NCBI GenBank assembly: GCA_028284905.1
Contig: JANQQU010000093.1
Location: 248,001 to 312,000, forward strand
Direction of reading: 5' to 3'
DNA: 64,000 bases
Origin: Calditrichia bacterium
GTDB taxonomy: Bacteria > Calditrichota > Calditrichia > RBG-13-44-9 > J075
The notes under the pieces were generated by a model that worked only from the letters and a program-made list of their open reading frames with translations, was not told the origin of the DNA and searched no databases. The position numbers and the translations under genes were made by a program. Numbering within the stretch: the first letter of the stretch is position 1; each line of letters opens with the position of its first letter. Positions 1 through 64,000 of this stretch are shown in pieces.

Positions 1-308
1 GCGGCTCTCCCGTAGCAATTGCGGATGATACCAGGCAATTGCCGGCCGCATTCAGGCTCGCACAAAATTATCCCAATCCATTTAACCCATCTACCACGAT
101 CCGCTATCAACTGCCGAAGAATGTACATGTTAGTCTGAAAGTGTATGATATGCTTGGGCAGGAAGTTGAAATTCTCGTTAATCATTTCCAGCAAGCCGGC
201 GCTTATGAGCAGACTTTTTACGCTGAAAATTTAAGCAGCGGTATTTATTTTTATAGCTTAACCGCCGGTAATTTTCAAAGTGTAAGAAAAATGATATTGA
301 TTCGCTAA
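1..308 (+). CDS. C-terminal end of a secreted protein with type IX-style sorting domain (5' partial)
   Basis: The reading frame is open from base 3 to the TAA at 306-308, so only the last ~101 residues of a longer + strand gene are visible. The fragment carries the NYPNPFNPST motif followed by an Ig-like beta-sandwich with a VYDMLGQEV strand, a SSGIYFYSL strand and a final RKMILIR. This is the FlgD-like/Por-secretion C-terminal domain found on many secreted proteins of Calditrichota, Ignavibacteria, KSB1 and related FCB bacteria, where it directs export and surface attachment by the type IX system (family knowledge). The catalytic or binding part of the protein lies outside the window, so its function cannot be stated. 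It converges with the polysaccharide block, separated by a terminator. Confidence 0.85.
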   Translation, partial: GSPVAIADDTRQLPAAFRLAQNYPNPFNPSTTIRYQLPKNVHVSLKVYDMLGQEVEILVNHFQQAGAYEQTFYAENLSSGIYFYSLTAGNFQSVRKMILIR

Positions 309-334
309 AAATATATATGAAATAGAACTAAAGA

Positions 335-368
335 AAAAAGCCGCAATGTATTATTGCGGCTTTTTCTT
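335..368. terminator. Bidirectional Rho-independent terminator between convergent genes
   Basis: A perfect 13-bp stem (335-347 with 353-365, core CCGCAAT/ATTGCGG) with a 5-nt loop is followed by a T-run on the + strand. The A-rich left side gives the same signal on the - strand. It sits between the end of the + strand gene (308) and the end of the - strand SGNH gene (400), so it can stop transcription from both sides. Confidence 0.85.
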
Positions 369-399
369 GGTATCAACCATATTAACTAATTTTGTATGA

Positions 400-1434
400 T
401 TAACGAAGTGTTGGCACAGATGCGGGATCGTTAATGCTGCCGGAAGAGAGTAATGATTGAAAGGCCTCAGTAAGATCCGTTGCTATAATATCGTTTGCTT
501 TCTCATTGGGATGTTGATCCACCGGCATAATCCACATTGAATTATCACTATATGATCTATAACCTTCAGTAAGATCAAATACCTCAATTCCCTTCGCTTG
601 TAAATCTTGTTTAATGGTATTGTACACCGGTCGAAAAGTATCCTTTTTTAGATCGATGTAAATCGGCAAAAGCGCCACTCGAAAAATTTTTCCCTCGGAT
701 TGAACCTGGTTCTTTAAATCGACGATCGCTGCCATATTTTTATGATAATACTTTGCCTGATAAATCTCCGGGCTGGTTAATTTTTTGATTTTAAATTGCC
801 GGCCGACATAATTATTCAGGCGTTTTAAGATGAATTCGATAAATTTTGAATCTCTGGCTCCCGGCCAATCCAGGGCTTGATTACGGAGGATGTAGCTGGT
901 ATCGAATACGATCAGATCATTCAAGTGCAATGCATATAATACGATTTCATGATCTGCCCGATCTTTGACCGTACGGTAGTTCTCCAGGCAGGTCCTGGCA
1001 TTTGCACCCGATTTTCCAAAGTTTAGTATAGTGACTGCTTGACCAGCAGCGCGCAATTTTTCCTGCAAGCGATAAGCATAAGTATCTTCGCAGCGAATGC
1101 CTGATCCATAAGTAAAAGAGTCGCCAAGTAACAAGACCCCGGTGCCTTCCAGTGGCTGTTCGCTGGCGGCTATCCAGCGAGATCCAAACTGATTATAATT
1201 AAACCAGATGGTGTAGTCATTTGCCTTGTAGTAGCCATGATGATCTATATCTTCCTCAAATTTGATCGCCACGGAATGATACGGCGTAAGGAATTTCCAT
1301 TCTCCCAACACCTCTCGATAGGCATATTCATTATTTGTCTGAACATCCTGTGAGGGATAAATACGGAAAAATATTTCACCAAGCAGAAAACTGAAACATA
1401 AAGCTGCCACGGACAATGCTAGATTTTTTAACAT
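400..1434 (-). CDS. Membrane-anchored SGNH/GDSL hydrolase-like protein (copy A)
   Basis: 344 residues. An N-terminal hydrophobic helix (about 3-22) probably anchors a periplasmic domain. SGNH blocks are visible: GDSFTYGSG (block I, nucleophile Ser), FGKSGAN (block II Gly), HLNDL (block III Asn) and DQHPNE (block V Asp-His). Such proteins in exopolysaccharide loci act as O-acetyl esterases or acetyltransferases (as in the AlgJ/AlgX families), so a role in glycan acylation is inferred. It is the last gene of the - strand block. A close paralogue lies at 26975-28018; the two align end to end, by eye about two thirds identical. ATG start at 1434. Confidence 0.75.
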   Translation of the reverse strand: MLKNLALSVAALCFSFLLGEIFFRIYPSQDVQTNNEYAYREVLGEWKFLTPYHSVAIKFEEDIDHHGYYKANDYTIWFNYNQFGSRWIAASEQPLEGTGVLLLGDSFTYGSGIRCEDTYAYRLQEKLRAAGQAVTILNFGKSGANARTCLENYRTVKDRADHEIVLYALHLNDLIVFDTSYILRNQALDWPGARDSKFIEFILKRLNNYVGRQFKIKKLTSPEIYQAKYYHKNMAAIVDLKNQVQSEGKIFRVALLPIYIDLKKDTFRPVYNTIKQDLQAKGIEVFDLTEGYRSYSDNSMWIMPVDQHPNEKANDIIATDLTEAFQSLLSSGSINDPASVPTLR

Positions 1435-1570
1435 TACACTATCATCTTTTAATTTAAACGGAATCGAATGCTTGAAATAGTATAATGGTTAATGATGTTG
1501 CGGCCGTGACAGATCGCCTAATATTTTCAGAAAACCTTGTAATCCAGCGCAGGGTGAATTGGCAAAGGTT

Positions 1571-2758
1571 TTAGAAGGAGATTGTTCTTTCGTTGATTGT
1601 CAACGAAATATTTTCAGACGCTGCCCCAATGTTAGTCGCAGGGGAAGAATTGCTTTCGACAATAATATTACCGCTTATATCGAAGAGGTTTCCTTCCGAA
1701 TAGAGCAGCGTTTTGTTTTTAGGATGCTTTACCCGAAGGTTGATGAACCGGACTCCGCCCGGTTTGCTGCTTCCGCCCGGATTAATTACTATCGGTGTTT
1801 TTCGTGAGCTAACAATTTGGCAATCCGTCAATTTTACTTCTGCAGATGTGCTGGATTTATTGGTGATTTCCAGAGCATTCCCGCTATTATTCTCGATCGT
1901 GCAATTGCTATATTCGATCAGACCTTTCGGGCTGTTATCCCCGATATTGCGAACTCTGATTCCGCCCCGCCCGTTACCAGTTACCCGGCAATTTTCAAAT
2001 CTCACAGATACCGGCAGGGAAGTGCTATCCATGTTTGTCAACCACATTAAGAGTCCATAACCGGTGTTGTTAAAAACCTCTACATTCCGGATGCGAATGT
2101 TTACCAGCCGTTGGGTGGCGCGATTGGGTTCCAGATCTACTCCGGATTGTGGGTTGGTGCCGGTAGTATTTTTGATGATGCAATTTTCCATAAGCAGGTT
2201 CTCAGCGGAAATAATGCTGATACCCTGCCGGCGGTTATTGTCCAGCACGCAATCTTTGATATGAATATTTTTGCTGTAAAATGGGGCCTTGTGGGCATCT
2301 ACCTTAATGCCATCTCCGCCACTATCCCGAATGGTAAATCCATAAACATTGATATTTTCAGAATTAAAAATGCCTAGGCAATGCCGCCATTGACCATCAT
2401 TATACTCTGCTTTATTCATTTGCAAAGTTGCCCCGTATCCGATCAGGGTAATATTATGACTTTTATTGATACTTAGCAGTTTATCATATTTTTCAAATGC
2501 CCCTTTTTTGGCCTGAAGGATAGTGCCTTTTTCCCATATAATTACTTTGTTGCTGCCGCGAAATTTTAAGGGACGGACGATCCAGGGGGCTCCCGGATTT
2601 GGAATGATGATTGTATCCGCGGTGGTTTTAAAAGCTTTATTGAAAACTTCGGTGGCATCTTCCGAGGGACGCTCATCGATACGATAAACAGATGCATTTA
2701 TAGTAAAAAAAATACCGAGGCAAATTAGAAAAAATGTTGAATAAATTGATCTTGGCAC
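1571..2758 (-). CDS. Secreted right-handed parallel beta-helix protein
   Basis: About 395 residues. A signal-peptide-like hydrophobic stretch (STFFLICLGIFF) is followed by repeated beta-helix rungs with N-rich turns (for example NSENINVYGFTIRDSGG, ENCIIKNTTGTNP, RFENCRVTGNGRGGIRVRN, YSNCTIENNSGNALEI). The fold is shared by pectate lyases, polysaccharide epimerases and phage-type depolymerases. In this context a glycan lyase or C5-epimerase-like role is plausible, but no catalytic residues could be assigned. The frame opens with TTG at 2764; GTG at 2758 is preferred because GCGGAG lies 6 nt upstream. It follows the GT4 gene after 11 nt. Confidence 0.7.
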   Translation of the reverse strand: MPRSIYSTFFLICLGIFFTINASVYRIDERPSEDATEVFNKAFKTTADTIIIPNPGAPWIVRPLKFRGSNKVIIWEKGTILQAKKGAFEKYDKLLSINKSHNITLIGYGATLQMNKAEYNDGQWRHCLGIFNSENINVYGFTIRDSGGDGIKVDAHKAPFYSKNIHIKDCVLDNNRRQGISIISAENLLMENCIIKNTTGTNPQSGVDLEPNRATQRLVNIRIRNVEVFNNTGYGLLMWLTNMDSTSLPVSVRFENCRVTGNGRGGIRVRNIGDNSPKGLIEYSNCTIENNSGNALEITNKSSTSAEVKLTDCQIVSSRKTPIVINPGGSSKPGGVRFINLRVKHPKNKTLLYSEGNLFDISGNIIVESNSSPATNIGAASENISLTINERTISF

Positions 2759-2769
2759 TGCCAACTCCG

Positions 2770-3930
2770 CTAATTCTTATTGTTCAAAATTTGTTGATAA
2801 ACGTTTTTTACCTGGCCGGCAATCACTTGCAGGTCGAACATTTCCACAGCGCGTTTCCGGGAGGCTTCGCCGTAAAGGTTTCGTAACTCCGGCTGTTCGA
2901 TTAACACACGCAAGTTGTTGGTAATAGCCTGGGCATCCCGCTGAGGAATCAGAAAACCATTGACCTGATCAGCCACGGCTTCATTACAACCGGGAGAATT
3001 TGTTGTAATAATCGGCAAACCCATTGATGCAGATTCCAGAAGGACCCGGGGAATGCCTTCCCGATAGTTCGAAGGCAGTACGAAAATATCGGAAGCCGCA
3101 AGTATCTGGGGAACATCCTTGCGTGCGCCGGTCCAGATAATATCTTTTTGCAACTCTGCCAATTCCGTTTTGCTTAAGCTGTCCATACTGTCCCGGTCAT
3201 CCGGGCCGACCAGAAGGAATTTGACATGATCGAATTGCTGTCCCAATTCCCTTGCGGCGGTAGCATATTCCAGAACACCTTTAGTGCGAATTAAGCGCGA
3301 AATCATGGTTATGACAATGTCATTTGGTTTTAAACCCAGCGATTTCCTGAGAGTAAGGCTGGATTTCCGTGTAAAACGCGACGGATCAAAATAGCTGGTA
3401 TCGACGCCCGACCCGAGAATGACCCGGGTTTTCTCCTGCGAAACGATATTTGCCGAAATAAACTGTTTGGCATCGTCATGATTTTGGAAGATCGTAAGTG
3501 TTGACACACTGGATGCCAGCTTTTGTAAAGGTTGATAAACTGTGCGCAGGATGCGGGTTTTAAAGTCTTCCCCGGCATAAAGAGAACCTAAGCCGGGAAT
3601 AGTGCCAATAATTATCGGTATTCCGGCTATTCGCGCAGCAAGGCGGGCCCAGACCGCCGGTTTGGTATCAAAAGTGTGAACGATTTCTGGTTTCAAATCC
3701 CGAAAAACTTTAACTAATTCATTCAGGGTTTTAAGGTCGGTTAAAGGACTGGCCTGCCGGCTTAAACGGTAAAAATTGTATTCAAATCCTTCAGCTTGAA
3801 ACTTCTCTCCCAGCGCTGGATGAGATCCCAGGGCGCTCATACAAAATTCTGGATGAAGGCAATGCATCAAATCCAGGCGGGCATCAATATCTTCCCCACC
3901 GACTAATAATACTTTAGGTTGCTGACTCAT
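2770..3930 (-). CDS. Glycosyltransferase family 4 (GT-B fold)
   Basis: 386 residues. The N-terminal half contains the HTFDTKPAVWARLAARIAGI region typical of acceptor domains of PglA/WbpT-type enzymes. The C-terminal half carries the donor domain: SRLIRTKGVLEY, LVGPDD, then the EX7E motif in EGIPRVLLE followed by SMGLPIITTNSPGCNEAV. It should transfer a sugar from an NDP-sugar to a lipid-linked acceptor at the cytoplasmic membrane face; donor and acceptor are unknown. Lies 30 nt downstream of the nucleotidyltransferase-kinase fusion gene. Confidence 0.88.
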   Translation of the reverse strand: MSQQPKVLLVGGEDIDARLDLMHCLHPEFCMSALGSHPALGEKFQAEGFEYNFYRLSRQASPLTDLKTLNELVKVFRDLKPEIVHTFDTKPAVWARLAARIAGIPIIIGTIPGLGSLYAGEDFKTRILRTVYQPLQKLASSVSTLTIFQNHDDAKQFISANIVSQEKTRVILGSGVDTSYFDPSRFTRKSSLTLRKSLGLKPNDIVITMISRLIRTKGVLEYATAARELGQQFDHVKFLLVGPDDRDSMDSLSKTELAELQKDIIWTGARKDVPQILAASDIFVLPSNYREGIPRVLLESASMGLPIITTNSPGCNEAVADQVNGFLIPQRDAQAITNNLRVLIEQPELRNLYGEASRKRAVEMFDLQVIAGQVKNVYQQILNNKN

Positions 3931-3960
3931 TCTGATAACTCCCTGTCATAAACCGCTCTT

Positions 3961-5490
3961 CTAGAGCGATTCCCAAATGTTTTTTTTGACATTCAGGATC
4001 GTTGCTTCCAGCGTTTGTTCCGTATCGACATCATACATATATTGCGTGCCCGGCTTTTGCCATTTTCGGTTGAGACTGTGCCGATACTCCAGATATTCAT
4101 CGGTCTCTTTTCCGGGCTTATTCCGATCATTATTTCGCTGCTTGGCCGTTGCTACCGAGACATGCAGCTTTAAGGCGACATCCGGTGGTGGAATTTGCTG
4201 GTAAAGCCGTTTCTCCATACTTTCCAGGCGGCGATAAATTTTTCCGATGATCCCCGGCATTCCCGGCGCACGTTGCAAGCGGGGGCTGTCCATTGCGCCA
4301 ACAATCTCGGAAGGGTATCGATCGCAAATAACAATCTGCCCATTTGCCGCCCAACGGTGCACTTTTAGCAGCAAGGCACGCCGATCCCAGGCGAGAACAA
4401 CGGACCGAACGCCTAACAACAAGGCCGAGATGCCTTTCGGAGGTTTCTCGGGAGCGTTGGTTTCATTGGTTGCGGGCGCATTATACTGACCGCTGATGCC
4501 CGGTTTTAAACGGCGTATTAATTGCAATATCAGGTTTAACGGGGCAGTCATTAAAGTGGAGGGTGGACGCCCGGCATGAACTTTTCTTGTAGCGAAAACG
4601 CTGCCCAGCCAACGCTTGGTTTCCTTTACCATGGTGGATTTACCAGTAGCATCTGCCCCAAGTATGGCGATTACGGAACCGCCGCTTTCAATCATCTTAT
4701 TGCGGCGCAGCCCGCGCATGCGCTGAAAAATATAGCCCGAGAGAAACATGCCATAACTGCGATGATGGGCAAAAAAAGAGTTACGTTTATAAATAAACAA
4801 CCGTCGCCGCATCTTTCTCGCCAGTAAAATTCGTGACAACATCGATGTATTTAAACTGAGAGATTGAATGCATTGTTTAAAGAGGTCGCTGTCGACAACC
4901 GGGCAGTATTCTGCCAGGTATTCAGTTGCTTTATCGATATCAGCACCATCGAGCAACCAAAGTAATTCTGCCTTAATTTCTTCCGACTTGCCAATCAGGT
5001 AAATAATGTCCAGCAGCGAGCCGTATTTGATCATATGCCGAACGATAAATATTACCAGCTCAGCCGATTTTGAGGTGACCCGAATGCCTTCAAACTGATA
5101 CCCATCGGCAAGCAGCATATTCTCAAAAGGGAACATATGACTTTTTACAAAGCTTTCTCCGGTAAGCACATTGGTAAAGAGATGGACATGAATTAAAATC
5201 GCTGTATCAGGGTCGAATCCGTAATAGTGGGAAACACCGGGTATTTCCGGTGTATTTCTGACAAAAGCACGCTTGAAACCCAGTGAGGTCAATACGTTTA
5301 AGGCATTTGTCAAATCTGATCGATCGACCAGTAAATCGAGATCAAGATCGCCGGCTAAGGCACTGGTGAGGGAGAAATTGCTTTTCCAGTGGCAGTATCG
5401 AATATTTTTTTCATTCAGTGCTTCGATAAGCTTGGGAATTAAATGCGGCAAATCGATGGTTGCCGAAGAAGTCGCATGCGTTTTCGTCAT
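3961..5490 (-). CDS. Nucleotidyltransferase-like (PF14907 type) / P-loop kinase fusion
   Basis: 509 residues in two parts. Residues ~15-260 resemble the NTP_transf_5 nucleotidyltransferase-like family: CHWKSN (33-38) and the acidic motif GDLDLDLLVD (47-56). Residues ~272-509 form a thymidylate-kinase-like P-loop domain with Walker A GADATGKST (278-286), an ICDRYP motif and a lid region rich in Lys/Arg. A sugar or nucleotide phosphotransfer role in glycan precursor synthesis is inferred; the substrate is unknown. Six bases separate it from the next upstream gene, another P-loop kinase, so the two probably act together. ATG start at 5490. Confidence 0.65.
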   Translation of the reverse strand: MTKTHATSSATIDLPHLIPKLIEALNEKNIRYCHWKSNFSLTSALAGDLDLDLLVDRSDLTNALNVLTSLGFKRAFVRNTPEIPGVSHYYGFDPDTAILIHVHLFTNVLTGESFVKSHMFPFENMLLADGYQFEGIRVTSKSAELVIFIVRHMIKYGSLLDIIYLIGKSEEIKAELLWLLDGADIDKATEYLAEYCPVVDSDLFKQCIQSLSLNTSMLSRILLARKMRRRLFIYKRNSFFAHHRSYGMFLSGYIFQRMRGLRRNKMIESGGSVIAILGADATGKSTMVKETKRWLGSVFATRKVHAGRPPSTLMTAPLNLILQLIRRLKPGISGQYNAPATNETNAPEKPPKGISALLLGVRSVVLAWDRRALLLKVHRWAANGQIVICDRYPSEIVGAMDSPRLQRAPGMPGIIGKIYRRLESMEKRLYQQIPPPDVALKLHVSVATAKQRNNDRNKPGKETDEYLEYRHSLNRKWQKPGTQYMYDVDTEQTLEATILNVKKNIWESL

Positions 5491-5496
5491 CGTGAG

Positions 5497-6273
5497 TTAT
5501 TCCTTAATCATCATCGTTTTCGCTGTTTGGGGCCGGTATGGATGCCGATCGATAGCATCCTGAAGGATTCTCCGCAAAGATATAAAATTAGAGTGTTGGC
5601 TACCGCTTAAAGTTAAATCACTCTCTATAATTTGCAGACACGGGCGAATTCGCTCATCTGCAACAATTTCATCGAATAAAACCACAGTTTTTTCAATGAA
5701 ATTGTGCACTGTCGGGAGGGAAATATCCGGCAAGCGTTTGTGTCCTCGTTCGCGGGTTCTCTGCACAAGCTTAAAGATGTCCTGTTTTACATAAACAAGC
5801 GCATCCGGCAGTGGCACCAGTGTTAAAAATTGCTGAGTATCGGGCGCTGGCGAATCTTCCGCCGCATTGATAAAAATGATATTGGCCGCATGTACTGTGC
5901 CTTCATCTACCAGAATTAATTGCTGATCATTATCTCGCCGGCGAATAATCTCATAAACACCAATGCGTTTGAGGGCATTGCGGTAAAGATGCAGCTTTTC
6001 CCAGAGGGGAATTGGCGTTGAAAAAATCGTTTTGGTCATGAAGCGGCGAAATTGACGGTAGCGGCTTACAGTTAGTGCGGCAACGAGCAATGGTAACATG
6101 TTGGTTACAATCAGGCGAAGATGTTTTTGCCGGATATTTGCCAGACCAGCCTGTTTCATTATAAAATTTTCACTGGTAATAACAGGCATGTTGCTTTCTC
6201 TGCTCGCTGATTGAATAGCAGCTAAAAGTGTTGATTTTCCTGAACTTGTGCAGCCGATTAGCTCGATCTGCAT
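5497..6273 (-). CDS. Small P-loop NTPase/kinase
   Basis: 258 residues. Walker A GCTSSGKST is at 7-15 right after the initial beta strand MQIELI. A switch-like acidic strand LILVDEGTVHAA and a basic lid region (RTRERGHKRLP) follow, as in nucleoside/sugar kinases. No specific family was recognised. It lies 6 nt upstream of the nucleotidyltransferase-kinase fusion, which suggests a shared pathway step. Substrate unknown; it could also be a regulatory GTPase-like ATPase, but the lid favours a kinase. Confidence 0.55.
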   Translation of the reverse strand: MQIELIGCTSSGKSTLLAAIQSASRESNMPVITSENFIMKQAGLANIRQKHLRLIVTNMLPLLVAALTVSRYRQFRRFMTKTIFSTPIPLWEKLHLYRNALKRIGVYEIIRRRDNDQQLILVDEGTVHAANIIFINAAEDSPAPDTQQFLTLVPLPDALVYVKQDIFKLVQRTRERGHKRLPDISLPTVHNFIEKTVVLFDEIVADERIRPCLQIIESDLTLSGSQHSNFISLRRILQDAIDRHPYRPQTAKTMMIKE

Positions 6274-6334
6274 ATAAACTTTCCTTTAAAGAATTGTGGC
6301 TATTGTAAACTGAATTTAGTAGTAGGGGAGGCGT

Positions 6335-7432
6335 CTAATTTCCAACCAGGGCGAGATCGTAGACCTTTGCCATTCCTTTTTGCATGGTTTCCACACTGAA
6401 TCTTTCCTGGATTAAGCGACTGCACTTCTGGCCGATTTGTTTTCTCTCTGCCGGGGACATCTCCTGAAATCGTTGAATTTCTCTGCTGAAGCCTTCAACG
6501 TCATCTGTATCCAACAGCGGAATAAAATCGATCCCTTCAGCAATTTCCCGGTGTGGAGGAATGTCCGATAAAATAACCGGACACCCGCAGGCCATTGCTT
6601 CCATGACAGCTACCGGCAATCCTTCTCCCCGGGATGCGGAAACAAATAGATCCGCGTTGGAAACAATCCGAAATACGTCATCCCGGCTAATCAAGCCGGT
6701 AACTTTCCAATGATCAGCGAGGCCAAGGGAAGCGGCTGTTTCATTTAGTTTCTCTCGCAGGTGCCCTTCTCCTATGCAGACCATTTTAGTCTCCCCATTC
6801 CAGGCTTTGCTGAAAGCCTGCAGCAGGGTAAAATAGTTTTTGATCTCTATAACTCGCCCGATCGTTGCAATCGTAAATTGAGGATTACGCTTCGCACTTT
6901 TATTGCGGGCAATGACTGTTTCGATACGATCAAGATCGACGGCATTTTGCACAACGTGGAATTTACCTTTCCCGAGCCATTTATAGAAGGAGGGGAAGCT
7001 TTCCAGGGCGGATTTGCTACACATAACAATTTTCCGAAAATACATGAATACCGGCATCATCATGTATTGATTGCGCGGTTTATAATTCTGAAATGAATTA
7101 TGCACAGTATAAACGGTCTGCCGATAATATTTCCCGAGCATTAAACAGGTTAATATGAACATCAACCCAACGTGGGGAGAATGCAAATGGATGATGTCAT
7201 ATTCCTTTCTACGGAGGGCCTTCTTTAGATTTGCCATAAAGCCGGATATGCTGCCATTCCCTTCATACAGTGCCAGTTCCGAAGGAATCTCCATCTCCGA
7301 AGGGAAATAGGAGCAAATCGTAATATCTCGTTCGTGGCGCATTGGCAGGCAATGCTCATTATATGCACAGCAGGTTTCCTGCCGGGTAATAAATACTTGT
7401 AAAACGCTCAATTTTTTGGATTCAGACGACAT
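6335..7432 (-). CDS. Glycosyltransferase family 4 (GT-B fold)
   Basis: 365 residues from the chosen start. The open frame reaches back to 7516 but would overlap the polymerase gene; ATG at 7432 has GAGGTG about 6 nt upstream and leads directly into KLSVLQVFITRQETCCAYNE, the first Rossmann strand. The C-terminal domain has the donor-binding pattern: TIGRVIEIKNYFTLLQAF, VCIGEGHLREKL, SNADLFVSASRGEGLPVAVMEAMACGCPVI (EX7E in EGLPVAVME). Likely adds one sugar of the repeat unit on the cytoplasmic face. Specificity unknown. Confidence 0.85.
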   Translation of the reverse strand: MSSESKKLSVLQVFITRQETCCAYNEHCLPMRHERDITICSYFPSEMEIPSELALYEGNGSISGFMANLKKALRRKEYDIIHLHSPHVGLMFILTCLMLGKYYRQTVYTVHNSFQNYKPRNQYMMMPVFMYFRKIVMCSKSALESFPSFYKWLGKGKFHVVQNAVDLDRIETVIARNKSAKRNPQFTIATIGRVIEIKNYFTLLQAFSKAWNGETKMVCIGEGHLREKLNETAASLGLADHWKVTGLISRDDVFRIVSNADLFVSASRGEGLPVAVMEAMACGCPVILSDIPPHREIAEGIDFIPLLDTDDVEGFSREIQRFQEMSPAERKQIGQKCSRLIQERFSVETMQKGMAKVYDLALVGN

Positions 7433-7490
7433 AAAAACACCTCTGGATTGAAACTTTGAAAATAGATAAGAATAACCTGCGAAACGTCGC

Positions 7491-8705
7491 TTAATCGAAA
7501 CGGGGAATTTTAGCATGGATTTGCAAGCGTTCGCGGTACGGTTCGAATGTGTAGGCGTTGATAATTATAAAACTGAAGAATAGCCAGGTGGCCTTGCGAT
7601 ATTCCCAGGCAAATGTATTCGCATCCAACAACCAAACCAGCAACACACTGACCCATACCATTGCCTGCCAGCGCGGTTGTTTCACTGCATGAAAAAAACA
7701 AATAAAAATAACCGTTAAAAATAATGACAGGCCTATAATGCCACTTTCCGCAGCAATGGATAAAAAAGTATTATGAACCACTATTTCGGAGGGGACAGCC
7801 ACAGCAACGGTATTGCTGCCGACACCAATTAATGGATTATCTTTAACAACCTCAAGACCTTCAATCCACAGTCCACCGCGTTCACCGAGATCGCCGCCGG
7901 AAATTGACTGGCCAATAGTTGAGAGGCGATTAATAGAGGATTGTGGTACTAAACTAATCAGAAAAACGATGCCCAGGGCGACACTGGAAATTATCATGGT
8001 TCTTTGGAGTAGCGATAGCCTTTTTAGAGACAGGAGAATGAATATAATTGCCGGTACGCTGGCAATGATTCCTCCACGGGATGCAGTAAGCATGATTCCG
8101 TAAAGCGCAGCCGGTACGTACATCAAATTTATTAATCGGAAAACAGATTGAATGAGAGAGGGATTTTTTGCTGCATCTTCAAATGTTGCTCTGCTTTCAC
8201 AGAACAAATGCCAGGCTATCGGTATTCCCAGAGCTAAAATAAAAGCAATGGCATTTTCATTGAATCCGGTGGTCGTAAATCGCCCCTGTACATTTTGATG
8301 CGTTCCCTGAAGATAGCTGTTAACCAAATTAAAAATAGATACATAGGCACCAATTATATATGCCTGAATAGCTGCTCTTAAATGTTCGGGTTTTACCAGA
8401 ACATCCCAAAGAATCCATACAAAAAACAATAATTGTACATACGTTTGCGCGCGGACGAGTGTGGGGCTGGTTGCTATGCTCCAAAAGTAACTGGCGATAT
8501 TCCAAAGCATAAACGCCATACCAGCAATATGAAAGATGGTAATGCGTCGTAATCTGCCATTAACAATGACTTGCAATCCCCAAATAAGCGCCCCGATGAC
8601 GCCGGTGATTCGACCCATCGTACCCAGCTGTGGGAGCGTAATAACATTTTCCCAGGGAATAGTGAAAATTAGCAATAATGTCATCCAATAAGCTAATTTA
8701 CGCAT
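7491..8705 (-). CDS. O-antigen polymerase/ligase family (Wzy/WaaL-like) membrane protein
   Basis: 404 residues with roughly ten hydrophobic helices. The Wzy_C/O-antigen ligase signature is clear: LTASRGG (206-212) before a helix, a large periplasmic loop with WIEGLEVVKDNPLIGVGSN, and HNTFLSIAAESGIIG (311-325), the conserved HN...E..G stretch. It either polymerises lipid-linked repeat units in the periplasm or ligates the finished glycan to an acceptor; sequence alone does not separate the two. As the only gene of this type here, and with Wzx and Wzz present, a polymerase role is favoured (inference). It lies 7 nt after the upstream GT4 gene. Confidence 0.8.
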   Translation of the reverse strand: MRKLAYWMTLLLIFTIPWENVITLPQLGTMGRITGVIGALIWGLQVIVNGRLRRITIFHIAGMAFMLWNIASYFWSIATSPTLVRAQTYVQLLFFVWILWDVLVKPEHLRAAIQAYIIGAYVSIFNLVNSYLQGTHQNVQGRFTTTGFNENAIAFILALGIPIAWHLFCESRATFEDAAKNPSLIQSVFRLINLMYVPAALYGIMLTASRGGIIASVPAIIFILLSLKRLSLLQRTMIISSVALGIVFLISLVPQSSINRLSTIGQSISGGDLGERGGLWIEGLEVVKDNPLIGVGSNTVAVAVPSEIVVHNTFLSIAAESGIIGLSLFLTVIFICFFHAVKQPRWQAMVWVSVLLVWLLDANTFAWEYRKATWLFFSFIIINAYTFEPYRERLQIHAKIPRFD

Positions 8706-8712
8706 ATTATCC

Positions 8713-9813
8713 TCAAAGAGCGATTTCCAGGTATTGGTTAATTACTGTTTCTTCTTCGAATGCTGCCCAGCTTTCCCGGGGGAATTTGGCGTGTGAACGA
8801 GTTAGGTTTTTATCGATCGCATCAGCAAGACTATCAACGTCTGCGATAGGGACCAATTGACCGTATTTACCTTGCTGTAATACTTCCTGCGGGCCATAGG
8901 GGCAATCCGTAGATACCATAGGTGTTCCACAGTACATTGCTTCAATAAGCACCAGGGATAAGCCTTCCCATCGGGAAGAACAGACAAACAGGCTGGCCCG
9001 AGCCATAAAGGGGTATGGATTTTTTACAAAGCCTGGCATACTAATATCATCACCGACGTTTAGTTGCCGGATAAGTGCTTCTAGTTCCGGGCGTTCTCTG
9101 CCTTCGCCAAGAATAAGCAAACGGGCCGGACGTTTATCCCGAACTTTAGCAAAAGCACGAATAAGTGTTGGATAGTCTTTTTGAATATCCAGGCGCCCAA
9201 CGGCTAAAATTACTGGCGGTTGGTTTTTTTGAAACCAGGGGTGATCAAGCGGTTGAGAAATTTTTTCATCTAACCCCGGAATAATCACAGGGTTGTAAAT
9301 AGTATGAATACGGTTTTGCGATGAGGATAACTGGTCGGACAGTTCGCTTGCAACACCCTTTGACACTGCAACAATTTGATCTGCCCAGGGATAGAATCGA
9401 CGGACTAAAAATGGCATTAGCTTGCCACTGGTGTCTTTTGCTTTCTCGCTGGAAGTGTGAAGGTTGGTGTGGGCGCTGATGATCAATCGTTTCGGTAGGC
9501 CGGTAAACCGCTTTGCCCAAATAGCAATAATGTTGACATAATTCATTGAGGAGATAAGTGTATGCGGCTGTTCTTTTTTAAGGTAACGCATCAAGGCTGG
9601 CAGACTAAATAATACTCTTTTGGCATTCAAGTTTATAATTCGGATTTCCGGAGGAATTTGGCTCAACAGATCCCCTTTCGCCTGGCTCAATACGATATCA
9701 ATCGGATGACCGCGTCGGGACATACCGCTGGCCAAATTGAGTAGCACTATTTGTGCTCCTCCCCCGGTCATTGCGGATATGAAGAATGCGATTCTTTTCT
9801 CTCTCTTTTTCAT
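8713..9813 (-). CDS. Glycosyltransferase family 4 (PglA/PglH-like)
   Basis: 366 residues. Starts with KRIAFFISAMTGGGAQ, the glycine-rich loop typical of this GT4 group, followed by a conserved NLASG helix. Donor domain: ILAVGRLDIQKDYPTLIRAF, LILGEGRERPELE, CSSRWEGLSLVLIEAMYCGTPMV (EX7E: EGLSLVLIE). The frame begins with TTG at 9828, but ATG at 9813 has AAAGG about 6 nt upstream and lies 1 nt after the sulfotransferase stop codon, so it is preferred. Cytoplasmic, membrane-associated sugar transferase of unknown linkage. Confidence 0.87.
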   Translation of the reverse strand: MKKREKRIAFFISAMTGGGAQIVLLNLASGMSRRGHPIDIVLSQAKGDLLSQIPPEIRIINLNAKRVLFSLPALMRYLKKEQPHTLISSMNYVNIIAIWAKRFTGLPKRLIISAHTNLHTSSEKAKDTSGKLMPFLVRRFYPWADQIVAVSKGVASELSDQLSSSQNRIHTIYNPVIIPGLDEKISQPLDHPWFQKNQPPVILAVGRLDIQKDYPTLIRAFAKVRDKRPARLLILGEGRERPELEALIRQLNVGDDISMPGFVKNPYPFMARASLFVCSSRWEGLSLVLIEAMYCGTPMVSTDCPYGPQEVLQQGKYGQLVPIADVDSLADAIDKNLTRSHAKFPRESWAAFEEETVINQYLEIAL

Positions 9814-9814
9814 T

Positions 9815-10735
9815 TTAAACCTTTTCAAGAATTGAAGAATTTTGACTTGCAGATGATGCTTTTATCTCTTTCTTATATATCCTGAAAAACCATTCTGGTA
9901 ATTCCCGTCGTTTACTCTTTTTGGTTCTATCATAAAGTGAGGTCATTAATCGTAAGGGGATCAGGGTGAAGAACCCTTTTAAAATACTCGCTAGTAGTTT
10001 TTCCAGCTTACTTAGTGCTTCGCTTCTTTTTGCCTTTGTAAAACTTGTATTGGGCGCAAATGCCTGAACACATGTTTGCGGATCATAAGGAATATCCAGA
10101 AAATCAGAAATCTTTTTCATAGTTAATTCCTGATCAGAACGAAAACTTTCATATTTGAGGGCAAGAATCTGATTAGAATTTTTCTTGTAATTATTGATAG
10201 TCTTATTGAAGAAAGTCCAGCTGAGCACCGTTGAAAAAACAATACCAATGCGCTGAAAAAAGGAGGCACCGTCATGAATTTGCATTGTGGAAGCTAAAAC
10301 GCCTTGTAGTTTGCGTTGGATAGAAATAAATTTGGCAGCAGGGTATGCTTTTGATAACATCTCAACATATACAGAATGAGTAGGGCTTTTTTCAATCCAA
10401 TATTTACTGCCCTTTTCACTCGCATATTTTTCCATTACCTTTTCAAATATGCCTTCGTAAGTATCTGGCCATAGTGAATAAAGAAATGCTTTATCTGCAC
10501 CAGCAAGGCGGAAATAATCACTACTGCCAATAACTTCTACAAATTCCACAAAGTTATTATAATCGGACAGATCTCCATAGCGATTAAGCACTGCACTAAA
10601 ATAGGCACTTTCGTGTATTCCCAAATGTAATTCATGAACTACGCCGGCTATCTCTTGATGCTGGGAGAGTTGATTACCCAGCCAGGTAGTACCGGATCTA
10701 TGTTTACCTAGTATAAATAATGGTTTTGATGTCAT
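9815..10735 (-). CDS. Sulfotransferase family protein
   Basis: 306 residues. The 5'-phosphosulfate-binding loop is FILGKHRSGTTWLGNQL (7-23), and the downstream AKFISIQRKLQGVLASTMQ matches the 3'-phosphate-binding helix pattern with conserved Arg and Ser. These enzymes transfer sulfate from PAPS to hydroxyl groups of glycans or lipids. In the middle of a glycosyltransferase array, sulfation of the polymer or its lipid carrier sugar is likely. It is 1 nt downstream of the flippase-GT2 fusion gene, so co-translated. PAPS synthesis genes are not in the window. Confidence 0.8.
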   Translation of the reverse strand: MTSKPLFILGKHRSGTTWLGNQLSQHQEIAGVVHELHLGIHESAYFSAVLNRYGDLSDYNNFVEFVEVIGSSDYFRLAGADKAFLYSLWPDTYEGIFEKVMEKYASEKGSKYWIEKSPTHSVYVEMLSKAYPAAKFISIQRKLQGVLASTMQIHDGASFFQRIGIVFSTVLSWTFFNKTINNYKKNSNQILALKYESFRSDQELTMKKISDFLDIPYDPQTCVQAFAPNTSFTKAKRSEALSKLEKLLASILKGFFTLIPLRLMTSLYDRTKKSKRRELPEWFFRIYKKEIKASSASQNSSILEKV

Positions 10736-10736
10736 G

Positions 10737-13070
10737 CTATTTAGCCCTCATAAATTGAATAAGCTTTGAATTTGTAAACCGGCCTCGACTTTGGGCATTA
10801 ATATATTTTGCGATAGGTTGAAAAATGACATAGTATAATTCCTTGAAACTATGTGAAGAGCGTCGCCAGACGTACCATCGTGTTTTGATTTTGTTTTTAC
10901 AGCGCTCCCAACTGGAAATTTTGTGTAGGAAAAAATTACTGCCATCAAGGCGGCGAATGGTGAGTATATCCTTCAGACTGGCAATATCATATTTGTCGGC
11001 AATCCTCACCCATAATTCGTAATCAATACCGACCGTAAAAGTTTCATTGTAGCCGTTCATCTCTTCGAGAATGACCCTCGGCATCATTACTGAACTATGA
11101 ATAAAAGGGTTAATCCGTACCATAATCTCGTGTAATTCCTGATTATTAAACAATGGTCGGGTCAGTGTTGATTTTCCAGTAGATTCATCGAGCACTTTAC
11201 AGCGGGTGCCGAGCATACCGAGAGAAGGGTTTTTCTGAAAATAATCGAACTGTTTTTCCAGTCTTTCCGGCTCGGCTAGATCGTCGGCATCAATGTTGGC
11301 GATATACTTACCTCTAGCATTGCGCCAGGCAACGTTCAAAGCAGCTGCTCGTCCAATCCGGTTACATGTTATTACGTGAATCCGATCATCTGTCATAGCC
11401 TTTCGAAGAATCTCCGGAGTTTTGTCACTGGAGCCGTCATCAACAATAATAAATTCAAAGTTTTTGAAAGATTGATTCAAAATGCTATCTATAGCTTGCG
11501 AAAGATATTCTTCACCATTGAAAACGGTCATGATAACACTAACCGGCCGCGGGGCGGATAACTGGGAAATCTTTTTCGCAGGCGTTGCATTCACGGGTGA
11601 TGGTGTTTTCGCAGTTTTATTGCGAAAACCCGAGATGCTTTTCCGGGCCATTAAATTAACCTCCGATAATACGGATGGCGCAAAAATTTTAAGGAATAAC
11701 AAGTAGCTTAAAAAGCCAGCTACAATAAGAATGATTAGTCTTGCTTCGAGCGGTAAATAATCCGCAAGAAGATATTTGAAGATTAAGATCGCCATGTTCA
11801 TAAAAACCGCCCCACCGACAGGAATAAGAAACTGTTTCAGATAGGATGTAATATCCATCTGAATTAGTTTCTTAACCAGATAAAGTGACAGTGGTGCAAT
11901 CAGATAACTAAGCAGCACATAAACAGTTGCAATGACAATAATGCCTCTTTCCACAACCATAAAAAAAGCGCTGACCGTAACAATCGAGTAAATAAATGTG
12001 ATACCCAAATCCCATGCCGGTTTCCCCATGGAACGGATGATGCTGCTGTTGAAAGTTAATACCAGCTTGAGAATACCGATGAAGGCGAGAATTTCCATTA
12101 CCGGTATACTGGGATCCCAATTGGGACCGAACATTACCGGAACAATTTCCGGGGCCAGCACCGAAATACTGAGAAATGCCGGAATTGCGATGAGGCAAGT
12201 CCAGTATGTGATGGAATTAAAAGCGCTGGTCATTTGCTTGGGGCTGTTTTGCAAACGGGAAAACATGGGAAATGCCACCGCATTAGTAACACCGATGAGC
12301 AGACGAATCATCATCGGTACTAATTTATAGGCAATCGTATAATACCCGAGTTCTACCGGCCCCAGATAGTAGCCGATTAATAGTTTGTCTGTATGGGAAT
12401 TGGCAAATTCCAGTAGTTTTGTGCCGGTACTATTTCCACCGAACTGAAACAATTCCCAGAAATGCCGTCGTGAAAAGTTGAAAGTCGGACGCCATTCACT
12501 AACTTGCCAAAGAACTATAACGTCCACACTCGTTTTAACCAGAATTTGTGCAACAAGACTCCAAACGCCATATCCCATTAATGCTGCAATAATTCCGGCA
12601 ATACCGCCAGATACCACAGCGATTAAGGACCTTATTGTCATTTCTTTAAATGCGAGTCGCCGGCGGAGGGTTGCTAGCTGCGTGCTGCTAAATCCGCCAA
12701 TCGCGAAACCCAAGGAAAGCCAGTGTAACACCGGCGCGAGGCGCGGTTCCTGGTAAAATGTTGCAATCAGGCCAGATGCGCTAATAATCATCAAGGCCAT
12801 TGCTATTCCAAAGGAAACATTTACCCAAAAAGCAGTATTTAAGTGGGCTGTCTCAAGTTCGCTGCGTTGGACGATAGCATCGCCAAAGCCTTGATCAGTG
12901 AGGATTTGCGCCAGTAAAGTAAATACTGTTGCTAGCGCTATTAAACCAAAATCTTCCGGAAGTAGCAAGCGGGATAATATGGCAACGATAATCAGCGAAA
13001 AAACCTGACTGCCCCATTTGCCCAAAAAGGACCAAAATAAACTATTTGTGGCTTGCTTCCGAATATTCAT
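10737..13070 (-). CDS. Wzx-type flippase fused to a GT2 glycosyltransferase
   Basis: 777 residues in one uninterrupted frame. Residues 1 to ~480 form a MOP-superfamily polysaccharide exporter (about 12-14 helices; motifs SLFWSFLGKWGSQ, LLLPEDFGLIALA, GQ-type loop DQGFGDAIVQR). A Pro/Ala/Lys-rich linker (~485-515) leads into a GT-A domain (~517-777) with VSVIMTVFNGEEYL, FIIVDDGSSDKTPE and IDADD. Stand-alone flippases of this family are ~480 residues and GT2 enzymes ~260-300, so both parts look complete. The fusion would place a sugar transferase at the flippase mouth (inference). A second, unfused flippase lies at 14492-15991. Confidence 0.85.
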   Translation of the reverse strand: MNIRKQATNSLFWSFLGKWGSQVFSLIIVAILSRLLLPEDFGLIALATVFTLLAQILTDQGFGDAIVQRSELETAHLNTAFWVNVSFGIAMALMIISASGLIATFYQEPRLAPVLHWLSLGFAIGGFSSTQLATLRRRLAFKEMTIRSLIAVVSGGIAGIIAALMGYGVWSLVAQILVKTSVDVIVLWQVSEWRPTFNFSRRHFWELFQFGGNSTGTKLLEFANSHTDKLLIGYYLGPVELGYYTIAYKLVPMMIRLLIGVTNAVAFPMFSRLQNSPKQMTSAFNSITYWTCLIAIPAFLSISVLAPEIVPVMFGPNWDPSIPVMEILAFIGILKLVLTFNSSIIRSMGKPAWDLGITFIYSIVTVSAFFMVVERGIIVIATVYVLLSYLIAPLSLYLVKKLIQMDITSYLKQFLIPVGGAVFMNMAILIFKYLLADYLPLEARLIILIVAGFLSYLLFLKIFAPSVLSEVNLMARKSISGFRNKTAKTPSPVNATPAKKISQLSAPRPVSVIMTVFNGEEYLSQAIDSILNQSFKNFEFIIVDDGSSDKTPEILRKAMTDDRIHVITCNRIGRAAALNVAWRNARGKYIANIDADDLAEPERLEKQFDYFQKNPSLGMLGTRCKVLDESTGKSTLTRPLFNNQELHEIMVRINPFIHSSVMMPRVILEEMNGYNETFTVGIDYELWVRIADKYDIASLKDILTIRRLDGSNFFLHKISSWERCKNKIKTRWYVWRRSSHSFKELYYVIFQPIAKYINAQSRGRFTNSKLIQFMRAK

Positions 13071-13117
13071 TGTTTTTGAGAATCAATCGAATTTCGTTTT
13101 TAAAATTCACTACGGGA

Positions 13118-14425
13118 TCAATAATCCAGATGACGCTGATTGATAACACTTCTGTAAATGCTATTCAATAGCATGCCTTGCTCTCGTGCATTGTATTTTT
13201 TCTCAATGTGCGCTCTTCCGAAAATTGCCATTCGCTCCCGTAAATCATCATCTCCTGCCAGTCGGAGTATTGCTTTATATAAGCCGGTAATATCTTTTTC
13301 CTGCACGATAATGCCATTGTGCTCGTGTTGAACGACCTCAGGGATATCGCAATGATCGCTGGCGATGACCGGCATGCCACTGGCGCACATTTCGGTAATT
13401 ATCACTGGAGAACCGCCCTCCGTATCGCCACTGGCAGCAGTGATACTGGATTGAATTAACAGATGGTGATCATATGCTAACGCATAAAGTTGTTCGATAT
13501 CAACGTAGCCAAGAAAGTCTACCCGGTTATTCATTTCATTACGGTTAACAATCTCTTGCAATTCACGCTTTAGTATATGTTCCTGTGGCTTTTCCGGGCG
13601 GGCATCGCCGATGACCGTCAGCATGAGTCGCGAGTTTACACGGGCAGCTTTACAAAAGGCTTCGATTGCATATGGAATACCTTTTTTTTCAGTAAAAGTT
13701 GATGCGATAAGAATTTTTATTGGCTTTTCCGGTGCAGCCTGCCGGGTATGGAATGGCAATGCTTCCAAATCTACCCCAAGCCGCTGGATTTGGATCTTGT
13801 CAGGCGGGCATCCCAAAGTGGTTAGTTGTCGGAATGCTGCTGGCCCTTCTACTAAAAATAATTCGCCATCGGCAAATAATGGTTTATAAAAATCTTGCAG
13901 TTTAACGGTTGTTTTTTTCTGTAGCGATAAATCTGCACCATAGAATGAGGTGATTAAAGGCAGATTAAATGCTTTCGCCAGCGGTAAAAAATTTAAACCG
14001 GTCCAGCCGAAATGCGCATGTATTAATTGGGGCTTTTCAATTTTCAGTTTACGGTAAAAATACGGGTAATAACCGGTGACAAACTTTCGGACGCCGCGTT
14101 CATAATATTTCCGCCAGGAAGATAAATCCCGATTGAGTGAGTGAATTAGAGGGCCGTCGAATTTATTCGGTTTTTTTTCGTTCAAGCAATAGACAATGGA
14201 GCGAAAATCCTTTAAAAAACGAATCTGATTAAATATCCAATTTTCTGTTTGCAATAGATAAGTAGAAACAGCCTGGCATACCTGGAACTTTTCCGCAGTC
14301 TGAGCTTCAGAAGAAATATTGTTGGAAGCTGACGATACCTCCAGCGCCATCCGCGGGGCAATCAGGGTTTTATTTTCAGGCTTTTTCTGACTGTGCAAAA
14401 ATTTTTGATTTACCAGGTTCTTCAT
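13118..14425 (-). CDS. Glycosyltransferase family 4 (colanic-acid/amylovoran type)
   Basis: 435 residues. After a variable 60-residue N-terminus the acceptor domain shows HAHFGWTGLNFLPLAKAFNLPLITSFYGADLS, typical of WcaL/AmsK-like enzymes. Donor domain: ILIASTFTEKKGIPYAIEAF, LTVIGDA, DTEGGSPVIITEMCASGMPVIASDHCDIPEVV. The frame starts with TTG at 14434; ATG at 14425 is preferred, although no strong ribosome-binding site is visible. Exopolysaccharide assembly on the cytoplasmic membrane face; donor unknown. Confidence 0.85.
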   Translation of the reverse strand: MKNLVNQKFLHSQKKPENKTLIAPRMALEVSSASNNISSEAQTAEKFQVCQAVSTYLLQTENWIFNQIRFLKDFRSIVYCLNEKKPNKFDGPLIHSLNRDLSSWRKYYERGVRKFVTGYYPYFYRKLKIEKPQLIHAHFGWTGLNFLPLAKAFNLPLITSFYGADLSLQKKTTVKLQDFYKPLFADGELFLVEGPAAFRQLTTLGCPPDKIQIQRLGVDLEALPFHTRQAAPEKPIKILIASTFTEKKGIPYAIEAFCKAARVNSRLMLTVIGDARPEKPQEHILKRELQEIVNRNEMNNRVDFLGYVDIEQLYALAYDHHLLIQSSITAASGDTEGGSPVIITEMCASGMPVIASDHCDIPEVVQHEHNGIIVQEKDITGLYKAILRLAGDDDLRERMAIFGRAHIEKKYNAREQGMLLNSIYRSVINQRHLDY

Positions 14426-14491
14426 TCTTTTCAAGAAGGAATAATTTCCGCTTTAATTCGACCCATTAAGTTTATAATATATCAAAATTCG

Positions 14492-15991
14492 TTATCTGCT
14501 AATGTGAGGAATGTGCTTATCACCACCTAGTTGTTGCCAGGCATTACTCATCAAATCCACAGCATCCCGGTAAGCAGCTATCCGACACCATTTCAATAGC
14601 ATCCAATAAACAGCAACACCCGTAAATACTTTTACAGTAAATAATATCAACTGAGACAATTCATTAGAAAGGGATATCTCCACGCCCCAAATTGCTAATA
14701 CCATCATCAGGGTGCAACTGCTTACACCTGTCAGGTTTTTTATCACCGTTTTAAAATCCAGATCAACCAGTGAAACTGCCATTAAGACACTTGGGTAGAA
14801 TACTATTATACTAAAAATACTGTAAGCATATACTACTCCCATCACGCCCCAATAAATCCCAAATATAATTGCCACAATACGTAGTATGCCTAAAGTGCCA
14901 TCTATTTTTAGTTGCAGGTCACTTCTCCCCTGGGAAAGATAAATATTGCCGTTGAATGCACCGATTGATTGCAACATGCCAACAATCGAAAAGCACTGCA
15001 CAATCGGTATCATTTCTTGCCAATGTGAGCCGAAAAGAACCAAAACAAAATGGTCCGCGGTCATTAACAGACCGGCCATCATGGGAAAAGTGATTAACGC
15101 AATCATGCGGGTAGTGCGTAGATACACGTTGGCAACGCGGGGCTTGTTGTTCTGAATTTGAGAAAGCGCCGGAAACATAACCTTGCTGATTCCCCGGGAA
15201 ATCAAATTTAAGGGCATAAGCATTATGCTGTAGGCCCGGCTATAAATGCCCAGCGATGAATGTCCCAGTAATTTACCTATGAGCAAATTGTCCGCATTAC
15301 GTTCCCAATAGTTGATGGTTGTAAAACCAGCCAGATTGATACTGTATTTCCATAAATCCTTAAGGGCTGCATAGCTGAAATGCCATCCCGGCTTCCAGGC
15401 GCATACGCACCAAAGAAATACACTTAATAAGCCGCTAAACAGCAAGGACTGGCAAACCAGGCTCCAGACACCATATCCATACATTGCCATGGTAATGCCC
15501 ACCATTCCGGAAACTAGCAGGGCACTCAAATTGATTAGTGCAAGTTTGCGAAAATCCAGGTTTTTTCTCAGAACCGCATTTGGCACGATTTTCAATGCAC
15601 CGAAAATAAAGTTAAATGCAATAATCGTTGTAAGCTGGGTTAGCTCTGGCTGCCGGTAAAATTTCGCGATGGTTCCGGCCGCGGCGATAAATAACAAGGT
15701 TAATAAGATGCCAATAGCGATATTTAGCCAAAATACAGAATCATAATGCCGAGAAGTTATATCTTGTCGATGCACCAGTGCCTGATCGAACCCAAAGCCA
15801 CTATACAAATTGGCATATCCAGTAAGCACAAATACCATGGCTATCAGGCCGAAATCCTCCGGAGTCAGCAAACGGGCCAGTATGACGCCGATGATCAATT
15901 GAACAGCTTGGCTGCCAAATTGTGATGCCAAACTCCAGGCAACACCAGAGATCGTTTTTTCGCGGAAACTGTCTAGCGGTTTTTCTGCCAT
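14492..15991 (-). CDS. Oligosaccharide flippase (Wzx, MOP superfamily)
   Basis: 499 residues with about 12-14 hydrophobic helices. Motifs at the start (TISGVAWSLASQFGSQ, RLLTPEDFGLIAMVFVLTGYANLY, GFGFDQALVHRQD) match the WzxC/Polysacc_synt_3 group and closely resemble the N-terminal half of the fusion at 10737-13070. It moves undecaprenyl-linked repeat units from the cytoplasmic to the periplasmic leaflet (family knowledge). Having two such flippases suggests two lipid-linked intermediates or one duplicated function. The FemAB-like gene lies 34 nt upstream. Confidence 0.88.
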   Translation of the reverse strand: MAEKPLDSFREKTISGVAWSLASQFGSQAVQLIIGVILARLLTPEDFGLIAMVFVLTGYANLYSGFGFDQALVHRQDITSRHYDSVFWLNIAIGILLTLLFIAAAGTIAKFYRQPELTQLTTIIAFNFIFGALKIVPNAVLRKNLDFRKLALINLSALLVSGMVGITMAMYGYGVWSLVCQSLLFSGLLSVFLWCVCAWKPGWHFSYAALKDLWKYSINLAGFTTINYWERNADNLLIGKLLGHSSLGIYSRAYSIMLMPLNLISRGISKVMFPALSQIQNNKPRVANVYLRTTRMIALITFPMMAGLLMTADHFVLVLFGSHWQEMIPIVQCFSIVGMLQSIGAFNGNIYLSQGRSDLQLKIDGTLGILRIVAIIFGIYWGVMGVVYAYSIFSIIVFYPSVLMAVSLVDLDFKTVIKNLTGVSSCTLMMVLAIWGVEISLSNELSQLILFTVKVFTGVAVYWMLLKWCRIAAYRDAVDLMSNAWQQLGGDKHIPHISR

Positions 15992-16025
15992 GAACTAAGA
16001 TGCCGGCCTATGAAGTATTCCTTCA

Positions 16026-17009
16026 TTAAGCCTGGCGAAAATTCTGAATCCTTTGCCGGGTGTGGAGATAAAACTGGTAAGCTGGATTTACAATTGTTTC
16101 CGGGTGCAGGTAAAATTTCCGGGCGCCAAATGATTGTTTGAATCGGACGACCCCTGCCAGCCCCGCACTGGGATTAAAATCATAGCACTGATAATTTGAT
16201 GTGCAGGCATCCCGAATAATTTCATTGTGCAGCACATTATACGGGCGATATGGAAACGCATTGCGATGTGCCGTTGCCTGCCAACAAACTACATGGCTGT
16301 TCCAATAAAATACCCATGCGCCGGCGAGAACTTCCCCGTTTAATTCGACGATCCATAATTTCATATTTTTCGGATAAACCTTACCCAGGGTAAATCCATT
16401 TCGGAATAGTGCCCATGTGTATTGCCGCCGGGCAGCAGAACCCCAACGCTTTATAGAATTTTGGTAGGCATTTTTGTAATATCGTTCATATTCATCTTTC
16501 GATGTTGCAACTCGGACAGCCAATCCCATCCGTATGCCTTTACGAATATTGCTGCGATTGCTACTGCTATAGTTTTTCCAGATTTCATCAAATCCGCTGG
16601 TTAAATTCAGCATTTGCGTAAAATCTGTTGTGTCTGCTACCGGCTGCGCGAACAATGGATTTCCGGAAATATACATTTGTCCAAATTGCGCCCGGTCCAC
16701 AATCGGCTGGATAAAACTTTTCCGATCCCCTAAAGAAATTTCGTTGGTGCTGATAATACCGCCGTAACAACCGGCGAATGTCGATGTATAGTTCTTCAGC
16801 AATCCACGCATCTTCGCCCGGGTTTCCAGCAGTGGTAAAACCGCATCAAAGCCATTCGCCAACTGGCCGCTAATAGTGGCATCGGAAAATTCCGGAAAAG
16901 TGGTTAAAATCAGATAATGCCAGAGCGGTGAATGAAAAAAGGTCGCCTGGGACGATTGCCGGGCAATCCGCCACCAGTCGCTCGTTTTCAGTGCTTCCGG
17001 ATTATTCAT
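16026..17009 (-). CDS. GNAT/FemAB-like acyltransferase
   Basis: 327 residues. The pattern WWRIARQSSQATFFHSPLWH near the N-terminus, IRKGIRMGLAVRVA and YEYY-type helix in the middle, GEVLAGAWVFYW, and the C-terminal YDFNPSAGLAGVVRFKQSFG match the GNAT acetyltransferase_6/FemAB-related family. Members transfer acyl or aminoacyl groups and are frequent in exopolysaccharide loci. Overlaps the upstream SGNH gene (17002-18339) by 8 nt, so the two are translated together and may form an acylation/deacylation pair. It is one possible, weak candidate for the missing N-acetyltransferase of the nonulosonate pathway. Confidence 0.7.
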   Translation of the reverse strand: MNNPEALKTSDWWRIARQSSQATFFHSPLWHYLILTTFPEFSDATISGQLANGFDAVLPLLETRAKMRGLLKNYTSTFAGCYGGIISTNEISLGDRKSFIQPIVDRAQFGQMYISGNPLFAQPVADTTDFTQMLNLTSGFDEIWKNYSSSNRSNIRKGIRMGLAVRVATSKDEYERYYKNAYQNSIKRWGSAARRQYTWALFRNGFTLGKVYPKNMKLWIVELNGEVLAGAWVFYWNSHVVCWQATAHRNAFPYRPYNVLHNEIIRDACTSNYQCYDFNPSAGLAGVVRFKQSFGARKFYLHPETIVNPAYQFYLHTRQRIQNFRQA

Positions 17010-18339
17010 CGCTAAAATTATCCTTTGTGCGCGAAGAATCTATATTAATAAGTCCATTCTCATGAATAAAGCGTGCAAAAATTTGCCCCTTTAACGCCGC
17101 GCCAGCTTCGTTCACATGAATGCCATCTGCCCAATATTTCTTATCCTCAGGCATTTGGCTGGCAAAATCCAAAAGCGCAACCTGGTGCTTCTTCGCTACT
17201 ACTTTTATTAGCTTATTATGTGTGTCATGAGCCAGCTGGTAATGTGGATACAAAGTATAGTCATTCGGTATTTTGCTAGTTGTTGCGAACGTTGAAAGAA
17301 GGACATCCGCACCATGTATTCGGGCAATAGCAATCATGCTTTCCAGATTTCGCTGCAAATATTCCGGGGGATTTTCCTGTAGCAACTGTTTCGGATCGAC
17401 AGTATAACCGGCATAGCTTTTTCGGGTGTTTCCTTTAAAAGTTGGGGCATTAATAAAATCATCCAGTTTTACCTGCCGGGTTAGCCCGAGGCTGCGGGTG
17501 ATGATCCGTAAAAAGGCACTGTATTCAATTGCCGGATTGTTAGGGGCTGTCCATGCTTGCCGCCGGCCACTGTTATCACTTTTATAAGTGCCGGGATCGA
17601 TTAATCGGGAATGAACGTCATTGGTGTTGTGATAAATAATAACCAGGTCCGGGGCGAAGTCTATCCCGCGAAAAGCAAGATTTACGAGTGATTCCCAGGA
17701 AGTATAGCCAACGACTCCAGCATTAATAACTTCTAGTTGGTGATAACCATAGTTACGCTGTAAATATTGTTCGAGCCGAGCCGGGTATGTGGCGTTGTCA
17801 TCCGGGACTTCGCTGGTGTATGTTGTAGATCCACCGATAGTGAGAATGCGAAAAACGCCGGGTGCCTTAGTTGGGGAAATCTCCTTACCCCGAAAACCGT
17901 TTGAGTTATGCCTGGTGTTTCCATTGCTGTAATTCGGCGTCGGGAAATAGGTTAAATAGTGATGTTTACTATACCGGGCACTATCCTCAAGTTCGCTAAA
18001 CAGATAATATTTTTGCTGCTTCTCTGGAGTCGCCATATTATTCAACCACACCCTCGTCCCCACTTCTCCCAAAAGAAAAAATGCCAGGATACTCCCTAAT
18101 AATACGGCTAATTCCCCCGGGGAAGGCAGTTGAAAGCGATAGTTGCCCCGGAGAATATAAACTCCGATAAGTACGCTGATAATCTGCCCGGCGATTATCC
18201 CATAAGTAACTGAGGGTGAGGTCAGATTTCTGTCGGCGACGAGTAAAAATTCGAAAACCGGGATATTGACAACGAGGCCCAGCAGGATAAAAAAACTGCC
18301 TAATATGTATTTGGAGCGCTTATCGGTTGATAAATTCAT
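17002..18339 (-). CDS. SGNH/GDSL hydrolase with N-terminal membrane helices
   Basis: 445 residues. Three hydrophobic helices in the first ~100 residues are followed by an extracytoplasmic SGNH domain: block I is GGSTTY (Gly in place of the usual Asp of GDS), with Asn in YHNTNDV and the Asp-His pair in DGIHVNEAG. A role in O-acetylation or deacetylation of the polymer is likely. It is distinct from the two paralogues at 400-1434 and 26975-28018, which have a single anchor helix and a GDS block. ATG start at 18339; 8-nt overlap with the following FemAB-like gene. Confidence 0.75.
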   Translation of the reverse strand: MNLSTDKRSKYILGSFFILLGLVVNIPVFEFLLVADRNLTSPSVTYGIIAGQIISVLIGVYILRGNYRFQLPSPGELAVLLGSILAFFLLGEVGTRVWLNNMATPEKQQKYYLFSELEDSARYSKHHYLTYFPTPNYSNGNTRHNSNGFRGKEISPTKAPGVFRILTIGGSTTYTSEVPDDNATYPARLEQYLQRNYGYHQLEVINAGVVGYTSWESLVNLAFRGIDFAPDLVIIYHNTNDVHSRLIDPGTYKSDNSGRRQAWTAPNNPAIEYSAFLRIITRSLGLTRQVKLDDFINAPTFKGNTRKSYAGYTVDPKQLLQENPPEYLQRNLESMIAIARIHGADVLLSTFATTSKIPNDYTLYPHYQLAHDTHNKLIKVVAKKHQVALLDFASQMPEDKKYWADGIHVNEAGAALKGQIFARFIHENGLINIDSSRTKDNFSDE

Positions 18340-18398
18340 TCGATTTAATTGAACCCCGTCATAAAGGGAAGCAGCTTTTTTCCTTTAACGATAAATAT

Positions 18399-19481
18399 TT
18401 AACTTTGGTGAGATAATTTATAAGCACGTTTCTTATCCAGGGCTTTAGTATAGACTGCGATTGTTTTTTTACCAACCAGAGACCATGGATACTGGCTGAT
18501 ATACGCACCTGCGGCAGCGCCCATTTTCTCCAACGGAAGGGAACGGGAAGCAGTTAAAGCTTTGACGAGTCCATCCTTTTCTTCCGGATCATAAAAAATA
18601 GACGCGTTTTCCGGAAATTCGCTCATGCAGCCTAGTTGGGGCATTAAGCTGGGTCTGTTGCAACTGGCAGCCAGCACGGCTGCACCGGACGTCAGAGAAT
18701 CCCGGTAAGGTAACACCGCGAGATCACAAGCGCTAATGTAAGTAATAAGTTCTTCATCCGGAATGAACTCAAAACGAGTGTTAACTCTGTCGTCTTTCGC
18801 CGCTTGTTTTTTCAAATCTTCAGCCAGGGTAGCCGGTGCCGGTTTACCGGCAATAATTAACTGAAGATCATCACCCGGAAGGTTTTTGAAACTTTCAATC
18901 AATTGATCAACGCCCTTATAGCGCCGAATTTGCCCAAAAAACAAAAGCACTTTTTTATCTGCTGCTAATTTTAAAGCCTTTCGCGCCTGCTTTTTGGATA
19001 TTGGGGCAGGATACCAATCTGCATAATGGCCATGGGGCACAACGCTAATTCGACGAATGTCGATATTATATGCTTCGGCAACTGCCTTTGCCGCCGCTGG
19101 ACTATGAACAATGACTCCATTGGATATACGCGCCAGAATGCGGTTCATTTTCAATTCCCAACGTGCCAAATGCTTTTCATGATTGACAATATTATGCACA
19201 GTCCAAACAAATTTTACCCCGGAAATGCGCAAGGTTAAGAACTGTATGAAGAACATTATCGTGCGTATTAAAGCGTGCCAAAAGCGCGGTGCCCGGAAAA
19301 AATTATGTTGCCATTGAAGGTGCATAATATCCGGCTTACCATGATCTAGTACGGACTGCCAGAGCACAAAACGTTTGGCATCACCAAATTTTATGGTAAC
19401 TCCCTCCGCTTCCAGGGCGCGGGATAGTAGAATCAAGTAAGGGTTCGAGGTTTGTTGGCTGGCGCGAATTATTACTTTCAT
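18399..19481 (-). CDS. Glycosyltransferase family 4-like (GT-B)
   Basis: 360 residues. The N-terminal domain has DIMHLQWQHNFF and FVWTVHNIVNHE, as in GumH/mannosyltransferase-like GT4 enzymes. The donor domain has LLFFGQIRRYKGVDQLIESF, LIIAGKPAP, and YISACDLAVLPYRDSLTSGAAVLAAS. The last stretch replaces the canonical EX7E Glu-Glu pair with an S-G-A-rich version, which is common in this subgroup. Likely a repeat-unit sugar transferase. Four nt separate its start from the stop of the preceding GT2 gene. Confidence 0.8.
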   Translation of the reverse strand: MKVIIRASQQTSNPYLILLSRALEAEGVTIKFGDAKRFVLWQSVLDHGKPDIMHLQWQHNFFRAPRFWHALIRTIMFFIQFLTLRISGVKFVWTVHNIVNHEKHLARWELKMNRILARISNGVIVHSPAAAKAVAEAYNIDIRRISVVPHGHYADWYPAPISKKQARKALKLAADKKVLLFFGQIRRYKGVDQLIESFKNLPGDDLQLIIAGKPAPATLAEDLKKQAAKDDRVNTRFEFIPDEELITYISACDLAVLPYRDSLTSGAAVLAASCNRPSLMPQLGCMSEFPENASIFYDPEEKDGLVKALTASRSLPLEKMGAAAGAYISQYPWSLVGKKTIAVYTKALDKKRAYKLSHQS

Positions 19482-19485
19482 CGAA

Positions 19486-20442
19486 TTATAATTCGCTCCT
19501 TGTGTCTAAAGTCTTTTGAAGAATTTCGGCAGGCTCTTTTTTCTTGCCATTTAATAAATAATCATTGAGTCGGCGGGATTTACGCTTTAAAACATCGCTG
19601 ATCTGCGTGCGATTTTTTTCCTGGCTAAGAAGATTCTCCAGGCGCTCAGTAGCTGCTTTCCGAAAACCGTGATTTATTTGCACGGCAATTGTTTCGGCAT
19701 TCATATGATTTCTGGCCGCCTGGGTTTTTGCATCGGGATGTATGATTGCCGCTGAGAGTATTTGTTGAACTTCGTAAAAATTACCCAGTGCGGATATTTT
19801 TAGCCAAAGGTCGAGGTCCAATGCAAATTGTAAAGTTTCATCAAGACCACCGGCTTTTTTCCAGGCAGCAGCAGCAAAAAAACAGGAGGGTTGATAGAAG
19901 AAGCCGCGCAACCCCCAGGCGGCAATATCTTCTCTTTCAAGGCTTGTTGGTAAAACAGTGCTGAGCACTCTATCTGCAGTGTCTATGCGATAACAGCCGC
20001 CGACCCAGGCTGCTGATGCTGGCGATTGCTGGTAGGCGTCGGCGATATGAAACAGTGCATTTGGAAGCAAAATATCATCAGAGTTTAACCAATGAAGTAT
20101 TTTTCCATTCGCACGGTTTAGCCCACGGTTGATGGCATCACTTTGCCCGTTATCTGGTTCACTGACCCAATCGGTAAGCCATGGTTCATATTTCCGGATG
20201 ATATCGACACTATTATCTGTGCTCCCGCCATCGATGATAAAATACTCCAGATTCGGATATCCTTGTTGTAAAACGGATCGAATCGTCCTCTCCAGATAAG
20301 CGCCTTGATTATAGCTGGGCGTTACTATGCTGATTCGGGGGAAGGACTTTGCGGAGTTCATCGGCTGGGGTAAAGTATCCCAGGGCCAGCCGTTCTTTTC
20401 CTCCGGTGCCGGTGGCAATTGCAGGGTGGATGTCGATGTCAT
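19486..20442 (-). CDS. Glycosyltransferase family 2 (GT-A)
   Basis: 318 residues. A short leader with NGWPWDTLP precedes the GT-A domain: [48 protein letters not shown] and the metal-binding LNSDD. The PWDTLP leader plus DNGQSDAIN pattern is a recognisable GT2 subgroup in surface polysaccharide loci. Transfers a sugar from an NDP donor to a lipid-linked acceptor; specificity unknown. ATG start at 20442. Confidence 0.88.
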
Positions 20443-20486
20443 TTTCCTGTCGCCTTCAGTGCTAATTGTTAATTACTCCCTTAACC

Positions 20487-20506
20487 CCTTCTCTTCCCTG
20501 AGAAGG
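20487..20506. repeat. Short perfect hairpin in the 20443-20614 gap
   Basis: CCTTCTC (20487-20493) and GAGAAGG (20500-20506) form a 7-bp stem with a 6-nt loop in the only sizeable gap within this glycosyltransferase stretch. There is no adjacent T-run on the - strand, so it is not a clear terminator. It resembles small dispersed palindromic repeats. Confidence 0.35.
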
Positions 20507-20614
20507 AGCTTCACACCCTACTTTTTTACAAGAGAGGGATTAAAAGAGCAACACTTTTTCTTCATACAAAAAATAATGACAAAACTTGATTGAGAACTTT
20601 TATCTGCAGATTCG

Positions 20615-21862
20615 TTATCGAAGCTGAAACGGTTCGTTGCTGCTCCAGCAACGGCGGATTTGCGCGAAGTTGTCTAATATCTTCAAGATGCTTTCAATGT
20701 AGTCCGAACATGTCCAGCGGGTGGCTCTTTTCAAACCGCGATCGATATATTGCTGACGTAAATCCGGGTTGTGCCATAGCGTTTCGATGGCAGCCGCCAG
20801 ATCTGCAGGATTTTTGCTGTCTACCAGCAATGCATCTTCACCCAGTTGTTCGCGGGAACCGGCAAAATCCGTTGCGATTACCGGACACCCTAAGGCAAAA
20901 GCTTCCAGTGGAGGAAGATTATCGGGACCAAAAAGCGAAACGAAGGCCAATGCAAATGCATTTTGATACAATGCCAGAAGATCCTCCTGGGGAACATATC
21001 CCGGAAAAAATGCCAAATCTTCGAGCTGGCGCTCTTTAACCAGTTGCTTAATATACTGCATATTCCCCAGATCAGACCCGACGAAAACAACAGGTAGCGT
21101 AATTTGTTTTTTATCGCGAAGCTGCTCCAGGGCGAGCAGTAAGTTGGCATGATTCTTATGCGGCCAAAATTGCGCCGGATAAAACAGATAGCGCTCCGGC
21201 AATTTATATTTTTCGAAAAATGCTTTGCTATCGTTTTTTTCGACATTCAAAGAAAAGTTGGGTGTTGGAAAGGGGACGACTTCAATTCTTTCCGGGGCTA
21301 CCTGGTAAAATCGTTCAATTTCATTTTTGCCGACGGTTGTTCCGGTTAAAATAACCGAAGCTTGCCGAATGCTTGCCGCATAGGTGCGTTCCCGATAATT
21401 CCAGCGCCCTTCGGCACTAACTTCCGGAAAATAGGGCTGTAGGCGATGTTGCAGGTCCCATATCGTTGTGATGTAAGGAATGTCGTAAGTTGGCAGAGGA
21501 TCCGGCACTAAGGACCAAATCATATCCAGTTTTTTCGCCCGAATAATCTCTTTCATGAACTTTTCCGGGCCATTTTCAATCTTCAAACGAGTGAGTGGAT
21601 GTTTCAATTTGCGGAGAAGCCCGGCAGATGTTCTGCTGATTTTCGACTTCAGCTGCATCGCTTTTGTTCGCCGCAGCGAATGGAATTCGAAATGACCGGC
21701 TGCCTGAAAAGTCGGGGGAAGATTTTTCGCATCGCTCAGGAGAACAAAAGTATGACCACTGTTTTTACCATGCTCTAACAACCCCTGGAGGATTTCCGCT
21801 TCAAAGGTATTTCCGCCGCCGATTTTCGATGCGCGGGTGCCAAAATAGATGCCAACTCTCAA
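20615..21862 (-). CDS. Glycosyltransferase family 4 (GT-B)
   Basis: 415 residues. Starts RVGIYFGTRASKIGGGNTF, then the conserved ITTIWDLQHRLQPYFPE of the acceptor side, RYLFYPAQFWPHKNHANLL, VFVGSDLGN, and SLFGPDNLPPLEAFALGCPVIATDFAGSREQL. The only reasonable start is TTG at 21862, directly after the TAG stop of the methyltransferase gene, with GGGGAAG about 6 nt upstream. This suggests reinitiation coupling. Resembles mannosyltransferase-type GT4 enzymes; donor unknown. Confidence 0.85.
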   Translation of the reverse strand: MRVGIYFGTRASKIGGGNTFEAEILQGLLEHGKNSGHTFVLLSDAKNLPPTFQAAGHFEFHSLRRTKAMQLKSKISRTSAGLLRKLKHPLTRLKIENGPEKFMKEIIRAKKLDMIWSLVPDPLPTYDIPYITTIWDLQHRLQPYFPEVSAEGRWNYRERTYAASIRQASVILTGTTVGKNEIERFYQVAPERIEVVPFPTPNFSLNVEKNDSKAFFEKYKLPERYLFYPAQFWPHKNHANLLLALEQLRDKKQITLPVVFVGSDLGNMQYIKQLVKERQLEDLAFFPGYVPQEDLLALYQNAFALAFVSLFGPDNLPPLEAFALGCPVIATDFAGSREQLGEDALLVDSKNPADLAAAIETLWHNPDLRQQYIDRGLKRATRWTCSDYIESILKILDNFAQIRRCWSSNEPFQLR

Positions 21863-22630
21863 CTATTTCTTCCCCACAAAATAAACGCCCCAGGTATCCA
21901 ATCCCGGTGCTTTATTACTCATCCACTCCCGGCTGTCCAGGAGCGTTAAATTTGCTGCTTTCAATAATTGACGTATCTCCGGCAGGAAAAGGTAGCGCAT
22001 GTGATGGATTTCCTGCAATGTTTCGATATCGCCGCTTTTTTTGTCTTCAATGAGAATCTGATAATGAACATCCACCCGGTTTTCATTCGGGAACATTTGC
22101 GGCTCCGCAATACGTGTAATGCGAATATTGTCATTCTCCAAACGCTTTACCCGTACCACTGGCGGGTCGCTCAAAACTGCCGGTCCGTACCAACAATCAA
22201 ACAGAAAAATACCTCCGTCATTCAAATGAGCTGATATTGTCGCAAAAGCTGCCTGAAGATCTTCATCGGTTGTTTGATAGCTAAATACATGAAAAAGTGA
22301 AATGACCGCATCGTAGGTTTCTCCGGCACGAAAGCTGCGAACATCTCCTTCCTGGAAGCGCAATCGGGATCGTATATCGGCATTGCATTGTTCCAGGCGC
22401 TGCGCCGCATCCTGGAGCATTTCACGGCTAAAATCGATGCCATGAATCCGATATCCTTTTTCAGTGAGACGTATGGCATGCATACCGGTGCCGCAACCCA
22501 GTTCAAGCGTTGTTTTCGGTGTATTGCCGTGGGTTTGGATGATTTGATCTACAAACGCTGATTCTCCACTATAGTCTTTATCGCGATATAATAAATCATA
22601 GTAGGCAGCATAATTTTTAAATACACTCAT
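21863..22630 (-). CDS. Class I SAM-dependent methyltransferase
   Basis: 255 residues from ATG 22630. The frame is open further upstream to 22798, but that part lies inside the aminotransferase gene. The ATG overlaps the aminotransferase stop as ATGA, a coupling signal. Motif I is TLELGCGTGMHAIRL (41-55), then GIDFSREML and an acidic DAVISLFHVF strand. Small soluble methyltransferase of sugar-biosynthesis type, probably acting on the product made by the upstream aminotransferase/cupin pair (inference). Confidence 0.82.
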   Translation of the reverse strand: MSVFKNYAAYYDLLYRDKDYSGESAFVDQIIQTHGNTPKTTLELGCGTGMHAIRLTEKGYRIHGIDFSREMLQDAAQRLEQCNADIRSRLRFQEGDVRSFRAGETYDAVISLFHVFSYQTTDEDLQAAFATISAHLNDGGIFLFDCWYGPAVLSDPPVVRVKRLENDNIRITRIAEPQMFPNENRVDVHYQILIEDKKSGDIETLQEIHHMRYLFLPEIRQLLKAANLTLLDSREWMSNKAPGLDTWGVYFVGKK

Positions 22631-23742
22631 ATCAAAATCTTTCTCAGCACTGTCACAACTCTGCTCATTTGTTCTTCGGTAATTGCCAAGCCACTGGGGA
22701 TGTAAAACCCACGCCGGGCAATTCGCTCCGCAACGGGAAACTGCTGACCAGTAAAGAGGTTCATCTCCTGAAATACCGGCTGCTCGTGCATCGGCCAAAA
22801 GAATGGCCGGGAGCCAATTTTTTCGTCACGCAATCGGGCCATAACATCCCGGGCGTCAAAGGGGATTTCATCATCCAGGACGATGCCAAAAACCCAGTAG
22901 ATATTATCTGCATAATCAGTTTTTGCCACGGGCAGTTGCAGCCCGGGAATGTCTTGCAGCGCTTCTTGATAATACTTGCCCATTTCCCGCTTTCGCCGGA
23001 TAAATTCATCGAGCCTTTCTAGTTGAGCGACGCCCAGGGCGGCCTGCATATTGCTCATTCGAAAATTCCAGCCCAGTTCCTGATGGAGAAACCGTTGACT
23101 GGGCAGAAAACAAAGATTACGCAACGATCGGCAGCGCTCTGCAATTTTCTTATCATCGGTAAGCAGCATGCCGCCTTCTCCGGTGGTAATATGCTTATTC
23201 GGATAAAAACTGAATGTGCTAATATCACCAAAACTGCCGCAAGGTTTCCCCCGATAAGTTTGCCCATGCATTTCTGCTGCATCTTCGATAATGGCCAGCT
23301 TATGTTTTTCGGCAAGGGCAATTAATGGCTTCATGTTTACCGGCAAACCGTAAATATGCACAACCATTATGGCCCGGGTGCGGGAAGTGATCTTCGCGGC
23401 AACGTCATCAATATTCATGTTCCAGGTAAGCGGATCACTATCTACCAGCACAGGCACTGCCCCGGCGCGAACTACAGCGGTTGCGCAGGAGATGATTGTG
23501 AAGGTCGGCATAATTACTTCATCGCCTTTACCGATATTCAGTGCGGCGATAGCGGCCTCCAGGGCAACCGACCCATTGCAAACAGCGATGGCATATTTCC
23601 GCTGCATCCGCTCCGCCATTTGTTGCTCGAATTCTTTAACGAATGGCCCTTCCGAAGATATCCAGCCGCTGTCGATGCACTCGTTCAGGTAAGCACGTTC
23701 ATTGCCATCCAGCAATGGCTCATTGACTGGTACGGGAATCAT
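22627..23742 (-). CDS. DegT/DnrJ/EryC1 sugar aminotransferase (perosamine-synthase-like)
   Basis: 371 residues. N-terminal PVNEPLLDGNERAYLNECID and GWISSEGPFV are the hallmark of perosamine-synthase-type enzymes. The PLP lysine is K183 in FYPNKHITTGEGGM, with D154 in IIEDAAEMHG contacting the cofactor. The reaction is a PLP- and glutamate-dependent amination of an NDP-4-keto-6-deoxy sugar. No dehydratase lies next to it, so its keto substrate must come from one of the dehydratases at 42798 or 49604, or from outside the window. It overlaps by 4 nt (ATGA) with both the cupin gene before it and the methyltransferase after it. Confidence 0.88.
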   Translation of the reverse strand: MIPVPVNEPLLDGNERAYLNECIDSGWISSEGPFVKEFEQQMAERMQRKYAIAVCNGSVALEAAIAALNIGKGDEVIMPTFTIISCATAVVRAGAVPVLVDSDPLTWNMNIDDVAAKITSRTRAIMVVHIYGLPVNMKPLIALAEKHKLAIIEDAAEMHGQTYRGKPCGSFGDISTFSFYPNKHITTGEGGMLLTDDKKIAERCRSLRNLCFLPSQRFLHQELGWNFRMSNMQAALGVAQLERLDEFIRRKREMGKYYQEALQDIPGLQLPVAKTDYADNIYWVFGIVLDDEIPFDARDVMARLRDEKIGSRPFFWPMHEQPVFQEMNLFTGQQFPVAERIARRGFYIPSGLAITEEQMSRVVTVLRKILI

Positions 23743-24206
23743 TCTACACCTGCCACTTTTTCCGGATGCGCATCTCGTTGAACAACTTTTACCTGGGTGC
23801 CATCAATGCCGCTAAAACGAGTTTTGTCATCTTCGCCGACATAAGGTCCCTGCTTAACTTCGATCATTTCAAGTGGTTCTAATACTTCAAAGCCATGTCC
23901 TCCTTTGATCAGGAGAATAACATCTCCGCTTTGCAAAACATGACTTTCCAGATAGGTTTGTTCTTCAGAATAGAAATCCACGCGAATTTTGCCCTTCCGG
24001 ATAAACAAGGTTTCCTGGGTATACTGCACTTCCCTGGGAACCGGGTTATGGACATGGGCAGGGATAACCTTGCCGGGAGGGTGGCTCATAAATGCCAGCT
24101 GTTGAGAAAGTTCATCGGCAGTAAAAAAGTGAATGCCTTTGGGAGAAAAATGATGGGGAATGATTATCGCAAGCAGCTCATCTTGATGGGTAATTTGAAG
24201 TATCAT
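23739..24206 (-). CDS. Small cupin-fold protein (WbuC-like)
   Basis: 155 residues from ATG 24206, which has GGGAGGT about 5 nt upstream; the longer frame to 24251 would run into the GT2 gene. The cupin core shows PAHVHNPVPREV, ETLFIRKGKIRVDFY, SGDVILLIKGGHGF and a C-terminal VKQGPY, comparable to WbuC-like cupins of O-antigen loci. Histidines H-x-H and a later His could hold a metal. Function unproven; a sugar isomerase or tailoring role with the adjacent aminotransferase is possible. Confidence 0.65.
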   Translation of the reverse strand: MILQITHQDELLAIIIPHHFSPKGIHFFTADELSQQLAFMSHPPGKVIPAHVHNPVPREVQYTQETLFIRKGKIRVDFYSEEQTYLESHVLQSGDVILLIKGGHGFEVLEPLEMIEVKQGPYVGEDDKTRFSGIDGTQVKVVQRDAHPEKVAGVE

Positions 24207-24207
24207 A

Positions 24208-25071
24208 TCAACCTCCCAGGTTTTTAAGTGATTTTGAAGAATTTTTAGCACGTTTTAATGGCCACCATAATGTGGCAATAGCACGATAATATCGGGCATT
24301 ATTTTGTATGCCAGCAGCACGATATCGCCGGGCAATCTGATGATAATGCCGGGCGATACCCGCCGGACCTTTCAAGCGAAATACTTCCCAAAAGTGTTTG
24401 TTGAAAACCTGCGTATAGCCTTCTGCGTCTCTTTTTAAATTTTGCGAGATCGTGTCATCCCCGCGGCAATCATAGAGAAAGGTTGCTTGATCAACAAAAC
24501 CGAACTGAAAATGCCGGGCGAGGCGGATGGCGGTATCCCATTCCTGATAAGATGTAATCGCTTCATCCAAACCGTTGATTTTACTCAATGCCTCTCGTTG
24601 GATAAGTAAGCCCTGAAACATTGGACCGGGGCGGGTAAGCAATTCTGAATAAACATTTCCCTGCATCGCGGGTAATCCGAATCGTTCCTTTTCTTCATTT
24701 TCGCGAAGAATATAGCAACCGGAATGTATGATTGGCATTTGCTGGGATGCTGCCGCTGCCAGGCGAATATCCAGGCTTTCCGGTAACCACTGATCGTCGG
24801 AATCGAGAAAAGCAATCCATTTCCCCCGGGAAGCTGTAATCCCGGTATTTCTGGCCGCCTGCGCCCCACGGTTTTCCTGATGTTGAAAAAAGCGAATCCG
24901 ATTATCGTCCTTTTGCAAAGTACGGACAATTTCCCGGGTATTATCAGCGGAACCATCATCGACAATGATGATCTCCCAGTCCGTATGCGTTTGCTGAACA
25001 ATACTGTGGACAGCTTTTGCCAGAACGTGACCGCGATTAAAAGTCGGAATTATAATCGAAACTAGAGGCAT
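24208..25071 (-). CDS. Glycosyltransferase family 2 (GT-A)
   Basis: 287 residues. The GT-A core shows VSIIIPTFNRGHVLAKAV, WEIIIVDDGSADNTREIV, GAQAARNTGITASRGKW and FLDSDDQWLP with the DXD-type metal site. A C-terminal helical tail of about 80 basic residues probably binds the membrane. Typical repeat-unit transferase. Its stop lies 1 nt before the start of the cupin gene. Confidence 0.9.
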   Translation of the reverse strand: MPLVSIIIPTFNRGHVLAKAVHSIVQQTHTDWEIIIVDDGSADNTREIVRTLQKDDNRIRFFQHQENRGAQAARNTGITASRGKWIAFLDSDDQWLPESLDIRLAAAASQQMPIIHSGCYILRENEEKERFGLPAMQGNVYSELLTRPGPMFQGLLIQREALSKINGLDEAITSYQEWDTAIRLARHFQFGFVDQATFLYDCRGDDTISQNLKRDAEGYTQVFNKHFWEVFRLKGPAGIARHYHQIARRYRAAGIQNNARYYRAIATLWWPLKRAKNSSKSLKNLGG

Positions 25072-25118
25072 CTTTTACTAAGCTTTGATTTAGAGTCTTA
25101 AGGTTCAAGTATTCTTAA

Positions 25119-26090
25119 CTAATGATAGACAAATGGGTTTTTCATATATAATTGGATCGCAGAAATATGTTGCTGTAAGGAAAGCGCCGTAGGATAGCCA
25201 TCTTCCGCCAGTAAGCGAGCCAATTTCCTGAGTAGGGTAAATACAATAACAGCATTGCTTGTCGTATTGCACATTTCAGTTTCTCGCCAAGTGGAAACCA
25301 GATATTGATGCATTGCGGATAAACCGCTAATCTGGTTGCCGATAAATGCTTTGGGAATCTCATTAAATGGTATATCGAATATATGCTCGGCGCAGCTGAA
25401 ATAGAAATTAACAATATCGGAACCCAGGGGCGCTGTCGGAATCGCCCATTCCCAGTCAATCGCTTTTACCTGATTATTAATAATGAAAACATCTTTTGGC
25501 CAAAGAGCGCCATGTCCCCAGGAACAGGGCACATTTTCATATTGGGAAAGCCATTGCCAAATATGGGCTGTTTTTTGAAGATATAAATCGATTAACGGCT
25601 GCTCGGCAATCTTTTCCAGAATCATTTCCTTTGCCAGGGGAAGCCAGCCGGTATTGTTGTGGACACCCGCAGTCTGTAATTCGAGAAAAGTTTCCGCTAC
25701 TTTCCGGAGGTTTGATGAATCTTGTGAAGTGTGTTTTCGTGGTTTCCGATTTAAAATATCATCGAGCAATGAGTGCGTATCGTAAAAACCGCACCAATAG
25801 TAGCTTTGTAAGCCGATCGAGAACCTGCCTGTCTGAGGATGAAGCAGCTGCTGAATATCCTGGGAAAATTGCGGTTGATAAACATTTTGTAAACACTCTT
25901 TTCCCTGCATCGTTGTGGTTTCCTGAATCACCAGGCGATAGGAGTCTTCCCTGGCCATTCGGACAAAGTAAAGGCAGCGGCCGGTATTGGTTCTCCGCCA
26001 GGGGCCTCTAAGCACACAGGATATTTTACCACTGGCTGGCAGGTTAAAATAGGCGCGTTTTTGATCAATATAAGATTGTAAAGTAATCAT
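25119..26090 (-). CDS. Aminoglycoside phosphotransferase (APH)-fold protein with altered catalytic loop
   Basis: 323 residues. The C-terminal half has the order expected of APH/choline-kinase folds: a Brenner-like loop HGALWPKDVF (193-202) and the metal-binding AIDWEWA (D212). However, the usual HGD....N is HGA....D, so the catalytic Asp is Ala195 and the metal-binding Asn is Asp200. The N-terminal ATP-binding lobe is weak. It may be an inactive or repurposed kinase, or use another base. It overlaps the upstream methyltransferase's end by 4 nt in the sense that its ATG (26090) shares ATGA with that gene's stop. Substrate unknown. Confidence 0.55.
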   Translation of the reverse strand: MITLQSYIDQKRAYFNLPASGKISCVLRGPWRRTNTGRCLYFVRMAREDSYRLVIQETTTMQGKECLQNVYQPQFSQDIQQLLHPQTGRFSIGLQSYYWCGFYDTHSLLDDILNRKPRKHTSQDSSNLRKVAETFLELQTAGVHNNTGWLPLAKEMILEKIAEQPLIDLYLQKTAHIWQWLSQYENVPCSWGHGALWPKDVFIINNQVKAIDWEWAIPTAPLGSDIVNFYFSCAEHIFDIPFNEIPKAFIGNQISGLSAMHQYLVSTWRETEMCNTTSNAVIVFTLLRKLARLLAEDGYPTALSLQQHISAIQLYMKNPFVYH

Positions 26091-26965
26091 CGTTCATGCT
26101 GGTTGGGAGTAAGGATAAAGGCGTAGCTATTACAAAAATGTTTGATGCAGCCTAAATGATACATCAATGTGGGAAAGATCGCCTTGATCTTGTTCGATAA
26201 CCGGTTTTTCCGGCGAAAAATCGGGCCGCGTAATTCTTTTGCATCGGAAAGCGGCACAAGGGTTTGCGGAAATTGAAAGTTGGGAAAAATACCATACGCT
26301 TCCCGAATGTCCAGACCTGCTTTGGCGATATAGCGATAGTATTCTTTTAAGGACCAAATATTATTTCTGAGTTGGCGGTTCAGCCGAAGATAACTGAGGC
26401 CATTTCGGTTATTACCACTTAAATAGATATATCCATCAGAGTTTAAATAGGTTTTAAAAGAGGTTAAAAACTTCGCTTTTTGTTGATTCGAAGCCGGCAG
26501 TGATAGAGACGCTGAATGGGGCAAATTATCAAGTACGCCATTTAGCAAAATCAAGTCGAACGGCGGTAGATGAATCGGCAAATCCTGCAGATTTTTACAA
26601 ACCAGGAAGCTGGTATTAAACAGTTGATAAGACTGGCAGCGGGCCTCAGCTATCGCCAATGCAGTTGGATCTGCTTCGGCAAAGGTTACTTCCGCGCCAA
26701 GTTTAGCGGCTAACCAACCGAGTGTGCCAAACTCGCAACCGAAATCCAACACTCTTTTTCCCCGGAGATTCCCAAATAATTTTAAACCGAGCCCCCGCCG
26801 ATAATCGAGAATGTAGTGCTGGTAAAAGTCATCATTGTTTTTATCGCAGTATTGTTGAATGGCGAGGTCGATATTGCCCAGTTTGCTATTCAGCTGCAGA
26901 ATCGCCTTTAACCTGCTGTCGGAGATAGATGTCGATGTATGACGGCCTGCAAAAGCAGATATCAT
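26087..26965 (-). CDS. Class I SAM-dependent methyltransferase
   Basis: 292 residues. Motif I is VLDFGCEFGTLGW (72-84), followed by the acidic EAD at the end of strand 2 and FDLILLNGVLDNL as motif II/post-II. The C-terminal 100 residues are basic and hydrophobic (YRYIAKAGLDIRE). Probably methylates a sugar or another small substrate of the pathway. Ten nt upstream lies the SGNH paralogue B; it is translationally coupled with the APH-fold gene that follows. Confidence 0.78.
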   Translation of the reverse strand: MISAFAGRHTSTSISDSRLKAILQLNSKLGNIDLAIQQYCDKNNDDFYQHYILDYRRGLGLKLFGNLRGKRVLDFGCEFGTLGWLAAKLGAEVTFAEADPTALAIAEARCQSYQLFNTSFLVCKNLQDLPIHLPPFDLILLNGVLDNLPHSASLSLPASNQQKAKFLTSFKTYLNSDGYIYLSGNNRNGLSYLRLNRQLRNNIWSLKEYYRYIAKAGLDIREAYGIFPNFQFPQTLVPLSDAKELRGPIFRRKNRLSNKIKAIFPTLMYHLGCIKHFCNSYAFILTPNQHER

Positions 26966-26974
26966 GGAATTTCC

Positions 26975-28018
26975 TTAATTAGAGGCTGGAACGAATGCGG
27001 AATTTTTAATCTCTACTGTTTCCCCGGGAGGAATAATATTCAAAAACTCTTTGGTTAATTGTTCTGCGAAAATAGCATTTGCAACCTCGTTGGGATGTTG
27101 ATCTACCGGGAATATCCACATTGAGGCGTCGCTGTAAGACTCATATCCGTAGGTGAGATCGAAAAATTCGATATTGCGTTCTTGCAAATCGGCCTTAATG
27201 CCGTCGTAAACCGGGCGGAAGGTATCTTTTTGCAAGTCGATGAATATAGGCAGCAATGCTAGGCGGAATTGTTTACCTTCTGCAATTGCCTGATCTTTTA
27301 GAGCGACAATTGCCTTCATGTTTTCGTGATAATAGTTCGTTTCGAAAATTTCCGGACTGGTTAAATGTTTAATTTTCACCTGCCGGCCGACATAAGTATT
27401 CATCCGTTTGAGGACAAACTCGATAAATTTTGAGCGTCTGGATCCCGGTAGGCCAAAAGCCTGATTACGAAGAATATAGCTGGTATCAAACGAGATAAGA
27501 TCATTCAAGTGAAGAGAATAAAGCACGAAATGATGCTCGGCGCGATCTTTTACAATGTTATAATTCTGCAGGCAAGTTTCAGAATTTGCACCGGATTTGC
27601 CAAAATTCAGCACTGTAAATTCCCGGCCATTTTCCCGCATTGATTCCTGAAGCAAATAGGAGTAAGTGTCTTCGTAACGAATGCCAGAGCCATACGTATA
27701 GGAATCGCCCAGCAGTAACACTACCTTGCCCTGTAATTGCTGCTCATCTGCTGTTAACCAGCGGGCACCATATTGGTTAAAATTGAACCAAATAGTATAG
27801 TCATGTTTTTTGTAATAGCCCCGGTGATCCAGTTCTTCCGCATATTTTTCCCCCAGTGAGTGATGTGGTGTAAGGAATTTCCAATTTCCAATTTCTTTTC
27901 TGTATGCATATTCATTATTGGTCTGAATATCCTTAGAGGGAAACAAGCGAAAGAAGAGTTCGCCAGCCAGAAAACAAAAAAACAAACTGGCGACAATGAG
28001 AAGCAGATTTTTGAACAT
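26975..28018 (-). CDS. Membrane-anchored SGNH/GDSL hydrolase-like protein (copy B)
   Basis: 347 residues with an N-terminal anchor helix (3-22) and SGNH blocks GDSYTYGSG, FGKSGAN, HLNDL and DQHPNE. It aligns along its full length with the product of 400-1434, with conserved segments such as NNEYAYR, DTSYILRNQA, YVGRQ and KDTFRPVY; the C-terminal ~20 residues differ. Probably a periplasmic glycan O-acetyl esterase/transferase. The presence of two copies could mean two acylation sites or a duplicated cassette. Confidence 0.75.
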   Translation of the reverse strand: MFKNLLLIVASLFFCFLAGELFFRLFPSKDIQTNNEYAYRKEIGNWKFLTPHHSLGEKYAEELDHRGYYKKHDYTIWFNFNQYGARWLTADEQQLQGKVVLLLGDSYTYGSGIRYEDTYSYLLQESMRENGREFTVLNFGKSGANSETCLQNYNIVKDRAEHHFVLYSLHLNDLISFDTSYILRNQAFGLPGSRRSKFIEFVLKRMNTYVGRQVKIKHLTSPEIFETNYYHENMKAIVALKDQAIAEGKQFRLALLPIFIDLQKDTFRPVYDGIKADLQERNIEFFDLTYGYESYSDASMWIFPVDQHPNEVANAIFAEQLTKEFLNIIPPGETVEIKNSAFVPASN

Positions 28019-28045
28019 TACTTACTCCTTTTAACTATATTTTTC

Positions 28046-30130
28046 TCAAATCAATTGTTTATCGTGGTGGTGATTTATTGAGGGAGTTAAATCTTTGATT
28101 TTTGCTTGGCAAGTGCTCTCGATTCGCTGAATCCAATCTGTAAAACCGACCATGCGATCTTCCCGGGGGATTTCCGCTAAATCCAGGATGATTTCTCCCA
28201 GCCGGTTAGCAGCCTGCCCATCATTACCGCATAAATATTTGTTGAGGTATTCCTGAATCATATTTTTGACAGCATCCCGGGAATAGGATTGATTCAATAA
28301 ATTATCTACTTGTTCTGCTAAATTGTCGAAAGCGTTGGCAACCGTAATTGCTTTACAATCAAGAAACATAACTTCCGGGCGGGATAAGGCGCAGAGATAG
28401 ATAACCGGAACACCGTTTAACAAAGATTCGGTGATTGCAGTGCTGCGATGGGAAATCACCACGTCCGCTGCCTGGACGATCTCTGTCAGTGGCGGATCCG
28501 GAGATACTTGAAAGATTAAGCCGGGAACGTCCAATTTTTCGAAATAAGTTTGCATCTCACGGTAATTTGTGCCGTGGTGCACCCGATAAATAATCTGTAT
28601 ATGCGGTAATGAAACTTTCAGGTTAAGAATTGCCTGAATATTTTGCCAGGTGGAATGGCGCTTCTCACCGTCATGGGTCCAACCGCTGCAATCACAGAAG
28701 AGGCACAACGGTGCATTTGTGTCCAGACCATATATTCTTTTTGCTTCATCTTTCTTTAATGTTGGTGCAATGCTTTCCATACGGGTATCGCCAACAGAAA
28801 AAACTTTTTGCGCATCGCTACTGGTCGATTTGAGTAATGCGCTACGATATCCTTCACCGATAGTTGTAATAAACTCTGCGGTATAAGTATCTCGTACAGA
28901 TTCAGTCGTCACTGATACACCATGATCCATTGTTAGGGTGGGTATTCCCATTTGCCTTGCTGCCAGTACGTTGCAGGCATGTTCTGCATTGATTGAAAAA
29001 TGAGCGAAAACCAATTCCGGGTTTATATCGCTTATAATAGTTTCGGAGCGTTTAAGTTCGACTACAGTTTTCGGAATTTTACCGACGATTTCTCTGCGGA
29101 TGATTTCACTAACCATTCCGGAATAGTAACTACCATATTGATCAGAGAAGTAGTTGCTCAGATAATTGTTGTTGTCTAATGCCGTCATTGCTGTATTACA
29201 GTCGTTTTGCCATTTTTCTTGCAATTGATTGCCCGTTATTACCGGCCAATGTTCGCGTTTAAATACCCTGATATGCTCAGCTTTAAATTCCGCCAGTTTT
29301 GCCGGTGAAATTTTGCCGCCGCAAATGACCAGGGAAATTTTTGCATTCTTTTTGCGTAGGTAGCTGAGCGTTGCGGTAAAATAATCCAGGTAGTAGCCCC
29401 CCCAGGCAAAGATAAGAATTTTCTTACCATTTAATTCCTTCGGCCAGCTCTGCTGGGGGGATGGCAATTGTTGCTGCCACCTTCTTGCCATTAATTCTAT
29501 TTTGGGAAATCGATGATAAATCTGCTGAACTGCCTGATATGTTTTTCGTTGCAGCGAGAATGGTTTCCGTGGCGGTGTGCCTGAAGGGGAAACCGGAATA
29601 TCAATTTCAGTAATATCAATATTTTGTGATTGAGTGAGCATTCTAGCTGCTTCCCGCTCTAGCCCATTGTCATTCGTGAGAGCGGCATAGCGATCGCTGG
29701 CGAGGCTAAAGGGCATTGGTCGCCGAGAAAAAACAATTTTATCTGGTTTTTCCAGTTTTAATATTCGGCTCATCAACTCCCGCGACTGTAATACCTCCAG
29801 AATCGGTAACATCATATAAGATTGGTGCATGGTGATCAGGGGGTAACCACGAAATTCCCGGATATTCTGGAAGGGCTGACAATGCTGCAAGTCATCAATA
29901 AATTGCCAATGATAGGCACGGGAACGAGCAGTATCATAAAGCTCATTTTCCCGAAGATTCCAGGAAATTTCCTGGTAGGAGTGATAATTTAAATTAAGAT
30001 CACTCGCCAAAACCCTGCCTTCGAAGGTTGGTGCAACGATACTAATAATTTCCCGGTCGGAATGTTTCTTGATGTAATTGGTTATCCAGAATTTGTCTCT
30101 GCTATTCAGGATAAGACACAACGTTTTCAT
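28046..30130 (-). CDS. Large GT-B-like glycosyl/glycerophosphotransferase-like protein
   Basis: 694 residues from ATG 30130, which has AGGGA about 7 nt upstream; the frame is open 12 codons further. The N-terminal ~230 residues (KTLCLILNSRDKFWITNY) are not recognised. The C-terminal half looks like the capsule polysaccharide/CDP-glycerol glycerophosphotransferase group: PTLTMDHGVS, LFCDCSGWTHDGEKRHS, IIYRVHHGTNY and ADVVISHRSTAITESLLNGVPVIYL. Likely a cytoplasmic, membrane-associated transferase working on a growing glycan. Substrate unknown. Confidence 0.6.
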   Translation of the reverse strand: MKTLCLILNSRDKFWITNYIKKHSDREIISIVAPTFEGRVLASDLNLNYHSYQEISWNLRENELYDTARSRAYHWQFIDDLQHCQPFQNIREFRGYPLITMHQSYMMLPILEVLQSRELMSRILKLEKPDKIVFSRRPMPFSLASDRYAALTNDNGLEREAARMLTQSQNIDITEIDIPVSPSGTPPRKPFSLQRKTYQAVQQIYHRFPKIELMARRWQQQLPSPQQSWPKELNGKKILIFAWGGYYLDYFTATLSYLRKKNAKISLVICGGKISPAKLAEFKAEHIRVFKREHWPVITGNQLQEKWQNDCNTAMTALDNNNYLSNYFSDQYGSYYSGMVSEIIRREIVGKIPKTVVELKRSETIISDINPELVFAHFSINAEHACNVLAARQMGIPTLTMDHGVSVTTESVRDTYTAEFITTIGEGYRSALLKSTSSDAQKVFSVGDTRMESIAPTLKKDEAKRIYGLDTNAPLCLFCDCSGWTHDGEKRHSTWQNIQAILNLKVSLPHIQIIYRVHHGTNYREMQTYFEKLDVPGLIFQVSPDPPLTEIVQAADVVISHRSTAITESLLNGVPVIYLCALSRPEVMFLDCKAITVANAFDNLAEQVDNLLNQSYSRDAVKNMIQEYLNKYLCGNDGQAANRLGEIILDLAEIPREDRMVGFTDWIQRIESTCQAKIKDLTPSINHHHDKQLI

Positions 30131-30283
30131 TAATATTTCCCTGTAGATTCCGGATTCTTGGATCATTTTCCATATCTATTTGAACCGCTGAGGTTTGCAT
30201 GCCTAAAAGCGTCACTACTGTCAAATGAGATGATTGAGAATTGACTTGCAGGTCGGTCGAAATTTGGAGTGTTGTATAAATCT

Positions 30284-30967
30284 TTAACGAATATGCTTGC
30301 CCAATATAAAAGCCTCGGCAGCATCACAACCAATATTGGCGCCACGCCAATGGGCTAAATGTTCAAGTGCTTTAATCGAACGAGCATGCGGCCAACTTCG
30401 CATTTCAGTATTATAAGCTTCCAGCGCGGCCAGTTTTTGATTTAACGTTTCCGAGATATCGACGTACCAGTTAGGCTGGAATACCGGGGCAGCACCAGGC
30501 ATTTGCCATTCCGTGCTGGAAGCTACCTCAAAGAATAGAACAGTTTTGACAATGCTGCCCGGCATGGGTCGAACTGCCGTGGTTACCGCCTGTTGAATAA
30601 TCTGATGGTCTACATTGACGTCGCCGCGGTGGTGAGTATAGATAATCTCCGGTTGGTATTTCTCGATGCCCTGTTCAACGACTTTTACAACATCAAGAAG
30701 ATCACAGCTATCCATACGATTATCAGGAAAGTCGTACATCTCCAGAGAAGATGCTCCGACGATTTTATTCGCTTTATCTGCTGCGCTGGAAAGTGTTGCC
30801 AGCTTTTCGCGCCACTGTTCCCGGTCTCGTTGTTGCGCACGGCTGGTGGCGCCTTCCGCGAGAATCATCACATGGACGTTGTTACCATCGTGAGCGTGCC
30901 GGGCCATAGTGCCACCGCAGCCGAGAATTTCGTCATCAGGATGTGCTGCGATTACTAATACGTTCAT
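30284..30967 (-). CDS. PIG-L family deacetylase (LmbE-like)
   Basis: 227 residues. The zinc and catalytic motif AAHPDDEILGCGGT is at 7-20, and the second metal site is THHRGDVNVDHQ. These enzymes remove N-acetyl groups from GlcNAc-type sugars or related conjugates. In this cluster it could expose an amino group for a different acyl or methyl substituent. It follows the methyltransferase gene by 29 nt and precedes the large GT-B gene by 153 nt that show no other feature. Confidence 0.88.
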   Translation of the reverse strand: MNVLVIAAHPDDEILGCGGTMARHAHDGNNVHVMILAEGATSRAQQRDREQWREKLATLSSAADKANKIVGASSLEMYDFPDNRMDSCDLLDVVKVVEQGIEKYQPEIIYTHHRGDVNVDHQIIQQAVTTAVRPMPGSIVKTVLFFEVASSTEWQMPGAAPVFQPNWYVDISETLNQKLAALEAYNTEMRSWPHARSIKALEHLAHWRGANIGCDAAEAFILGKHIR

Positions 30968-30996
30968 CTATTTTTCCTTTTTACTTGCCAGAAAAA

Positions 30997-31668
30997 TCAA
31001 GCGGGTTTACGGGCGACGATATTCCAAACCGCATTAACATAGCCATTATCCGGCACAGCGCGCTCATAAATTTTCTGGTCTACTACCAAAACTTTAAAAT
31101 TTTCAAAAAGGGAGAGGAGATGATTCTTGTCGGAAAAATGAACCATGCCTAAACCGGCATAAGTGCCTTCTTCATACCCGCGCCGGGTGTAGGGATCATC
31201 TGTCGGTATACCATTCTGATATTCCGAATGATTCGTGGAAAACCAGTCTACGCCAACGTAAGTACCACCTGGTTTCAATTTGTCGAAAACCAACGACAAA
31301 CCTTTACGGATAGCCGGGGTAGGGTTGTGGGTTAATGACGCCCGGTCAATAATTAAGTCAAACTGCCCTTCGAAAGGGATGGCCTCGGTAAAATCTCCCT
31401 GCACGATGGTCTCACGATATTCGGGATGTTTTTCGTGAAGATAAGAAATGATATGTTCGCTGCCATCGATACCATATAACTGCACGCCAAAGCTGGCAAA
31501 AAAGGAGATGTTGGCGCCGGAGCCAATACCGATTTCCAGCACCCGGGTTTCGCTGCCTTGTGGGCGGGCGTGGCGCATAACGTAGCTAATGATATCGGAC
31601 CAGGGCCAGCGGATCATTTGCCCGTCATCTTTATAACATTGATTCCATTCCGGAGAAAAATTTTTCAT
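30997..31668 (-). CDS. Class I SAM-dependent methyltransferase
   Basis: 223 residues from ATG 31668; the frame is open to 31791 but the extra part lacks domain similarity. Motif I is VLEIGIGSGANISFFA (43-58), followed by YGIDGSEHII and DLIIDRASLTHNP. Small soluble enzyme, probably methylating a nucleotide sugar or an amino group. It is followed by the PIG-L gene, so deacetylation and methylation of the same sugar are conceivable. Confidence 0.8.
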   Translation of the reverse strand: MKNFSPEWNQCYKDDGQMIRWPWSDIISYVMRHARPQGSETRVLEIGIGSGANISFFASFGVQLYGIDGSEHIISYLHEKHPEYRETIVQGDFTEAIPFEGQFDLIIDRASLTHNPTPAIRKGLSLVFDKLKPGGTYVGVDWFSTNHSEYQNGIPTDDPYTRRGYEEGTYAGLGMVHFSDKNHLLSLFENFKVLVVDQKIYERAVPDNGYVNAVWNIVARKPA

Positions 31669-31757
31669 CGTTTTTTCTTCTTTATTGCCTGAAAATAATG
31701 AATTTAAGAAATTGATAAGTAATGTTTCGCGGCAGTTGTCATATTGCTTAAAAGACG

Positions 31758-31896
31758 CCCGCGAAAAACGCGAAACACACCAAAAAGGCATTTATTATTT
31801 TTAATAGTTGATGTAAGGTCCTCTTACCAATAGTCCAATAAAAGAGATACTTCGGTTGATCTTTATATTTTTCGTGTAATTCGCGTTTTTCGCGGG
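31758..31896. repeat. 139-bp element bounded by perfect 17-bp inverted repeats
   Basis: Positions 31758-31774 (CCCGCGAAAAACGCGAA) and 31880-31896 are perfect inverted copies, 105 nt apart, in the 290-nt gap between a methyltransferase and the PLP decarboxylase gene. Each arm also contains a small internal palindrome (CGCG...CGCG). No open reading frame is inside. It could be a small non-autonomous repeat element or a transcriptional boundary between two sub-operons. The rest of the gap shows nothing recognisable. Confidence 0.6.
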
Positions 31897-31958
31897 TAAA
31901 TATAATTTTCTAACGATAGTTCCTCAAAAACAGTGCTTCGATGTGTGCGAAACATCCG

Positions 31959-33209
31959 TTAGTAATTAAGATCTAATCCCATAAAATAATCGATATCTTC
32001 CCGTCGGCGCATCAGGGTAATCTGATTATTTTCCACAGCGACAAATGCCGGTTGAAAGCGGATGAAACGCCAGGATTGGGTGATGCTGTAGGCGCCGGCA
32101 TAGTCGATAGCGAGGATATCTCCCGGGCGCATCGGCGGTAGTGGAACCGCTTCACCGAGACAGTCCGAACGCATGCAAAGCGGTCCGTAAAAGGTATAAT
32201 TGTCTGCAACAGGTTGATTCGTTTCATTATCAACGCGAATAAAATTATGCCGGCGAAATTTCCCGGAAGAAAAGACATTGATGCCAACATCCACAACTGC
32301 CTCATTTTGCGCGAGCCCGCGCATTCTTTCCACTTTGGTTAAAACGATCATGGCGCTATCGATTAATGCCCGGCCCGGTTCCAGGATAAGGCGGGGAAAG
32401 TCGTTGCCGAATTGCGCCTTGATCGGCTCAGCAATAGTGCGAATGTAAGTTTCAATATCCGGCACTTGCCATTTTTCCGGATCTTTATCTTTGAAAGGAT
32501 GTTCGGTGGCAAACCCACCGCCGAGGTCAAGATACTGCAGGTCGATCAATCCTTCCGCACTGTACTGCCGGGCCAGAGTTGCTACCAGCGTCGCAGATTG
32601 GCGGAAATAGTCGGGATCAATCAGATTGGTACCAAGATGAATATGAAATCCAACGACGTTCAGATGAGGCATTTCCTGCTTGACCTTCTTGAGAACTACA
32701 TCTACTTCGCCATCTTCAGCATTAAATCCGAAGCGCTTCCAGTAAATGTCACCGATGCTTGCACAAATCCGCAGGCCGATATTGAAAGTTTGTCCCTTTT
32801 GCTGCCCCAACTTTTCCAGGGCTTTCAGTTCGCTGATATTATCAACATTGATGATGCAGTTATATTCAACGATCCTCGCCAATTCATCATCGGTCTTTAA
32901 CGGGCCGTTAACGATCGTTCGTTGATCGATGAGTCCCATTTTCTCCACCAGATCTAATTCCAGGCCAGAGATAATTTCCAAAGAAACGCCTGACTCTATT
33001 ATCTTTTTCAGGACGTAGGGGAGATAATTGGTTTTTACCGAAAACGCCAGCTGATGATGGGGATAATGCTTCTCCAAAGCCTGCTTAAATTGCCGGATAT
33101 TGTCTCTCAGAACATCCGGGGAGAAGACAAACAGGGGAGTGCCATAGTCTTCACAAAGCTGCTTGTAATCGATCGATGGATATTGCCACAAGGGTGTAAA
33201 ATAAGTCAT
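31959..33209 (-). CDS. PLP-dependent decarboxylase (alanine-racemase fold, LysA-like)
   Basis: 416 residues. The fold-type III barrel has the PLP lysine K59 in AFSVKTN, the glycine loop LGGGFATEHP, EPGRALIDSA, and the C-terminal CMRSDCLGE and GDILAIDYAGAY that complete the dimer active site of diaminopimelate/ornithine-type decarboxylases. Its place is odd: it overlaps by 4 nt (ATGA) with an ATP-grasp gene that itself overlaps a nonulosonate synthase gene. A role in making or handling an amino acid that is attached to a sugar, rather than in lysine synthesis, is inferred. Confidence 0.82.
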   Translation of the reverse strand: MTYFTPLWQYPSIDYKQLCEDYGTPLFVFSPDVLRDNIRQFKQALEKHYPHHQLAFSVKTNYLPYVLKKIIESGVSLEIISGLELDLVEKMGLIDQRTIVNGPLKTDDELARIVEYNCIINVDNISELKALEKLGQQKGQTFNIGLRICASIGDIYWKRFGFNAEDGEVDVVLKKVKQEMPHLNVVGFHIHLGTNLIDPDYFRQSATLVATLARQYSAEGLIDLQYLDLGGGFATEHPFKDKDPEKWQVPDIETYIRTIAEPIKAQFGNDFPRLILEPGRALIDSAMIVLTKVERMRGLAQNEAVVDVGINVFSSGKFRRHNFIRVDNETNQPVADNYTFYGPLCMRSDCLGEAVPLPPMRPGDILAIDYAGAYSITQSWRFIRFQPAFVAVENNQITLMRRREDIDYFMGLDLNY

Positions 33210-34273
33210 GATTTTTTGCCAAATGAGGTGGTATGAATATTTTCCTGATAAAAACGTAAAACGTCGACTTCGCGAAAATGCGGCAGATTTTTCTCTATGT
33301 CAAAGGCTTGTAATACCGCCAATTCCAACAGAGAACAACCGGCGGCAGCAGTTACCATAATTACCGCGGATGCCCGGATATTAATTTCATAAGGAACGAA
33401 TTCACCTTGTTCATTTATCCCCAGATCCAGATTAATCAAATATTCGAAATCAAAAGCGGCCGCGATGCGCTTAACCAATGCTTCAATTTCCGGGCTTTCA
33501 ACGACGCGATTCAACCGGGCGGCAGCATTTTGCGGTGCTCGCTTTTCCTGGGGAATGATATAGCGGCATTGGTTTTCAGAGATCAACGCCTCCGCAGTCC
33601 AGTGATTGCCTGCGAGATACTCCATCAGCATAAATGGGGGAAAAGTCTCTCTTTCTTGAAGAATTCTTTTCAAGCGCGTCAAAGAAAGTTTACTCTCCTG
33701 TTTGCTATGAAGAATATGATCGATCTCGTCAAAATCCGCTTCTATTATCCGGAAGCCACGGCTGCCATGGCCATCCAGCGGTTTAAAGGCGATCTTTTTC
33801 TCCGGATAGCCAAGTGCTGCCACTGCTCTATCCAGTTCATCCATATTACGTGGAGAATAGAATTGTGGTGTGGGAATTTGATGACTAACCAATTCATTCA
33901 TAAAGGCCAGTTTGTCCGGCAGTTGCTGATAAGTGTGAAAGGGAGAAGTCAAAATCTGACAGCCAATTCCCTGAAAAAATCTCCGTGCTTTTGATAAACT
34001 CCAGGCTTCCTGATCGGAAAAGGGAATGATCAGGTCAACTTCATTTTTTTTGCAAATATCGAGTAAAACGTCAGCATAATTAGGGGCGTCACCATATGGC
34101 ACGGAAAAGAAATCATCCAGATAAAATTGCCCAACGGTGACAGTCTGTGCATCGACACCGACCAGACGAACCGTCAATTCCGGAATGGCCCGTAGATGAT
34201 CGATTATGGTGGTAATGCCACTACCGCCAACCGCAGTAAGTAATATGGTAACGTGTTTAGGAGAAGTTTGCAT
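33206..34273 (-). CDS. ATP-grasp ligase (CarB-like)
   Basis: 355 residues from ATG 34273, which overlaps the NeuB stop as TAATG; the frame is open 6 codons further. N-terminal Rossmann-like part: ILLTAVGGSGITT. ATP-grasp core: KIAFKPLDGHGSRGF (160-174), MLMEYLAGNHWTAEALI and the metal-binding EINIRASA near the C-terminus. Such enzymes form amide or thioester bonds through an acyl-phosphate. Coupled with the PLP decarboxylase and NeuB, it may attach an amino acid or acyl group to an amino sugar (inference). No substrate can be named. Confidence 0.8.
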   Translation of the reverse strand: MQTSPKHVTILLTAVGGSGITTIIDHLRAIPELTVRLVGVDAQTVTVGQFYLDDFFSVPYGDAPNYADVLLDICKKNEVDLIIPFSDQEAWSLSKARRFFQGIGCQILTSPFHTYQQLPDKLAFMNELVSHQIPTPQFYSPRNMDELDRAVAALGYPEKKIAFKPLDGHGSRGFRIIEADFDEIDHILHSKQESKLSLTRLKRILQERETFPPFMLMEYLAGNHWTAEALISENQCRYIIPQEKRAPQNAAARLNRVVESPEIEALVKRIAAAFDFEYLINLDLGINEQGEFVPYEINIRASAVIMVTAAAGCSLLELAVLQAFDIEKNLPHFREVDVLRFYQENIHTTSFGKKS

Positions 34274-35328
34274 TACTGAATATCTTTCCAATTAAGGGAT
34301 TGCCCCTGCTGTATAAAGTGCGCAGCGCTATGACCGAGCACTTCCTCGAATAAAGTCGGCGGTAATCCATTGGCCGGCCGGCGAAGACCGATATTGGTTT
34401 CGTCTAAAGTCTCTCCCGGCTGAATGTCCCGCAATGCGGTGACGCTACGGCGGGCCAATGTTTTAATAGTTTCTTCCGCCGGTGTGGGGGTAACGATGCT
34501 GCTGCCAAGCATCTGGTGCGCGGTATGGATTGCATCCACCCAGGTTTTCAAGGTCTGCGGATTTTCGGAAAACCAGTGGTCTGGCCCAGGAAGATCATTG
34601 TTCAAAGTAAAATGTTTTTCAAAAACACAGGCGCCAAAACCAACGGCAATAGCCGCCGCCAGCGGTCCCTGAGTGTGGTCGGAAAAACCGATTGGCACCA
34701 TGGGGAAAGCCGTTCGTAATGTATTTATTTTTTTCAGGTTAACATCGTTCGGTGGTGTCGGGTATTGAGAAGTGCACAGCAACAACGCTACCGGATAACC
34801 ATTGAATGCCCCTATTGCAGAGAGCGCCTGGTGTGCTTCTCCCAGATCGGACATGCCGCAGGAAACGATCATTGGCAATCGGGACTCTGCGAAGGTTTCT
34901 AATAGTGGGAAATTAATGAAATCATCAGAGCCTACTTTGATTACTTCTACGCCCAGATCTAAAAGCATATCCAGGTCTGAGGGATTCTGCGGCGTAGAAA
35001 AAAATGTAATCGATACTTCATCGCATTTTTGCTTGATTGCCGCCCATTCTTCCCGGGTAAATTCGCATCGCTTAAACATCGCAAGCATAGACTCGGTGAC
35101 TGATTTACCCTGCGATTGATAGGTATATTCCAGATCATCGCTGCCGATCATTTCCTCGGCCTTATAAGTCTGGAATTTAATCGCATCAACCCCGGCAAGC
35201 TTCGCCGCACGGATCATCTGAAACGCTTTTTCCAGCTCTCCGTTATGATTAATACCTGCTTCGGCAATTATATACGGAGGATAGTCCGGGCCGATCTCTT
35301 TACCGGCTATGGTTATTTTATTCATCAT
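34273..35328 (-). CDS. pseI: Nonulosonic (sialic-type) acid synthase, PseI/NeuB family
   Basis: 351 residues. PPYIIAEAGINHNGELEKAF at the start, AIKFQTYKAEEM, FSTPQNPSDLDMLLDLGV, SDHTQGP and FEKHFTLNNDLPGPDHWFS form the TIM barrel of the family; a SAF domain follows (ARRSVTALRDIQPGETLDE... LGHSAAHFI). The reaction is the condensation of a hexose with phosphoenolpyruvate to a nine-carbon keto acid. The neighbouring PseG, PseC and PseB point to pseudaminic acid rather than NeuAc, so pseI is the favoured name. Two consecutive ATGs (35328 and 35325) are possible starts. Confidence 0.88.
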   Translation of the reverse strand: MMNKITIAGKEIGPDYPPYIIAEAGINHNGELEKAFQMIRAAKLAGVDAIKFQTYKAEEMIGSDDLEYTYQSQGKSVTESMLAMFKRCEFTREEWAAIKQKCDEVSITFFSTPQNPSDLDMLLDLGVEVIKVGSDDFINFPLLETFAESRLPMIVSCGMSDLGEAHQALSAIGAFNGYPVALLLCTSQYPTPPNDVNLKKINTLRTAFPMVPIGFSDHTQGPLAAAIAVGFGACVFEKHFTLNNDLPGPDHWFSENPQTLKTWVDAIHTAHQMLGSSIVTPTPAEETIKTLARRSVTALRDIQPGETLDETNIGLRRPANGLPPTLFEEVLGHSAAHFIQQGQSLNWKDIQ

Positions 35329-35352
35329 AATTTTGCGATATTTTCTAAGCGT

Positions 35353-36060
35353 CTAAACCGTGTTGGTAATTAGCGCCCGGGTGGCTTCCGGGCCGATATT
35401 CATTAATGCATCGATAACGGAAAGATGGGAGAGAAAATTATCACCGCGTTGCGGGTAGCTGGGATGTGTCCATGTTTGATACTTTAAAGTGATATCAGCA
35501 TCCTGAAAAAGGTGTTCGGACGGCGCCATGTAAACCCGGGCGCCAAGGCTGCTGTAATAATCACTGGCGTCTACCTCCTGGCATATGTTGAGAAGTAGCT
35601 CTGTTTTACGACCGCTAACCGTCAGCTCCGAGGCGCGGATAAACTGTGGTTGCAGTTCCAGTAATTCCGAAAACATTTTAATACCGGCAATGTTTAAATC
35701 TGCCAATTTATCGAAATCAGTATTTAGCCAGCTTTCTACAAAGGGAAAGATTTCCCGAAAATAAGGCGCACGACCGAGGGCATTACTAATATTGGCAAGA
35801 TGCTTTTTCCGCCAGCGCGGCTGATCTTTTGCAATGAGAATATTTTTTATCGCTGTTTTTTGCGGATGGGATTGCACCGGAACGACCATCCAGAATGGAT
35901 CGCCGGCTTGTCCTTTTAAGCGATTACGATTTTGCCATTCCCGTTTGATAAATTGTACCGAATCGAGAAAGACAAAGACATCCGCGCGGACGATCTGTTC
36001 GAAATAACCCAGCCAGGGGAGGTAGTTCGGTTGAGTGATTACGGCCGTTCGGGTTGGCAT
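35353..36060 (-). CDS. WbqC family protein
   Basis: 235 residues. The family signature is clear: TQPNYLPWLGYFEQI, ADVFVFLDSVQFIKREWQNR, WMVVPVQ and a C-terminal YLPQRGDNFLSHLSVIDALM-like segment (here SYPQRGDNFLSHLSVIDALM). WbqC proteins occur in O-antigen and nonulosonic acid loci, but their chemistry is not established; an N-acyl or amino acyl transfer has been considered. It lies between the PseI gene and a methyltransferase gene of the pseudaminate module, where a PseH-type acetyltransferase would be expected. Confidence 0.85.
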   Translation of the reverse strand: MPTRTAVITQPNYLPWLGYFEQIVRADVFVFLDSVQFIKREWQNRNRLKGQAGDPFWMVVPVQSHPQKTAIKNILIAKDQPRWRKKHLANISNALGRAPYFREIFPFVESWLNTDFDKLADLNIAGIKMFSELLELQPQFIRASELTVSGRKTELLLNICQEVDASDYYSSLGARVYMAPSEHLFQDADITLKYQTWTHPSYPQRGDNFLSHLSVIDALMNIGPEATRALITNTV

Positions 36061-36114
36061 TGATATTACATGCTCGCTGGTCTTAATAATGTTTTATCTG
36101 AAATCATAATGCGT

Positions 36115-36783
36115 TCAGGGCATCTGTTTTTTACGAACGGCGATATCGCTTTGAAAGGCGTAAATCGAAAACTCATATGGTAAAACGCCGGGCTTAAGAT
36201 AATAATCATGACGCAGGGTAACGGCAGGGGAGAGGTGCTCTTTACAAAAGCGAAAAACCGCTTCCGGGTCCATGTAATACAAATCTGTTTCCTGGTAATC
36301 GACGTAGCAGGAGATACCGTTAAAAGCGAGGCCTTTCCGAACATGGGGAAAAAGTGTTTGCAGAATCGATGTCATAAATCCCCAGTTATCCGCAATCAGG
36401 TTGTTGAAGGTGCCGCTGATAAAAACATAATCAAAATCTTCCGGAACGCCATCCTGCAGAATATCCCACTGTTGAAAACTGGCTGCCGGGAATTTCTGCG
36501 CTGCAGCGGCAATCATATCCGCAGAAATATCATACCCGGTGTATTCGCCCTGGAAACCAGGTTGCTTCTTGAGAATACTGAGCAGGTGGCCGGTGCCGCA
36601 TCCGAAATCGAGAATTTTTGCCGTGCGAAGGTCGCCAATGGCTGCCAATATTTCCAGCCGTTTTTCCTGGGTGGGCAAATCTCCCCACTGCACGCCTTCC
36701 GGTGTATCGCCGTATTGGCTTAATAGGGCGGAGTAGTGTTTGTCCAGCTGTGCGACCGTCTCTCTATACGGATGCTTGCTCAT
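36115..36783 (-). CDS. Class I SAM-dependent methyltransferase of the nonulosonate module
   Basis: 222 residues from ATG 36783, which forms ATGA with the PseG stop; the longer frame to 36924 lies within the pseG gene. Motif I is ILDFGCGTGHLLSI (57-70), then YDISADMI and DFDYVFISGTFNNL (post-I/II). The tight coupling to pseG suggests it acts on the same sugar series, for example N- or O-methylation. It could instead be a non-methylating SAM-fold enzyme. Confidence 0.75.
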   Translation of the reverse strand: MSKHPYRETVAQLDKHYSALLSQYGDTPEGVQWGDLPTQEKRLEILAAIGDLRTAKILDFGCGTGHLLSILKKQPGFQGEYTGYDISADMIAAAAQKFPAASFQQWDILQDGVPEDFDYVFISGTFNNLIADNWGFMTSILQTLFPHVRKGLAFNGISCYVDYQETDLYYMDPEAVFRFCKEHLSPAVTLRHDYYLKPGVLPYEFSIYAFQSDIAVRKKQMP

Positions 36784-37847
36784 AAAATAGTCCTTCGAAA
36801 TTGCGTTGCCTGAACCGGCAACATGTGCCGGATAACCCGTTCCACGCCATATCCATCGATCAGGTTGCGCCCTTGTTTGCTCATGGAAGTGCGGGTAAAT
36901 CCGCCCGGAAGTTGATCCCGGCACAACGCTTCAATAGCGCTGCTTATATTGGCAACGTCGCAATCGCGATGAAAGCCGTGGTAATATAAAATTCCCCGTT
37001 CATGCAATCGCCGGGCAGTTTCAATCTGATGATCTTCAATGGTTATGATGATGCCGGGAAGCCCCATAAAAGCCATTTCCCAGATAGTGCCTCCCCCGGC
37101 AGTAATCGATACATCGGCCCAGGCCATTAATTCCGGCATGCCTCCGGTGTTTTCAATAATTTCGATCGCGGTGCTACTCGATTGGCTCGCTATCTTCAGG
37201 CTGTCCAAATGAGGATTGCTGCCGCCGGCGATAACAATAACTTCCAGGTCTTTGAGTTGGCTGATTGATAAGGCCTGAATGACTTTTAAAGTGACATTAT
37301 CCGGATCGCTGCCACCCATGGTAACCAGTATACGTTTCGCTCGCGGGGCGATGATTCGTTCCCCTTCCCGCCAGGGCCAAAACTCTTCCCTTAACATCGT
37401 ATATTGACAGCCGAGCAATAATTGGGTGTTATCCTGTTTTTGCTGATAGTAGGTATCACTGGCACTAAGATTTTGATTTAAGACGATATCCGCGAAATAG
37501 GTTTTTGCATGACCAAAATCATCGATGAAAAAGAGCTTCAGACCCGCAGCTTTTATACGTTGCTGATAGTCACCGCTAAAATGATAACCATCGACAATGA
37601 TCCAGTCGTTGCCGGTTTCCTTGGTAATGCGGGCGGTCGCTGCTGCATCGGCGGCGCTGCCAGGGGGCTCGTGGTGATAAAGCACCGTGAACCCTGAGTT
37701 TTGAAGCCGCTCAGCCAATGAAGGGGAAGGCATCGCCATGAGAAAAGTAGCCGTTTCTCCTGCGACTTTTCGTGCCTGAGCGAGGGCCATACAACGCATG
37801 ACGTGCCCGGTACCAATTTCCACTGAAGCATCCGCGCGGATAATCAT
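36780..37847 (-). CDS. pseG: PseG-type UDP-sugar hydrolase
   Basis: 355 residues. The start IIRADASVEIGTGHVMRCMALAQA is diagnostic of PseG (GT-B-like hydrolase releasing 2,4-diacetamido-2,4,6-trideoxy-altrose from UDP). Other conserved parts are VDGYHFSGDYQ, FIDDFGHA, VTMGGSDPDNVT and SITAGGGTIWEMAFMGLP. Some bacteria fuse PseG to the PseH acetyltransferase, but no GNAT motif is seen at either end here. It is separated from the SDR gene by a 537-nt gap that carries two repeat elements, so it may begin a separate transcript. Confidence 0.9.
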   Translation of the reverse strand: MIIRADASVEIGTGHVMRCMALAQARKVAGETATFLMAMPSPSLAERLQNSGFTVLYHHEPPGSAADAAATARITKETGNDWIIVDGYHFSGDYQQRIKAAGLKLFFIDDFGHAKTYFADIVLNQNLSASDTYYQQKQDNTQLLLGCQYTMLREEFWPWREGERIIAPRAKRILVTMGGSDPDNVTLKVIQALSISQLKDLEVIVIAGGSNPHLDSLKIASQSSSTAIEIIENTGGMPELMAWADVSITAGGGTIWEMAFMGLPGIIITIEDHQIETARRLHERGILYYHGFHRDCDVANISSAIEALCRDQLPGGFTRTSMSKQGRNLIDGYGVERVIRHMLPVQATQFRRTIL

Positions 37848-37899
37848 TGAAGATTCCTGTCCATTAAAAATTCGGTCGTGTTGAATTTGTAATATTTTT

Positions 37900-38198
37900 G
37901 GTTCTCTGACATATTTTGTGATTCAGTATTATTTGTAGCACCTCTTGTGTAACCCTTTCAGGGTAAAATCTTTTAGGGGTTTTAACCCTGGGCTGAAAAG
38001 AATGTCAGCCCAGGGTTAAAACCTGTAACCGCTTCGCGGTAAAATACGCCAAAGGCGTTACAGACCTCAACCGTGGGGCGTTGTTCTTTCGCACCCCACG
38101 GTTGGGAGATAACTTTTTACAAACCCTGAAGGGGTTACAGAATTTTTCATCTTAAATTTTGCCAATAAATATATTTTCACAAAATATGTCAGAGAACC
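37900..38198. mobile_element. MITE-like 299-bp element with 21-bp perfect terminal inverted repeats
   Basis: Positions 37900-37920 and 38178-38198 are perfect 21-bp inverted copies. Inside are a 19-bp perfect hairpin (37978-37996 with 38005-38023), an 11-bp hairpin (38068-38078 with 38094-38104), a 41-nt unit bounded by CTGTAAC and GTTACAG (38023-38063), and outer ACCCTTTCAGGGT/ACCCTGAAGGGGT motifs (37952-37964, 38123-38135). There is no coding frame. TATTTTT appears next to the left end and one base off the right end, possibly a target duplication. The structure fits a non-autonomous element or a large palindromic repeat cluster that inserted between pseG and the SDR gene. Confidence 0.65.
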
Positions 38199-38212
38199 TT
38201 ATTTTTAAAAGT

Positions 38213-38324
38213 TGTCATTGCCCCAAAGGGATCCCTACGGGGCGATCCCGGCTGCCGGGAGAAGCAATCTCGGTTGGTGCATCTACAAGGAGATCGCTTC
38301 GTCGCTGTACTCCTCGCGATGACA
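38213..38324. repeat. Dispersed-type palindromic repeat (GTCATTGC...GCGATGAC)
   Basis: About 112 bp bounded by TGTCATTG (38213-38220) and the near-inverted CGATGACA (38317-38324). The right arm reads GAGATCGCTTCGTCGCTGTA followed by CTCCTCGCGATGAC, and the middle carries GATCCCGGCTGCCGGGA-type palindromes. This kind of GTCATTGCGAGGAG element is a common intergenic repeat in many environmental bacteria (established observation, recalled). It lies directly next to the 299-bp element, making this gap a repeat hot spot. The rest of the 37848-38384 gap holds nothing else. Confidence 0.6.
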
Positions 38325-38384
38325 GGTTAAATTACAATCAGCAATATTTCTTTAGCACTACTTCTTTAGCACTACTTTAAATAC

Positions 38385-39164
38385 CTACCAGGCGAGCCAG
38401 CCGCCGTCGACCGATAAGCTGGCGCCCGTAATATAGGATGCTTCCTCTGAGGCAAGAAAGGCAACGCTGCTGGCGACTTCATGCGGTTTCGCCATTCTCC
38501 CCAGCATGGTCTTTCGGTTATAATTGCGGAGGAACTCATTCTCCTGCCGGTCGGAAGCACGGACACCGCCGGAGACGATTGCATTCACCCGAATTCCGCG
38601 ATGGCCCCATTTGCCGGCAAGGAAGCGGATCATGCCCAATCCACCAGCTTTAACCGCTGCGTATTGAATCGGCGTTTGCAACATCCCTTCCGGGTAAATG
38701 GATGGGTCCACCCCGGAGAGGGCGTAAATGGAGGAGAGAAATACGATATTTGCCGATGTTTCCGGAGGCAGCTCGTCCACCATCTTGCGGGCTGCGATAA
38801 AATGACCGGCAACATCAACCTCAAAAAGTTTGTTGAATCCGGCATGTGATAAATCTTCGAAGGTAACGTCTACACCGTCTCGCTGGGAGGCATTGGCAAT
38901 AAGGATTGTCGGTAGTTTTTCCATGCTTTTTAATTGTGCAAAGGCATTGTTAATGCTGTTTTCTTCTTCCAGATTGATTTCCAATGGAATCAGGTTTTCC
39001 TGGTTAATGCCCGTTTGATCTTCAATCCATTGTTGCGCTTTTTCGAGCTGACGGGAGGCGACAATAACCATCGCCCCTTCTGCAGCGAGGCGATGGACTA
39101 CTGCGCCGCCAATTAAACCGGTGGCCCCGGTAACCATGGCAATTTTGCCGGATAAACCTCTCAC
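38385..39164 (-). CDS. Short-chain dehydrogenase/reductase
   Basis: 259 residues. Cofactor loop MVTGATGLIGGAVVH (10-24), catalytic Ser in FLSSIYALSG and the Y-x3-K pair in YAAVKAGGLG; the C-terminus ASYITGASLSVDGGW is typical of classical SDRs. The start is GTG at 39164, with a strong GGAGG 6 nt upstream inside the end of the previous gene (2-nt gap), so it is co-translated with the cytidylyltransferase genes. In nonulosonate loci such reductases modify the sugar or its side chain; the substrate is unknown. Confidence 0.85.
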   Translation of the reverse strand: MRGLSGKIAMVTGATGLIGGAVVHRLAAEGAMVIVASRQLEKAQQWIEDQTGINQENLIPLEINLEEENSINNAFAQLKSMEKLPTILIANASQRDGVDVTFEDLSHAGFNKLFEVDVAGHFIAARKMVDELPPETSANIVFLSSIYALSGVDPSIYPEGMLQTPIQYAAVKAGGLGMIRFLAGKWGHRGIRVNAIVSGGVRASDRQENEFLRNYNRKTMLGRMAKPHEVASSVAFLASEEASYITGASLSVDGGWLAW

Positions 39165-39165
39165 T

Positions 39166-39864
39166 TTAATTCCTCCGTAATAAAAATTCGCATAAATCCA
39201 GTTCGAAATTTGTCGCCACGTGGACAGATCGTTCTTCCGGGGTTTCTACCATGCCGAGCCGTTCTCCGAAAAAGTGATCGATTTCCCGCACCGCTTCAAA
39301 CTTGCCGATTTTAATCGAGCCGTTTGGGCGAAAGACGGGGGGCAACAGGGGACGTTCCATAATATATTTTTCACCAAAATACATCTCCCAATACCCTTTT
39401 TCATTCGTATGCAATGCCCAGTGAAAATAGTGGGGATCGACCGGCGTTACGCTTACGACGAAGTCCACATCATCTTCCTGGTAGACGGACATCCCCTGGC
39501 GAATATCTTCGGCGGAACGTAAAGGTGAGGTAGGCTGTAAACAAACCAGTGTCTCGATTGGTTGCCCCTTGTTAATTAAATATTCCGCCAAATGCTGGCA
39601 GGGAACATTAGAGCCGACAAGATCGCCACATAAATCTTCCGGCATTAAATATGGAACCTGAGCGCCATAAGAAACGGCGATCTCGGCAATTTCTGCGCTA
39701 TTGGTGCAAACATAAACGTCTTCGAATAGTTCACTCCGCAGCGCTGCTTCAATTGAATAAGCGATCATCGGTTTGCCGGCGACCGGCATGATGTTTTTCC
39801 CCGGTAATCGCTTGCTTCCTGCTCTTGCAGGAATTGCGCAAAGCGTTTTTTCAGCGTAAGCCAT
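39166..39864 (-). CDS. CMP-nonulosonic acid synthetase-like cytidylyltransferase (second copy)
   Basis: 232 residues. CAIPARAGSKRLPGKNIMPV is the nucleotide-binding motif of the NeuA/PseF/KdsB group, followed by KPMIAYSIEAAL, CLQPTSPLRSAEDI and VSVTPVDPHYFHWAL. The reaction is CTP plus sugar acid to CMP-sugar. It overlaps the PseF-like gene by 14 nt. Two adjacent synthetases imply either two sugar acids or one enzyme that has taken another substrate; it is less close to PseF in its middle section (YGAQVPYLMPEDL). Confidence 0.8.
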   Translation of the reverse strand: MAYAEKTLCAIPARAGSKRLPGKNIMPVAGKPMIAYSIEAALRSELFEDVYVCTNSAEIAEIAVSYGAQVPYLMPEDLCGDLVGSNVPCQHLAEYLINKGQPIETLVCLQPTSPLRSAEDIRQGMSVYQEDDVDFVVSVTPVDPHYFHWALHTNEKGYWEMYFGEKYIMERPLLPPVFRPNGSIKIGKFEAVREIDHFFGERLGMVETPEERSVHVATNFELDLCEFLLRRN

Positions 39865-40621
39865 TGGTACCCTCTTTTCTAAATGGAGAAATGTTGATTG
39901 ATTCTAGTGGAGAGTAACCATCCCTATCCTGTAAACCCCTTACCAGAATCTCAGCTAATTCCAGATCCTGGTTGTCATCAATATCCAAACCGCGGTTGGC
40001 ATCCATTGGTGCAATGTGGAATGCGTCTCCGTAGTAGGACTTGTGCTGCCGTAAATCCTCGGCACGTGCCCACCAGATGGCGCCGGTAGGGCAGTAAGTT
40101 GTGCCAATGTCATGGCTATCCAGTAAATTCTCTTCACCAAATATCCATTGACCATACCCTTGTTGATCCGCAGTCATTGCCCAATGCGGGTAAAGACCAC
40201 GGTATTCTATTGCTGCAATTTGAAATTTGCGTTGGTTGTCTCGAAACAATTGATAATGATCGACAATATCTTCGCTGCGTTTGAGGGGACAATTAGGCAT
40301 CAGCTGGCAGATCGCATCTACTTTCAAACCTTCATCTGCCAGTGTGTCGAGCACATGAAAAGCGACATCTTCCAGACTGGCCTGGTCGGTAGCGAAAGCT
40401 GGCGGGCGCGGAAAAAACTCGGCCCCATACCATTCGGCGATTTCGCCGGTGAGCGGATCATCGCTGGAAACAATAATCCTTTCGAATAAATTGCTGTTTT
40501 TCGCAGCAACAATACTGTAAGCAAGCATCGGATGCCCAAAGAAGGGCAAAATATTCTTACCTGGTACCCGTTTTGAACCTCCACGGGCGGGGATCAGTGC
40601 AATCAGTTTTTCATTTGCCAT
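39851..40621 (-). CDS. pseF: CMP-pseudaminic acid synthetase-like cytidylyltransferase
   Basis: 256 residues. ALIPARGGSKRVPGKNILPF, HPMLAYSIVAAKNSNLFERI, SSDDPLTGEIAEWYGAEFFPRP and CQLMPNCPLKRSEDI match PseF. It activates the nonulosonic acid with CTP for the glycosyltransferase. It overlaps the aldo/keto reductase gene by 19 nt upstream and the second cytidylyltransferase by 14 nt downstream, placing it firmly in the pseudaminate sub-operon. Confidence 0.85.
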   Translation of the reverse strand: MANEKLIALIPARGGSKRVPGKNILPFFGHPMLAYSIVAAKNSNLFERIIVSSDDPLTGEIAEWYGAEFFPRPPAFATDQASLEDVAFHVLDTLADEGLKVDAICQLMPNCPLKRSEDIVDHYQLFRDNQRKFQIAAIEYRGLYPHWAMTADQQGYGQWIFGEENLLDSHDIGTTYCPTGAIWWARAEDLRQHKSYYGDAFHIAPMDANRGLDIDDNQDLELAEILVRGLQDRDGYSPLESINISPFRKEGTNGLR

Positions 40622-41544
40622 AATGCCGGATTTAATAGTGTGGTGGAAGCATTATTTAATTGTAATTCCACGAATTCACAGTCTTTGGTGGAGAGCGCAG
40701 GTCGCTGAAAAAGCGCTATGTTTTCTTTCATTTGTGCTGGCGTTTCAATGCCAATGACGATACTGTCTATCCAGTCTTGTGCCCGAACGTAGGCAAAACA
40801 AAGATCCTGGCGGTTTTGACGATTGAGTTGGCTGCTTACCATATTTAAGCGCCGGTGCCAGCTGGCGGCATCGATATTTTTTAAACGAGCCATTATCGGC
40901 AGATCGGTTACTAAAAATCCCTGTAGCAGAACACTACGGGCATGAATGATGATATCTTTTCTTTCCCGGGCCATCGTTGGAATACCGGCTTGCTGCCAAC
41001 GCCAGTCCAGCAAATTGAAAGGCAGCTGAATATGGCCGATAGTGTTATCTTGTAAAGCGCTTATTGCTTCGTCCGGGGTGTAAACCGAAACGCCCAAAGT
41101 CTTAATCTTGCCGTCATCCTGCAATTGGCGAAGGGTTTTCCAGATTATGCCATTGAAGGCCGAACGGTGTTCCCAGCGATGAAGCAGTAAAGTATCGATA
41201 GCACTTTGCTGCAATTCTTTGCAGGATGTTTCAACACTTGCTTGCACCCGGTCAGCAACATCTTTTTGTGCCGATTCCGGGGTTAAATCATCCAGCGGGT
41301 CCAGCTTGGTGATCACAGTGATTTCGGTTTCCCCAACTTCTTGTAGCGCATTTCCGATCCGTCGCTCAGCCTCGCCATATGCCCGAGCAGTATCGAATGT
41401 AGTTATCCCGGACTCGATAGCCTGTTTTAATAAAAATGTCGCGGCAGTGTCGTCCGGTTTACCGGTCTGATTGGCTAGCCCATATGTCAGACCCAACTGA
41501 ACTGTGCCAAGTGTGAACAATTGTTGCTGCTTACTAGCTGTCAT
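40603..41544 (-). CDS. Aldo/keto reductase
   Basis: 313 residues. The TIM-barrel tetrad is visible: Asp and Tyr in TFDTARAYGEAE, Lys in VITKLDP and His in LLLHRWEH; the C-terminal SIVIGIETPAQMKEN is the cofactor 2'-phosphate/GxxT region. Aldo/keto reductases are regular companions of pseB-pseC-pseF in polysaccharide and flagellin glycosylation loci (family context), but their step is not settled. Lies 31 nt after pseC. Confidence 0.85.
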   Translation of the reverse strand: MTASKQQQLFTLGTVQLGLTYGLANQTGKPDDTAATFLLKQAIESGITTFDTARAYGEAERRIGNALQEVGETEITVITKLDPLDDLTPESAQKDVADRVQASVETSCKELQQSAIDTLLLHRWEHRSAFNGIIWKTLRQLQDDGKIKTLGVSVYTPDEAISALQDNTIGHIQLPFNLLDWRWQQAGIPTMARERKDIIIHARSVLLQGFLVTDLPIMARLKNIDAASWHRRLNMVSSQLNRQNRQDLCFAYVRAQDWIDSIVIGIETPAQMKENIALFQRPALSTKDCEFVELQLNNASTTLLNPALWQMKN

Positions 41545-41575
41545 TAATTTCGAAGTTTTCTCAAACTTTTATAAT

Positions 41576-42766
41576 TCACTTTGTTGAGTCAATTTTTGCA
41601 CCACTTAAAATCGTTTTCAATGTCTCTGCAATCCGTTGCTGATCGGCATCCGTTAACCCGTAAAACAATGGTATACTAATCGCTTCCTGATAATAAGATT
41701 CGGCCTGGGGATAATCACCCATCTGAAATCCCAATTGCTGGTAATAGGGTTGGGTATGCACCGGAATGTAATGCAGATTGACACCAATGCTCGCCGCACG
41801 CAGCGCTTCAAACACTTCCCGGTGGGATTTACCGCTTGCTGCTTCATCGACCCTGATGATATACAGGTGCCAGCTGGAGTTCGTATCCGGATGTTGCGCC
41901 GGTAATGTTAACGGTAATTCCTTGAGGAGGTGATTGTATTGTGCTGCTAATCTGCGTCTGCGGGCGATAAACGCATCCAATCGCTGCATTTGACTGACTC
42001 CCAACGCTGCCTGAATATCGGTAATTCTGTAATTATATCCAAGTTCTAGTTGTTGATAATACCAGGGGCCATGGCTTTCTCCCTGCATTACGGATTTATC
42101 TCTGGTGATGCCGTGGGTGCGAAGCCGAATGAGCTTATCATAAATATCTTTCCGGTTTGTTAATATCATGCCCCCTTCACCGGTGGTCACTATTTTTACC
42201 GGATGAAAACTGAAAACAGCCATATCAGAAAATTCACAGTTGCCCACTTTTTTGCCATTATAACAGGCGCCAATAGCGTGGGAAGCATCTTCCAGAATGG
42301 TAAATTTATATCTCTCTGCCAACTCGGCTATCGCTGCCATTTCGCAGGATTGCCCGGCGAGATGTACCGGCACAACCACTTTCGGGGGTTTATTTGCTTT
42401 CTCTGCGATTGCCAGTTTCTCGGCTAATGCGGCAATGGAAAGATTATAAGTTGCCGGGTCAATATCAATAAAATCTACCTGGGCGCCACAATAGCGGCCG
42501 CAATTGGCGGATGCGACGAAGGTAATCGGAGAAGTCCAGAGAATGTCTTCCGATCCCAAACCCGCAGCCAGGCAGCTGATGTGCAGTGCCGCCGTTGCGT
42601 TGGATACTGCCACAGCATATTTGGCGCCGCAATATTCCGCCACTGTTTGCTCAAAGCGGCTGATTGTTGGGCCCTGGGTAATCCAGTCCGATTTTAGAAC
42701 ATTAATAACGGCATCGATATCTTCTTGTTGAATATCTTGTTTGCCATAAGGGATATAAGGTAGCAT
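41576..42766 (-). CDS. pseC: PseC-type UDP-4-amino sugar aminotransferase
   Basis: 396 residues. Start PYIPYGKQDIQQEDIDAVI and DWITQGPTISRFE are characteristic of PseC. PLP-binding: D160 in ILEDASHAIG and K191 in FHPVKIVTTGEGGM. It converts the 4-keto product of PseB to UDP-4-amino-4,6-dideoxy-N-acetyl-altrosamine with glutamate as donor. The gene lies 31 nt downstream of pseB, in the order usual for these pathways. Confidence 0.92.
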   Translation of the reverse strand: MLPYIPYGKQDIQQEDIDAVINVLKSDWITQGPTISRFEQTVAEYCGAKYAVAVSNATAALHISCLAAGLGSEDILWTSPITFVASANCGRYCGAQVDFIDIDPATYNLSIAALAEKLAIAEKANKPPKVVVPVHLAGQSCEMAAIAELAERYKFTILEDASHAIGACYNGKKVGNCEFSDMAVFSFHPVKIVTTGEGGMILTNRKDIYDKLIRLRTHGITRDKSVMQGESHGPWYYQQLELGYNYRITDIQAALGVSQMQRLDAFIARRRRLAAQYNHLLKELPLTLPAQHPDTNSSWHLYIIRVDEAASGKSHREVFEALRAASIGVNLHYIPVHTQPYYQQLGFQMGDYPQAESYYQEAISIPLFYGLTDADQQRIAETLKTILSGAKIDSTK

Positions 42767-42797
42767 TTATGATCTCCGAAACTATCAACACTGATAG

Positions 42798-43781
42798 CTA
42801 TGCAGGCTCTTCTTCGTGAACTAATTTTTTCAAATCATCGATAGACAACCATTGTTCATTGGCATCACTCGTATAGCGGAAACCATCCGGCAAAGGGCGA
42901 GCGCCTTCAATTTCTTTACTTTCCCACCAGGGGTGAATTGGTTGGATGATGAACATGTCATCAATCTCCAGAGTATGATGGGATTCACTTGCAGAGAGCA
43001 GGTCTTCATGAAGTTTCTCTCCAGGGCGAATGCCAATTGTCTTTACCGTCGACTTCGGGGCGATTGCTTTTGCCAGGTCCATAATATTCATACTGGGAAT
43101 TTTCGGCACAAAGACCTCACCGCCCTGCATTAATTCAATCGACCGAATAACAAAGCGAACCCCTTGCTGCAATGTTAACCAAAAGCGTGTCATTCGGGGA
43201 TCAGTTACAGTAATATGGCCATTTTGCTTCTGCTTAAAGAAAAGGGGAATAACACTGCCCCGGCTGCCGACAACATTGCCATAACGTACCGAGCTAAAAC
43301 GAATGTCATTTTCGCCACTATAGGAATTCGCCTGAACAAATAGTTTCTCGGCAACCAATTTCGTCGCGCCATACAAATTGACCGGGTTGACGGATTTATC
43401 GGTACTCAAGGCTAATACCCGTTTAACACCGTTATCCAGCGCGGCATCAATAACATTCCTGCCACCCATAATATTGGTCATGATCGCTTCGAAGGGATTA
43501 TATTCGCAAGCCGGTACTTGCTTCAATGCGGCCGCATGAACGACTACGTCTACGCCTTGCATTGCCCGGCGAAGGCGATCGACATCGCGAACATCACCGA
43601 TGAAAAATCGTAGATTCGGATGATCAAACCCTCCAACGCGCATTTCATGCTGTTTCAGTTCGTCCCTGCTAAAAATAATGACTTTTTTCGGTTGATATTC
43701 TCTTAGTAGCGTTTTTGCAAACATTTTTCCAAATGAGCCGGTACCTCCGGTTATCAGCACCGATGATGATTGCCAATCCAT
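42798..43781 (-). CDS. pseB: PseB-type UDP-GlcNAc 4,6-dehydratase (inverting)
   Basis: 327 residues. NAD-binding ITGGTGSFGKMFAKTL (10-25); catalytic D128 and K129 in LSTDKS, Y137 and K141 in LYGATK. The segment VIIFSRDELKQHEM is specific for the PseB/FlaA1 group. It is the soluble short form without membrane helices. It opens the nonulosonate module and follows the ABC transporter genes after 80 nt. Confidence 0.93.
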   Translation of the reverse strand: MDWQSSSVLITGGTGSFGKMFAKTLLREYQPKKVIIFSRDELKQHEMRVGGFDHPNLRFFIGDVRDVDRLRRAMQGVDVVVHAAALKQVPACEYNPFEAIMTNIMGGRNVIDAALDNGVKRVLALSTDKSVNPVNLYGATKLVAEKLFVQANSYSGENDIRFSSVRYGNVVGSRGSVIPLFFKQKQNGHITVTDPRMTRFWLTLQQGVRFVIRSIELMQGGEVFVPKIPSMNIMDLAKAIAPKSTVKTIGIRPGEKLHEDLLSASESHHTLEIDDMFIIQPIHPWWESKEIEGARPLPDGFRYTSDANEQWLSIDDLKKLVHEEEPA

Positions 43782-43861
43782 TATCCTTCTCCTCTATTAA
43801 CTACAAGATTCAATATTGATATCTTTTCTGATTACAGTTCTTTTATGATGTTTGTCGACCA

Positions 43862-45166
43862 TTACTTTCCTTTCAAGGACCAGTGACTGGGGCTATAAAC
43901 CTCGGTATTCTGGGAATAATATTTGAAGTTTGCCTCTCCCTGGGCAATCTGTGCTTCCATAACGGAAAATTGAAGCACTTCATGGACAATATCATCATAA
44001 GATCTTTTTCTGGTATGTTTTACCCAGACATCGACCAGATATTCTCCAGGATATAATTGAATGGCCGGAATTTCGATCTCGATGATCTGACGCCCTTTTT
44101 CAGTGATAATCTGAAAACCTTCCCACTTTGAAATAAAATAATGAAGCCAGACACGTTGCAGATTGCTGATGCCTACGCCGATTTCCAGGAATTCGTCCGG
44201 TTTTTTAAAATCGATTTCCAGGCGGAATATTGCCGGGGCACCCATGCGAAGCATGTCGGTGGAAGTATGGGTTTCATCCATTAATCGAACGCTTTGGATA
44301 AAAGAATGCTCTTGTGGCCCTTTGCGTTCCTCGATACGTTCACTTAGGTCGGCAAAACCGCCGGTTATAGCCAGATTCCGTGAGATGTATTTAGAGATTG
44401 TATCCTGAATCGATCCCTGGAAAGTAATTTGCCCCTCTTCCAAAAAGATGCCCCGTTGACAGAGAGATTCAATGGCTCCCATGTTATGACTGACAAATAA
44501 AACGGTTCTGCCTTCGTTCGCAACGCCCTGCATCTTTCCCAGGCACTTATTTTGGAAGGAGACATCTCCGACCGCCAACACTTCATCGACAATCAAAATT
44601 TCCGGTTCGAGATGCGCTGCGACTGCAAAAGCTAATCGGATATACATACCACTGGAATAATATTTGATTGGGGTATCAATGAACTTTTCCAGTTCGGAGA
44701 AGTTGACTATTTCGTCAAACTTATCTTTAATCTCCGAGCGCTTCATCCCCAAAATAGAGCCGTTTAGGTAGACATTTTCCCGACCGGTCAATTCAGGATG
44801 AAAACCGGTACCGACTTCGAGCAAGGAGCCTACTCTTCCAATAATCCGGGCGCTGCCGGTGGTTGGTTCGGTAATGCGGGAGAGCACTTTCAGCAAGGTG
44901 CTTTTACCGGCACCGTTCCGGCCGAGAATACCGACAACTTCCCCCTGTTTTACCTGAAAAGTAATATCCTTTAATGACCAAATTTCCTGGTTCATGCCAG
45001 CAGCACCGGAAGCATGCCCTTTTAATAATTGTCCCATTTTTCGAAAAGGAGACATCAGGGTGTTTTGGAGGGTTTCGCCAAAAGTTTTATACTTCGCTTT
45101 TCTCTGTTGAGAACCAATGAAGTATCGTTTCCCCAGACCTTGGGCATCTATTACGACTTTACTCAT
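43862..45166 (-). CDS. wzt: Polysaccharide ABC transporter ATP-binding subunit with C-terminal glycan-binding domain (Wzt)
   Basis: 434 residues. Walker A GRNGAGKST (82-90), signature YYSSGMYIRLAFAVA, Walker B EILIVDEVLAVGD and the H-loop VSHN. The ~170-residue C-terminal extension (from about 265) is a beta-rich Wzt_C-like domain (for example LEIDFKKPDEFLEIGVGIS), which in O9a-type systems recognises the capped end of the glycan. It pairs with the permease gene 9 nt upstream. It suggests export of a finished, probably end-modified polymer across the inner membrane. Confidence 0.92.
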   Translation of the reverse strand: MSKVVIDAQGLGKRYFIGSQQRKAKYKTFGETLQNTLMSPFRKMGQLLKGHASGAAGMNQEIWSLKDITFQVKQGEVVGILGRNGAGKSTLLKVLSRITEPTTGSARIIGRVGSLLEVGTGFHPELTGRENVYLNGSILGMKRSEIKDKFDEIVNFSELEKFIDTPIKYYSSGMYIRLAFAVAAHLEPEILIVDEVLAVGDVSFQNKCLGKMQGVANEGRTVLFVSHNMGAIESLCQRGIFLEEGQITFQGSIQDTISKYISRNLAITGGFADLSERIEERKGPQEHSFIQSVRLMDETHTSTDMLRMGAPAIFRLEIDFKKPDEFLEIGVGISNLQRVWLHYFISKWEGFQIITEKGRQIIEIEIPAIQLYPGEYLVDVWVKHTRKRSYDDIVHEVLQFSVMEAQIAQGEANFKYYSQNTEVYSPSHWSLKGK

Positions 45167-45175
45167 TCAAGCTCC

Positions 45176-46066
45176 TTATACAACGTCTGCAAAGGTTTTT
45201 TCCAGACGGCGAAAATAAAATGCACCACTGATCAGTAAGAGAACCGAAACTGTCGCAGATATAAAAATCATTTTTCCCGGGGCGGTATTGGTCCCCAGCA
45301 AGGCCCAACGAAAACCTTCAACGACGCCAGCCATGGGATTTAGGCTGTATACCGTGCGCCAGGGTTCATCCAGCATGCTGCTGGGGTAAGCAATCGGCGA
45401 GATAAACATCCAGAATTGGGTGAGAAACGGAATGGTATAGCGAATATCGCGGAACTGAACATTCATCGCTGTTAACCACAGACCCGTTCCTAGGGAGGTT
45501 ATAAATGCGAGCAGAATTAAAAAGGGAAGCCAAATCACATTAATTGTTGGCGTTATACCGGTGACGACCAGCATGATAAGTAAAACTATAAACGCCAGGA
45601 AGAAATCTACAGCGCCGGATAACACTTTCGCGATTGGAATTGTTAATCGCGGAAAATAAATTTTCTTGATGAGATTCGCATTGCTTACCAGGCTGTTGGA
45701 CGATTGCGCTAATCCACTCGCAAAGAAAGTCCAGGGAACTAACGCCGCATAGCTGAAGATCGGATAGGGGATGCCATCCGAAGGAATGCCGGCCAGTTTC
45801 CCAAAAAACAAGCTGAATACTATCATGGTAAAAAAAGGTTGAATAACCGCCCAACTAGCCCCTAAAACCGTTTGCTTGTAGCGAACTTTTATGTCCCGCC
45901 AAACAAAGAAATATAAGAGCTCCCGATACTCCCAAATTTCGTTCAGTTTAAGTGATGCCCAACCGCGGGTAGGGGTAATCAGAATTTCCGGAACGGGTGT
46001 ATCTGCTAAGTGCTTCCCATTGGAAGAACTTGTCATTTTATCAACTGTTTGATCCAGCGGATTCAT
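45176..46066 (-). CDS. wzm: Polysaccharide ABC transporter permease (Wzm, ABC-2 type)
   Basis: 296 residues with a cytoplasmic N-terminus (ILITPTRGWASLKLNEIWEYREL) and about six membrane helices. VRYKQTVLGASWAVIQPFFTMIVFSLFFG is the hallmark of the ABC-2 O-antigen/teichoic acid permeases, with WLTAMNVQFRDIRY and MFISPIAYP further on. It forms the channel with the Wzt subunit. ATG start at 46066, 40 nt after the sugar transferase gene. Confidence 0.92.
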   Translation of the reverse strand: MNPLDQTVDKMTSSSNGKHLADTPVPEILITPTRGWASLKLNEIWEYRELLYFFVWRDIKVRYKQTVLGASWAVIQPFFTMIVFSLFFGKLAGIPSDGIPYPIFSYAALVPWTFFASGLAQSSNSLVSNANLIKKIYFPRLTIPIAKVLSGAVDFFLAFIVLLIMLVVTGITPTINVIWLPFLILLAFITSLGTGLWLTAMNVQFRDIRYTIPFLTQFWMFISPIAYPSSMLDEPWRTVYSLNPMAGVVEGFRWALLGTNTAPGKMIFISATVSVLLLISGAFYFRRLEKTFADVV

Positions 46067-46105
46067 GTTAACTCCTGTAAATTAAATTGCCGGTAAATAG
46101 GCAAT

Positions 46106-47488
46106 TTATAACTCCATCGTCATTCTCAGGCCATTTCCCGCTGATTTGACCTCTGTTGAATATATGGTGGATACGAAATGATATTTGATGTTTAAATTTT
46201 TACAGATATCGAGTAATTGGCTGAGGTCGCCGTTCGCTTGTTTTTCTGTCGCAATATAAACGGCCTCAATATCATGCACATTTTTTAATAAGGGTAAATC
46301 GATGGCGGTACCGAGCACACTAAAGCCATGTATTTTTTTCCCACGCATATGATCATGATGATCCAGAAAACCAACGGGTTCAACCCTTGGTCCCAGATTA
46401 GCGAGAATTCGCCGGGCAAATAATTCCCCTTCCATATTGGCACCGTAAATCAAAATATTTTCCTGAGCAGTGCTATGGTGTTTGAACCGCGATCTTTTAA
46501 AACGTGAGGAAATCATTCGAAAACATACCAGGAAGCTGGCGGTAAAAATCGCATTCAGAAGAATAATAGAGATTGACATCCAGGGAATCTGGAAAAACAT
46601 TATTGTCATTGTAGATAAAGCAGCAGCAAGTGTGATCGACTTCATAATGGCGATTAAGTCCCGGGTGCCAAAATATTTCCATAGGTGTAAATAAATACTA
46701 AAAAAGATATAACATACCACTTGCCAAAAACTGATGATTATGAAAAGAACCCCAATTTCAGTAATGTCAATAGCAGCTGGTTGAAAGTCATTTTTAACCA
46801 GTAATGCAAAGAAAAATGCGATCATGGATAGGGATATATCAATGAGTAGCTTCGATATCTCCCGCTTCCGCCGAATAAGGTGAATTAGCTTCATTGGCTC
46901 AAAAACCGTAACCAAGAAGGCGTGTGTGAAGTATTTCAGATCTTTAATGAACGACTGTGTTTCCGCATACTTGATATCTCGTTCCAGTTTTTGAGGAAGA
47001 ATTTCTTTTATATAGTAGGCTTCAACGTCCTCAACATCTGCCGGTATCAAATTCTTTTCGTTTCGCCAGATAATTTGATTTGGGCCGACCAGACCGGGCT
47101 TTACCGAAAGGACTTTTCGTTCTCTCTCCGAATAAAGCTCTACAATTTCCGGGATTTCCGGGCGTGGCCCCACAAAGCTCATTTCCCCTTTGAAAATATT
47201 GATTAACTGGGGAATTTCATCCAGCTTCAGTCGTTCGATTACTTTACCGACTTTAGTTAAACGGAGATCATGTTTCGGGCTGATTTTCGGGCCGGAATCA
47301 ATTTTATGAGGCATCTTCCGGAATTTATACATCCAGAAAGTTGATCCATCGATACCAACTCTTAAATGCTTGAAAAAAGCTGGACCGGGAGATTCTACTT
47401 TGATGAGAAGACTTAATAATCCCATAACAGGAGATGCAAATATCAATCCCAGAAAGGCTAGTGTTCTATCAAAAATTTCTTTTAACAT
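46106..47488 (-). CDS. Phosphoglycosyl transferase with permuted domains (sugar transferase first, then 4-helix + Rossmann module)
   Basis: 460 residues from ATG 47488; a GTG at 47527 would add 13. Neither start has a strong ribosome-binding site. Numbering from the GTG: residues ~14-225 are the bacterial sugar transferase domain (re-entrant helix DRTLAFLGLIFASPVMGLL, FRKMP, KLDEIPQLINIFKGEMSFVG, PRPE at 121-124). Then come four helices (~226-245, 257-279, 293-313, 316-336) with HLWKYFGTRDLIAI and a Rossmann domain (ENILIYGANMEGELFARRIL, GFLDHHDHMRGKKIHG, VLGT) that in WcaJ/WbaP-type enzymes stands before the catalytic domain. It should start glycan synthesis by transferring a sugar-1-phosphate to undecaprenyl phosphate. 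Confidence 0.85.
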   Translation of the reverse strand: MLKEIFDRTLAFLGLIFASPVMGLLSLLIKVESPGPAFFKHLRVGIDGSTFWMYKFRKMPHKIDSGPKISPKHDLRLTKVGKVIERLKLDEIPQLINIFKGEMSFVGPRPEIPEIVELYSERERKVLSVKPGLVGPNQIIWRNEKNLIPADVEDVEAYYIKEILPQKLERDIKYAETQSFIKDLKYFTHAFLVTVFEPMKLIHLIRRKREISKLLIDISLSMIAFFFALLVKNDFQPAAIDITEIGVLFIIISFWQVVCYIFFSIYLHLWKYFGTRDLIAIMKSITLAAALSTMTIMFFQIPWMSISIILLNAIFTASFLVCFRMISSRFKRSRFKHHSTAQENILIYGANMEGELFARRILANLGPRVEPVGFLDHHDHMRGKKIHGFSVLGTAIDLPLLKNVHDIEAVYIATEKQANGDLSQLLDICKNLNIKYHFVSTIYSTEVKSAGNGLRMTMEL

Positions 47489-47587
47489 TTTCAAGGCTTT
47501 GAAGTTTAAGTGAAACAATCGAATCACAGTCTATAGACAATAGTTGCCTTTATAAACTTCTGCTTTACTTTAGTTTATAGAGGGGAG

Positions 47588-47653
47588 ACGCTCTGGTTGT
47601 AGTGGTGTGAAGCCAACGATTCTTATTGGCTTGTTTATGCTCGGCCAGAGCGT
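47588..47653. promoter_or_regulatory. Nested inverted repeats between two operon genes
   Basis: Outer arms ACGCTCTGG (47588-47596) and CCAGAGCGT (47645-47653) enclose inner arms AGCCAA (47611-47616) and TTGGCT (47626-47631). On the - strand transcript this would fold as a two-tier hairpin between the aminotransferase stop (47659) and the sugar transferase start (47488). No U-run follows on the - strand, so it is more likely an RNA-stability or processing element than a terminator (inference). Confidence 0.4.
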
Positions 47654-47658
47654 TTAAA

Positions 47659-48819
47659 TCAAGCGATATCTACTTTCAGAGAATACAAGCTTGCTTCCAG
47701 CGTATTGCAGACTTTTTCGACATCCTCGGTAGACATCAATGGATGCATTGGCAGTGTTAATTCGCGCAAGCAAACGGCTTCCGTCAGGGGAATCGAGTCG
47801 GTGGATAACTCTGGATTATCCTGATAATTTTGGAATTTATGAATCGGCGGGTAGTGAATGCTGGATTGAATACCTTGTTCCCGCATCGCACTCATCACTG
47901 CCTGGCGGTCTGTGCCTGCCGGTAAAAGGATCGGCATAATATGACAGGCACTTTCGCCGGGATGATTATCGAATGGGACAACAATACCGGATATTTTAGA
48001 AAGCGATTGCCGGTAGTGGCGTGTTAATTCGTTCCTTTTTTGATTGTTCCGCGGGAGCTTTTCAAGCTGGGTGATGCCTAACGCGGAGCGAATCTCATCG
48101 ATACGATAATTAAAACCGAGGTCAGTAACATCATAGCTAAAGGCATGGCCCTGGTGACGTTGCCATGTTAGGGTTGTCATGCCATGAGAACGACCAAGGC
48201 GAATTTTATCGGCCAATTCATCATCGTTCGTTACTAGCATGCCACCTTCACCAGTGGCGATGTTTTTGTTGGAGAAAAAACTAAAGCAGCCAATATCGCC
48301 AATCGCACCACAGCTTTCGCCATTGTAACTGCTGCCAACAGCATGGCAGGCATCTTCAATAATTGCCAGATTATGATCTGCCGCGATCTTCTTTATTGCT
48401 GACATATCGCAAGGATAACCACCATAATGCATGACGGTAATCGCCCGGGTGCGCGGTGTTATTTTTTCCAGGATCGATTGGGGGGATATCGTTAGATTAT
48501 TTTCACTGATAATGTCTGCAAATACCGGTTTCCCGCCGCAATATCGAACTGCATTGGCGGTGGCAACGAAGGTTAGCGAGGGGCAGATAACTTCATCTCC
48601 CTCACCTATACCCAATGCCCAGTTTGCCAGATGCAATGCTGCAGTACCATTGGTAACCGCAATTGCATGCCTGGCGTTGCAGAATTCAGCAAACGCTTTT
48701 TCGAATTTTTGAGTCACAGCTCCCTGTGTAAACCAACCGGATTGGATAACTTCCAGAACCGCATCAATTTCTTCCTGCCCGAGATCTATCTCAGACAGCG
48801 TAAGTTCCCACTTCGTCAA
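47659..48819 (-). CDS. DegT/DnrJ/EryC1 sugar aminotransferase
   Basis: 386 residues. The start is taken as TTG at 48819 because AGGAGG lies 8 nt upstream and the protein then begins KWELTLSEIDLGQEEIDAVL as family members do; the longer frame to 48873 overlaps the nucleotidyltransferase gene by 83 nt. PLP lysine K185 in SNKNIATGEGGM; cofactor Asp in IIEDACHAVG. It aminates a 4-keto-6-deoxy sugar, most likely the product of the dehydratase at 49604. Its gene overlaps the nucleotidyltransferase gene by 29 nt. Confidence 0.9.
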   Translation of the reverse strand: MTKWELTLSEIDLGQEEIDAVLEVIQSGWFTQGAVTQKFEKAFAEFCNARHAIAVTNGTAALHLANWALGIGEGDEVICPSLTFVATANAVRYCGGKPVFADIISENNLTISPQSILEKITPRTRAITVMHYGGYPCDMSAIKKIAADHNLAIIEDACHAVGSSYNGESCGAIGDIGCFSFFSNKNIATGEGGMLVTNDDELADKIRLGRSHGMTTLTWQRHQGHAFSYDVTDLGFNYRIDEIRSALGITQLEKLPRNNQKRNELTRHYRQSLSKISGIVVPFDNHPGESACHIMPILLPAGTDRQAVMSAMREQGIQSSIHYPPIHKFQNYQDNPELSTDSIPLTEAVCLRELTLPMHPLMSTEDVEKVCNTLEASLYSLKVDIA

Positions 48820-49519
48820 TGTGCAATCCTCCTCTGATTTTTTGAAATTCCTCCTGAACTCTCTCATAGTCAAGATGTTGCCCGATATCCTGCCAGTATC
48901 CCTTGAAATCGTAACCGAGCACTTTCTTGTTTTTACTGATGAGATGATTGATAAGATCGGGAAAATCGACCTGCTGGTTTTCTGGTAAATAATCCAGTAC
49001 CTGCCGGTTGATGATATAAATGCCCATATTGATATTGACTTCGGAATAGGGCTTTTCCCGAAATGCCGTTAAGCGGGAATTCTCGTCCGTATCGATAACA
49101 CCATAATCAATTCTTTCGCGTTTTTTATAGACACTGAGTGTAATCGCAGCATTTTCCTCGATATGGAAATTCATTAGCGTTTTATAGTTTAAATCAGTCA
49201 GTATATCCGCGTTCATTACCAGAACATTTTCTTTTAAATTGGGAATCAGTTTCAATGGCGCGACAGTTCCCAACGGACGTTTTTCAAAGGAATACTCTAT
49301 TTCGATGCCATATTTTTCCCCTTTGCCAAGATAAGACTGGATGAGCTCTCCCAGGTATCCAGTAGCAATTGAAACCTTGGTGAAACCAAGAAAAGACAAC
49401 TGTTTAACGAGAATCTCGATGATGGGCATCTCGCCAACAGGCAATAGTGGTTTCGGTATTATTGATGTGTACGGCTGTAACCTTACTCCCTTGCCTCCTG
49501 CCATGATAATAGCTTGCAT
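48791..49519 (-). CDS. Sugar-1-phosphate nucleotidyltransferase
   Basis: 242 residues. AIIMAGGKGVRLQPYT (3-18) and PKPLLPVGEMPIIE form the nucleotide-binding signature; VMNADIL carries the catalytic metal-binding Asp and YWQDIG ends the core. It is the short RmlA/GlmU-N-like type without a C-terminal acyltransferase, similar in size to PtmE/hexose-1-phosphate guanylyltransferases. With the LegB-like dehydratase and aminotransferase on either side it may supply the NDP-sugar for a 4-amino sugar (inference). Confidence 0.88.
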   Translation of the reverse strand: MQAIIMAGGKGVRLQPYTSIIPKPLLPVGEMPIIEILVKQLSFLGFTKVSIATGYLGELIQSYLGKGEKYGIEIEYSFEKRPLGTVAPLKLIPNLKENVLVMNADILTDLNYKTLMNFHIEENAAITLSVYKKRERIDYGVIDTDENSRLTAFREKPYSEVNINMGIYIINRQVLDYLPENQQVDFPDLINHLISKNKKVLGYDFKGYWQDIGQHLDYERVQEEFQKIRGGLHIDEVGTYAV

Positions 49520-49603
49520 AATTACCTCTCAAATTCGTTTATAGCAGAAAAATTTTAAGATTTTCCGAACAGCTCTATAAATTGAGTAGAAAAAAACGGT
49601 GAT

Positions 49604-50596
49604 TTAAATGACATATTTAGACGTTTGGTGATCAGCAAAAATTTGTTCCCGGGACCATTCAATTGTTTTTGCCAATCCTTCTTCCAGAGATACTGCCGGC
49701 TCCCAGCCTAATAGCGTTTTTGCTTTTTGGCAATCGCAGTTCAGGCGATTCACCTCACTGCCGCTGGGGCGCATGCGAACAGCTTCCTGGCTGATAGGAA
49801 TATGACGGTCCATTATGTTCATGATGATATCGCAAAGTTCCTGGATGGAAACTTCCCGGCCGCTGCCAAAATTAATGACTTCTCCGATTGCTTTTTCAGA
49901 ACTGGCCATCGCCAGAAAGGCTGAAACAGTATTTGCGATAAAGTTGAAATCGCGGGTTGGATATAAAGCGCCCAGGCGAATTTCATCATTCTTTAATACT
50001 TGGGTAATGATGGTCGGAATTACTGCCCGCATGGACTGCCGTGGGCCGAAAGTATTAAATGGGCGGACAACCGATACATTCATATCGAATGCATGTTTGT
50101 AACTCAATGCCATCCTGTCCGCGCTAATTTTACTGGCTGCATAGGGCGATTTCCCGGAAATCGGATGTTTTTCATCCATTGGGGCATAGTGCATATTGCC
50201 ATATACTTCGCTGGTGGAAGTGTGGATCAGTCTATCCACATTGTCTTTCAGGCAGGCGTTAAGAACGTTCGCGGTGCCGGCAACATTTGTCTGTACATAA
50301 TCCATTGGATTAACATAGGAGTAGGGGATCGCGATCAAGGCGCCAAGGTGAAAAACAATGTCCCGTCCCTTAACAGCACTCCGAACAGCGTCAGGGTCTT
50401 TTAAATCGCCGCTATAAATCTCGATATTTTTCCGAATTTCCTGAGGAAAAGTATCAATATAGCCTGCCTGATTTCTGGAATTATATCTTACAAAAGCCCG
50501 GACATCCGCGCCTAGTCGAACCAGGGTCTCCGTAAGATGACTGCCAATAAATCCTCCCGCTCCGGTTACCAGTACTTTTCTGCTTTGCCAATCCAT
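49604..50596 (-). CDS. LegB-like NAD-dependent 4,6-dehydratase (extended SDR)
   Basis: 330 residues. NAD loop VTGAGGFIGSHLTE (10-23), then VRAFVRYNSRNQAG, which is typical of the LegB/retaining NDP-GlcNAc 4,6-dehydratase group; TSTSEVYG (126-133), catalytic Y152 and K156 in SPYAASKIS, and PFNTFGPRQSMRAVIPTIITQ. It makes a 4-keto-6-deoxy NDP-sugar. The following two genes (nucleotidyltransferase, aminotransferase) complete a short amino-sugar route. Which nucleotide is used (UDP or GDP) cannot be told. Confidence 0.85.
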   Translation of the reverse strand: MDWQSRKVLVTGAGGFIGSHLTETLVRLGADVRAFVRYNSRNQAGYIDTFPQEIRKNIEIYSGDLKDPDAVRSAVKGRDIVFHLGALIAIPYSYVNPMDYVQTNVAGTANVLNACLKDNVDRLIHTSTSEVYGNMHYAPMDEKHPISGKSPYAASKISADRMALSYKHAFDMNVSVVRPFNTFGPRQSMRAVIPTIITQVLKNDEIRLGALYPTRDFNFIANTVSAFLAMASSEKAIGEVINFGSGREVSIQELCDIIMNIMDRHIPISQEAVRMRPSGSEVNRLNCDCQKAKTLLGWEPAVSLEEGLAKTIEWSREQIFADHQTSKYVI

Positions 50597-50688
50597 TTTT
50601 ACTCCTTGCTTTGTCCGCAGTTATAGATGCGGAATATATCTTTAATAAATCTAATGCCTTGTTTTAAGGGGAAAATCTTAGTTATAGT

Positions 50689-52293
50689 CTAATCTGACTT
50701 CTCTTCCGGAGAACTTTCCTGGTTCCCTTTATCATCATAGACTTTTTTGGTATGGCCGCTGCCATTACGTTGATTATTATCATTCTCTGCGTAAGTTTCC
50801 GGCAATCCATGTAAAATCAATTCGATATTTTTGATAGATGTTGATCTGCCGCCATTTGTGGTATCATATGGTGATCTATTTCTACCAGCATACAGCGGGG
50901 TTTTTAGATTTTCTCTCAGGAAAAGAATTATGAAGCCTAAAGCGCTGCCGAGGAATATAGCCAGAATAGTATTAAACCCTTTTCGGGGAGAGACAGGGCT
51001 TCGGGTTTCTATGGCAAAATCGAGGATTCGAATATTGCCTATTTCAGCTGCTTCTCTTAGCCGAACCTGCTCTCTTTCTTCCAAAAGCTGCACAAACAAT
51101 TTATTGTTTATATCCCTTTCCCGTAATAAACGGAAGTGATCTGCTTCCCGTCGAATCAACGTGGATAAACGCTGATTGTAGCTTGCCAATATTTTCTGAA
51201 GATATTCGTTCTGGGTTTTTAAAGCCTTTAGCTCCGTATCAAGACGAATCGACTCCGTTAAAAGCGTTTGTGCTTGCACCAGGGGATCGATAACACCACT
51301 AAGCGAATCACTGGTAAAGAGTTTTTTAGTTGTGTTAATGATATCTCGCTTCATGCTTTCGACTTCTGCAATCAACGTTGCCACTTTCGGGTGATCATCT
51401 TTATAGCCCTGGGCCTTCAAGTCCATCAATTGAACATTTTGTTCACTTAATTTCGTTCGCAAATTGTTGATTGTTAAGCTGGTCGCCTGAGTTAGTGTGC
51501 CAGTGCTGTCTGATTGAAATTTACCAAGGTGTCTTCTTATCTCCCGAAGCCGCTTTTCATTTGCTTCAATGTCCACCTGAACTGTATTGAGCAGATTCTC
51601 AACACTAGTGATTCGGTTGAGGATTTCCCGGGACTCATCTTCCATGGAAGAGACATTTGTGTTAACTTTGAAGTCCTGAAATGCATCTTCAGCTTCTGTC
51701 AATTTCCCTTGCAATGAATTGAGCTGCTCATCGATAAAAGCCCTTAGATTGGAGTACTCTTTGTTACGTGCCTGCAGGTTGCTTTTCAGAAGCACTTTCG
51801 CTGCGATGTTCGCTATAACATGAGTAATTTCAGGAACTTCAGATTGGAAGGTAATTGTAATTACATTTGGCAACTTATCCGAATTAAAAGCGGAAACACC
51901 AGCGCGAATCTTGCCCACAATATATCGATCCTTATCGAAATTTTCCGGCTGCGGGTCAGGAAAAGTAAATTTATTCCGAATATCAGATGACAATTCTTGG
52001 TAGACCCGCTCTGCAAACAATTGTGTTTGGATTTCTTTCACACGGTTAAGGACATAGCGATGAGAGATAATTCCCTCTTCGATATTTAACATTTCATTCT
52101 GACTGGCAATTTCGAAAGCAACAACAGAAGAGGCCTTATAAAGGGGCGTTGCCATATAGTTATAAATACTAACGATGATTAATGATAACCCAATACAGGA
52201 AAGAAGTATCAATTTGCCTTGATATACTTTCTGTAATAATTCCGCCAGCGTAACAAAATTATTATCCGGATTATCAAAATTTTCTGAGTTCAT
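50689..52293 (-). CDS. Polysaccharide co-polymerase / chain-length regulator (Wzz/GumC family)
   Basis: 534 residues. TM1 at ~27-46 and TM2 at ~440-461 flank a large periplasmic part with long coiled coils (for example SLQGKLTEAEDAFQDFK, EANEKRLREIRRHLGKF). The segment SPVSPRKG just before TM2 is the Pro-rich motif of the family. The cytoplasmic tail of ~70 residues is polar and acidic and has no Walker motifs, so this is not a full tyrosine autokinase. First gene of the polysaccharide block; AGGGATC precedes the ATG at 52293. It controls chain length and bridges to an outer-membrane exporter, which is not in the window. Confidence 0.88.
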   Translation of the reverse strand: MNSENFDNPDNNFVTLAELLQKVYQGKLILLSCIGLSLIIVSIYNYMATPLYKASSVVAFEIASQNEMLNIEEGIISHRYVLNRVKEIQTQLFAERVYQELSSDIRNKFTFPDPQPENFDKDRYIVGKIRAGVSAFNSDKLPNVITITFQSEVPEITHVIANIAAKVLLKSNLQARNKEYSNLRAFIDEQLNSLQGKLTEAEDAFQDFKVNTNVSSMEDESREILNRITSVENLLNTVQVDIEANEKRLREIRRHLGKFQSDSTGTLTQATSLTINNLRTKLSEQNVQLMDLKAQGYKDDHPKVATLIAEVESMKRDIINTTKKLFTSDSLSGVIDPLVQAQTLLTESIRLDTELKALKTQNEYLQKILASYNQRLSTLIRREADHFRLLRERDINNKLFVQLLEEREQVRLREAAEIGNIRILDFAIETRSPVSPRKGFNTILAIFLGSALGFIILFLRENLKTPLYAGRNRSPYDTTNGGRSTSIKNIELILHGLPETYAENDNNQRNGSGHTKKVYDDKGNQESSPEEKSD

Positions 52294-52422
52294 TTACCGA
52301 TCCCTTTGTGAATTTCGTGTAAATACATCTGGCTGCTGTTATAACATTTAGCGCACAGATGCTTTTGAGGTGATACAAATTCAATGAACATTTATTGATG
52401 CAAAATTCTTGAACATAGCTCC

Positions 52423-52465
52423 GCCCTGTCAATTACATATCGGGTGGATATGCAGTATGCAGGGC
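52423..52465 (-). promoter_or_regulatory. Leader hairpin upstream of the wzz gene
   Basis: Outer stem GCCCTG (52423-52428) with CAGGGC (52460-52465), a symmetric 7+7-nt internal loop, inner stem CATATC (52436-52441) with GATATG (52447-52452) and a 5-nt loop. It lies about 130-170 nt upstream of the wzz ATG in the direction of transcription. The symmetry suggests an RNA structure in the 5' leader or a dimeric protein site; no known riboswitch was recognised. Confidence 0.35.
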
Positions 52466-52714
52466 AATTTTATATGCGAACCGCAAGCAATTAAAAAAGT
52501 ATCTGCTTCCGGTTTTGAGATAATAAGCATGGCACTCATTTTCTCCGTTATTGGATCAAAAGAGCTCTTTTCCCAGCAAAATTATTAATCAATCATTTTC
52601 GACGTGGTATTTTTATTATCTCAATAAAATCGGTTGATTCACCGAGTTTTTCACTTCCGTTAAAATAATAAAAAACATGCATCTTAGGTGTCGTATTTAC
52701 TACCCATTTTTGTT

Positions 52715-52759
52715 GAATTAATTCTAAGGTTTGTCGAATTAATTCGAATGGAATTCGAA
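52715..52759. promoter_or_regulatory. Phased GAATTAATTC palindromes, possible operator
   Basis: Two identical 10-bp palindromes GAATTAATTC start at 52715 and 52736, exactly 21 bp (two helical turns) apart, and a third related palindrome TTCGAATGGAATTCGAA covers 52743-52759. Such phasing is typical of cooperative regulator binding. The adjacent NarL-type regulator (53468-54103) is an obvious candidate binder, but this is inference. The sites lie ~420 bp upstream of wzz. Confidence 0.4.
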
Positions 52760-53467
52760 GTTGTTCGGTTGGCTTTTCAGATAGGTAAAAAATTTACTTA
52801 ACTGCCAATTCTTCCTAATGATAACAGGTGTGAATACTATCTGTCTTTTCGAATAAAAGACTCCCTTTAAAAATGATCGATTTTAAGTATAGAAGCTGAT
52901 AGGCAAATTGAAGAAAGTTGAGTCTGGCTGTGTTTTGACATGTTTTGCTGCAGGGGTTCACTTTTAGCAAATTCGTTGTTAAGTGGTCAGATAAATTCAA
53001 GTCAAAGAACAATCCGCTTTCATGCTTCTTTTAATTAATACCTATCATTCCTATAGGAAAAAGTTGGTGAAAAAATAAAACAAAATACAATTTGAGCTAT
53101 GGTGTCCAGTTGACATTGTGTCTAAAGTATTATTTTTACAGAAGATTAGCTACCGCGTATGCTTTGCGAATGATTAAGAACACATTCCCAAAATGCTTCT
53201 TGAGCTTTTCTTTTGAGTAGCAAGTTTCAAGTTATTTTAGACCCATAAACAAGAAGCTTCAATTGATCGAAATCTATTGTAGAGAGAGACAAAATCCTTA
53301 CAACTAACGGACAAAAACATACAACTTTGGGACTTTTCGGATAAAAAAAGCAGTGAGGGGGGAAGAATTAACGAAATCGTTATATATCAATATTGTGTTA
53401 GGGAATTAATGGAAAATATTGGGGAAGAGGGGAAGAAAAGAACAAACAGTTTGTTGTTGACAACGGT

Positions 53468-54103
53468 TTAATCGAGAATCACTCTGTTCTTGATAGCGTA
53501 TTGAATCAGGTCCGCGGTATTTTCTAATTTCATTTTATCCAATATTCTGGTGCGATGAGTACTAACAGTACTGGCACTTAAAGCCAGTTCGTTGGCAATC
53601 TCTTTGGTTCGCATACCTTTGGCAATCATTTGCATTATTTGCAATTCCCGATTCGATAGGCTTTCATGGGGTAATTTCTCCGGGTTTTTACTGAGATCAA
53701 GCATGATCTTTTCCATGAGCTCAGTGTTCACATAAACACCGCCGGATACAACCTTTTCCAGTGCTTTGATTAAATCTGTGGCTACGTCAGATTTGGTTAG
53801 ATAACCGGATGCGCCGCTTTGGATCGCCCGAAGTGCGTGGCGTTTGTCATTATACATACTCATCATTAAAACGATTTGGTCCGGGAAGGAATTCTTAATA
53901 TCGAGGAGAATCTCCAGCCCGTTTCTGCCGGTCATCGCGATATCCAGGATGATAATATCATATGAATTTCGATAGATTAAATTTAACGCTTCCTGCCCAC
54001 CTTCAGCCTCTGCAGAAACATAAAACTTCGAAGTGGCAGATAAAATTCGTTTAACACCTTCACGAAAAATAGGATGGTCGTCCACAACTAAAACATCTAT
54101 CAT
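53468..54103 (-). CDS. NarL/FixJ-type response regulator
   Basis: 211 residues. Receiver domain: acidic pair D8/D9 in VVDDHPIFREG, phosphoacceptor D54 in IILDIAMTG, and K104 in YLTKSD. LuxR-type helix-turn-helix at ~148-211: LSNRELQIMQMIAKGMRTKEIA, ALSASTVSTHRTRILDKM. A transcription factor controlled by phosphorylation, paired with the histidine kinase 50 nt upstream. Its gene directly precedes the polysaccharide block in the same orientation, so control of that block is likely (inference). Confidence 0.93.
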   Translation of the reverse strand: MIDVLVVDDHPIFREGVKRILSATSKFYVSAEAEGGQEALNLIYRNSYDIIILDIAMTGRNGLEILLDIKNSFPDQIVLMMSMYNDKRHALRAIQSGASGYLTKSDVATDLIKALEKVVSGGVYVNTELMEKIMLDLSKNPEKLPHESLSNRELQIMQMIAKGMRTKEIANELALSASTVSTHRTRILDKMKLENTADLIQYAIKNRVILD

Positions 54104-54153
54104 CTGAAAAAATCCCGCAATTTATAATTCCCCGCTACAACGGAAGGTGGTGG

Positions 54154-55341
54154 TTATGCCGGAAGAATCGCTGTTATTGTTGTTCCTTTACCGGGAACGC
54201 CATTGATATGAGTTCGGCCATTAAGGAAGTGTATTCTTTCCCGGAGTCCTATCAGACCAAATGACATTGGATTGTTAATTTGATCTTTTCGAATACCGAT
54301 GCCGTTATCGGCGATAGAAATTCTGACCCGGTCTTCTAATTTAGTTAATGTTATTGTTGCCTGGGTTGCCTGGGCATGACGTAAAATATTCGTCAAAGCT
54401 TCCTGACAAATCCGAAATAATGCAATGCTACTCTCCTGAGGCAATTCCAGTTTGGCAGTATTTGAAGAAAAATTACATTTCAACCCGGAAGTATTTTGAA
54501 TCTCTTCCGCCATCCAATCGAGAGAAGCTACCAGTCCCAGGTTGTCCAAAATTGCCGGACGGAGCCTTTTGCAAATATTTTGAACCGTGCTAATTGTATC
54601 AAGAATGCGGCGATCGAGGGAAGTTGCTATTCCCTCAATTGCTGCCTGTTGTTCGGCCGGTAACTTCTTTTTCAATAATTCAAACTCAGCCCGAAGAATC
54701 GACAGATTCTGTCCCAATTCATCATGCAATTCCCGGGAGATGCGAATACGCTCGTTTTCCTGGGCCTTTTCCAGATGGGCAGACAAATTTCTCAGCTTGG
54801 CATAAGAATCTTCCAGTTTCTTTTGGGTCTCAAAAGATTCTTTAATCTGTTTTTCATAGAGCTTATTAAGCATTCTAAGCTCATGAGTGCGTTTTTCGAC
54901 AGTCGACTCCAGAAATTTCTGATAATGCTGAGTATTCTGAACGACTATTTCGCCCTGTACGTATATTGTACTGGCGATGTGAATTTCACTGCCAGCAGGT
55001 GAATCAATATACTTAGCAAAATCTTCTCCGCGAATAACTGAGCCGTCTTTGCAAATTTTTTGAAATTGCCAGCTAAAATATTCTCCGGGATTTGATTTGC
55101 ATTTGTAAAATTCACGGAATGTCTTCCGCTTTTCTTCCGGGGGGAAAATATTGAAAAACGATGATTGTTGTAGATCCTGGGTAGAATAACCGAGTTGCTC
55201 TGCCCCATAAGCATTAACAAATTTAACCATTCCCTCTGTATCCAATACGAAATACATAATCGGGATATTAGTTAATATCTGGTATTCTTTATATTCCTCT
55301 CGCTCCCAAATCTCCTTCCAGGGAAGGAGTTGGTTCGGCAT
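54154..55341 (-). CDS. Cytoplasmic PAS-domain histidine kinase (NarX-type HisKA_3)
   Basis: 395 residues, no membrane helix. A PAS domain at ~20-130 (YFVLDTEGMVKFVNAYGAEQLGY) is followed by a coiled-coil (~140-200), the HisKA_3 dimerisation/phosphoacceptor helix with H206 in ISRELHDELGQNLS, and an HATPase_c domain with ALFRICQEALTNILRHA (N-box), DNGIGI and GLIGLRERI. RBS AGAGGA precedes the ATG at 55341. It senses an intracellular signal of unknown nature and phosphorylates the adjacent NarL-type regulator. Confidence 0.92.
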   Translation of the reverse strand: MPNQLLPWKEIWEREEYKEYQILTNIPIMYFVLDTEGMVKFVNAYGAEQLGYSTQDLQQSSFFNIFPPEEKRKTFREFYKCKSNPGEYFSWQFQKICKDGSVIRGEDFAKYIDSPAGSEIHIASTIYVQGEIVVQNTQHYQKFLESTVEKRTHELRMLNKLYEKQIKESFETQKKLEDSYAKLRNLSAHLEKAQENERIRISRELHDELGQNLSILRAEFELLKKKLPAEQQAAIEGIATSLDRRILDTISTVQNICKRLRPAILDNLGLVASLDWMAEEIQNTSGLKCNFSSNTAKLELPQESSIALFRICQEALTNILRHAQATQATITLTKLEDRVRISIADNGIGIRKDQINNPMSFGLIGLRERIHFLNGRTHINGVPGKGTTITAILPA

Positions 55342-55905
55342 GGATTCCTCTTTGGCTTAAAATAAAATATAATATTAAAGAAAGCTTTAAGTCTTATTTC
55401 ATATAGAAAATAAATCAACTCCATTAATTTGTTTTTATATGAAAGACTTAAAAAATTCCAGTATGTAATTCGCCCCTACATAAACTGGAAAGGAAAAAAA
55501 AGATGACTCAAATACTACCAATAAATTCTAAATCTAAGGTTCCACACTACAAATCTATGGAAAAACAATTTTTGATGGCTACTTTCTCAATAGTTTGGTA
55601 ACTCTTTTAGCATAGTGTAAAATAATTGCACACTTTCCAAATATGCGTTGACCAATTGCACAAAATCGATATTTTTATTATGTTCGTTAGTTTTTTGTTC
55701 TTTATCGCTTTGTTTATACTAAACTTGGCGCTCCATTCCGTGTGGCTTCAAAAATTAAATTAATAGCAATTACAAGTATTGCTATATAAAACAATGTCTC
55801 CAAGAAACAATATTCAGAGACACTTTTTAAGAATGAATGTCGTAGATTAAAAATCAGATAATGTTGATGAGACGGCACCCTGATCAAACTACTTCAATCG
55901 CTCGA
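55342..55905. other. 564-bp AT-rich intergenic region upstream of the histidine kinase gene
   Basis: No gene was recognised. It holds an imperfect inverted repeat (55387-55405 with 55436-55451, core TTAAGTC/GACTTAA) just upstream of the kinase gene, and a terminator-like hairpin (55456-55490). The promoter of the two-component operon should be here. Confidence 0.5.
55456..55490 (-). terminator. Terminator-like hairpin on the - strand
   Basis: Read on the - strand, TTCCAGT(TT)ATGTA and TACATACTGGAA pair into a 12-bp stem with a 2-nt bulge, directly followed by TTTTTT. It lies about 420 nt beyond the ankyrin gene stop and before the histidine kinase gene, so it would insulate the two-component operon. 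The loop GGGGCGAAT also occurs in common dispersed repeats, so this could be a repeat instead. Confidence 0.45.
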
Positions 55906-57468
55906 TTATTCTCGAATATCGAATTTTCGCAAGATTCTTTTCAACTTCTGGCTACCCCAGGTATCCAGGAGCTCGTTCTCACCCCTCTGAATAATACTAC
56001 AGATAACTCGGGGATAATCCCCCCCGTTTTTTTTATTATTTTCTGCGCCATGTAATGCCCATTCCAAAGGATCGCTTTTGTGGATATCATCTGGGGAATT
56101 AATTAAGGGATTATGGCGGAGTAATAAATCGACCAACTCTGCATTGCCGTCCCAGGCGGCCCAATGTAAGGCAGTAGCGCCCAGTAATCCTTTTGCATTA
56201 ATATCAAACCCGGCATCAAGCATTACAGATACGCTGTCGATATGGCCTTGCCGGGCCGCATCGCTGATAATCGCCAAATCATCTCCGATGAGTTGATCCA
56301 GGAGGTTAGGGGAATGCTGTAATAATGTTCTTACAGTATCCCGCTCGGCCAGGGCGCAAGCGCCGAGGAATCGCTCCTTAACACTCAGATTGTCAATGAC
56401 TCCTTCCTGATGCAGCCAATCTATGACATCCTGCCGGCCATAACGCATTGCCAGCGCCAGCACGCTTTTACCATCACTTGTCTTCGCATTAATATCCGCA
56501 TTGAACTTCCGCAATAATTGAAAATAAGGGAAGGAGCGATTTCGCATAATTGCCTGGTGTAAGGCTGTTTTTCCCCAAATCCCCATTGCATTGGGATCCG
56601 CTCCCAATTCCAATAAATAACGAACACTGTCAATATTGTCAAAATCAAGTTTCCGTAATAGCAGTGTTGCCTGCCCATCCTGATTGATGCCATGTTCGAA
56701 AAAAAGCTTGAAACAGTCCCTGCTGTCAAATTCTGCCAGATGGTAGTGCACTTCAGGATCATTAACATCTGCGCCGGCAGCGAGCAGTAAGCTCGTCATT
56801 CCCGGATGATTGGCAACGCCGGCTGCACCATAAAGAGCGCTTTCTTTTTCATCGCCAGACATAAAATAATCCTGCGGAGAAGCACCAGCTGCCAATAATT
56901 GCCTGGCACAATCCACAATCCCGGGCGCACGCTGTTTATCGAAGCGAAGATACCTGGAAAAACAGGCATAGAGCAAAGGAGACCAGTTGCGTGGACCACC
57001 GGATTGCATTGCTGCTTCCGGGTTTGATTTAAGATGGGCAGTAAGCCAATCCGCCTCACCAAGAATAACAGCGGTAAAAATATTGGCGTGGGCAATCGTC
57101 GGGTCTTCGGTCAGGAAAGTATTTGCCCGTTCAAGATTGCCGGCGCGATGATTGTCCTTCACCTGTGGGACGGCTGCATCAATAAATGCCGCTATGGGCA
57201 GTAGTGCGTCGTTTGCGCGATCTTTGAGATGTTGAGCAAGTTTCGCCCAGGAGGAAAAACCATATTCCCGGGCAATGACCAGCTGAAAATCACTCAGCTT
57301 TAGTTTGACATTGGGCGATGCTTCATCACTTACCTGAACGAAACGGGGGTGCATAGAGAAAAGACGTTGAATAGCCGGTTTATCTCCGGCTTTAAATGCT
57401 TTCTGTAATTCTTTCGCCTGGATCTTGAGCTGGGAAATATTCGCCTTAATCGGCAGTTGGCGGGACAT
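55906..57468 (-). CDS. Ankyrin-repeat protein
   Basis: 520 residues. An N-terminal helical segment (QLKIQAKELQKAFKAGDKPAIQRLFSMHP trimmed here to its core KELQKAFKAGD) is followed by about nine ankyrin repeats, the clearest being GMTSLLLAAGADVNDPE, SVRYLLELGADPNAMGIWGKTALHQAI, SVSVMLDAGFDINAKGLLGATALHWAAWDG and ELVDLLLRHNPLINSPD. It has no signal peptide and is probably a cytoplasmic protein-binding scaffold. RBS AAAGGAG precedes the ATG at 57468. No link to the polysaccharide block is evident. Confidence 0.88.
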   Translation of the reverse strand: MSRQLPIKANISQLKIQAKELQKAFKAGDKPAIQRLFSMHPRFVQVSDEASPNVKLKLSDFQLVIAREYGFSSWAKLAQHLKDRANDALLPIAAFIDAAVPQVKDNHRAGNLERANTFLTEDPTIAHANIFTAVILGEADWLTAHLKSNPEAAMQSGGPRNWSPLLYACFSRYLRFDKQRAPGIVDCARQLLAAGASPQDYFMSGDEKESALYGAAGVANHPGMTSLLLAAGADVNDPEVHYHLAEFDSRDCFKLFFEHGINQDGQATLLLRKLDFDNIDSVRYLLELGADPNAMGIWGKTALHQAIMRNRSFPYFQLLRKFNADINAKTSDGKSVLALAMRYGRQDVIDWLHQEGVIDNLSVKERFLGACALAERDTVRTLLQHSPNLLDQLIGDDLAIISDAARQGHIDSVSVMLDAGFDINAKGLLGATALHWAAWDGNAELVDLLLRHNPLINSPDDIHKSDPLEWALHGAENNKKNGGDYPRVICSIIQRGENELLDTWGSQKLKRILRKFDIRE

Positions 57469-57765
57469 ATAGCGCTCCTTTCGTGCGCGCCCTTGTCCGC
57501 ATTCCGGGCAGAAAGAAGTTGCTGGAAATTGTATTCAATTGCAGCGGCTGGAACTCGGTTCCTTTCCGCGGACCGGTGGCTTGCCGAAAGCCTGAAAGAA
57601 GATAGGGGATTTCCCGGGAAATGTCAAGAAAGGGATTGGTGCGTGAGGAAGGCATATATTAAAATCATTCCCGCCGCGTTGAGAGTTATTTTAACCGCAG
57701 CGGGGTATAATTGTGCTTGCAAAAAATACTTCTTGGGGCAGCAATCGTAAATCGGTGAAAACAAA

Positions 57766-58512
57766 TTAAAAACGAAGAATAGCCCCGACAGAAGCATAAT
57801 TGATCAGGGTAAAATTGTAAACTTCGTCGTTATCCGCACCGCCTTCAAGAATGCGATAGCCAAATTTTAGATCCAAGCGGTCGGAAGCCTGAAAGGTGAA
57901 CGCGGCGAGAACATCTTCAGCACGACCCTGTGGTGCAGCCAGGGCGTCGCCGTCCAACAGAAAGGCCAACTTATTACTAAACTGCCAAAGTAGCCGAAAA
58001 TGAATGATCGGCACGAAACCAACATTTGTTTTCTCTGATTGGAGGCCATTCCCTTCCAGCGCTATTTTCGCATCACGTATTTTGCCAGTAAACCCAAGGC
58101 CTAGCTCGAGATTCTCATTTCTGAGAAAATCATATCGATAGGTTAGGCGATAGGAATTGAATTTATAAATACCTTCCAACGGGGTGTTGGCCGGGAAGGT
58201 TGTATCTTGAAAAATAAGGTCACGATCTAATTGACCTGTCGCGTTCAATGATAAAGGCGCAAACAATACCCCGAGGTGGTGACGCTCGTTGAAATCATAA
58301 AATAACCGTATGCGAAAAAAGATGTCTGAATCGGTTTCTAATTCCTCGGAAAACGAAAATAATGTACCGCCGTCACCGGGTATTCTTACATCGTTATATC
58401 CGGAAAATGTCGCTCCAGTCTCGAAGTCTAATTCTATTTGAGCAGCGGCGGGTCGGGAAAACATCACGATAAGTAATAATGAAAAAGCAGATAGCAAGAT
58501 TAGCTTTGGCAT
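57766..58512 (-). CDS. Outer-membrane beta-barrel protein
   Basis: 248 residues. A signal peptide (LILLSAFSLLLIVMFSRPAAAQ, cleavage near AAAQ) is followed by alternating amphipathic strands such as FFRIRLFYDFNERHHLGVLFAPL, YRLTYRYDFLRNENLELGLGF and LDLKFGYRILEGG, ending in an aromatic residue (GAILRF), as outer-membrane barrels do. Too short for a TonB receptor; a small 8-10-strand barrel of unknown cargo. The 297-bp gap on its left shows no feature. Confidence 0.7.
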   Translation of the reverse strand: MPKLILLSAFSLLLIVMFSRPAAAQIELDFETGATFSGYNDVRIPGDGGTLFSFSEELETDSDIFFRIRLFYDFNERHHLGVLFAPLSLNATGQLDRDLIFQDTTFPANTPLEGIYKFNSYRLTYRYDFLRNENLELGLGFTGKIRDAKIALEGNGLQSEKTNVGFVPIIHFRLLWQFSNKLAFLLDGDALAAPQGRAEDVLAAFTFQASDRLDLKFGYRILEGGADNDEVYNFTLINYASVGAILRF

Positions 58513-58668
58513 TTTAAAATCCTTTTAAATAATAAATTACAACTTTAGTGGCAGCTATTTTATAAATCTGCCGCTGAACATACCATAGAAAAAAGCGCAT
58601 AGCAGTTTGCCGTCAACCCCAGCTATTCTTGAATAGAGTGGGGCGTTGGCTATGCCGCTTTAAGCTAA

Positions 58669-59397
58669 TTACTTATCTCCCTGGTAGATTGTTGCAATGC
58701 CAAAAGTAAGTGGGCTTTGACGAACATTTTTAAAGCCGGTAGCGGTCATTAGATCGCAGAAATCCTGCCCGTAAGGAAAAGTTTCGACCGTCTCATTGAG
58801 GTAGCGATAGGCAAAGCTGTCGCCGGAAATTAATCCGCCAATTCGTGGGAGAACATTGCGGAAGTAGAAAAGATAACTATTGCGCATCAGTTTATTCTTT
58901 GGCAGGGAAAATTCGAGAATAATCGCCCGGCCCCCGTCGTTCAGGACGCGATGCATTTCTCCTAATGATTGGGAGACATCGGTAACATTACGGATACCGA
59001 AAGATATTGTAACGGCATCGAAGCGGTTTTCTTCGAAGGGGATGTCTGTGGCATTCCCGGTTTGCAAAGTGATCTTATCCTGCAGGTTGCGCTTCACCAG
59101 CTTCGGGCGGCCAAACTCAAGCATTTTTTCGGCCATATCGATACCGATACCGGACTTTACCCGTTTACTATGGTTGAAGATGGAAATAAGCAGATCGCCG
59201 GTGCCGGTGGCCAGGTCGAGAATGTTTTGATCATCGCGATCAGGGAGATGACGTGCCACGCGGTTGCGCCAGCGGACGTCCTGCCACATGGAGAGGAGTC
59301 TGTTGAGCAGATCATAGCGATGGGCAATACGGTCGAACATCTTCCATACTTCTACCCGGGAGTGATTCTTGGTTTCGCTGACTTGAGGTGTATTCAT
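58669..59397 (-). CDS. ubiE: Demethylmenaquinone/ubiquinone methyltransferase (MenG/UbiE)
   Basis: 242 residues. MFDRIAHRYDLLNRLLSMWQDVRWR and ILDLATGTGDLLISI are the UbiE/MenG signatures, followed by ISFGIRNVTDVSQSLGEMHRVLNDGGR and AYRYLNETVETFP. It performs the last C-methylation of menaquinone (or ubiquinone) with SAM. A menaquinone role is more likely in an FCB-type bacterium (inference). It is a stand-alone gene, next to plsC. Confidence 0.93.
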   Translation of the reverse strand: MNTPQVSETKNHSRVEVWKMFDRIAHRYDLLNRLLSMWQDVRWRNRVARHLPDRDDQNILDLATGTGDLLISIFNHSKRVKSGIGIDMAEKMLEFGRPKLVKRNLQDKITLQTGNATDIPFEENRFDAVTISFGIRNVTDVSQSLGEMHRVLNDGGRAIILEFSLPKNKLMRNSYLFYFRNVLPRIGGLISGDSFAYRYLNETVETFPYGQDFCDLMTATGFKNVRQSPLTFGIATIYQGDK

Positions 59398-59634
59398 AAT
59401 AAATTCTCTTTTGTTATTTCAGTGTTGGTAGTGCAAGGCGGAGAATTTAGAACATCTCCTCATCTGAACCAAATGAATTTGAAAACTGTGCACTGGGGAG
59501 GGGGCTTTGTTGATCGTTGTTCGTTACTCGTTGTTCGTTGGTGGTGGTTTTATTGAATGGTACGGGTGTACCAATTTTTTTGTTGCCTGGAGACAGATCG
59601 TGATCCGTCTCTACGTGTTTTTAACGAACAACGA

Positions 59635-60384
59635 TTATTTTTTTCGGGCTTCTTTCAATTTCAGAATGGCCTCTCGTTGGCGGTTCATTGCTGCCATTAC
59701 TTTGTCGATGACTGCCTGCGAATTTTCTTTGTTCTTTTCGCAATTTTCGAATTCGGACATGTCGATCGGTTTGCCGTAATAGACGTAAATGTGGCGAAAC
59801 AGGCGGGGAAAAATAGCGCCGACTGGCAACAGGCGGTTCATGCCGTCGATGTAAACCGGCACTACAATCGGGCGGTTTTCCAGGATCGTTAGGCCGGCAC
59901 CAGCGCGTCCTTTTCCAATTTCACTGCTGCGGGTTCGGGTGCCTTCCGGGAAAATAGTTACCGGGCTACTAATCAGGGCCCGCTTCATTTTATAGACCAC
60001 TGATAGATCGCGGCGGCCACGTTTTACCGGTATACATTTCCAATTGTCTGCAAACCAGGCCATCAGGGGATTTTTATAAAAGTTCTCTTCCGCGGCGGGA
60101 TTCCAGGGAATCAAGGAAGGCTGTATCAATGTGCGAGGGAAATATGCGCAGAGACCGATCATAAAGCTGTCAATCATACTTTGATGATTTGAAAGCAACA
60201 TCACATTGGCAGTTTTCGGAAGGTCTTTTTTGCCAATGATTGTTGTTTGATTCAGTACACGAAAATAAATAAAGCCGATTGCTACACAAAAGTTCGTTAC
60301 CAAATAATGTGTCACCGGCCAGAAGAATCTAAAGATCGGTCCGCGATGTGCGTGAATTTCAGCCAGATCAGCCCTGCTTACCAT
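59635..60384 (-). CDS. 1-acyl-sn-glycerol-3-phosphate acyltransferase (PlsC-like)
   Basis: 249 residues. The acyltransferase HX4D motif is NHQSMID (H67-D72), and FPEGTRTRS (145-153) is the phosphate-binding block; VPVYIDGMNRLLP gives block IV. Amphipathic and hydrophobic segments at ~20-45 attach it to the inner membrane. It makes phosphatidic acid from lysophosphatidic acid. GGGG lies about 10 nt upstream of the ATG at 60384. The 237-nt region on its left has only low-complexity GTTCGTT repeats. Confidence 0.88.
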   Translation of the reverse strand: MVSRADLAEIHAHRGPIFRFFWPVTHYLVTNFCVAIGFIYFRVLNQTTIIGKKDLPKTANVMLLSNHQSMIDSFMIGLCAYFPRTLIQPSLIPWNPAAEENFYKNPLMAWFADNWKCIPVKRGRRDLSVVYKMKRALISSPVTIFPEGTRTRSSEIGKGRAGAGLTILENRPIVVPVYIDGMNRLLPVGAIFPRLFRHIYVYYGKPIDMSEFENCEKNKENSQAVIDKVMAAMNRQREAILKLKEARKK

Positions 60385-60506
60385 AGGTTATAACCCCTTT
60401 CCATCATCATCGAAAAATCCATGCAGGTCTTTTACAAATACCGCATTTTATAAAAGTAGTGTAATATAATAATATTTGGGGATATTGCCTAAGAGTAAAG
60501 CGGATG

Positions 60507-60691
60507 GATGGTTGCGCTCCCGCTGGTCGCTGATGGTTCCGCTCCTGCGTCGCTGATGGTTGCGTTCCCTTCGGTCACTGATGGTTGCGCTCCTGCGTCG
60601 CTGATGGCTTTAGATATATTTTCCTGGATCTTTTTAACAATTAACGACCGCAGGGAGTGGAGCCATCAGCGACCAGCGGGAGCGGAACCAT
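60507..60691. repeat. Tandem 25/23-bp repeats with an inverted copy
   Basis: Four units beginning GATGG run from 60507 to 60602 (25, 23, 25 and 23 bp; the two 23-bp units begin GATGGTT and end CTCCTGCGTCGCT). They form two 48-bp super-units. At about 60644-60691 two more units occur in inverted orientation, so the region can fold into a long hairpin. It sits in the 380-bp gap (60385-60764) between plsC and the propeller gene. A + strand frame across it (60508-60738) is a repeat artefact. Confidence 0.75.
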
Positions 60692-60764
60692 ATTCTCGGA
60701 AAAAAGTTACCACGCCTGATACATCGCTGGCAGAATAATTTATAACCACTCAAACTTAATCTTT

Positions 60765-61700
60765 TTATTTTTCCAGCCTAACCACATCAACGCCAACATT
60801 CGATCCAATCCACAATTTGCCCTCCTCGTCGAAAGTTAGCGCGTATACCGTATTGCTGCGTAAGCCATTCTCGCTGCTTATTACCTGCCAATTGCTGCCA
60901 TTGTAGAATGTGATGCCAGCGGTTTCACTCGCAAACCAAACATTGCCGTAATTGTCAAAGGTTTGCGGTAGCCAGGTTTCTCCGGGATGATGTTCCGTCC
61001 ATTCTTTTCCGTCGAATCGAAGGATACCGGCACCACCGGTGCCTACCCAAAGATTGCCATTTGTATCCATAAGCAGGGCACGGGAATTTTTGTCGGGATA
61101 AAAAACCTGCCATTTTTGATCGGAAAGATAATTTAGCCCGCCTTTACGGGTGCAGAACCAGGTACCGGTTGGATCGGTTTGAACGTCGTGCACGACCTGG
61201 TGAGCGAGGCCATCCTCAACAGTGATGGTTTTCCAGGAACGGCCGTCAAAAACAGCTGCACCGGCGGCGCCTCCGAACCAGAGCAAGCCATCAGGCGCTT
61301 CATGAATGGCGAATATTACCCGTCCTTTTAATCCCATTTCTGCCAATGGAAATTGCCGCCACTCTTTCCCATCAAATCGTGTTACACCACCACCCCCGGC
61401 AAACCAAAGGTCACCATTCTTTGTCTGATGGATAGCGATAACGCCATTGGAAAGCAGGCCGTCAGCAGTATCAATGCTGCTCCATTCCCCTTGATAATAT
61501 CGACTGAGACCATTATGGCGAGTGCCAGCCCAGATAGCACCATCCTGGCTTTGAGAAATGGCACGGACATCATTTCCGCTGAGTCCATTTTCATTCGTCC
61601 ATATTTTAATTGATGTTAAAGTTGGTTCGTTTGCTGTCAGGTTTGTTAAACCAAAAGTAATGAAAGCAAGAATGAATAATGCCTGGTAAATTTTTCGCAT
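60765..61700 (-). CDS. Secreted Reg_prop beta-propeller protein
   Basis: 311 residues from ATG 61700 (GGAGA about 8 nt upstream); the frame is open 13 codons further. After a signal peptide (ALFILAFITFGLTNLTAN) come repeated two-component-regulator propeller blades: NGLSGNDVRAISQSQDGAIW, DGLLSNGVIAIHQTKNGDLW, IFAIHEAPDGLLWFGG, NGLRSNTVYALTFDEEGKLW. Such blades normally form the sensor half of hybrid kinases, but no kinase or DNA-binding domain follows here, so it is a stand-alone periplasmic or surface protein. 137 nt lie between it and the cytochrome gene. Confidence 0.85.
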   Translation of the reverse strand: MRKIYQALFILAFITFGLTNLTANEPTLTSIKIWTNENGLSGNDVRAISQSQDGAIWAGTRHNGLSRYYQGEWSSIDTADGLLSNGVIAIHQTKNGDLWFAGGGGVTRFDGKEWRQFPLAEMGLKGRVIFAIHEAPDGLLWFGGAAGAAVFDGRSWKTITVEDGLAHQVVHDVQTDPTGTWFCTRKGGLNYLSDQKWQVFYPDKNSRALLMDTNGNLWVGTGGAGILRFDGKEWTEHHPGETWLPQTFDNYGNVWFASETAGITFYNGSNWQVISSENGLRSNTVYALTFDEEGKLWIGSNVGVDVVRLEK

Positions 61701-61837
61701 ATTATTATCTCCATTGGTTTGCGGCAATATACGAGGCAATGCCAGAGAAGTTCAATGACCCGGCGAGGTGATATTCGTGGCAGTAGCAGTAAGCAGTTGC
61801 AGGAAGGCTTTGAATTCGAAATTCCGAATTCCGAATT

Positions 61838-64000
61838 TCAATTGGTTACTTGCCGAAGAATTTCCTGTGCACGCTGATTGGTGGGATCGTATTTCAAAAC
61901 ATTTCGCAGGGCAGCAATAAAGCCGTCTCTGTCGCCGGTGCGGTTGTAGATTTCTGCTAATTGAAAATAGATGTCGGTTTCGTACGGGTTGATTTTTGCC
62001 GCTTGCAGATAGGCCCCGATGGCATTGCTGTAATCGGATACTCGTCGATAGGAACGGCCAAGATTACGCCAGCTGAAATCATCGGAAGGGTTAATCTCCA
62101 ATGCTTTGCGATAAGCTTTTATCGCATTTGTGTTATCATCATTTCCGGCATAGACGCTGCCGAGATAATCGACTGCCAGCGCCCAACGGAGCCGCAGGGC
62201 ATTTTCGCGTGCACCCATTTCTTTCAAGGATTTTACAATGTATTCGTGGATCTCCGGATCATAATCCATGCTAAGATGCAGCGCCATCAGGGACAATGCC
62301 TTCAGGTCAATGTCATCACTTTCTGAGAGCCGCACTAAGCGCTCTACTATCGTCTTGCTCAGATCGCGCATATCCGGCCGCAGGAAACGTTTAATAAATG
62401 CCGCCAATCCACTGACCTGACCAATTGGATGATCTATTTCCGGGCGCAATAATAATTTTGCCGCAGCAGTAATGTCGTAGACGTTCTCTGCTTCAAAGAT
62501 TGCAGCAGTCATCGGATTATGAGGTTTACTGCTGCCATACCAGTCATCGACTTTTTGTTGCAGCCAGGCGACGGTTTTATCCTGATGACATTTTATACAG
62601 GCATTTTCGATTCCGATGCTCGCATCAAACGCCGGGCGGGGAATTGGGATGACGTGGTCGGATCGGGCAAAAATGAGATCGTCCCCGAGTCCCTGATGTT
62701 GAAGAAAAGGCATATGGCAGGAGGTACAGAGGCTGCCTTCCGAGCCGGGTTTATGAAAGGTGTGGGCTTCCGGTTCGATCGCCTTACTGGCGTGGCATCC
62801 GGTGCATTGACCATCATCGAATCGCCCAACCAGTGCTTTGCCGGTAACGTCGCGATATTCCTGGGAATGCGGCGAATGGCAATCCACGCAGGTCATCGAC
62901 CCATTGATGTAACAGTCGCTAAATAAATGATTTTGCTGATATGCAAACGAACGCACCCGTCCATCTGCTAAATAAGGTTCCGTGGCTAGCAGCGGGAGTT
63001 TCATGGAATAAAATTCCACGAGGTCATCTCCGGGAAGGTAATCATCCCGTAAGACATCTTTCACCGCATGGCACTGAAAGCAGACATCCAGGGAAGCATC
63101 TTTGCTGTAGGTTGCCAGTGCATCCATACCGATATCGGTTGTTGTGGCAAGGTCGGCAGTCTGCACAATCTCGATATGGCGCTTCCCGGGGCCGTGGCAG
63201 GATTCACAATTAATCTGCAAGGTGGTGAATTGGGTTTTATACTGGCGTTCTGCCGGATTGTAAGTAAGTAGAATCTGACTGCCATGGCAGTTCTGACAAT
63301 TGGAAGTACCAGCGATATTTCCCAGCATTCGGTGTGGATACCATTGGGCCAGATCGTCCAGGGCGATTTCCCGGGTAATTGGCACCCAATGCTCATTTTC
63401 CCGCAATTGCACAAACCAGATGTTCTCTTTACGAATAAAATCAAAAGGGAGAAAGCGTAGGGTGCCGTCGGGCAGTTCGGTAAAAAAGCTTTGCGTGCCG
63501 CCACCAATCATATGGCCGCCGCCCACCACCGCATCAACAGTGACGATGCGTTCCGGCTGACCCTCCTGGGTAACAACGAAGACGTATTTACCATCACTTT
63601 GCCGTTTTGGGATAACCACCGCATCTTTGAAACGTAGCGGCTTTCCGTCAAACTTCGCAATGATTTCCATCTTGTCCGGGTCCCCGCCGGCTTTCCCATG
63701 GGCCGATTCTTTCCAGGCAGCATATTCCTGGGCATGGCAGGACTGACAGGCTTCCGAACCGACAAAATCACTGAACTGCGTTTTCGGATAATTCGCTGGC
63801 AGGTCGGTAGAATGAATGGGACGCAGGCTGCTTCGTTCGATAATAGCCGGGCGGGCAGGTCTGCGGGAATTGCTGTCGAACCAATCGATAGTGGTGTAAA
63901 CTAACGCCAGGGCCGCAAGTATTGCTATCCCCGCCCAAATGAACTTCTTTCGGGACGATTTCCGCGCTGGTTGAGTGACAGGCTTCTCGGCCTTTTTGAT
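61838..64000 (-). CDS. Eight-haem c-type cytochrome with C-terminal TPRs (5' end outside window)
   Basis: The frame runs without stop to the window edge, giving 720 visible residues; an internal ATG at 63670 would cut off a haem site and the membrane helix. Visible residues 19-36 (KKFIWAGIAILAALALVY) form an N-terminal anchor. Eight CXXCH motifs follow: CQSCH (85-89), CQNCH, CESCH, CFQCH, CVDCH, CTGCH, CTSCH and CIKCH. The last ~130 residues are TPRs (NAIKAYRKALEINPSDDFSW, NAIGAYLQAAKINPYETDIY, LRNVLKYDPTNQRA). This matches cytochrome c554/doubled-CXXCH type multihaem proteins for periplasmic electron transfer; partner unknown. Confidence 0.88.
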   Translation of the reverse strand: MKKAEKPVTQPARKSSRKKFIWAGIAILAALALVYTTIDWFDSNSRRPARPAIIERSSLRPIHSTDLPANYPKTQFSDFVGSEACQSCHAQEYAAWKESAHGKAGGDPDKMEIIAKFDGKPLRFKDAVVIPKRQSDGKYVFVVTQEGQPERIVTVDAVVGGGHMIGGGTQSFFTELPDGTLRFLPFDFIRKENIWFVQLRENEHWVPITREIALDDLAQWYPHRMLGNIAGTSNCQNCHGSQILLTYNPAERQYKTQFTTLQINCESCHGPGKRHIEIVQTADLATTTDIGMDALATYSKDASLDVCFQCHAVKDVLRDDYLPGDDLVEFYSMKLPLLATEPYLADGRVRSFAYQQNHLFSDCYINGSMTCVDCHSPHSQEYRDVTGKALVGRFDDGQCTGCHASKAIEPEAHTFHKPGSEGSLCTSCHMPFLQHQGLGDDLIFARSDHVIPIPRPAFDASIGIENACIKCHQDKTVAWLQQKVDDWYGSSKPHNPMTAAIFEAENVYDITAAAKLLLRPEIDHPIGQVSGLAAFIKRFLRPDMRDLSKTIVERLVRLSESDDIDLKALSLMALHLSMDYDPEIHEYIVKSLKEMGARENALRLRWALAVDYLGSVYAGNDDNTNAIKAYRKALEINPSDDFSWRNLGRSYRRVSDYSNAIGAYLQAAKINPYETDIYFQLAEIYNRTGDRDGFIAALRNVLKYDPTNQRAQEILRQVTN

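Follow-up and report, generated by a model that had tools for sequence, protein, structure and literature searches.

Large monotopic phosphoglycosyl transferases (PGTs) are defined by accessory domains that lie N-terminal to the catalytic core (PMC10942596, eLife 2024), and Bi-PGTs by a core with a fused domain, which may be at either end (PMC10942596). WbaP-type PGTs share a membrane-Rossmann module with PglF-type dehydratases, an overlap that has been termed puzzling (PMC10942596, 2024). Within the monotopic superfamily, the aspartate of the catalytic dyad is the nucleophile, and an Asp-Glu dyad has been stated for all members (PMC10519829 and the PglC work cited there). Here, we describe a protein in which the four-helix and Rossmann parts stand behind the PGT core, encoded in a 64,000-nucleotide stretch of contig JANQQU010000093.1 from a Calditrichia bacterium; we refer to this whole stretch as the window. 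Our main reading, to which we assign a probability of roughly two in three, is that this protein is a PglC-type PGT with a C-terminal module of the CapD/PglF kind, from which the dehydratase domain has been lost, and that it primes the glycan of its locus.

The gene at 46106-47488 on the reverse strand is one uninterrupted frame of 460 aa when read from its ATG, or 473 aa from a GTG at 47527. The original prediction had described a single continuous frame with its catalytic domain in front and a four-helix plus Rossmann module behind; domain search, structure prediction and structure comparison all agree with this, and every motif that it cited was found in the protein. In Pfam, Bac_transf (PF02397) covers residues 3-194 (E 9.9e-49, 165.7 bits against a cut-off of 27) and CoA_binding_3 (PF13727) covers residues 281-437 (E 5.9e-8, above its cut-off), while the Polysacc_synt_2 dehydratase domain (PF02719) is absent from the protein. 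The C-terminal half alone also matches positions 1-229 of TIGR03025 (1.9e-21), so that Rossmann and four-helix similarity is indeed detected in this half by profile search. Numbered on the 460-aa protein, the catalytic half contains a reentrant helix at position 2-32, a D90-E91 dyad within KLDEIPQ and a PRPE motif at 108-111, and it thereby carries both the dyad and the PRP motif (P108-R109-P110) that characterize the monotopic PGT superfamily. The Rossmann motif reads GANMEG rather than GxGxxG. An AF2 model, built from 17 aligned rows (mean pLDDT 78.5), showed a long helix at 2-32, the PGT core, a set of four helices (210-231, 242-262, 275-299 and 306-336) and a Rossmann fold at 343-440; its pTM of 0.49 is low, so that the way the halves are positioned against each other in the model is unreliable. 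Foldseek matched the first half to PglC (E 1.6e-12), which is the best solved structure for the catalytic half by sequence as well as by fold, and the second half to the Rossmann domain 3nkl (E 5e-5). The protein does carry its domains in reversed order.

Features of the PGT fusion and the neighboring genes in the window
Feature	Coordinates	Strand	Evidence
Catalytic domain, small monotopic PGT type, residues 1-200	46889..47488	-	PF02397; PglC match; small-PGT clade
Four predicted transmembrane helices, residues 205-340	46469..46876	-	AF2 model; alignment to CapD/PglF N-terminal modules
Rossmann domain, residues 341-440, motifs GANMEG and GFLD	46169..46468	-	PF13727; Foldseek 3nkl; CapD-type by HMM contrast
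LegB-like NAD-dependent NDP-sugar 4,6-dehydratase	49604..50596	-	TIGR04180 442 bits, just under the 475 cut-off; 49% identical to L049
Sugar-1-phosphate nucleotidyltransferase	48791..49519	-	PF00483 3e-46; 41% identical to L049
DegT-family sugar aminotransferase	47659..48873	-	PF01041 2e-125; 49% identical to L049 cassette gene
Wzm-like permease	45176-46066	-	Directly downstream of the fusion; Pfam (PF01061, PF00005, PF14524 for the Wzm/Wzt pair)
Wzt-like ATPase with Wzt_C domain	43862-45166	-	Pfam (PF01061, PF00005, PF14524 for the Wzm/Wzt pair)

Homologs with the same order were then collected, as the original prediction had proposed. Scanning 84,980 species genomes with exact short patterns, an approach that reaches close relatives only, returned one collinear homolog, L049, from a Syntrophobacteraceae MAG; this gene, also designated L191, matches the window protein at 30% over residues 1-440. 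With these two proteins as queries, more proteins of the same order were found in the class (L177) and the phylum (L180-L188) of the Syntrophobacteraceae record. Searching with a 12-row alignment yielded L231 and L233-L243 through an Anaerolineae record (Chloroflexota), L213 through a Brocadiaceae record (Planctomycetota) and L230 through an Alteromonas record (Pseudomonadota), where the phylum names refer to the records that led to these proteins. In the phylum of a Chitinophagaceae record, 0 of 345 sampled genomes matched at 1e-75, in a search run without a positive control. The reversed-order set that we analyzed (n = 26) comprises the window protein and 25 further proteins from several phyla, 11 of which align with it end to end. 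A literature search on the two Pfam names together found no paper.

To place the catalytic domain, we built trees of PGT cores. One of them, with 126 catalytic domains, grouped the initial 12 reversed-order proteins in one clade (98/93), nested in a small-PGT clade (100/98) that contained no large PGTs. In an 80-row tree, all 26 reversed-order proteins, five full fusions of PGT and CapD (described below) and 20 small PGTs formed one clade (100/99), with all 18 large PGTs of the set outside it. Forcing the window catalytic domain out of the small-PGT clade was rejected by the AU test (p 0.02); holding the large PGTs as one clade gave p 3e-5, a value that also carries the cost of making the large PGTs a single clade. 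The catalytic domain is a member of the small-PGT clade. The full-length protein scores below the cut-offs of both TIGR03025 (260 against 296) and TIGR03023 (221 against 411), and its matches to these models fall into two stretches in swapped order.

The rear module was compared with those of CapD dehydratases and large PGTs. In module trees of 63 and 85 rows, the rear modules group with those of CapD (99/98 and 98/97, respectively), and in the larger tree all 25 usable reversed-order modules and the five full fusions lie apart from the WcaJ/WbaP modules (98/97). We also scored each module with a model built from CapD modules and a model built from large-PGT modules, using cross-validated controls. 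All 30 fused modules preferred the CapD model, by +27 to +80 bits. The CapD controls scored +47 to +135 and the large-PGT controls -255 to +19, a clean separation save for one of the 28 large PGTs, at +19. At +31 bits, the window module is above every large-PGT control and under the CapD controls; it is of the CapD type by this score and by the 85-row tree, though an AU test did not reject a basal position on the WcaJ/WbaP side (p 0.51). The window's own module is divergent, and rear modules show long branches in the module tree. The assignment of the rear module to the CapD/PglF dehydratase type is nevertheless well supported by trees and profile scores.

Present-day loci contain states from which an origin for this arrangement may be read. 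Near sister small PGTs, separate genes occur in the order aminotransferase (DegT), PGT, CapD (L192, L207 and L130; L193 with a gap). Full fusions of 815-870 aa join the PGT and CapD parts: L189 is an 818-aa PGT-TM-Rossmann-dehydratase protein with PF02397, PF13727 and PF02719, whose gene directly follows that of an aminotransferase; L215, L227 and L229 resemble it, and L228 lies in a longer frame. The window-type proteins have only the first two parts, PGT and TM-Rossmann, without the dehydratase domain; downstream of the window fusion, where the gene for the Wzm-like permease comes next on the same strand, no leftover dehydratase fragment was found. We infer that neighboring aminotransferase, small PGT and CapD genes would have given rise to a PGT-CapD fusion, which would then have lost its dehydratase domain, the lost step passing to a separate soluble dehydratase. 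A neighboring sugar-dehydratase gene is the most likely source of the rear module. The full fusion nearest the window clade joined it at 88/74 only. As to a single origin, the reversed-order proteins formed one clade with 12 members and were scattered over about three places in the tree with 26; fusion followed by loss may therefore have occurred more than once.

Several other explanations were weighed against this reading. That an assembly artefact joined two genes, an option that the original prediction had itself named, is refuted by the recurrence of the same order in 25 independent proteins, 11 of them collinear with the window protein over its full length; this excludes a local assembly error and leaves the idea a negligible probability. 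The original prediction had further read the protein as a WcaJ/WbaP-type enzyme with its parts rearranged, and of this reading the reversed order stands while the kinship does not. A circular permutation, in which the front TM-Rossmann module of a large PGT moved behind the core, is compatible with the AU placement of the window's module taken alone, and the C-terminal half does match the WcaJ/EPS_sugtrans models. This match is not diagnostic, however, because true CapD N-terminal modules match the WcaJ-type model equally well or better (84-107 bits, against 77 for the window module). The core, moreover, nests among small PGTs, apart from the large ones, in both trees and by both AU tests on the catalytic domain, and adjacent as well as fully fused PGT-CapD states exist. 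We therefore rejected a permuted WcaJ on the HMM contrast, the matches of CapD modules to WcaJ models and the AU tests, and consider it very unlikely. A weightier alternative, if still an unlikely one, accepts the loss of the dehydratase domain and holds that the module is a leftover, a passive tether behind what acts as an ordinary small PGT. The fast divergence of the module, with its long branches, would fit this, as would the GxGxxG motif, which is intact in just 14 of 25 rear modules. Yet the module is preserved over its length in all 26 proteins, across several phyla and apparently in more than one lineage, even though the dehydratase domain is gone.

The remaining alternatives concern the catalytic dyad, which reads NE instead of DE in 16 of the 26 reversed-order proteins: all 12 from the Chloroflexota search (L231, L233-L243), and L180, L181, L183 and L191. 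This change occurs in none of the 31 small and 18 large PGTs of the set, its distribution requires three changes on the tree, and in 15 of the 16 NE proteins a nucleotidyltransferase gene lies next door. Having Asn in place of Asp, this lineage apparently departs from the rule of an Asp-Glu dyad in all members (PMC10519829). As a separate observation, the dyad is Asp-Asn in one of the five full PGT-CapD fusions; we guess this to be L227:4244-6688, from its long branch. Asparagine at the nucleophile position in so many relatives might suggest that the window protein, too, is no longer a PGT and serves as a regulator or scaffold. It retains D90-E91 along with the family's invariant residues, however, and no other PGT, mono- or polytopic, was found on its contig, which makes such a role highly improbable. 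More tentatively, the fusions may form a separate priming class, in which the module that dehydratases and large PGTs share is a movable unit for nucleotide sensing and dimerization, able to act in front of the core or behind it, and the NE members have a mechanism different from the known covalent ping-pong, or another job; we regard this as doubtful, while giving it some weight.

Returning to the main reading, the genes around the fusion suggest which sugar it would use. From 50596 to 46106, the order is LegB-like dehydratase, nucleotidyltransferase, DegT aminotransferase and PGT fusion. The same four-gene cassette occurs in L191 and L181; the order fusion, LegB, nucleotidyltransferase, DegT is found in nine loci of the Chloroflexota search (L234, L236-L243), and L233 and L235 have the first three of these genes (fusion, LegB, nucleotidyltransferase) within the stretch taken. 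The LegB and aminotransferase NCBIfam scores are below curated cut-offs. From family knowledge, we take it that the three cassette enzymes would make an NDP-4-amino-4,6-dideoxysugar. The PGT domain would transfer the sugar-1-phosphate, via a covalent Asp90 intermediate, to undecaprenyl phosphate, and the primed glycan would then be exported by the adjacent Wzm/Wzt pair (43862..46066), which is likely the exporter for the locus glycan. The fusion thus probably primes this glycan, a surface sugar chain, with a 4-amino-4,6-dideoxysugar, both sugar and nucleotide being putative. The locus also holds a separate pseudaminic-acid-type set at 34273-43781 (PseB, PseC, an aldo-keto reductase, two cytidylyltransferases, a Glyco_tran_28_C protein and NeuB), which makes it more likely that the four-gene cassette serves the primer sugar. 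The Wzm/Wzt exporter (43862-46066) and a Wzz/GNVR chain-length protein (50689-52293) lie in one locus, although they mark two distinct export routes.

The original prediction had supposed that the reversed order may create a different membrane topology. This is not needed: considering the even number of transmembrane helices and the basic flanks of the bundle (RRKR before, RFKRSRFKHH after), core and Rossmann domain would both be cytosolic, as in WbaP. Altered regulation of chain initiation, also proposed, is possible. The rear module would serve as the membrane anchor of a probably dimeric enzyme and, as a reasoned guess by analogy, may sense nucleotide. WbaP dimerizes through its Rossmann-type domain, which has also been linked to the binding of uridine nucleotides, and UMP inhibits with an apparent IC50 of 4.1 uM (PMC10942596), and for EpsZ of Myxococcus a response regulator has been modelled as acting on dimerization (PMC12802240).

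Other rearrangements of these parts were seen along the way. Single frames of ~845 aa in L007 (G000 contig C7, 20754-24302), L150 and L130:3862-6378 each encode a WecA-like polytopic PGT joined to a 4TM-Rossmann module and a monotopic core; the Asp-Glu dyad of these cores is lost (IYKFPQ), and they are possibly relic cores on an active WecA. In L008 (G000 contig C7), one frame runs from a family-2-like glycosyltransferase through a 4TM-Rossmann module to a degraded PGT core, and L130:6453-8342 carries a related module in the same position. Many PGTs of 320-370 aa in the window's class (such as L004, L018, L020, L024, L032, L037, L039-L042, L044-L046 and L048) have a Rossmann domain in front without a TM bundle, a second shortened variant.

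Compared with described systems, the window protein shares the catalytic domain, reentrant helix, Asp-Glu dyad and PRP motif of the small monotopic PGT PglC of Campylobacter, but whereas PglC and small PGTs by definition consist of the catalytic core alone, it has 260 extra residues, with the 4TM-Rossmann module behind. With the large PGTs WbaP and WcaJ it has in common the three types of part (four TM helices, a PF13727 Rossmann domain and a PGT core); in contrast to them, helices and Rossmann domain both follow the core, the core comes from the other PGT clade, and the module is nearer to CapD. Its rear module is of the type found at the N-terminus of the membrane NDP-sugar 4,6-dehydratases CapD and PglF, but it lacks their dehydratase domain and has a PGT in front. 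Like a Bi-PGT, it is a PGT core with a fused part, but that part has no recognizable catalytic domain, and the Bi-PGT class fits only the full fusions L189, L215, L227 and L229. PGT and CapD neighbors, full fusion and module-only fusion form a natural series, which suggests a second route by which the module came to a PGT, where it persisted without its first enzyme. The role of the module thereby becomes testable, by comparing proteins that carry it in front of the core, as WbaP does, behind it, as here, or not at all, as in PglC.
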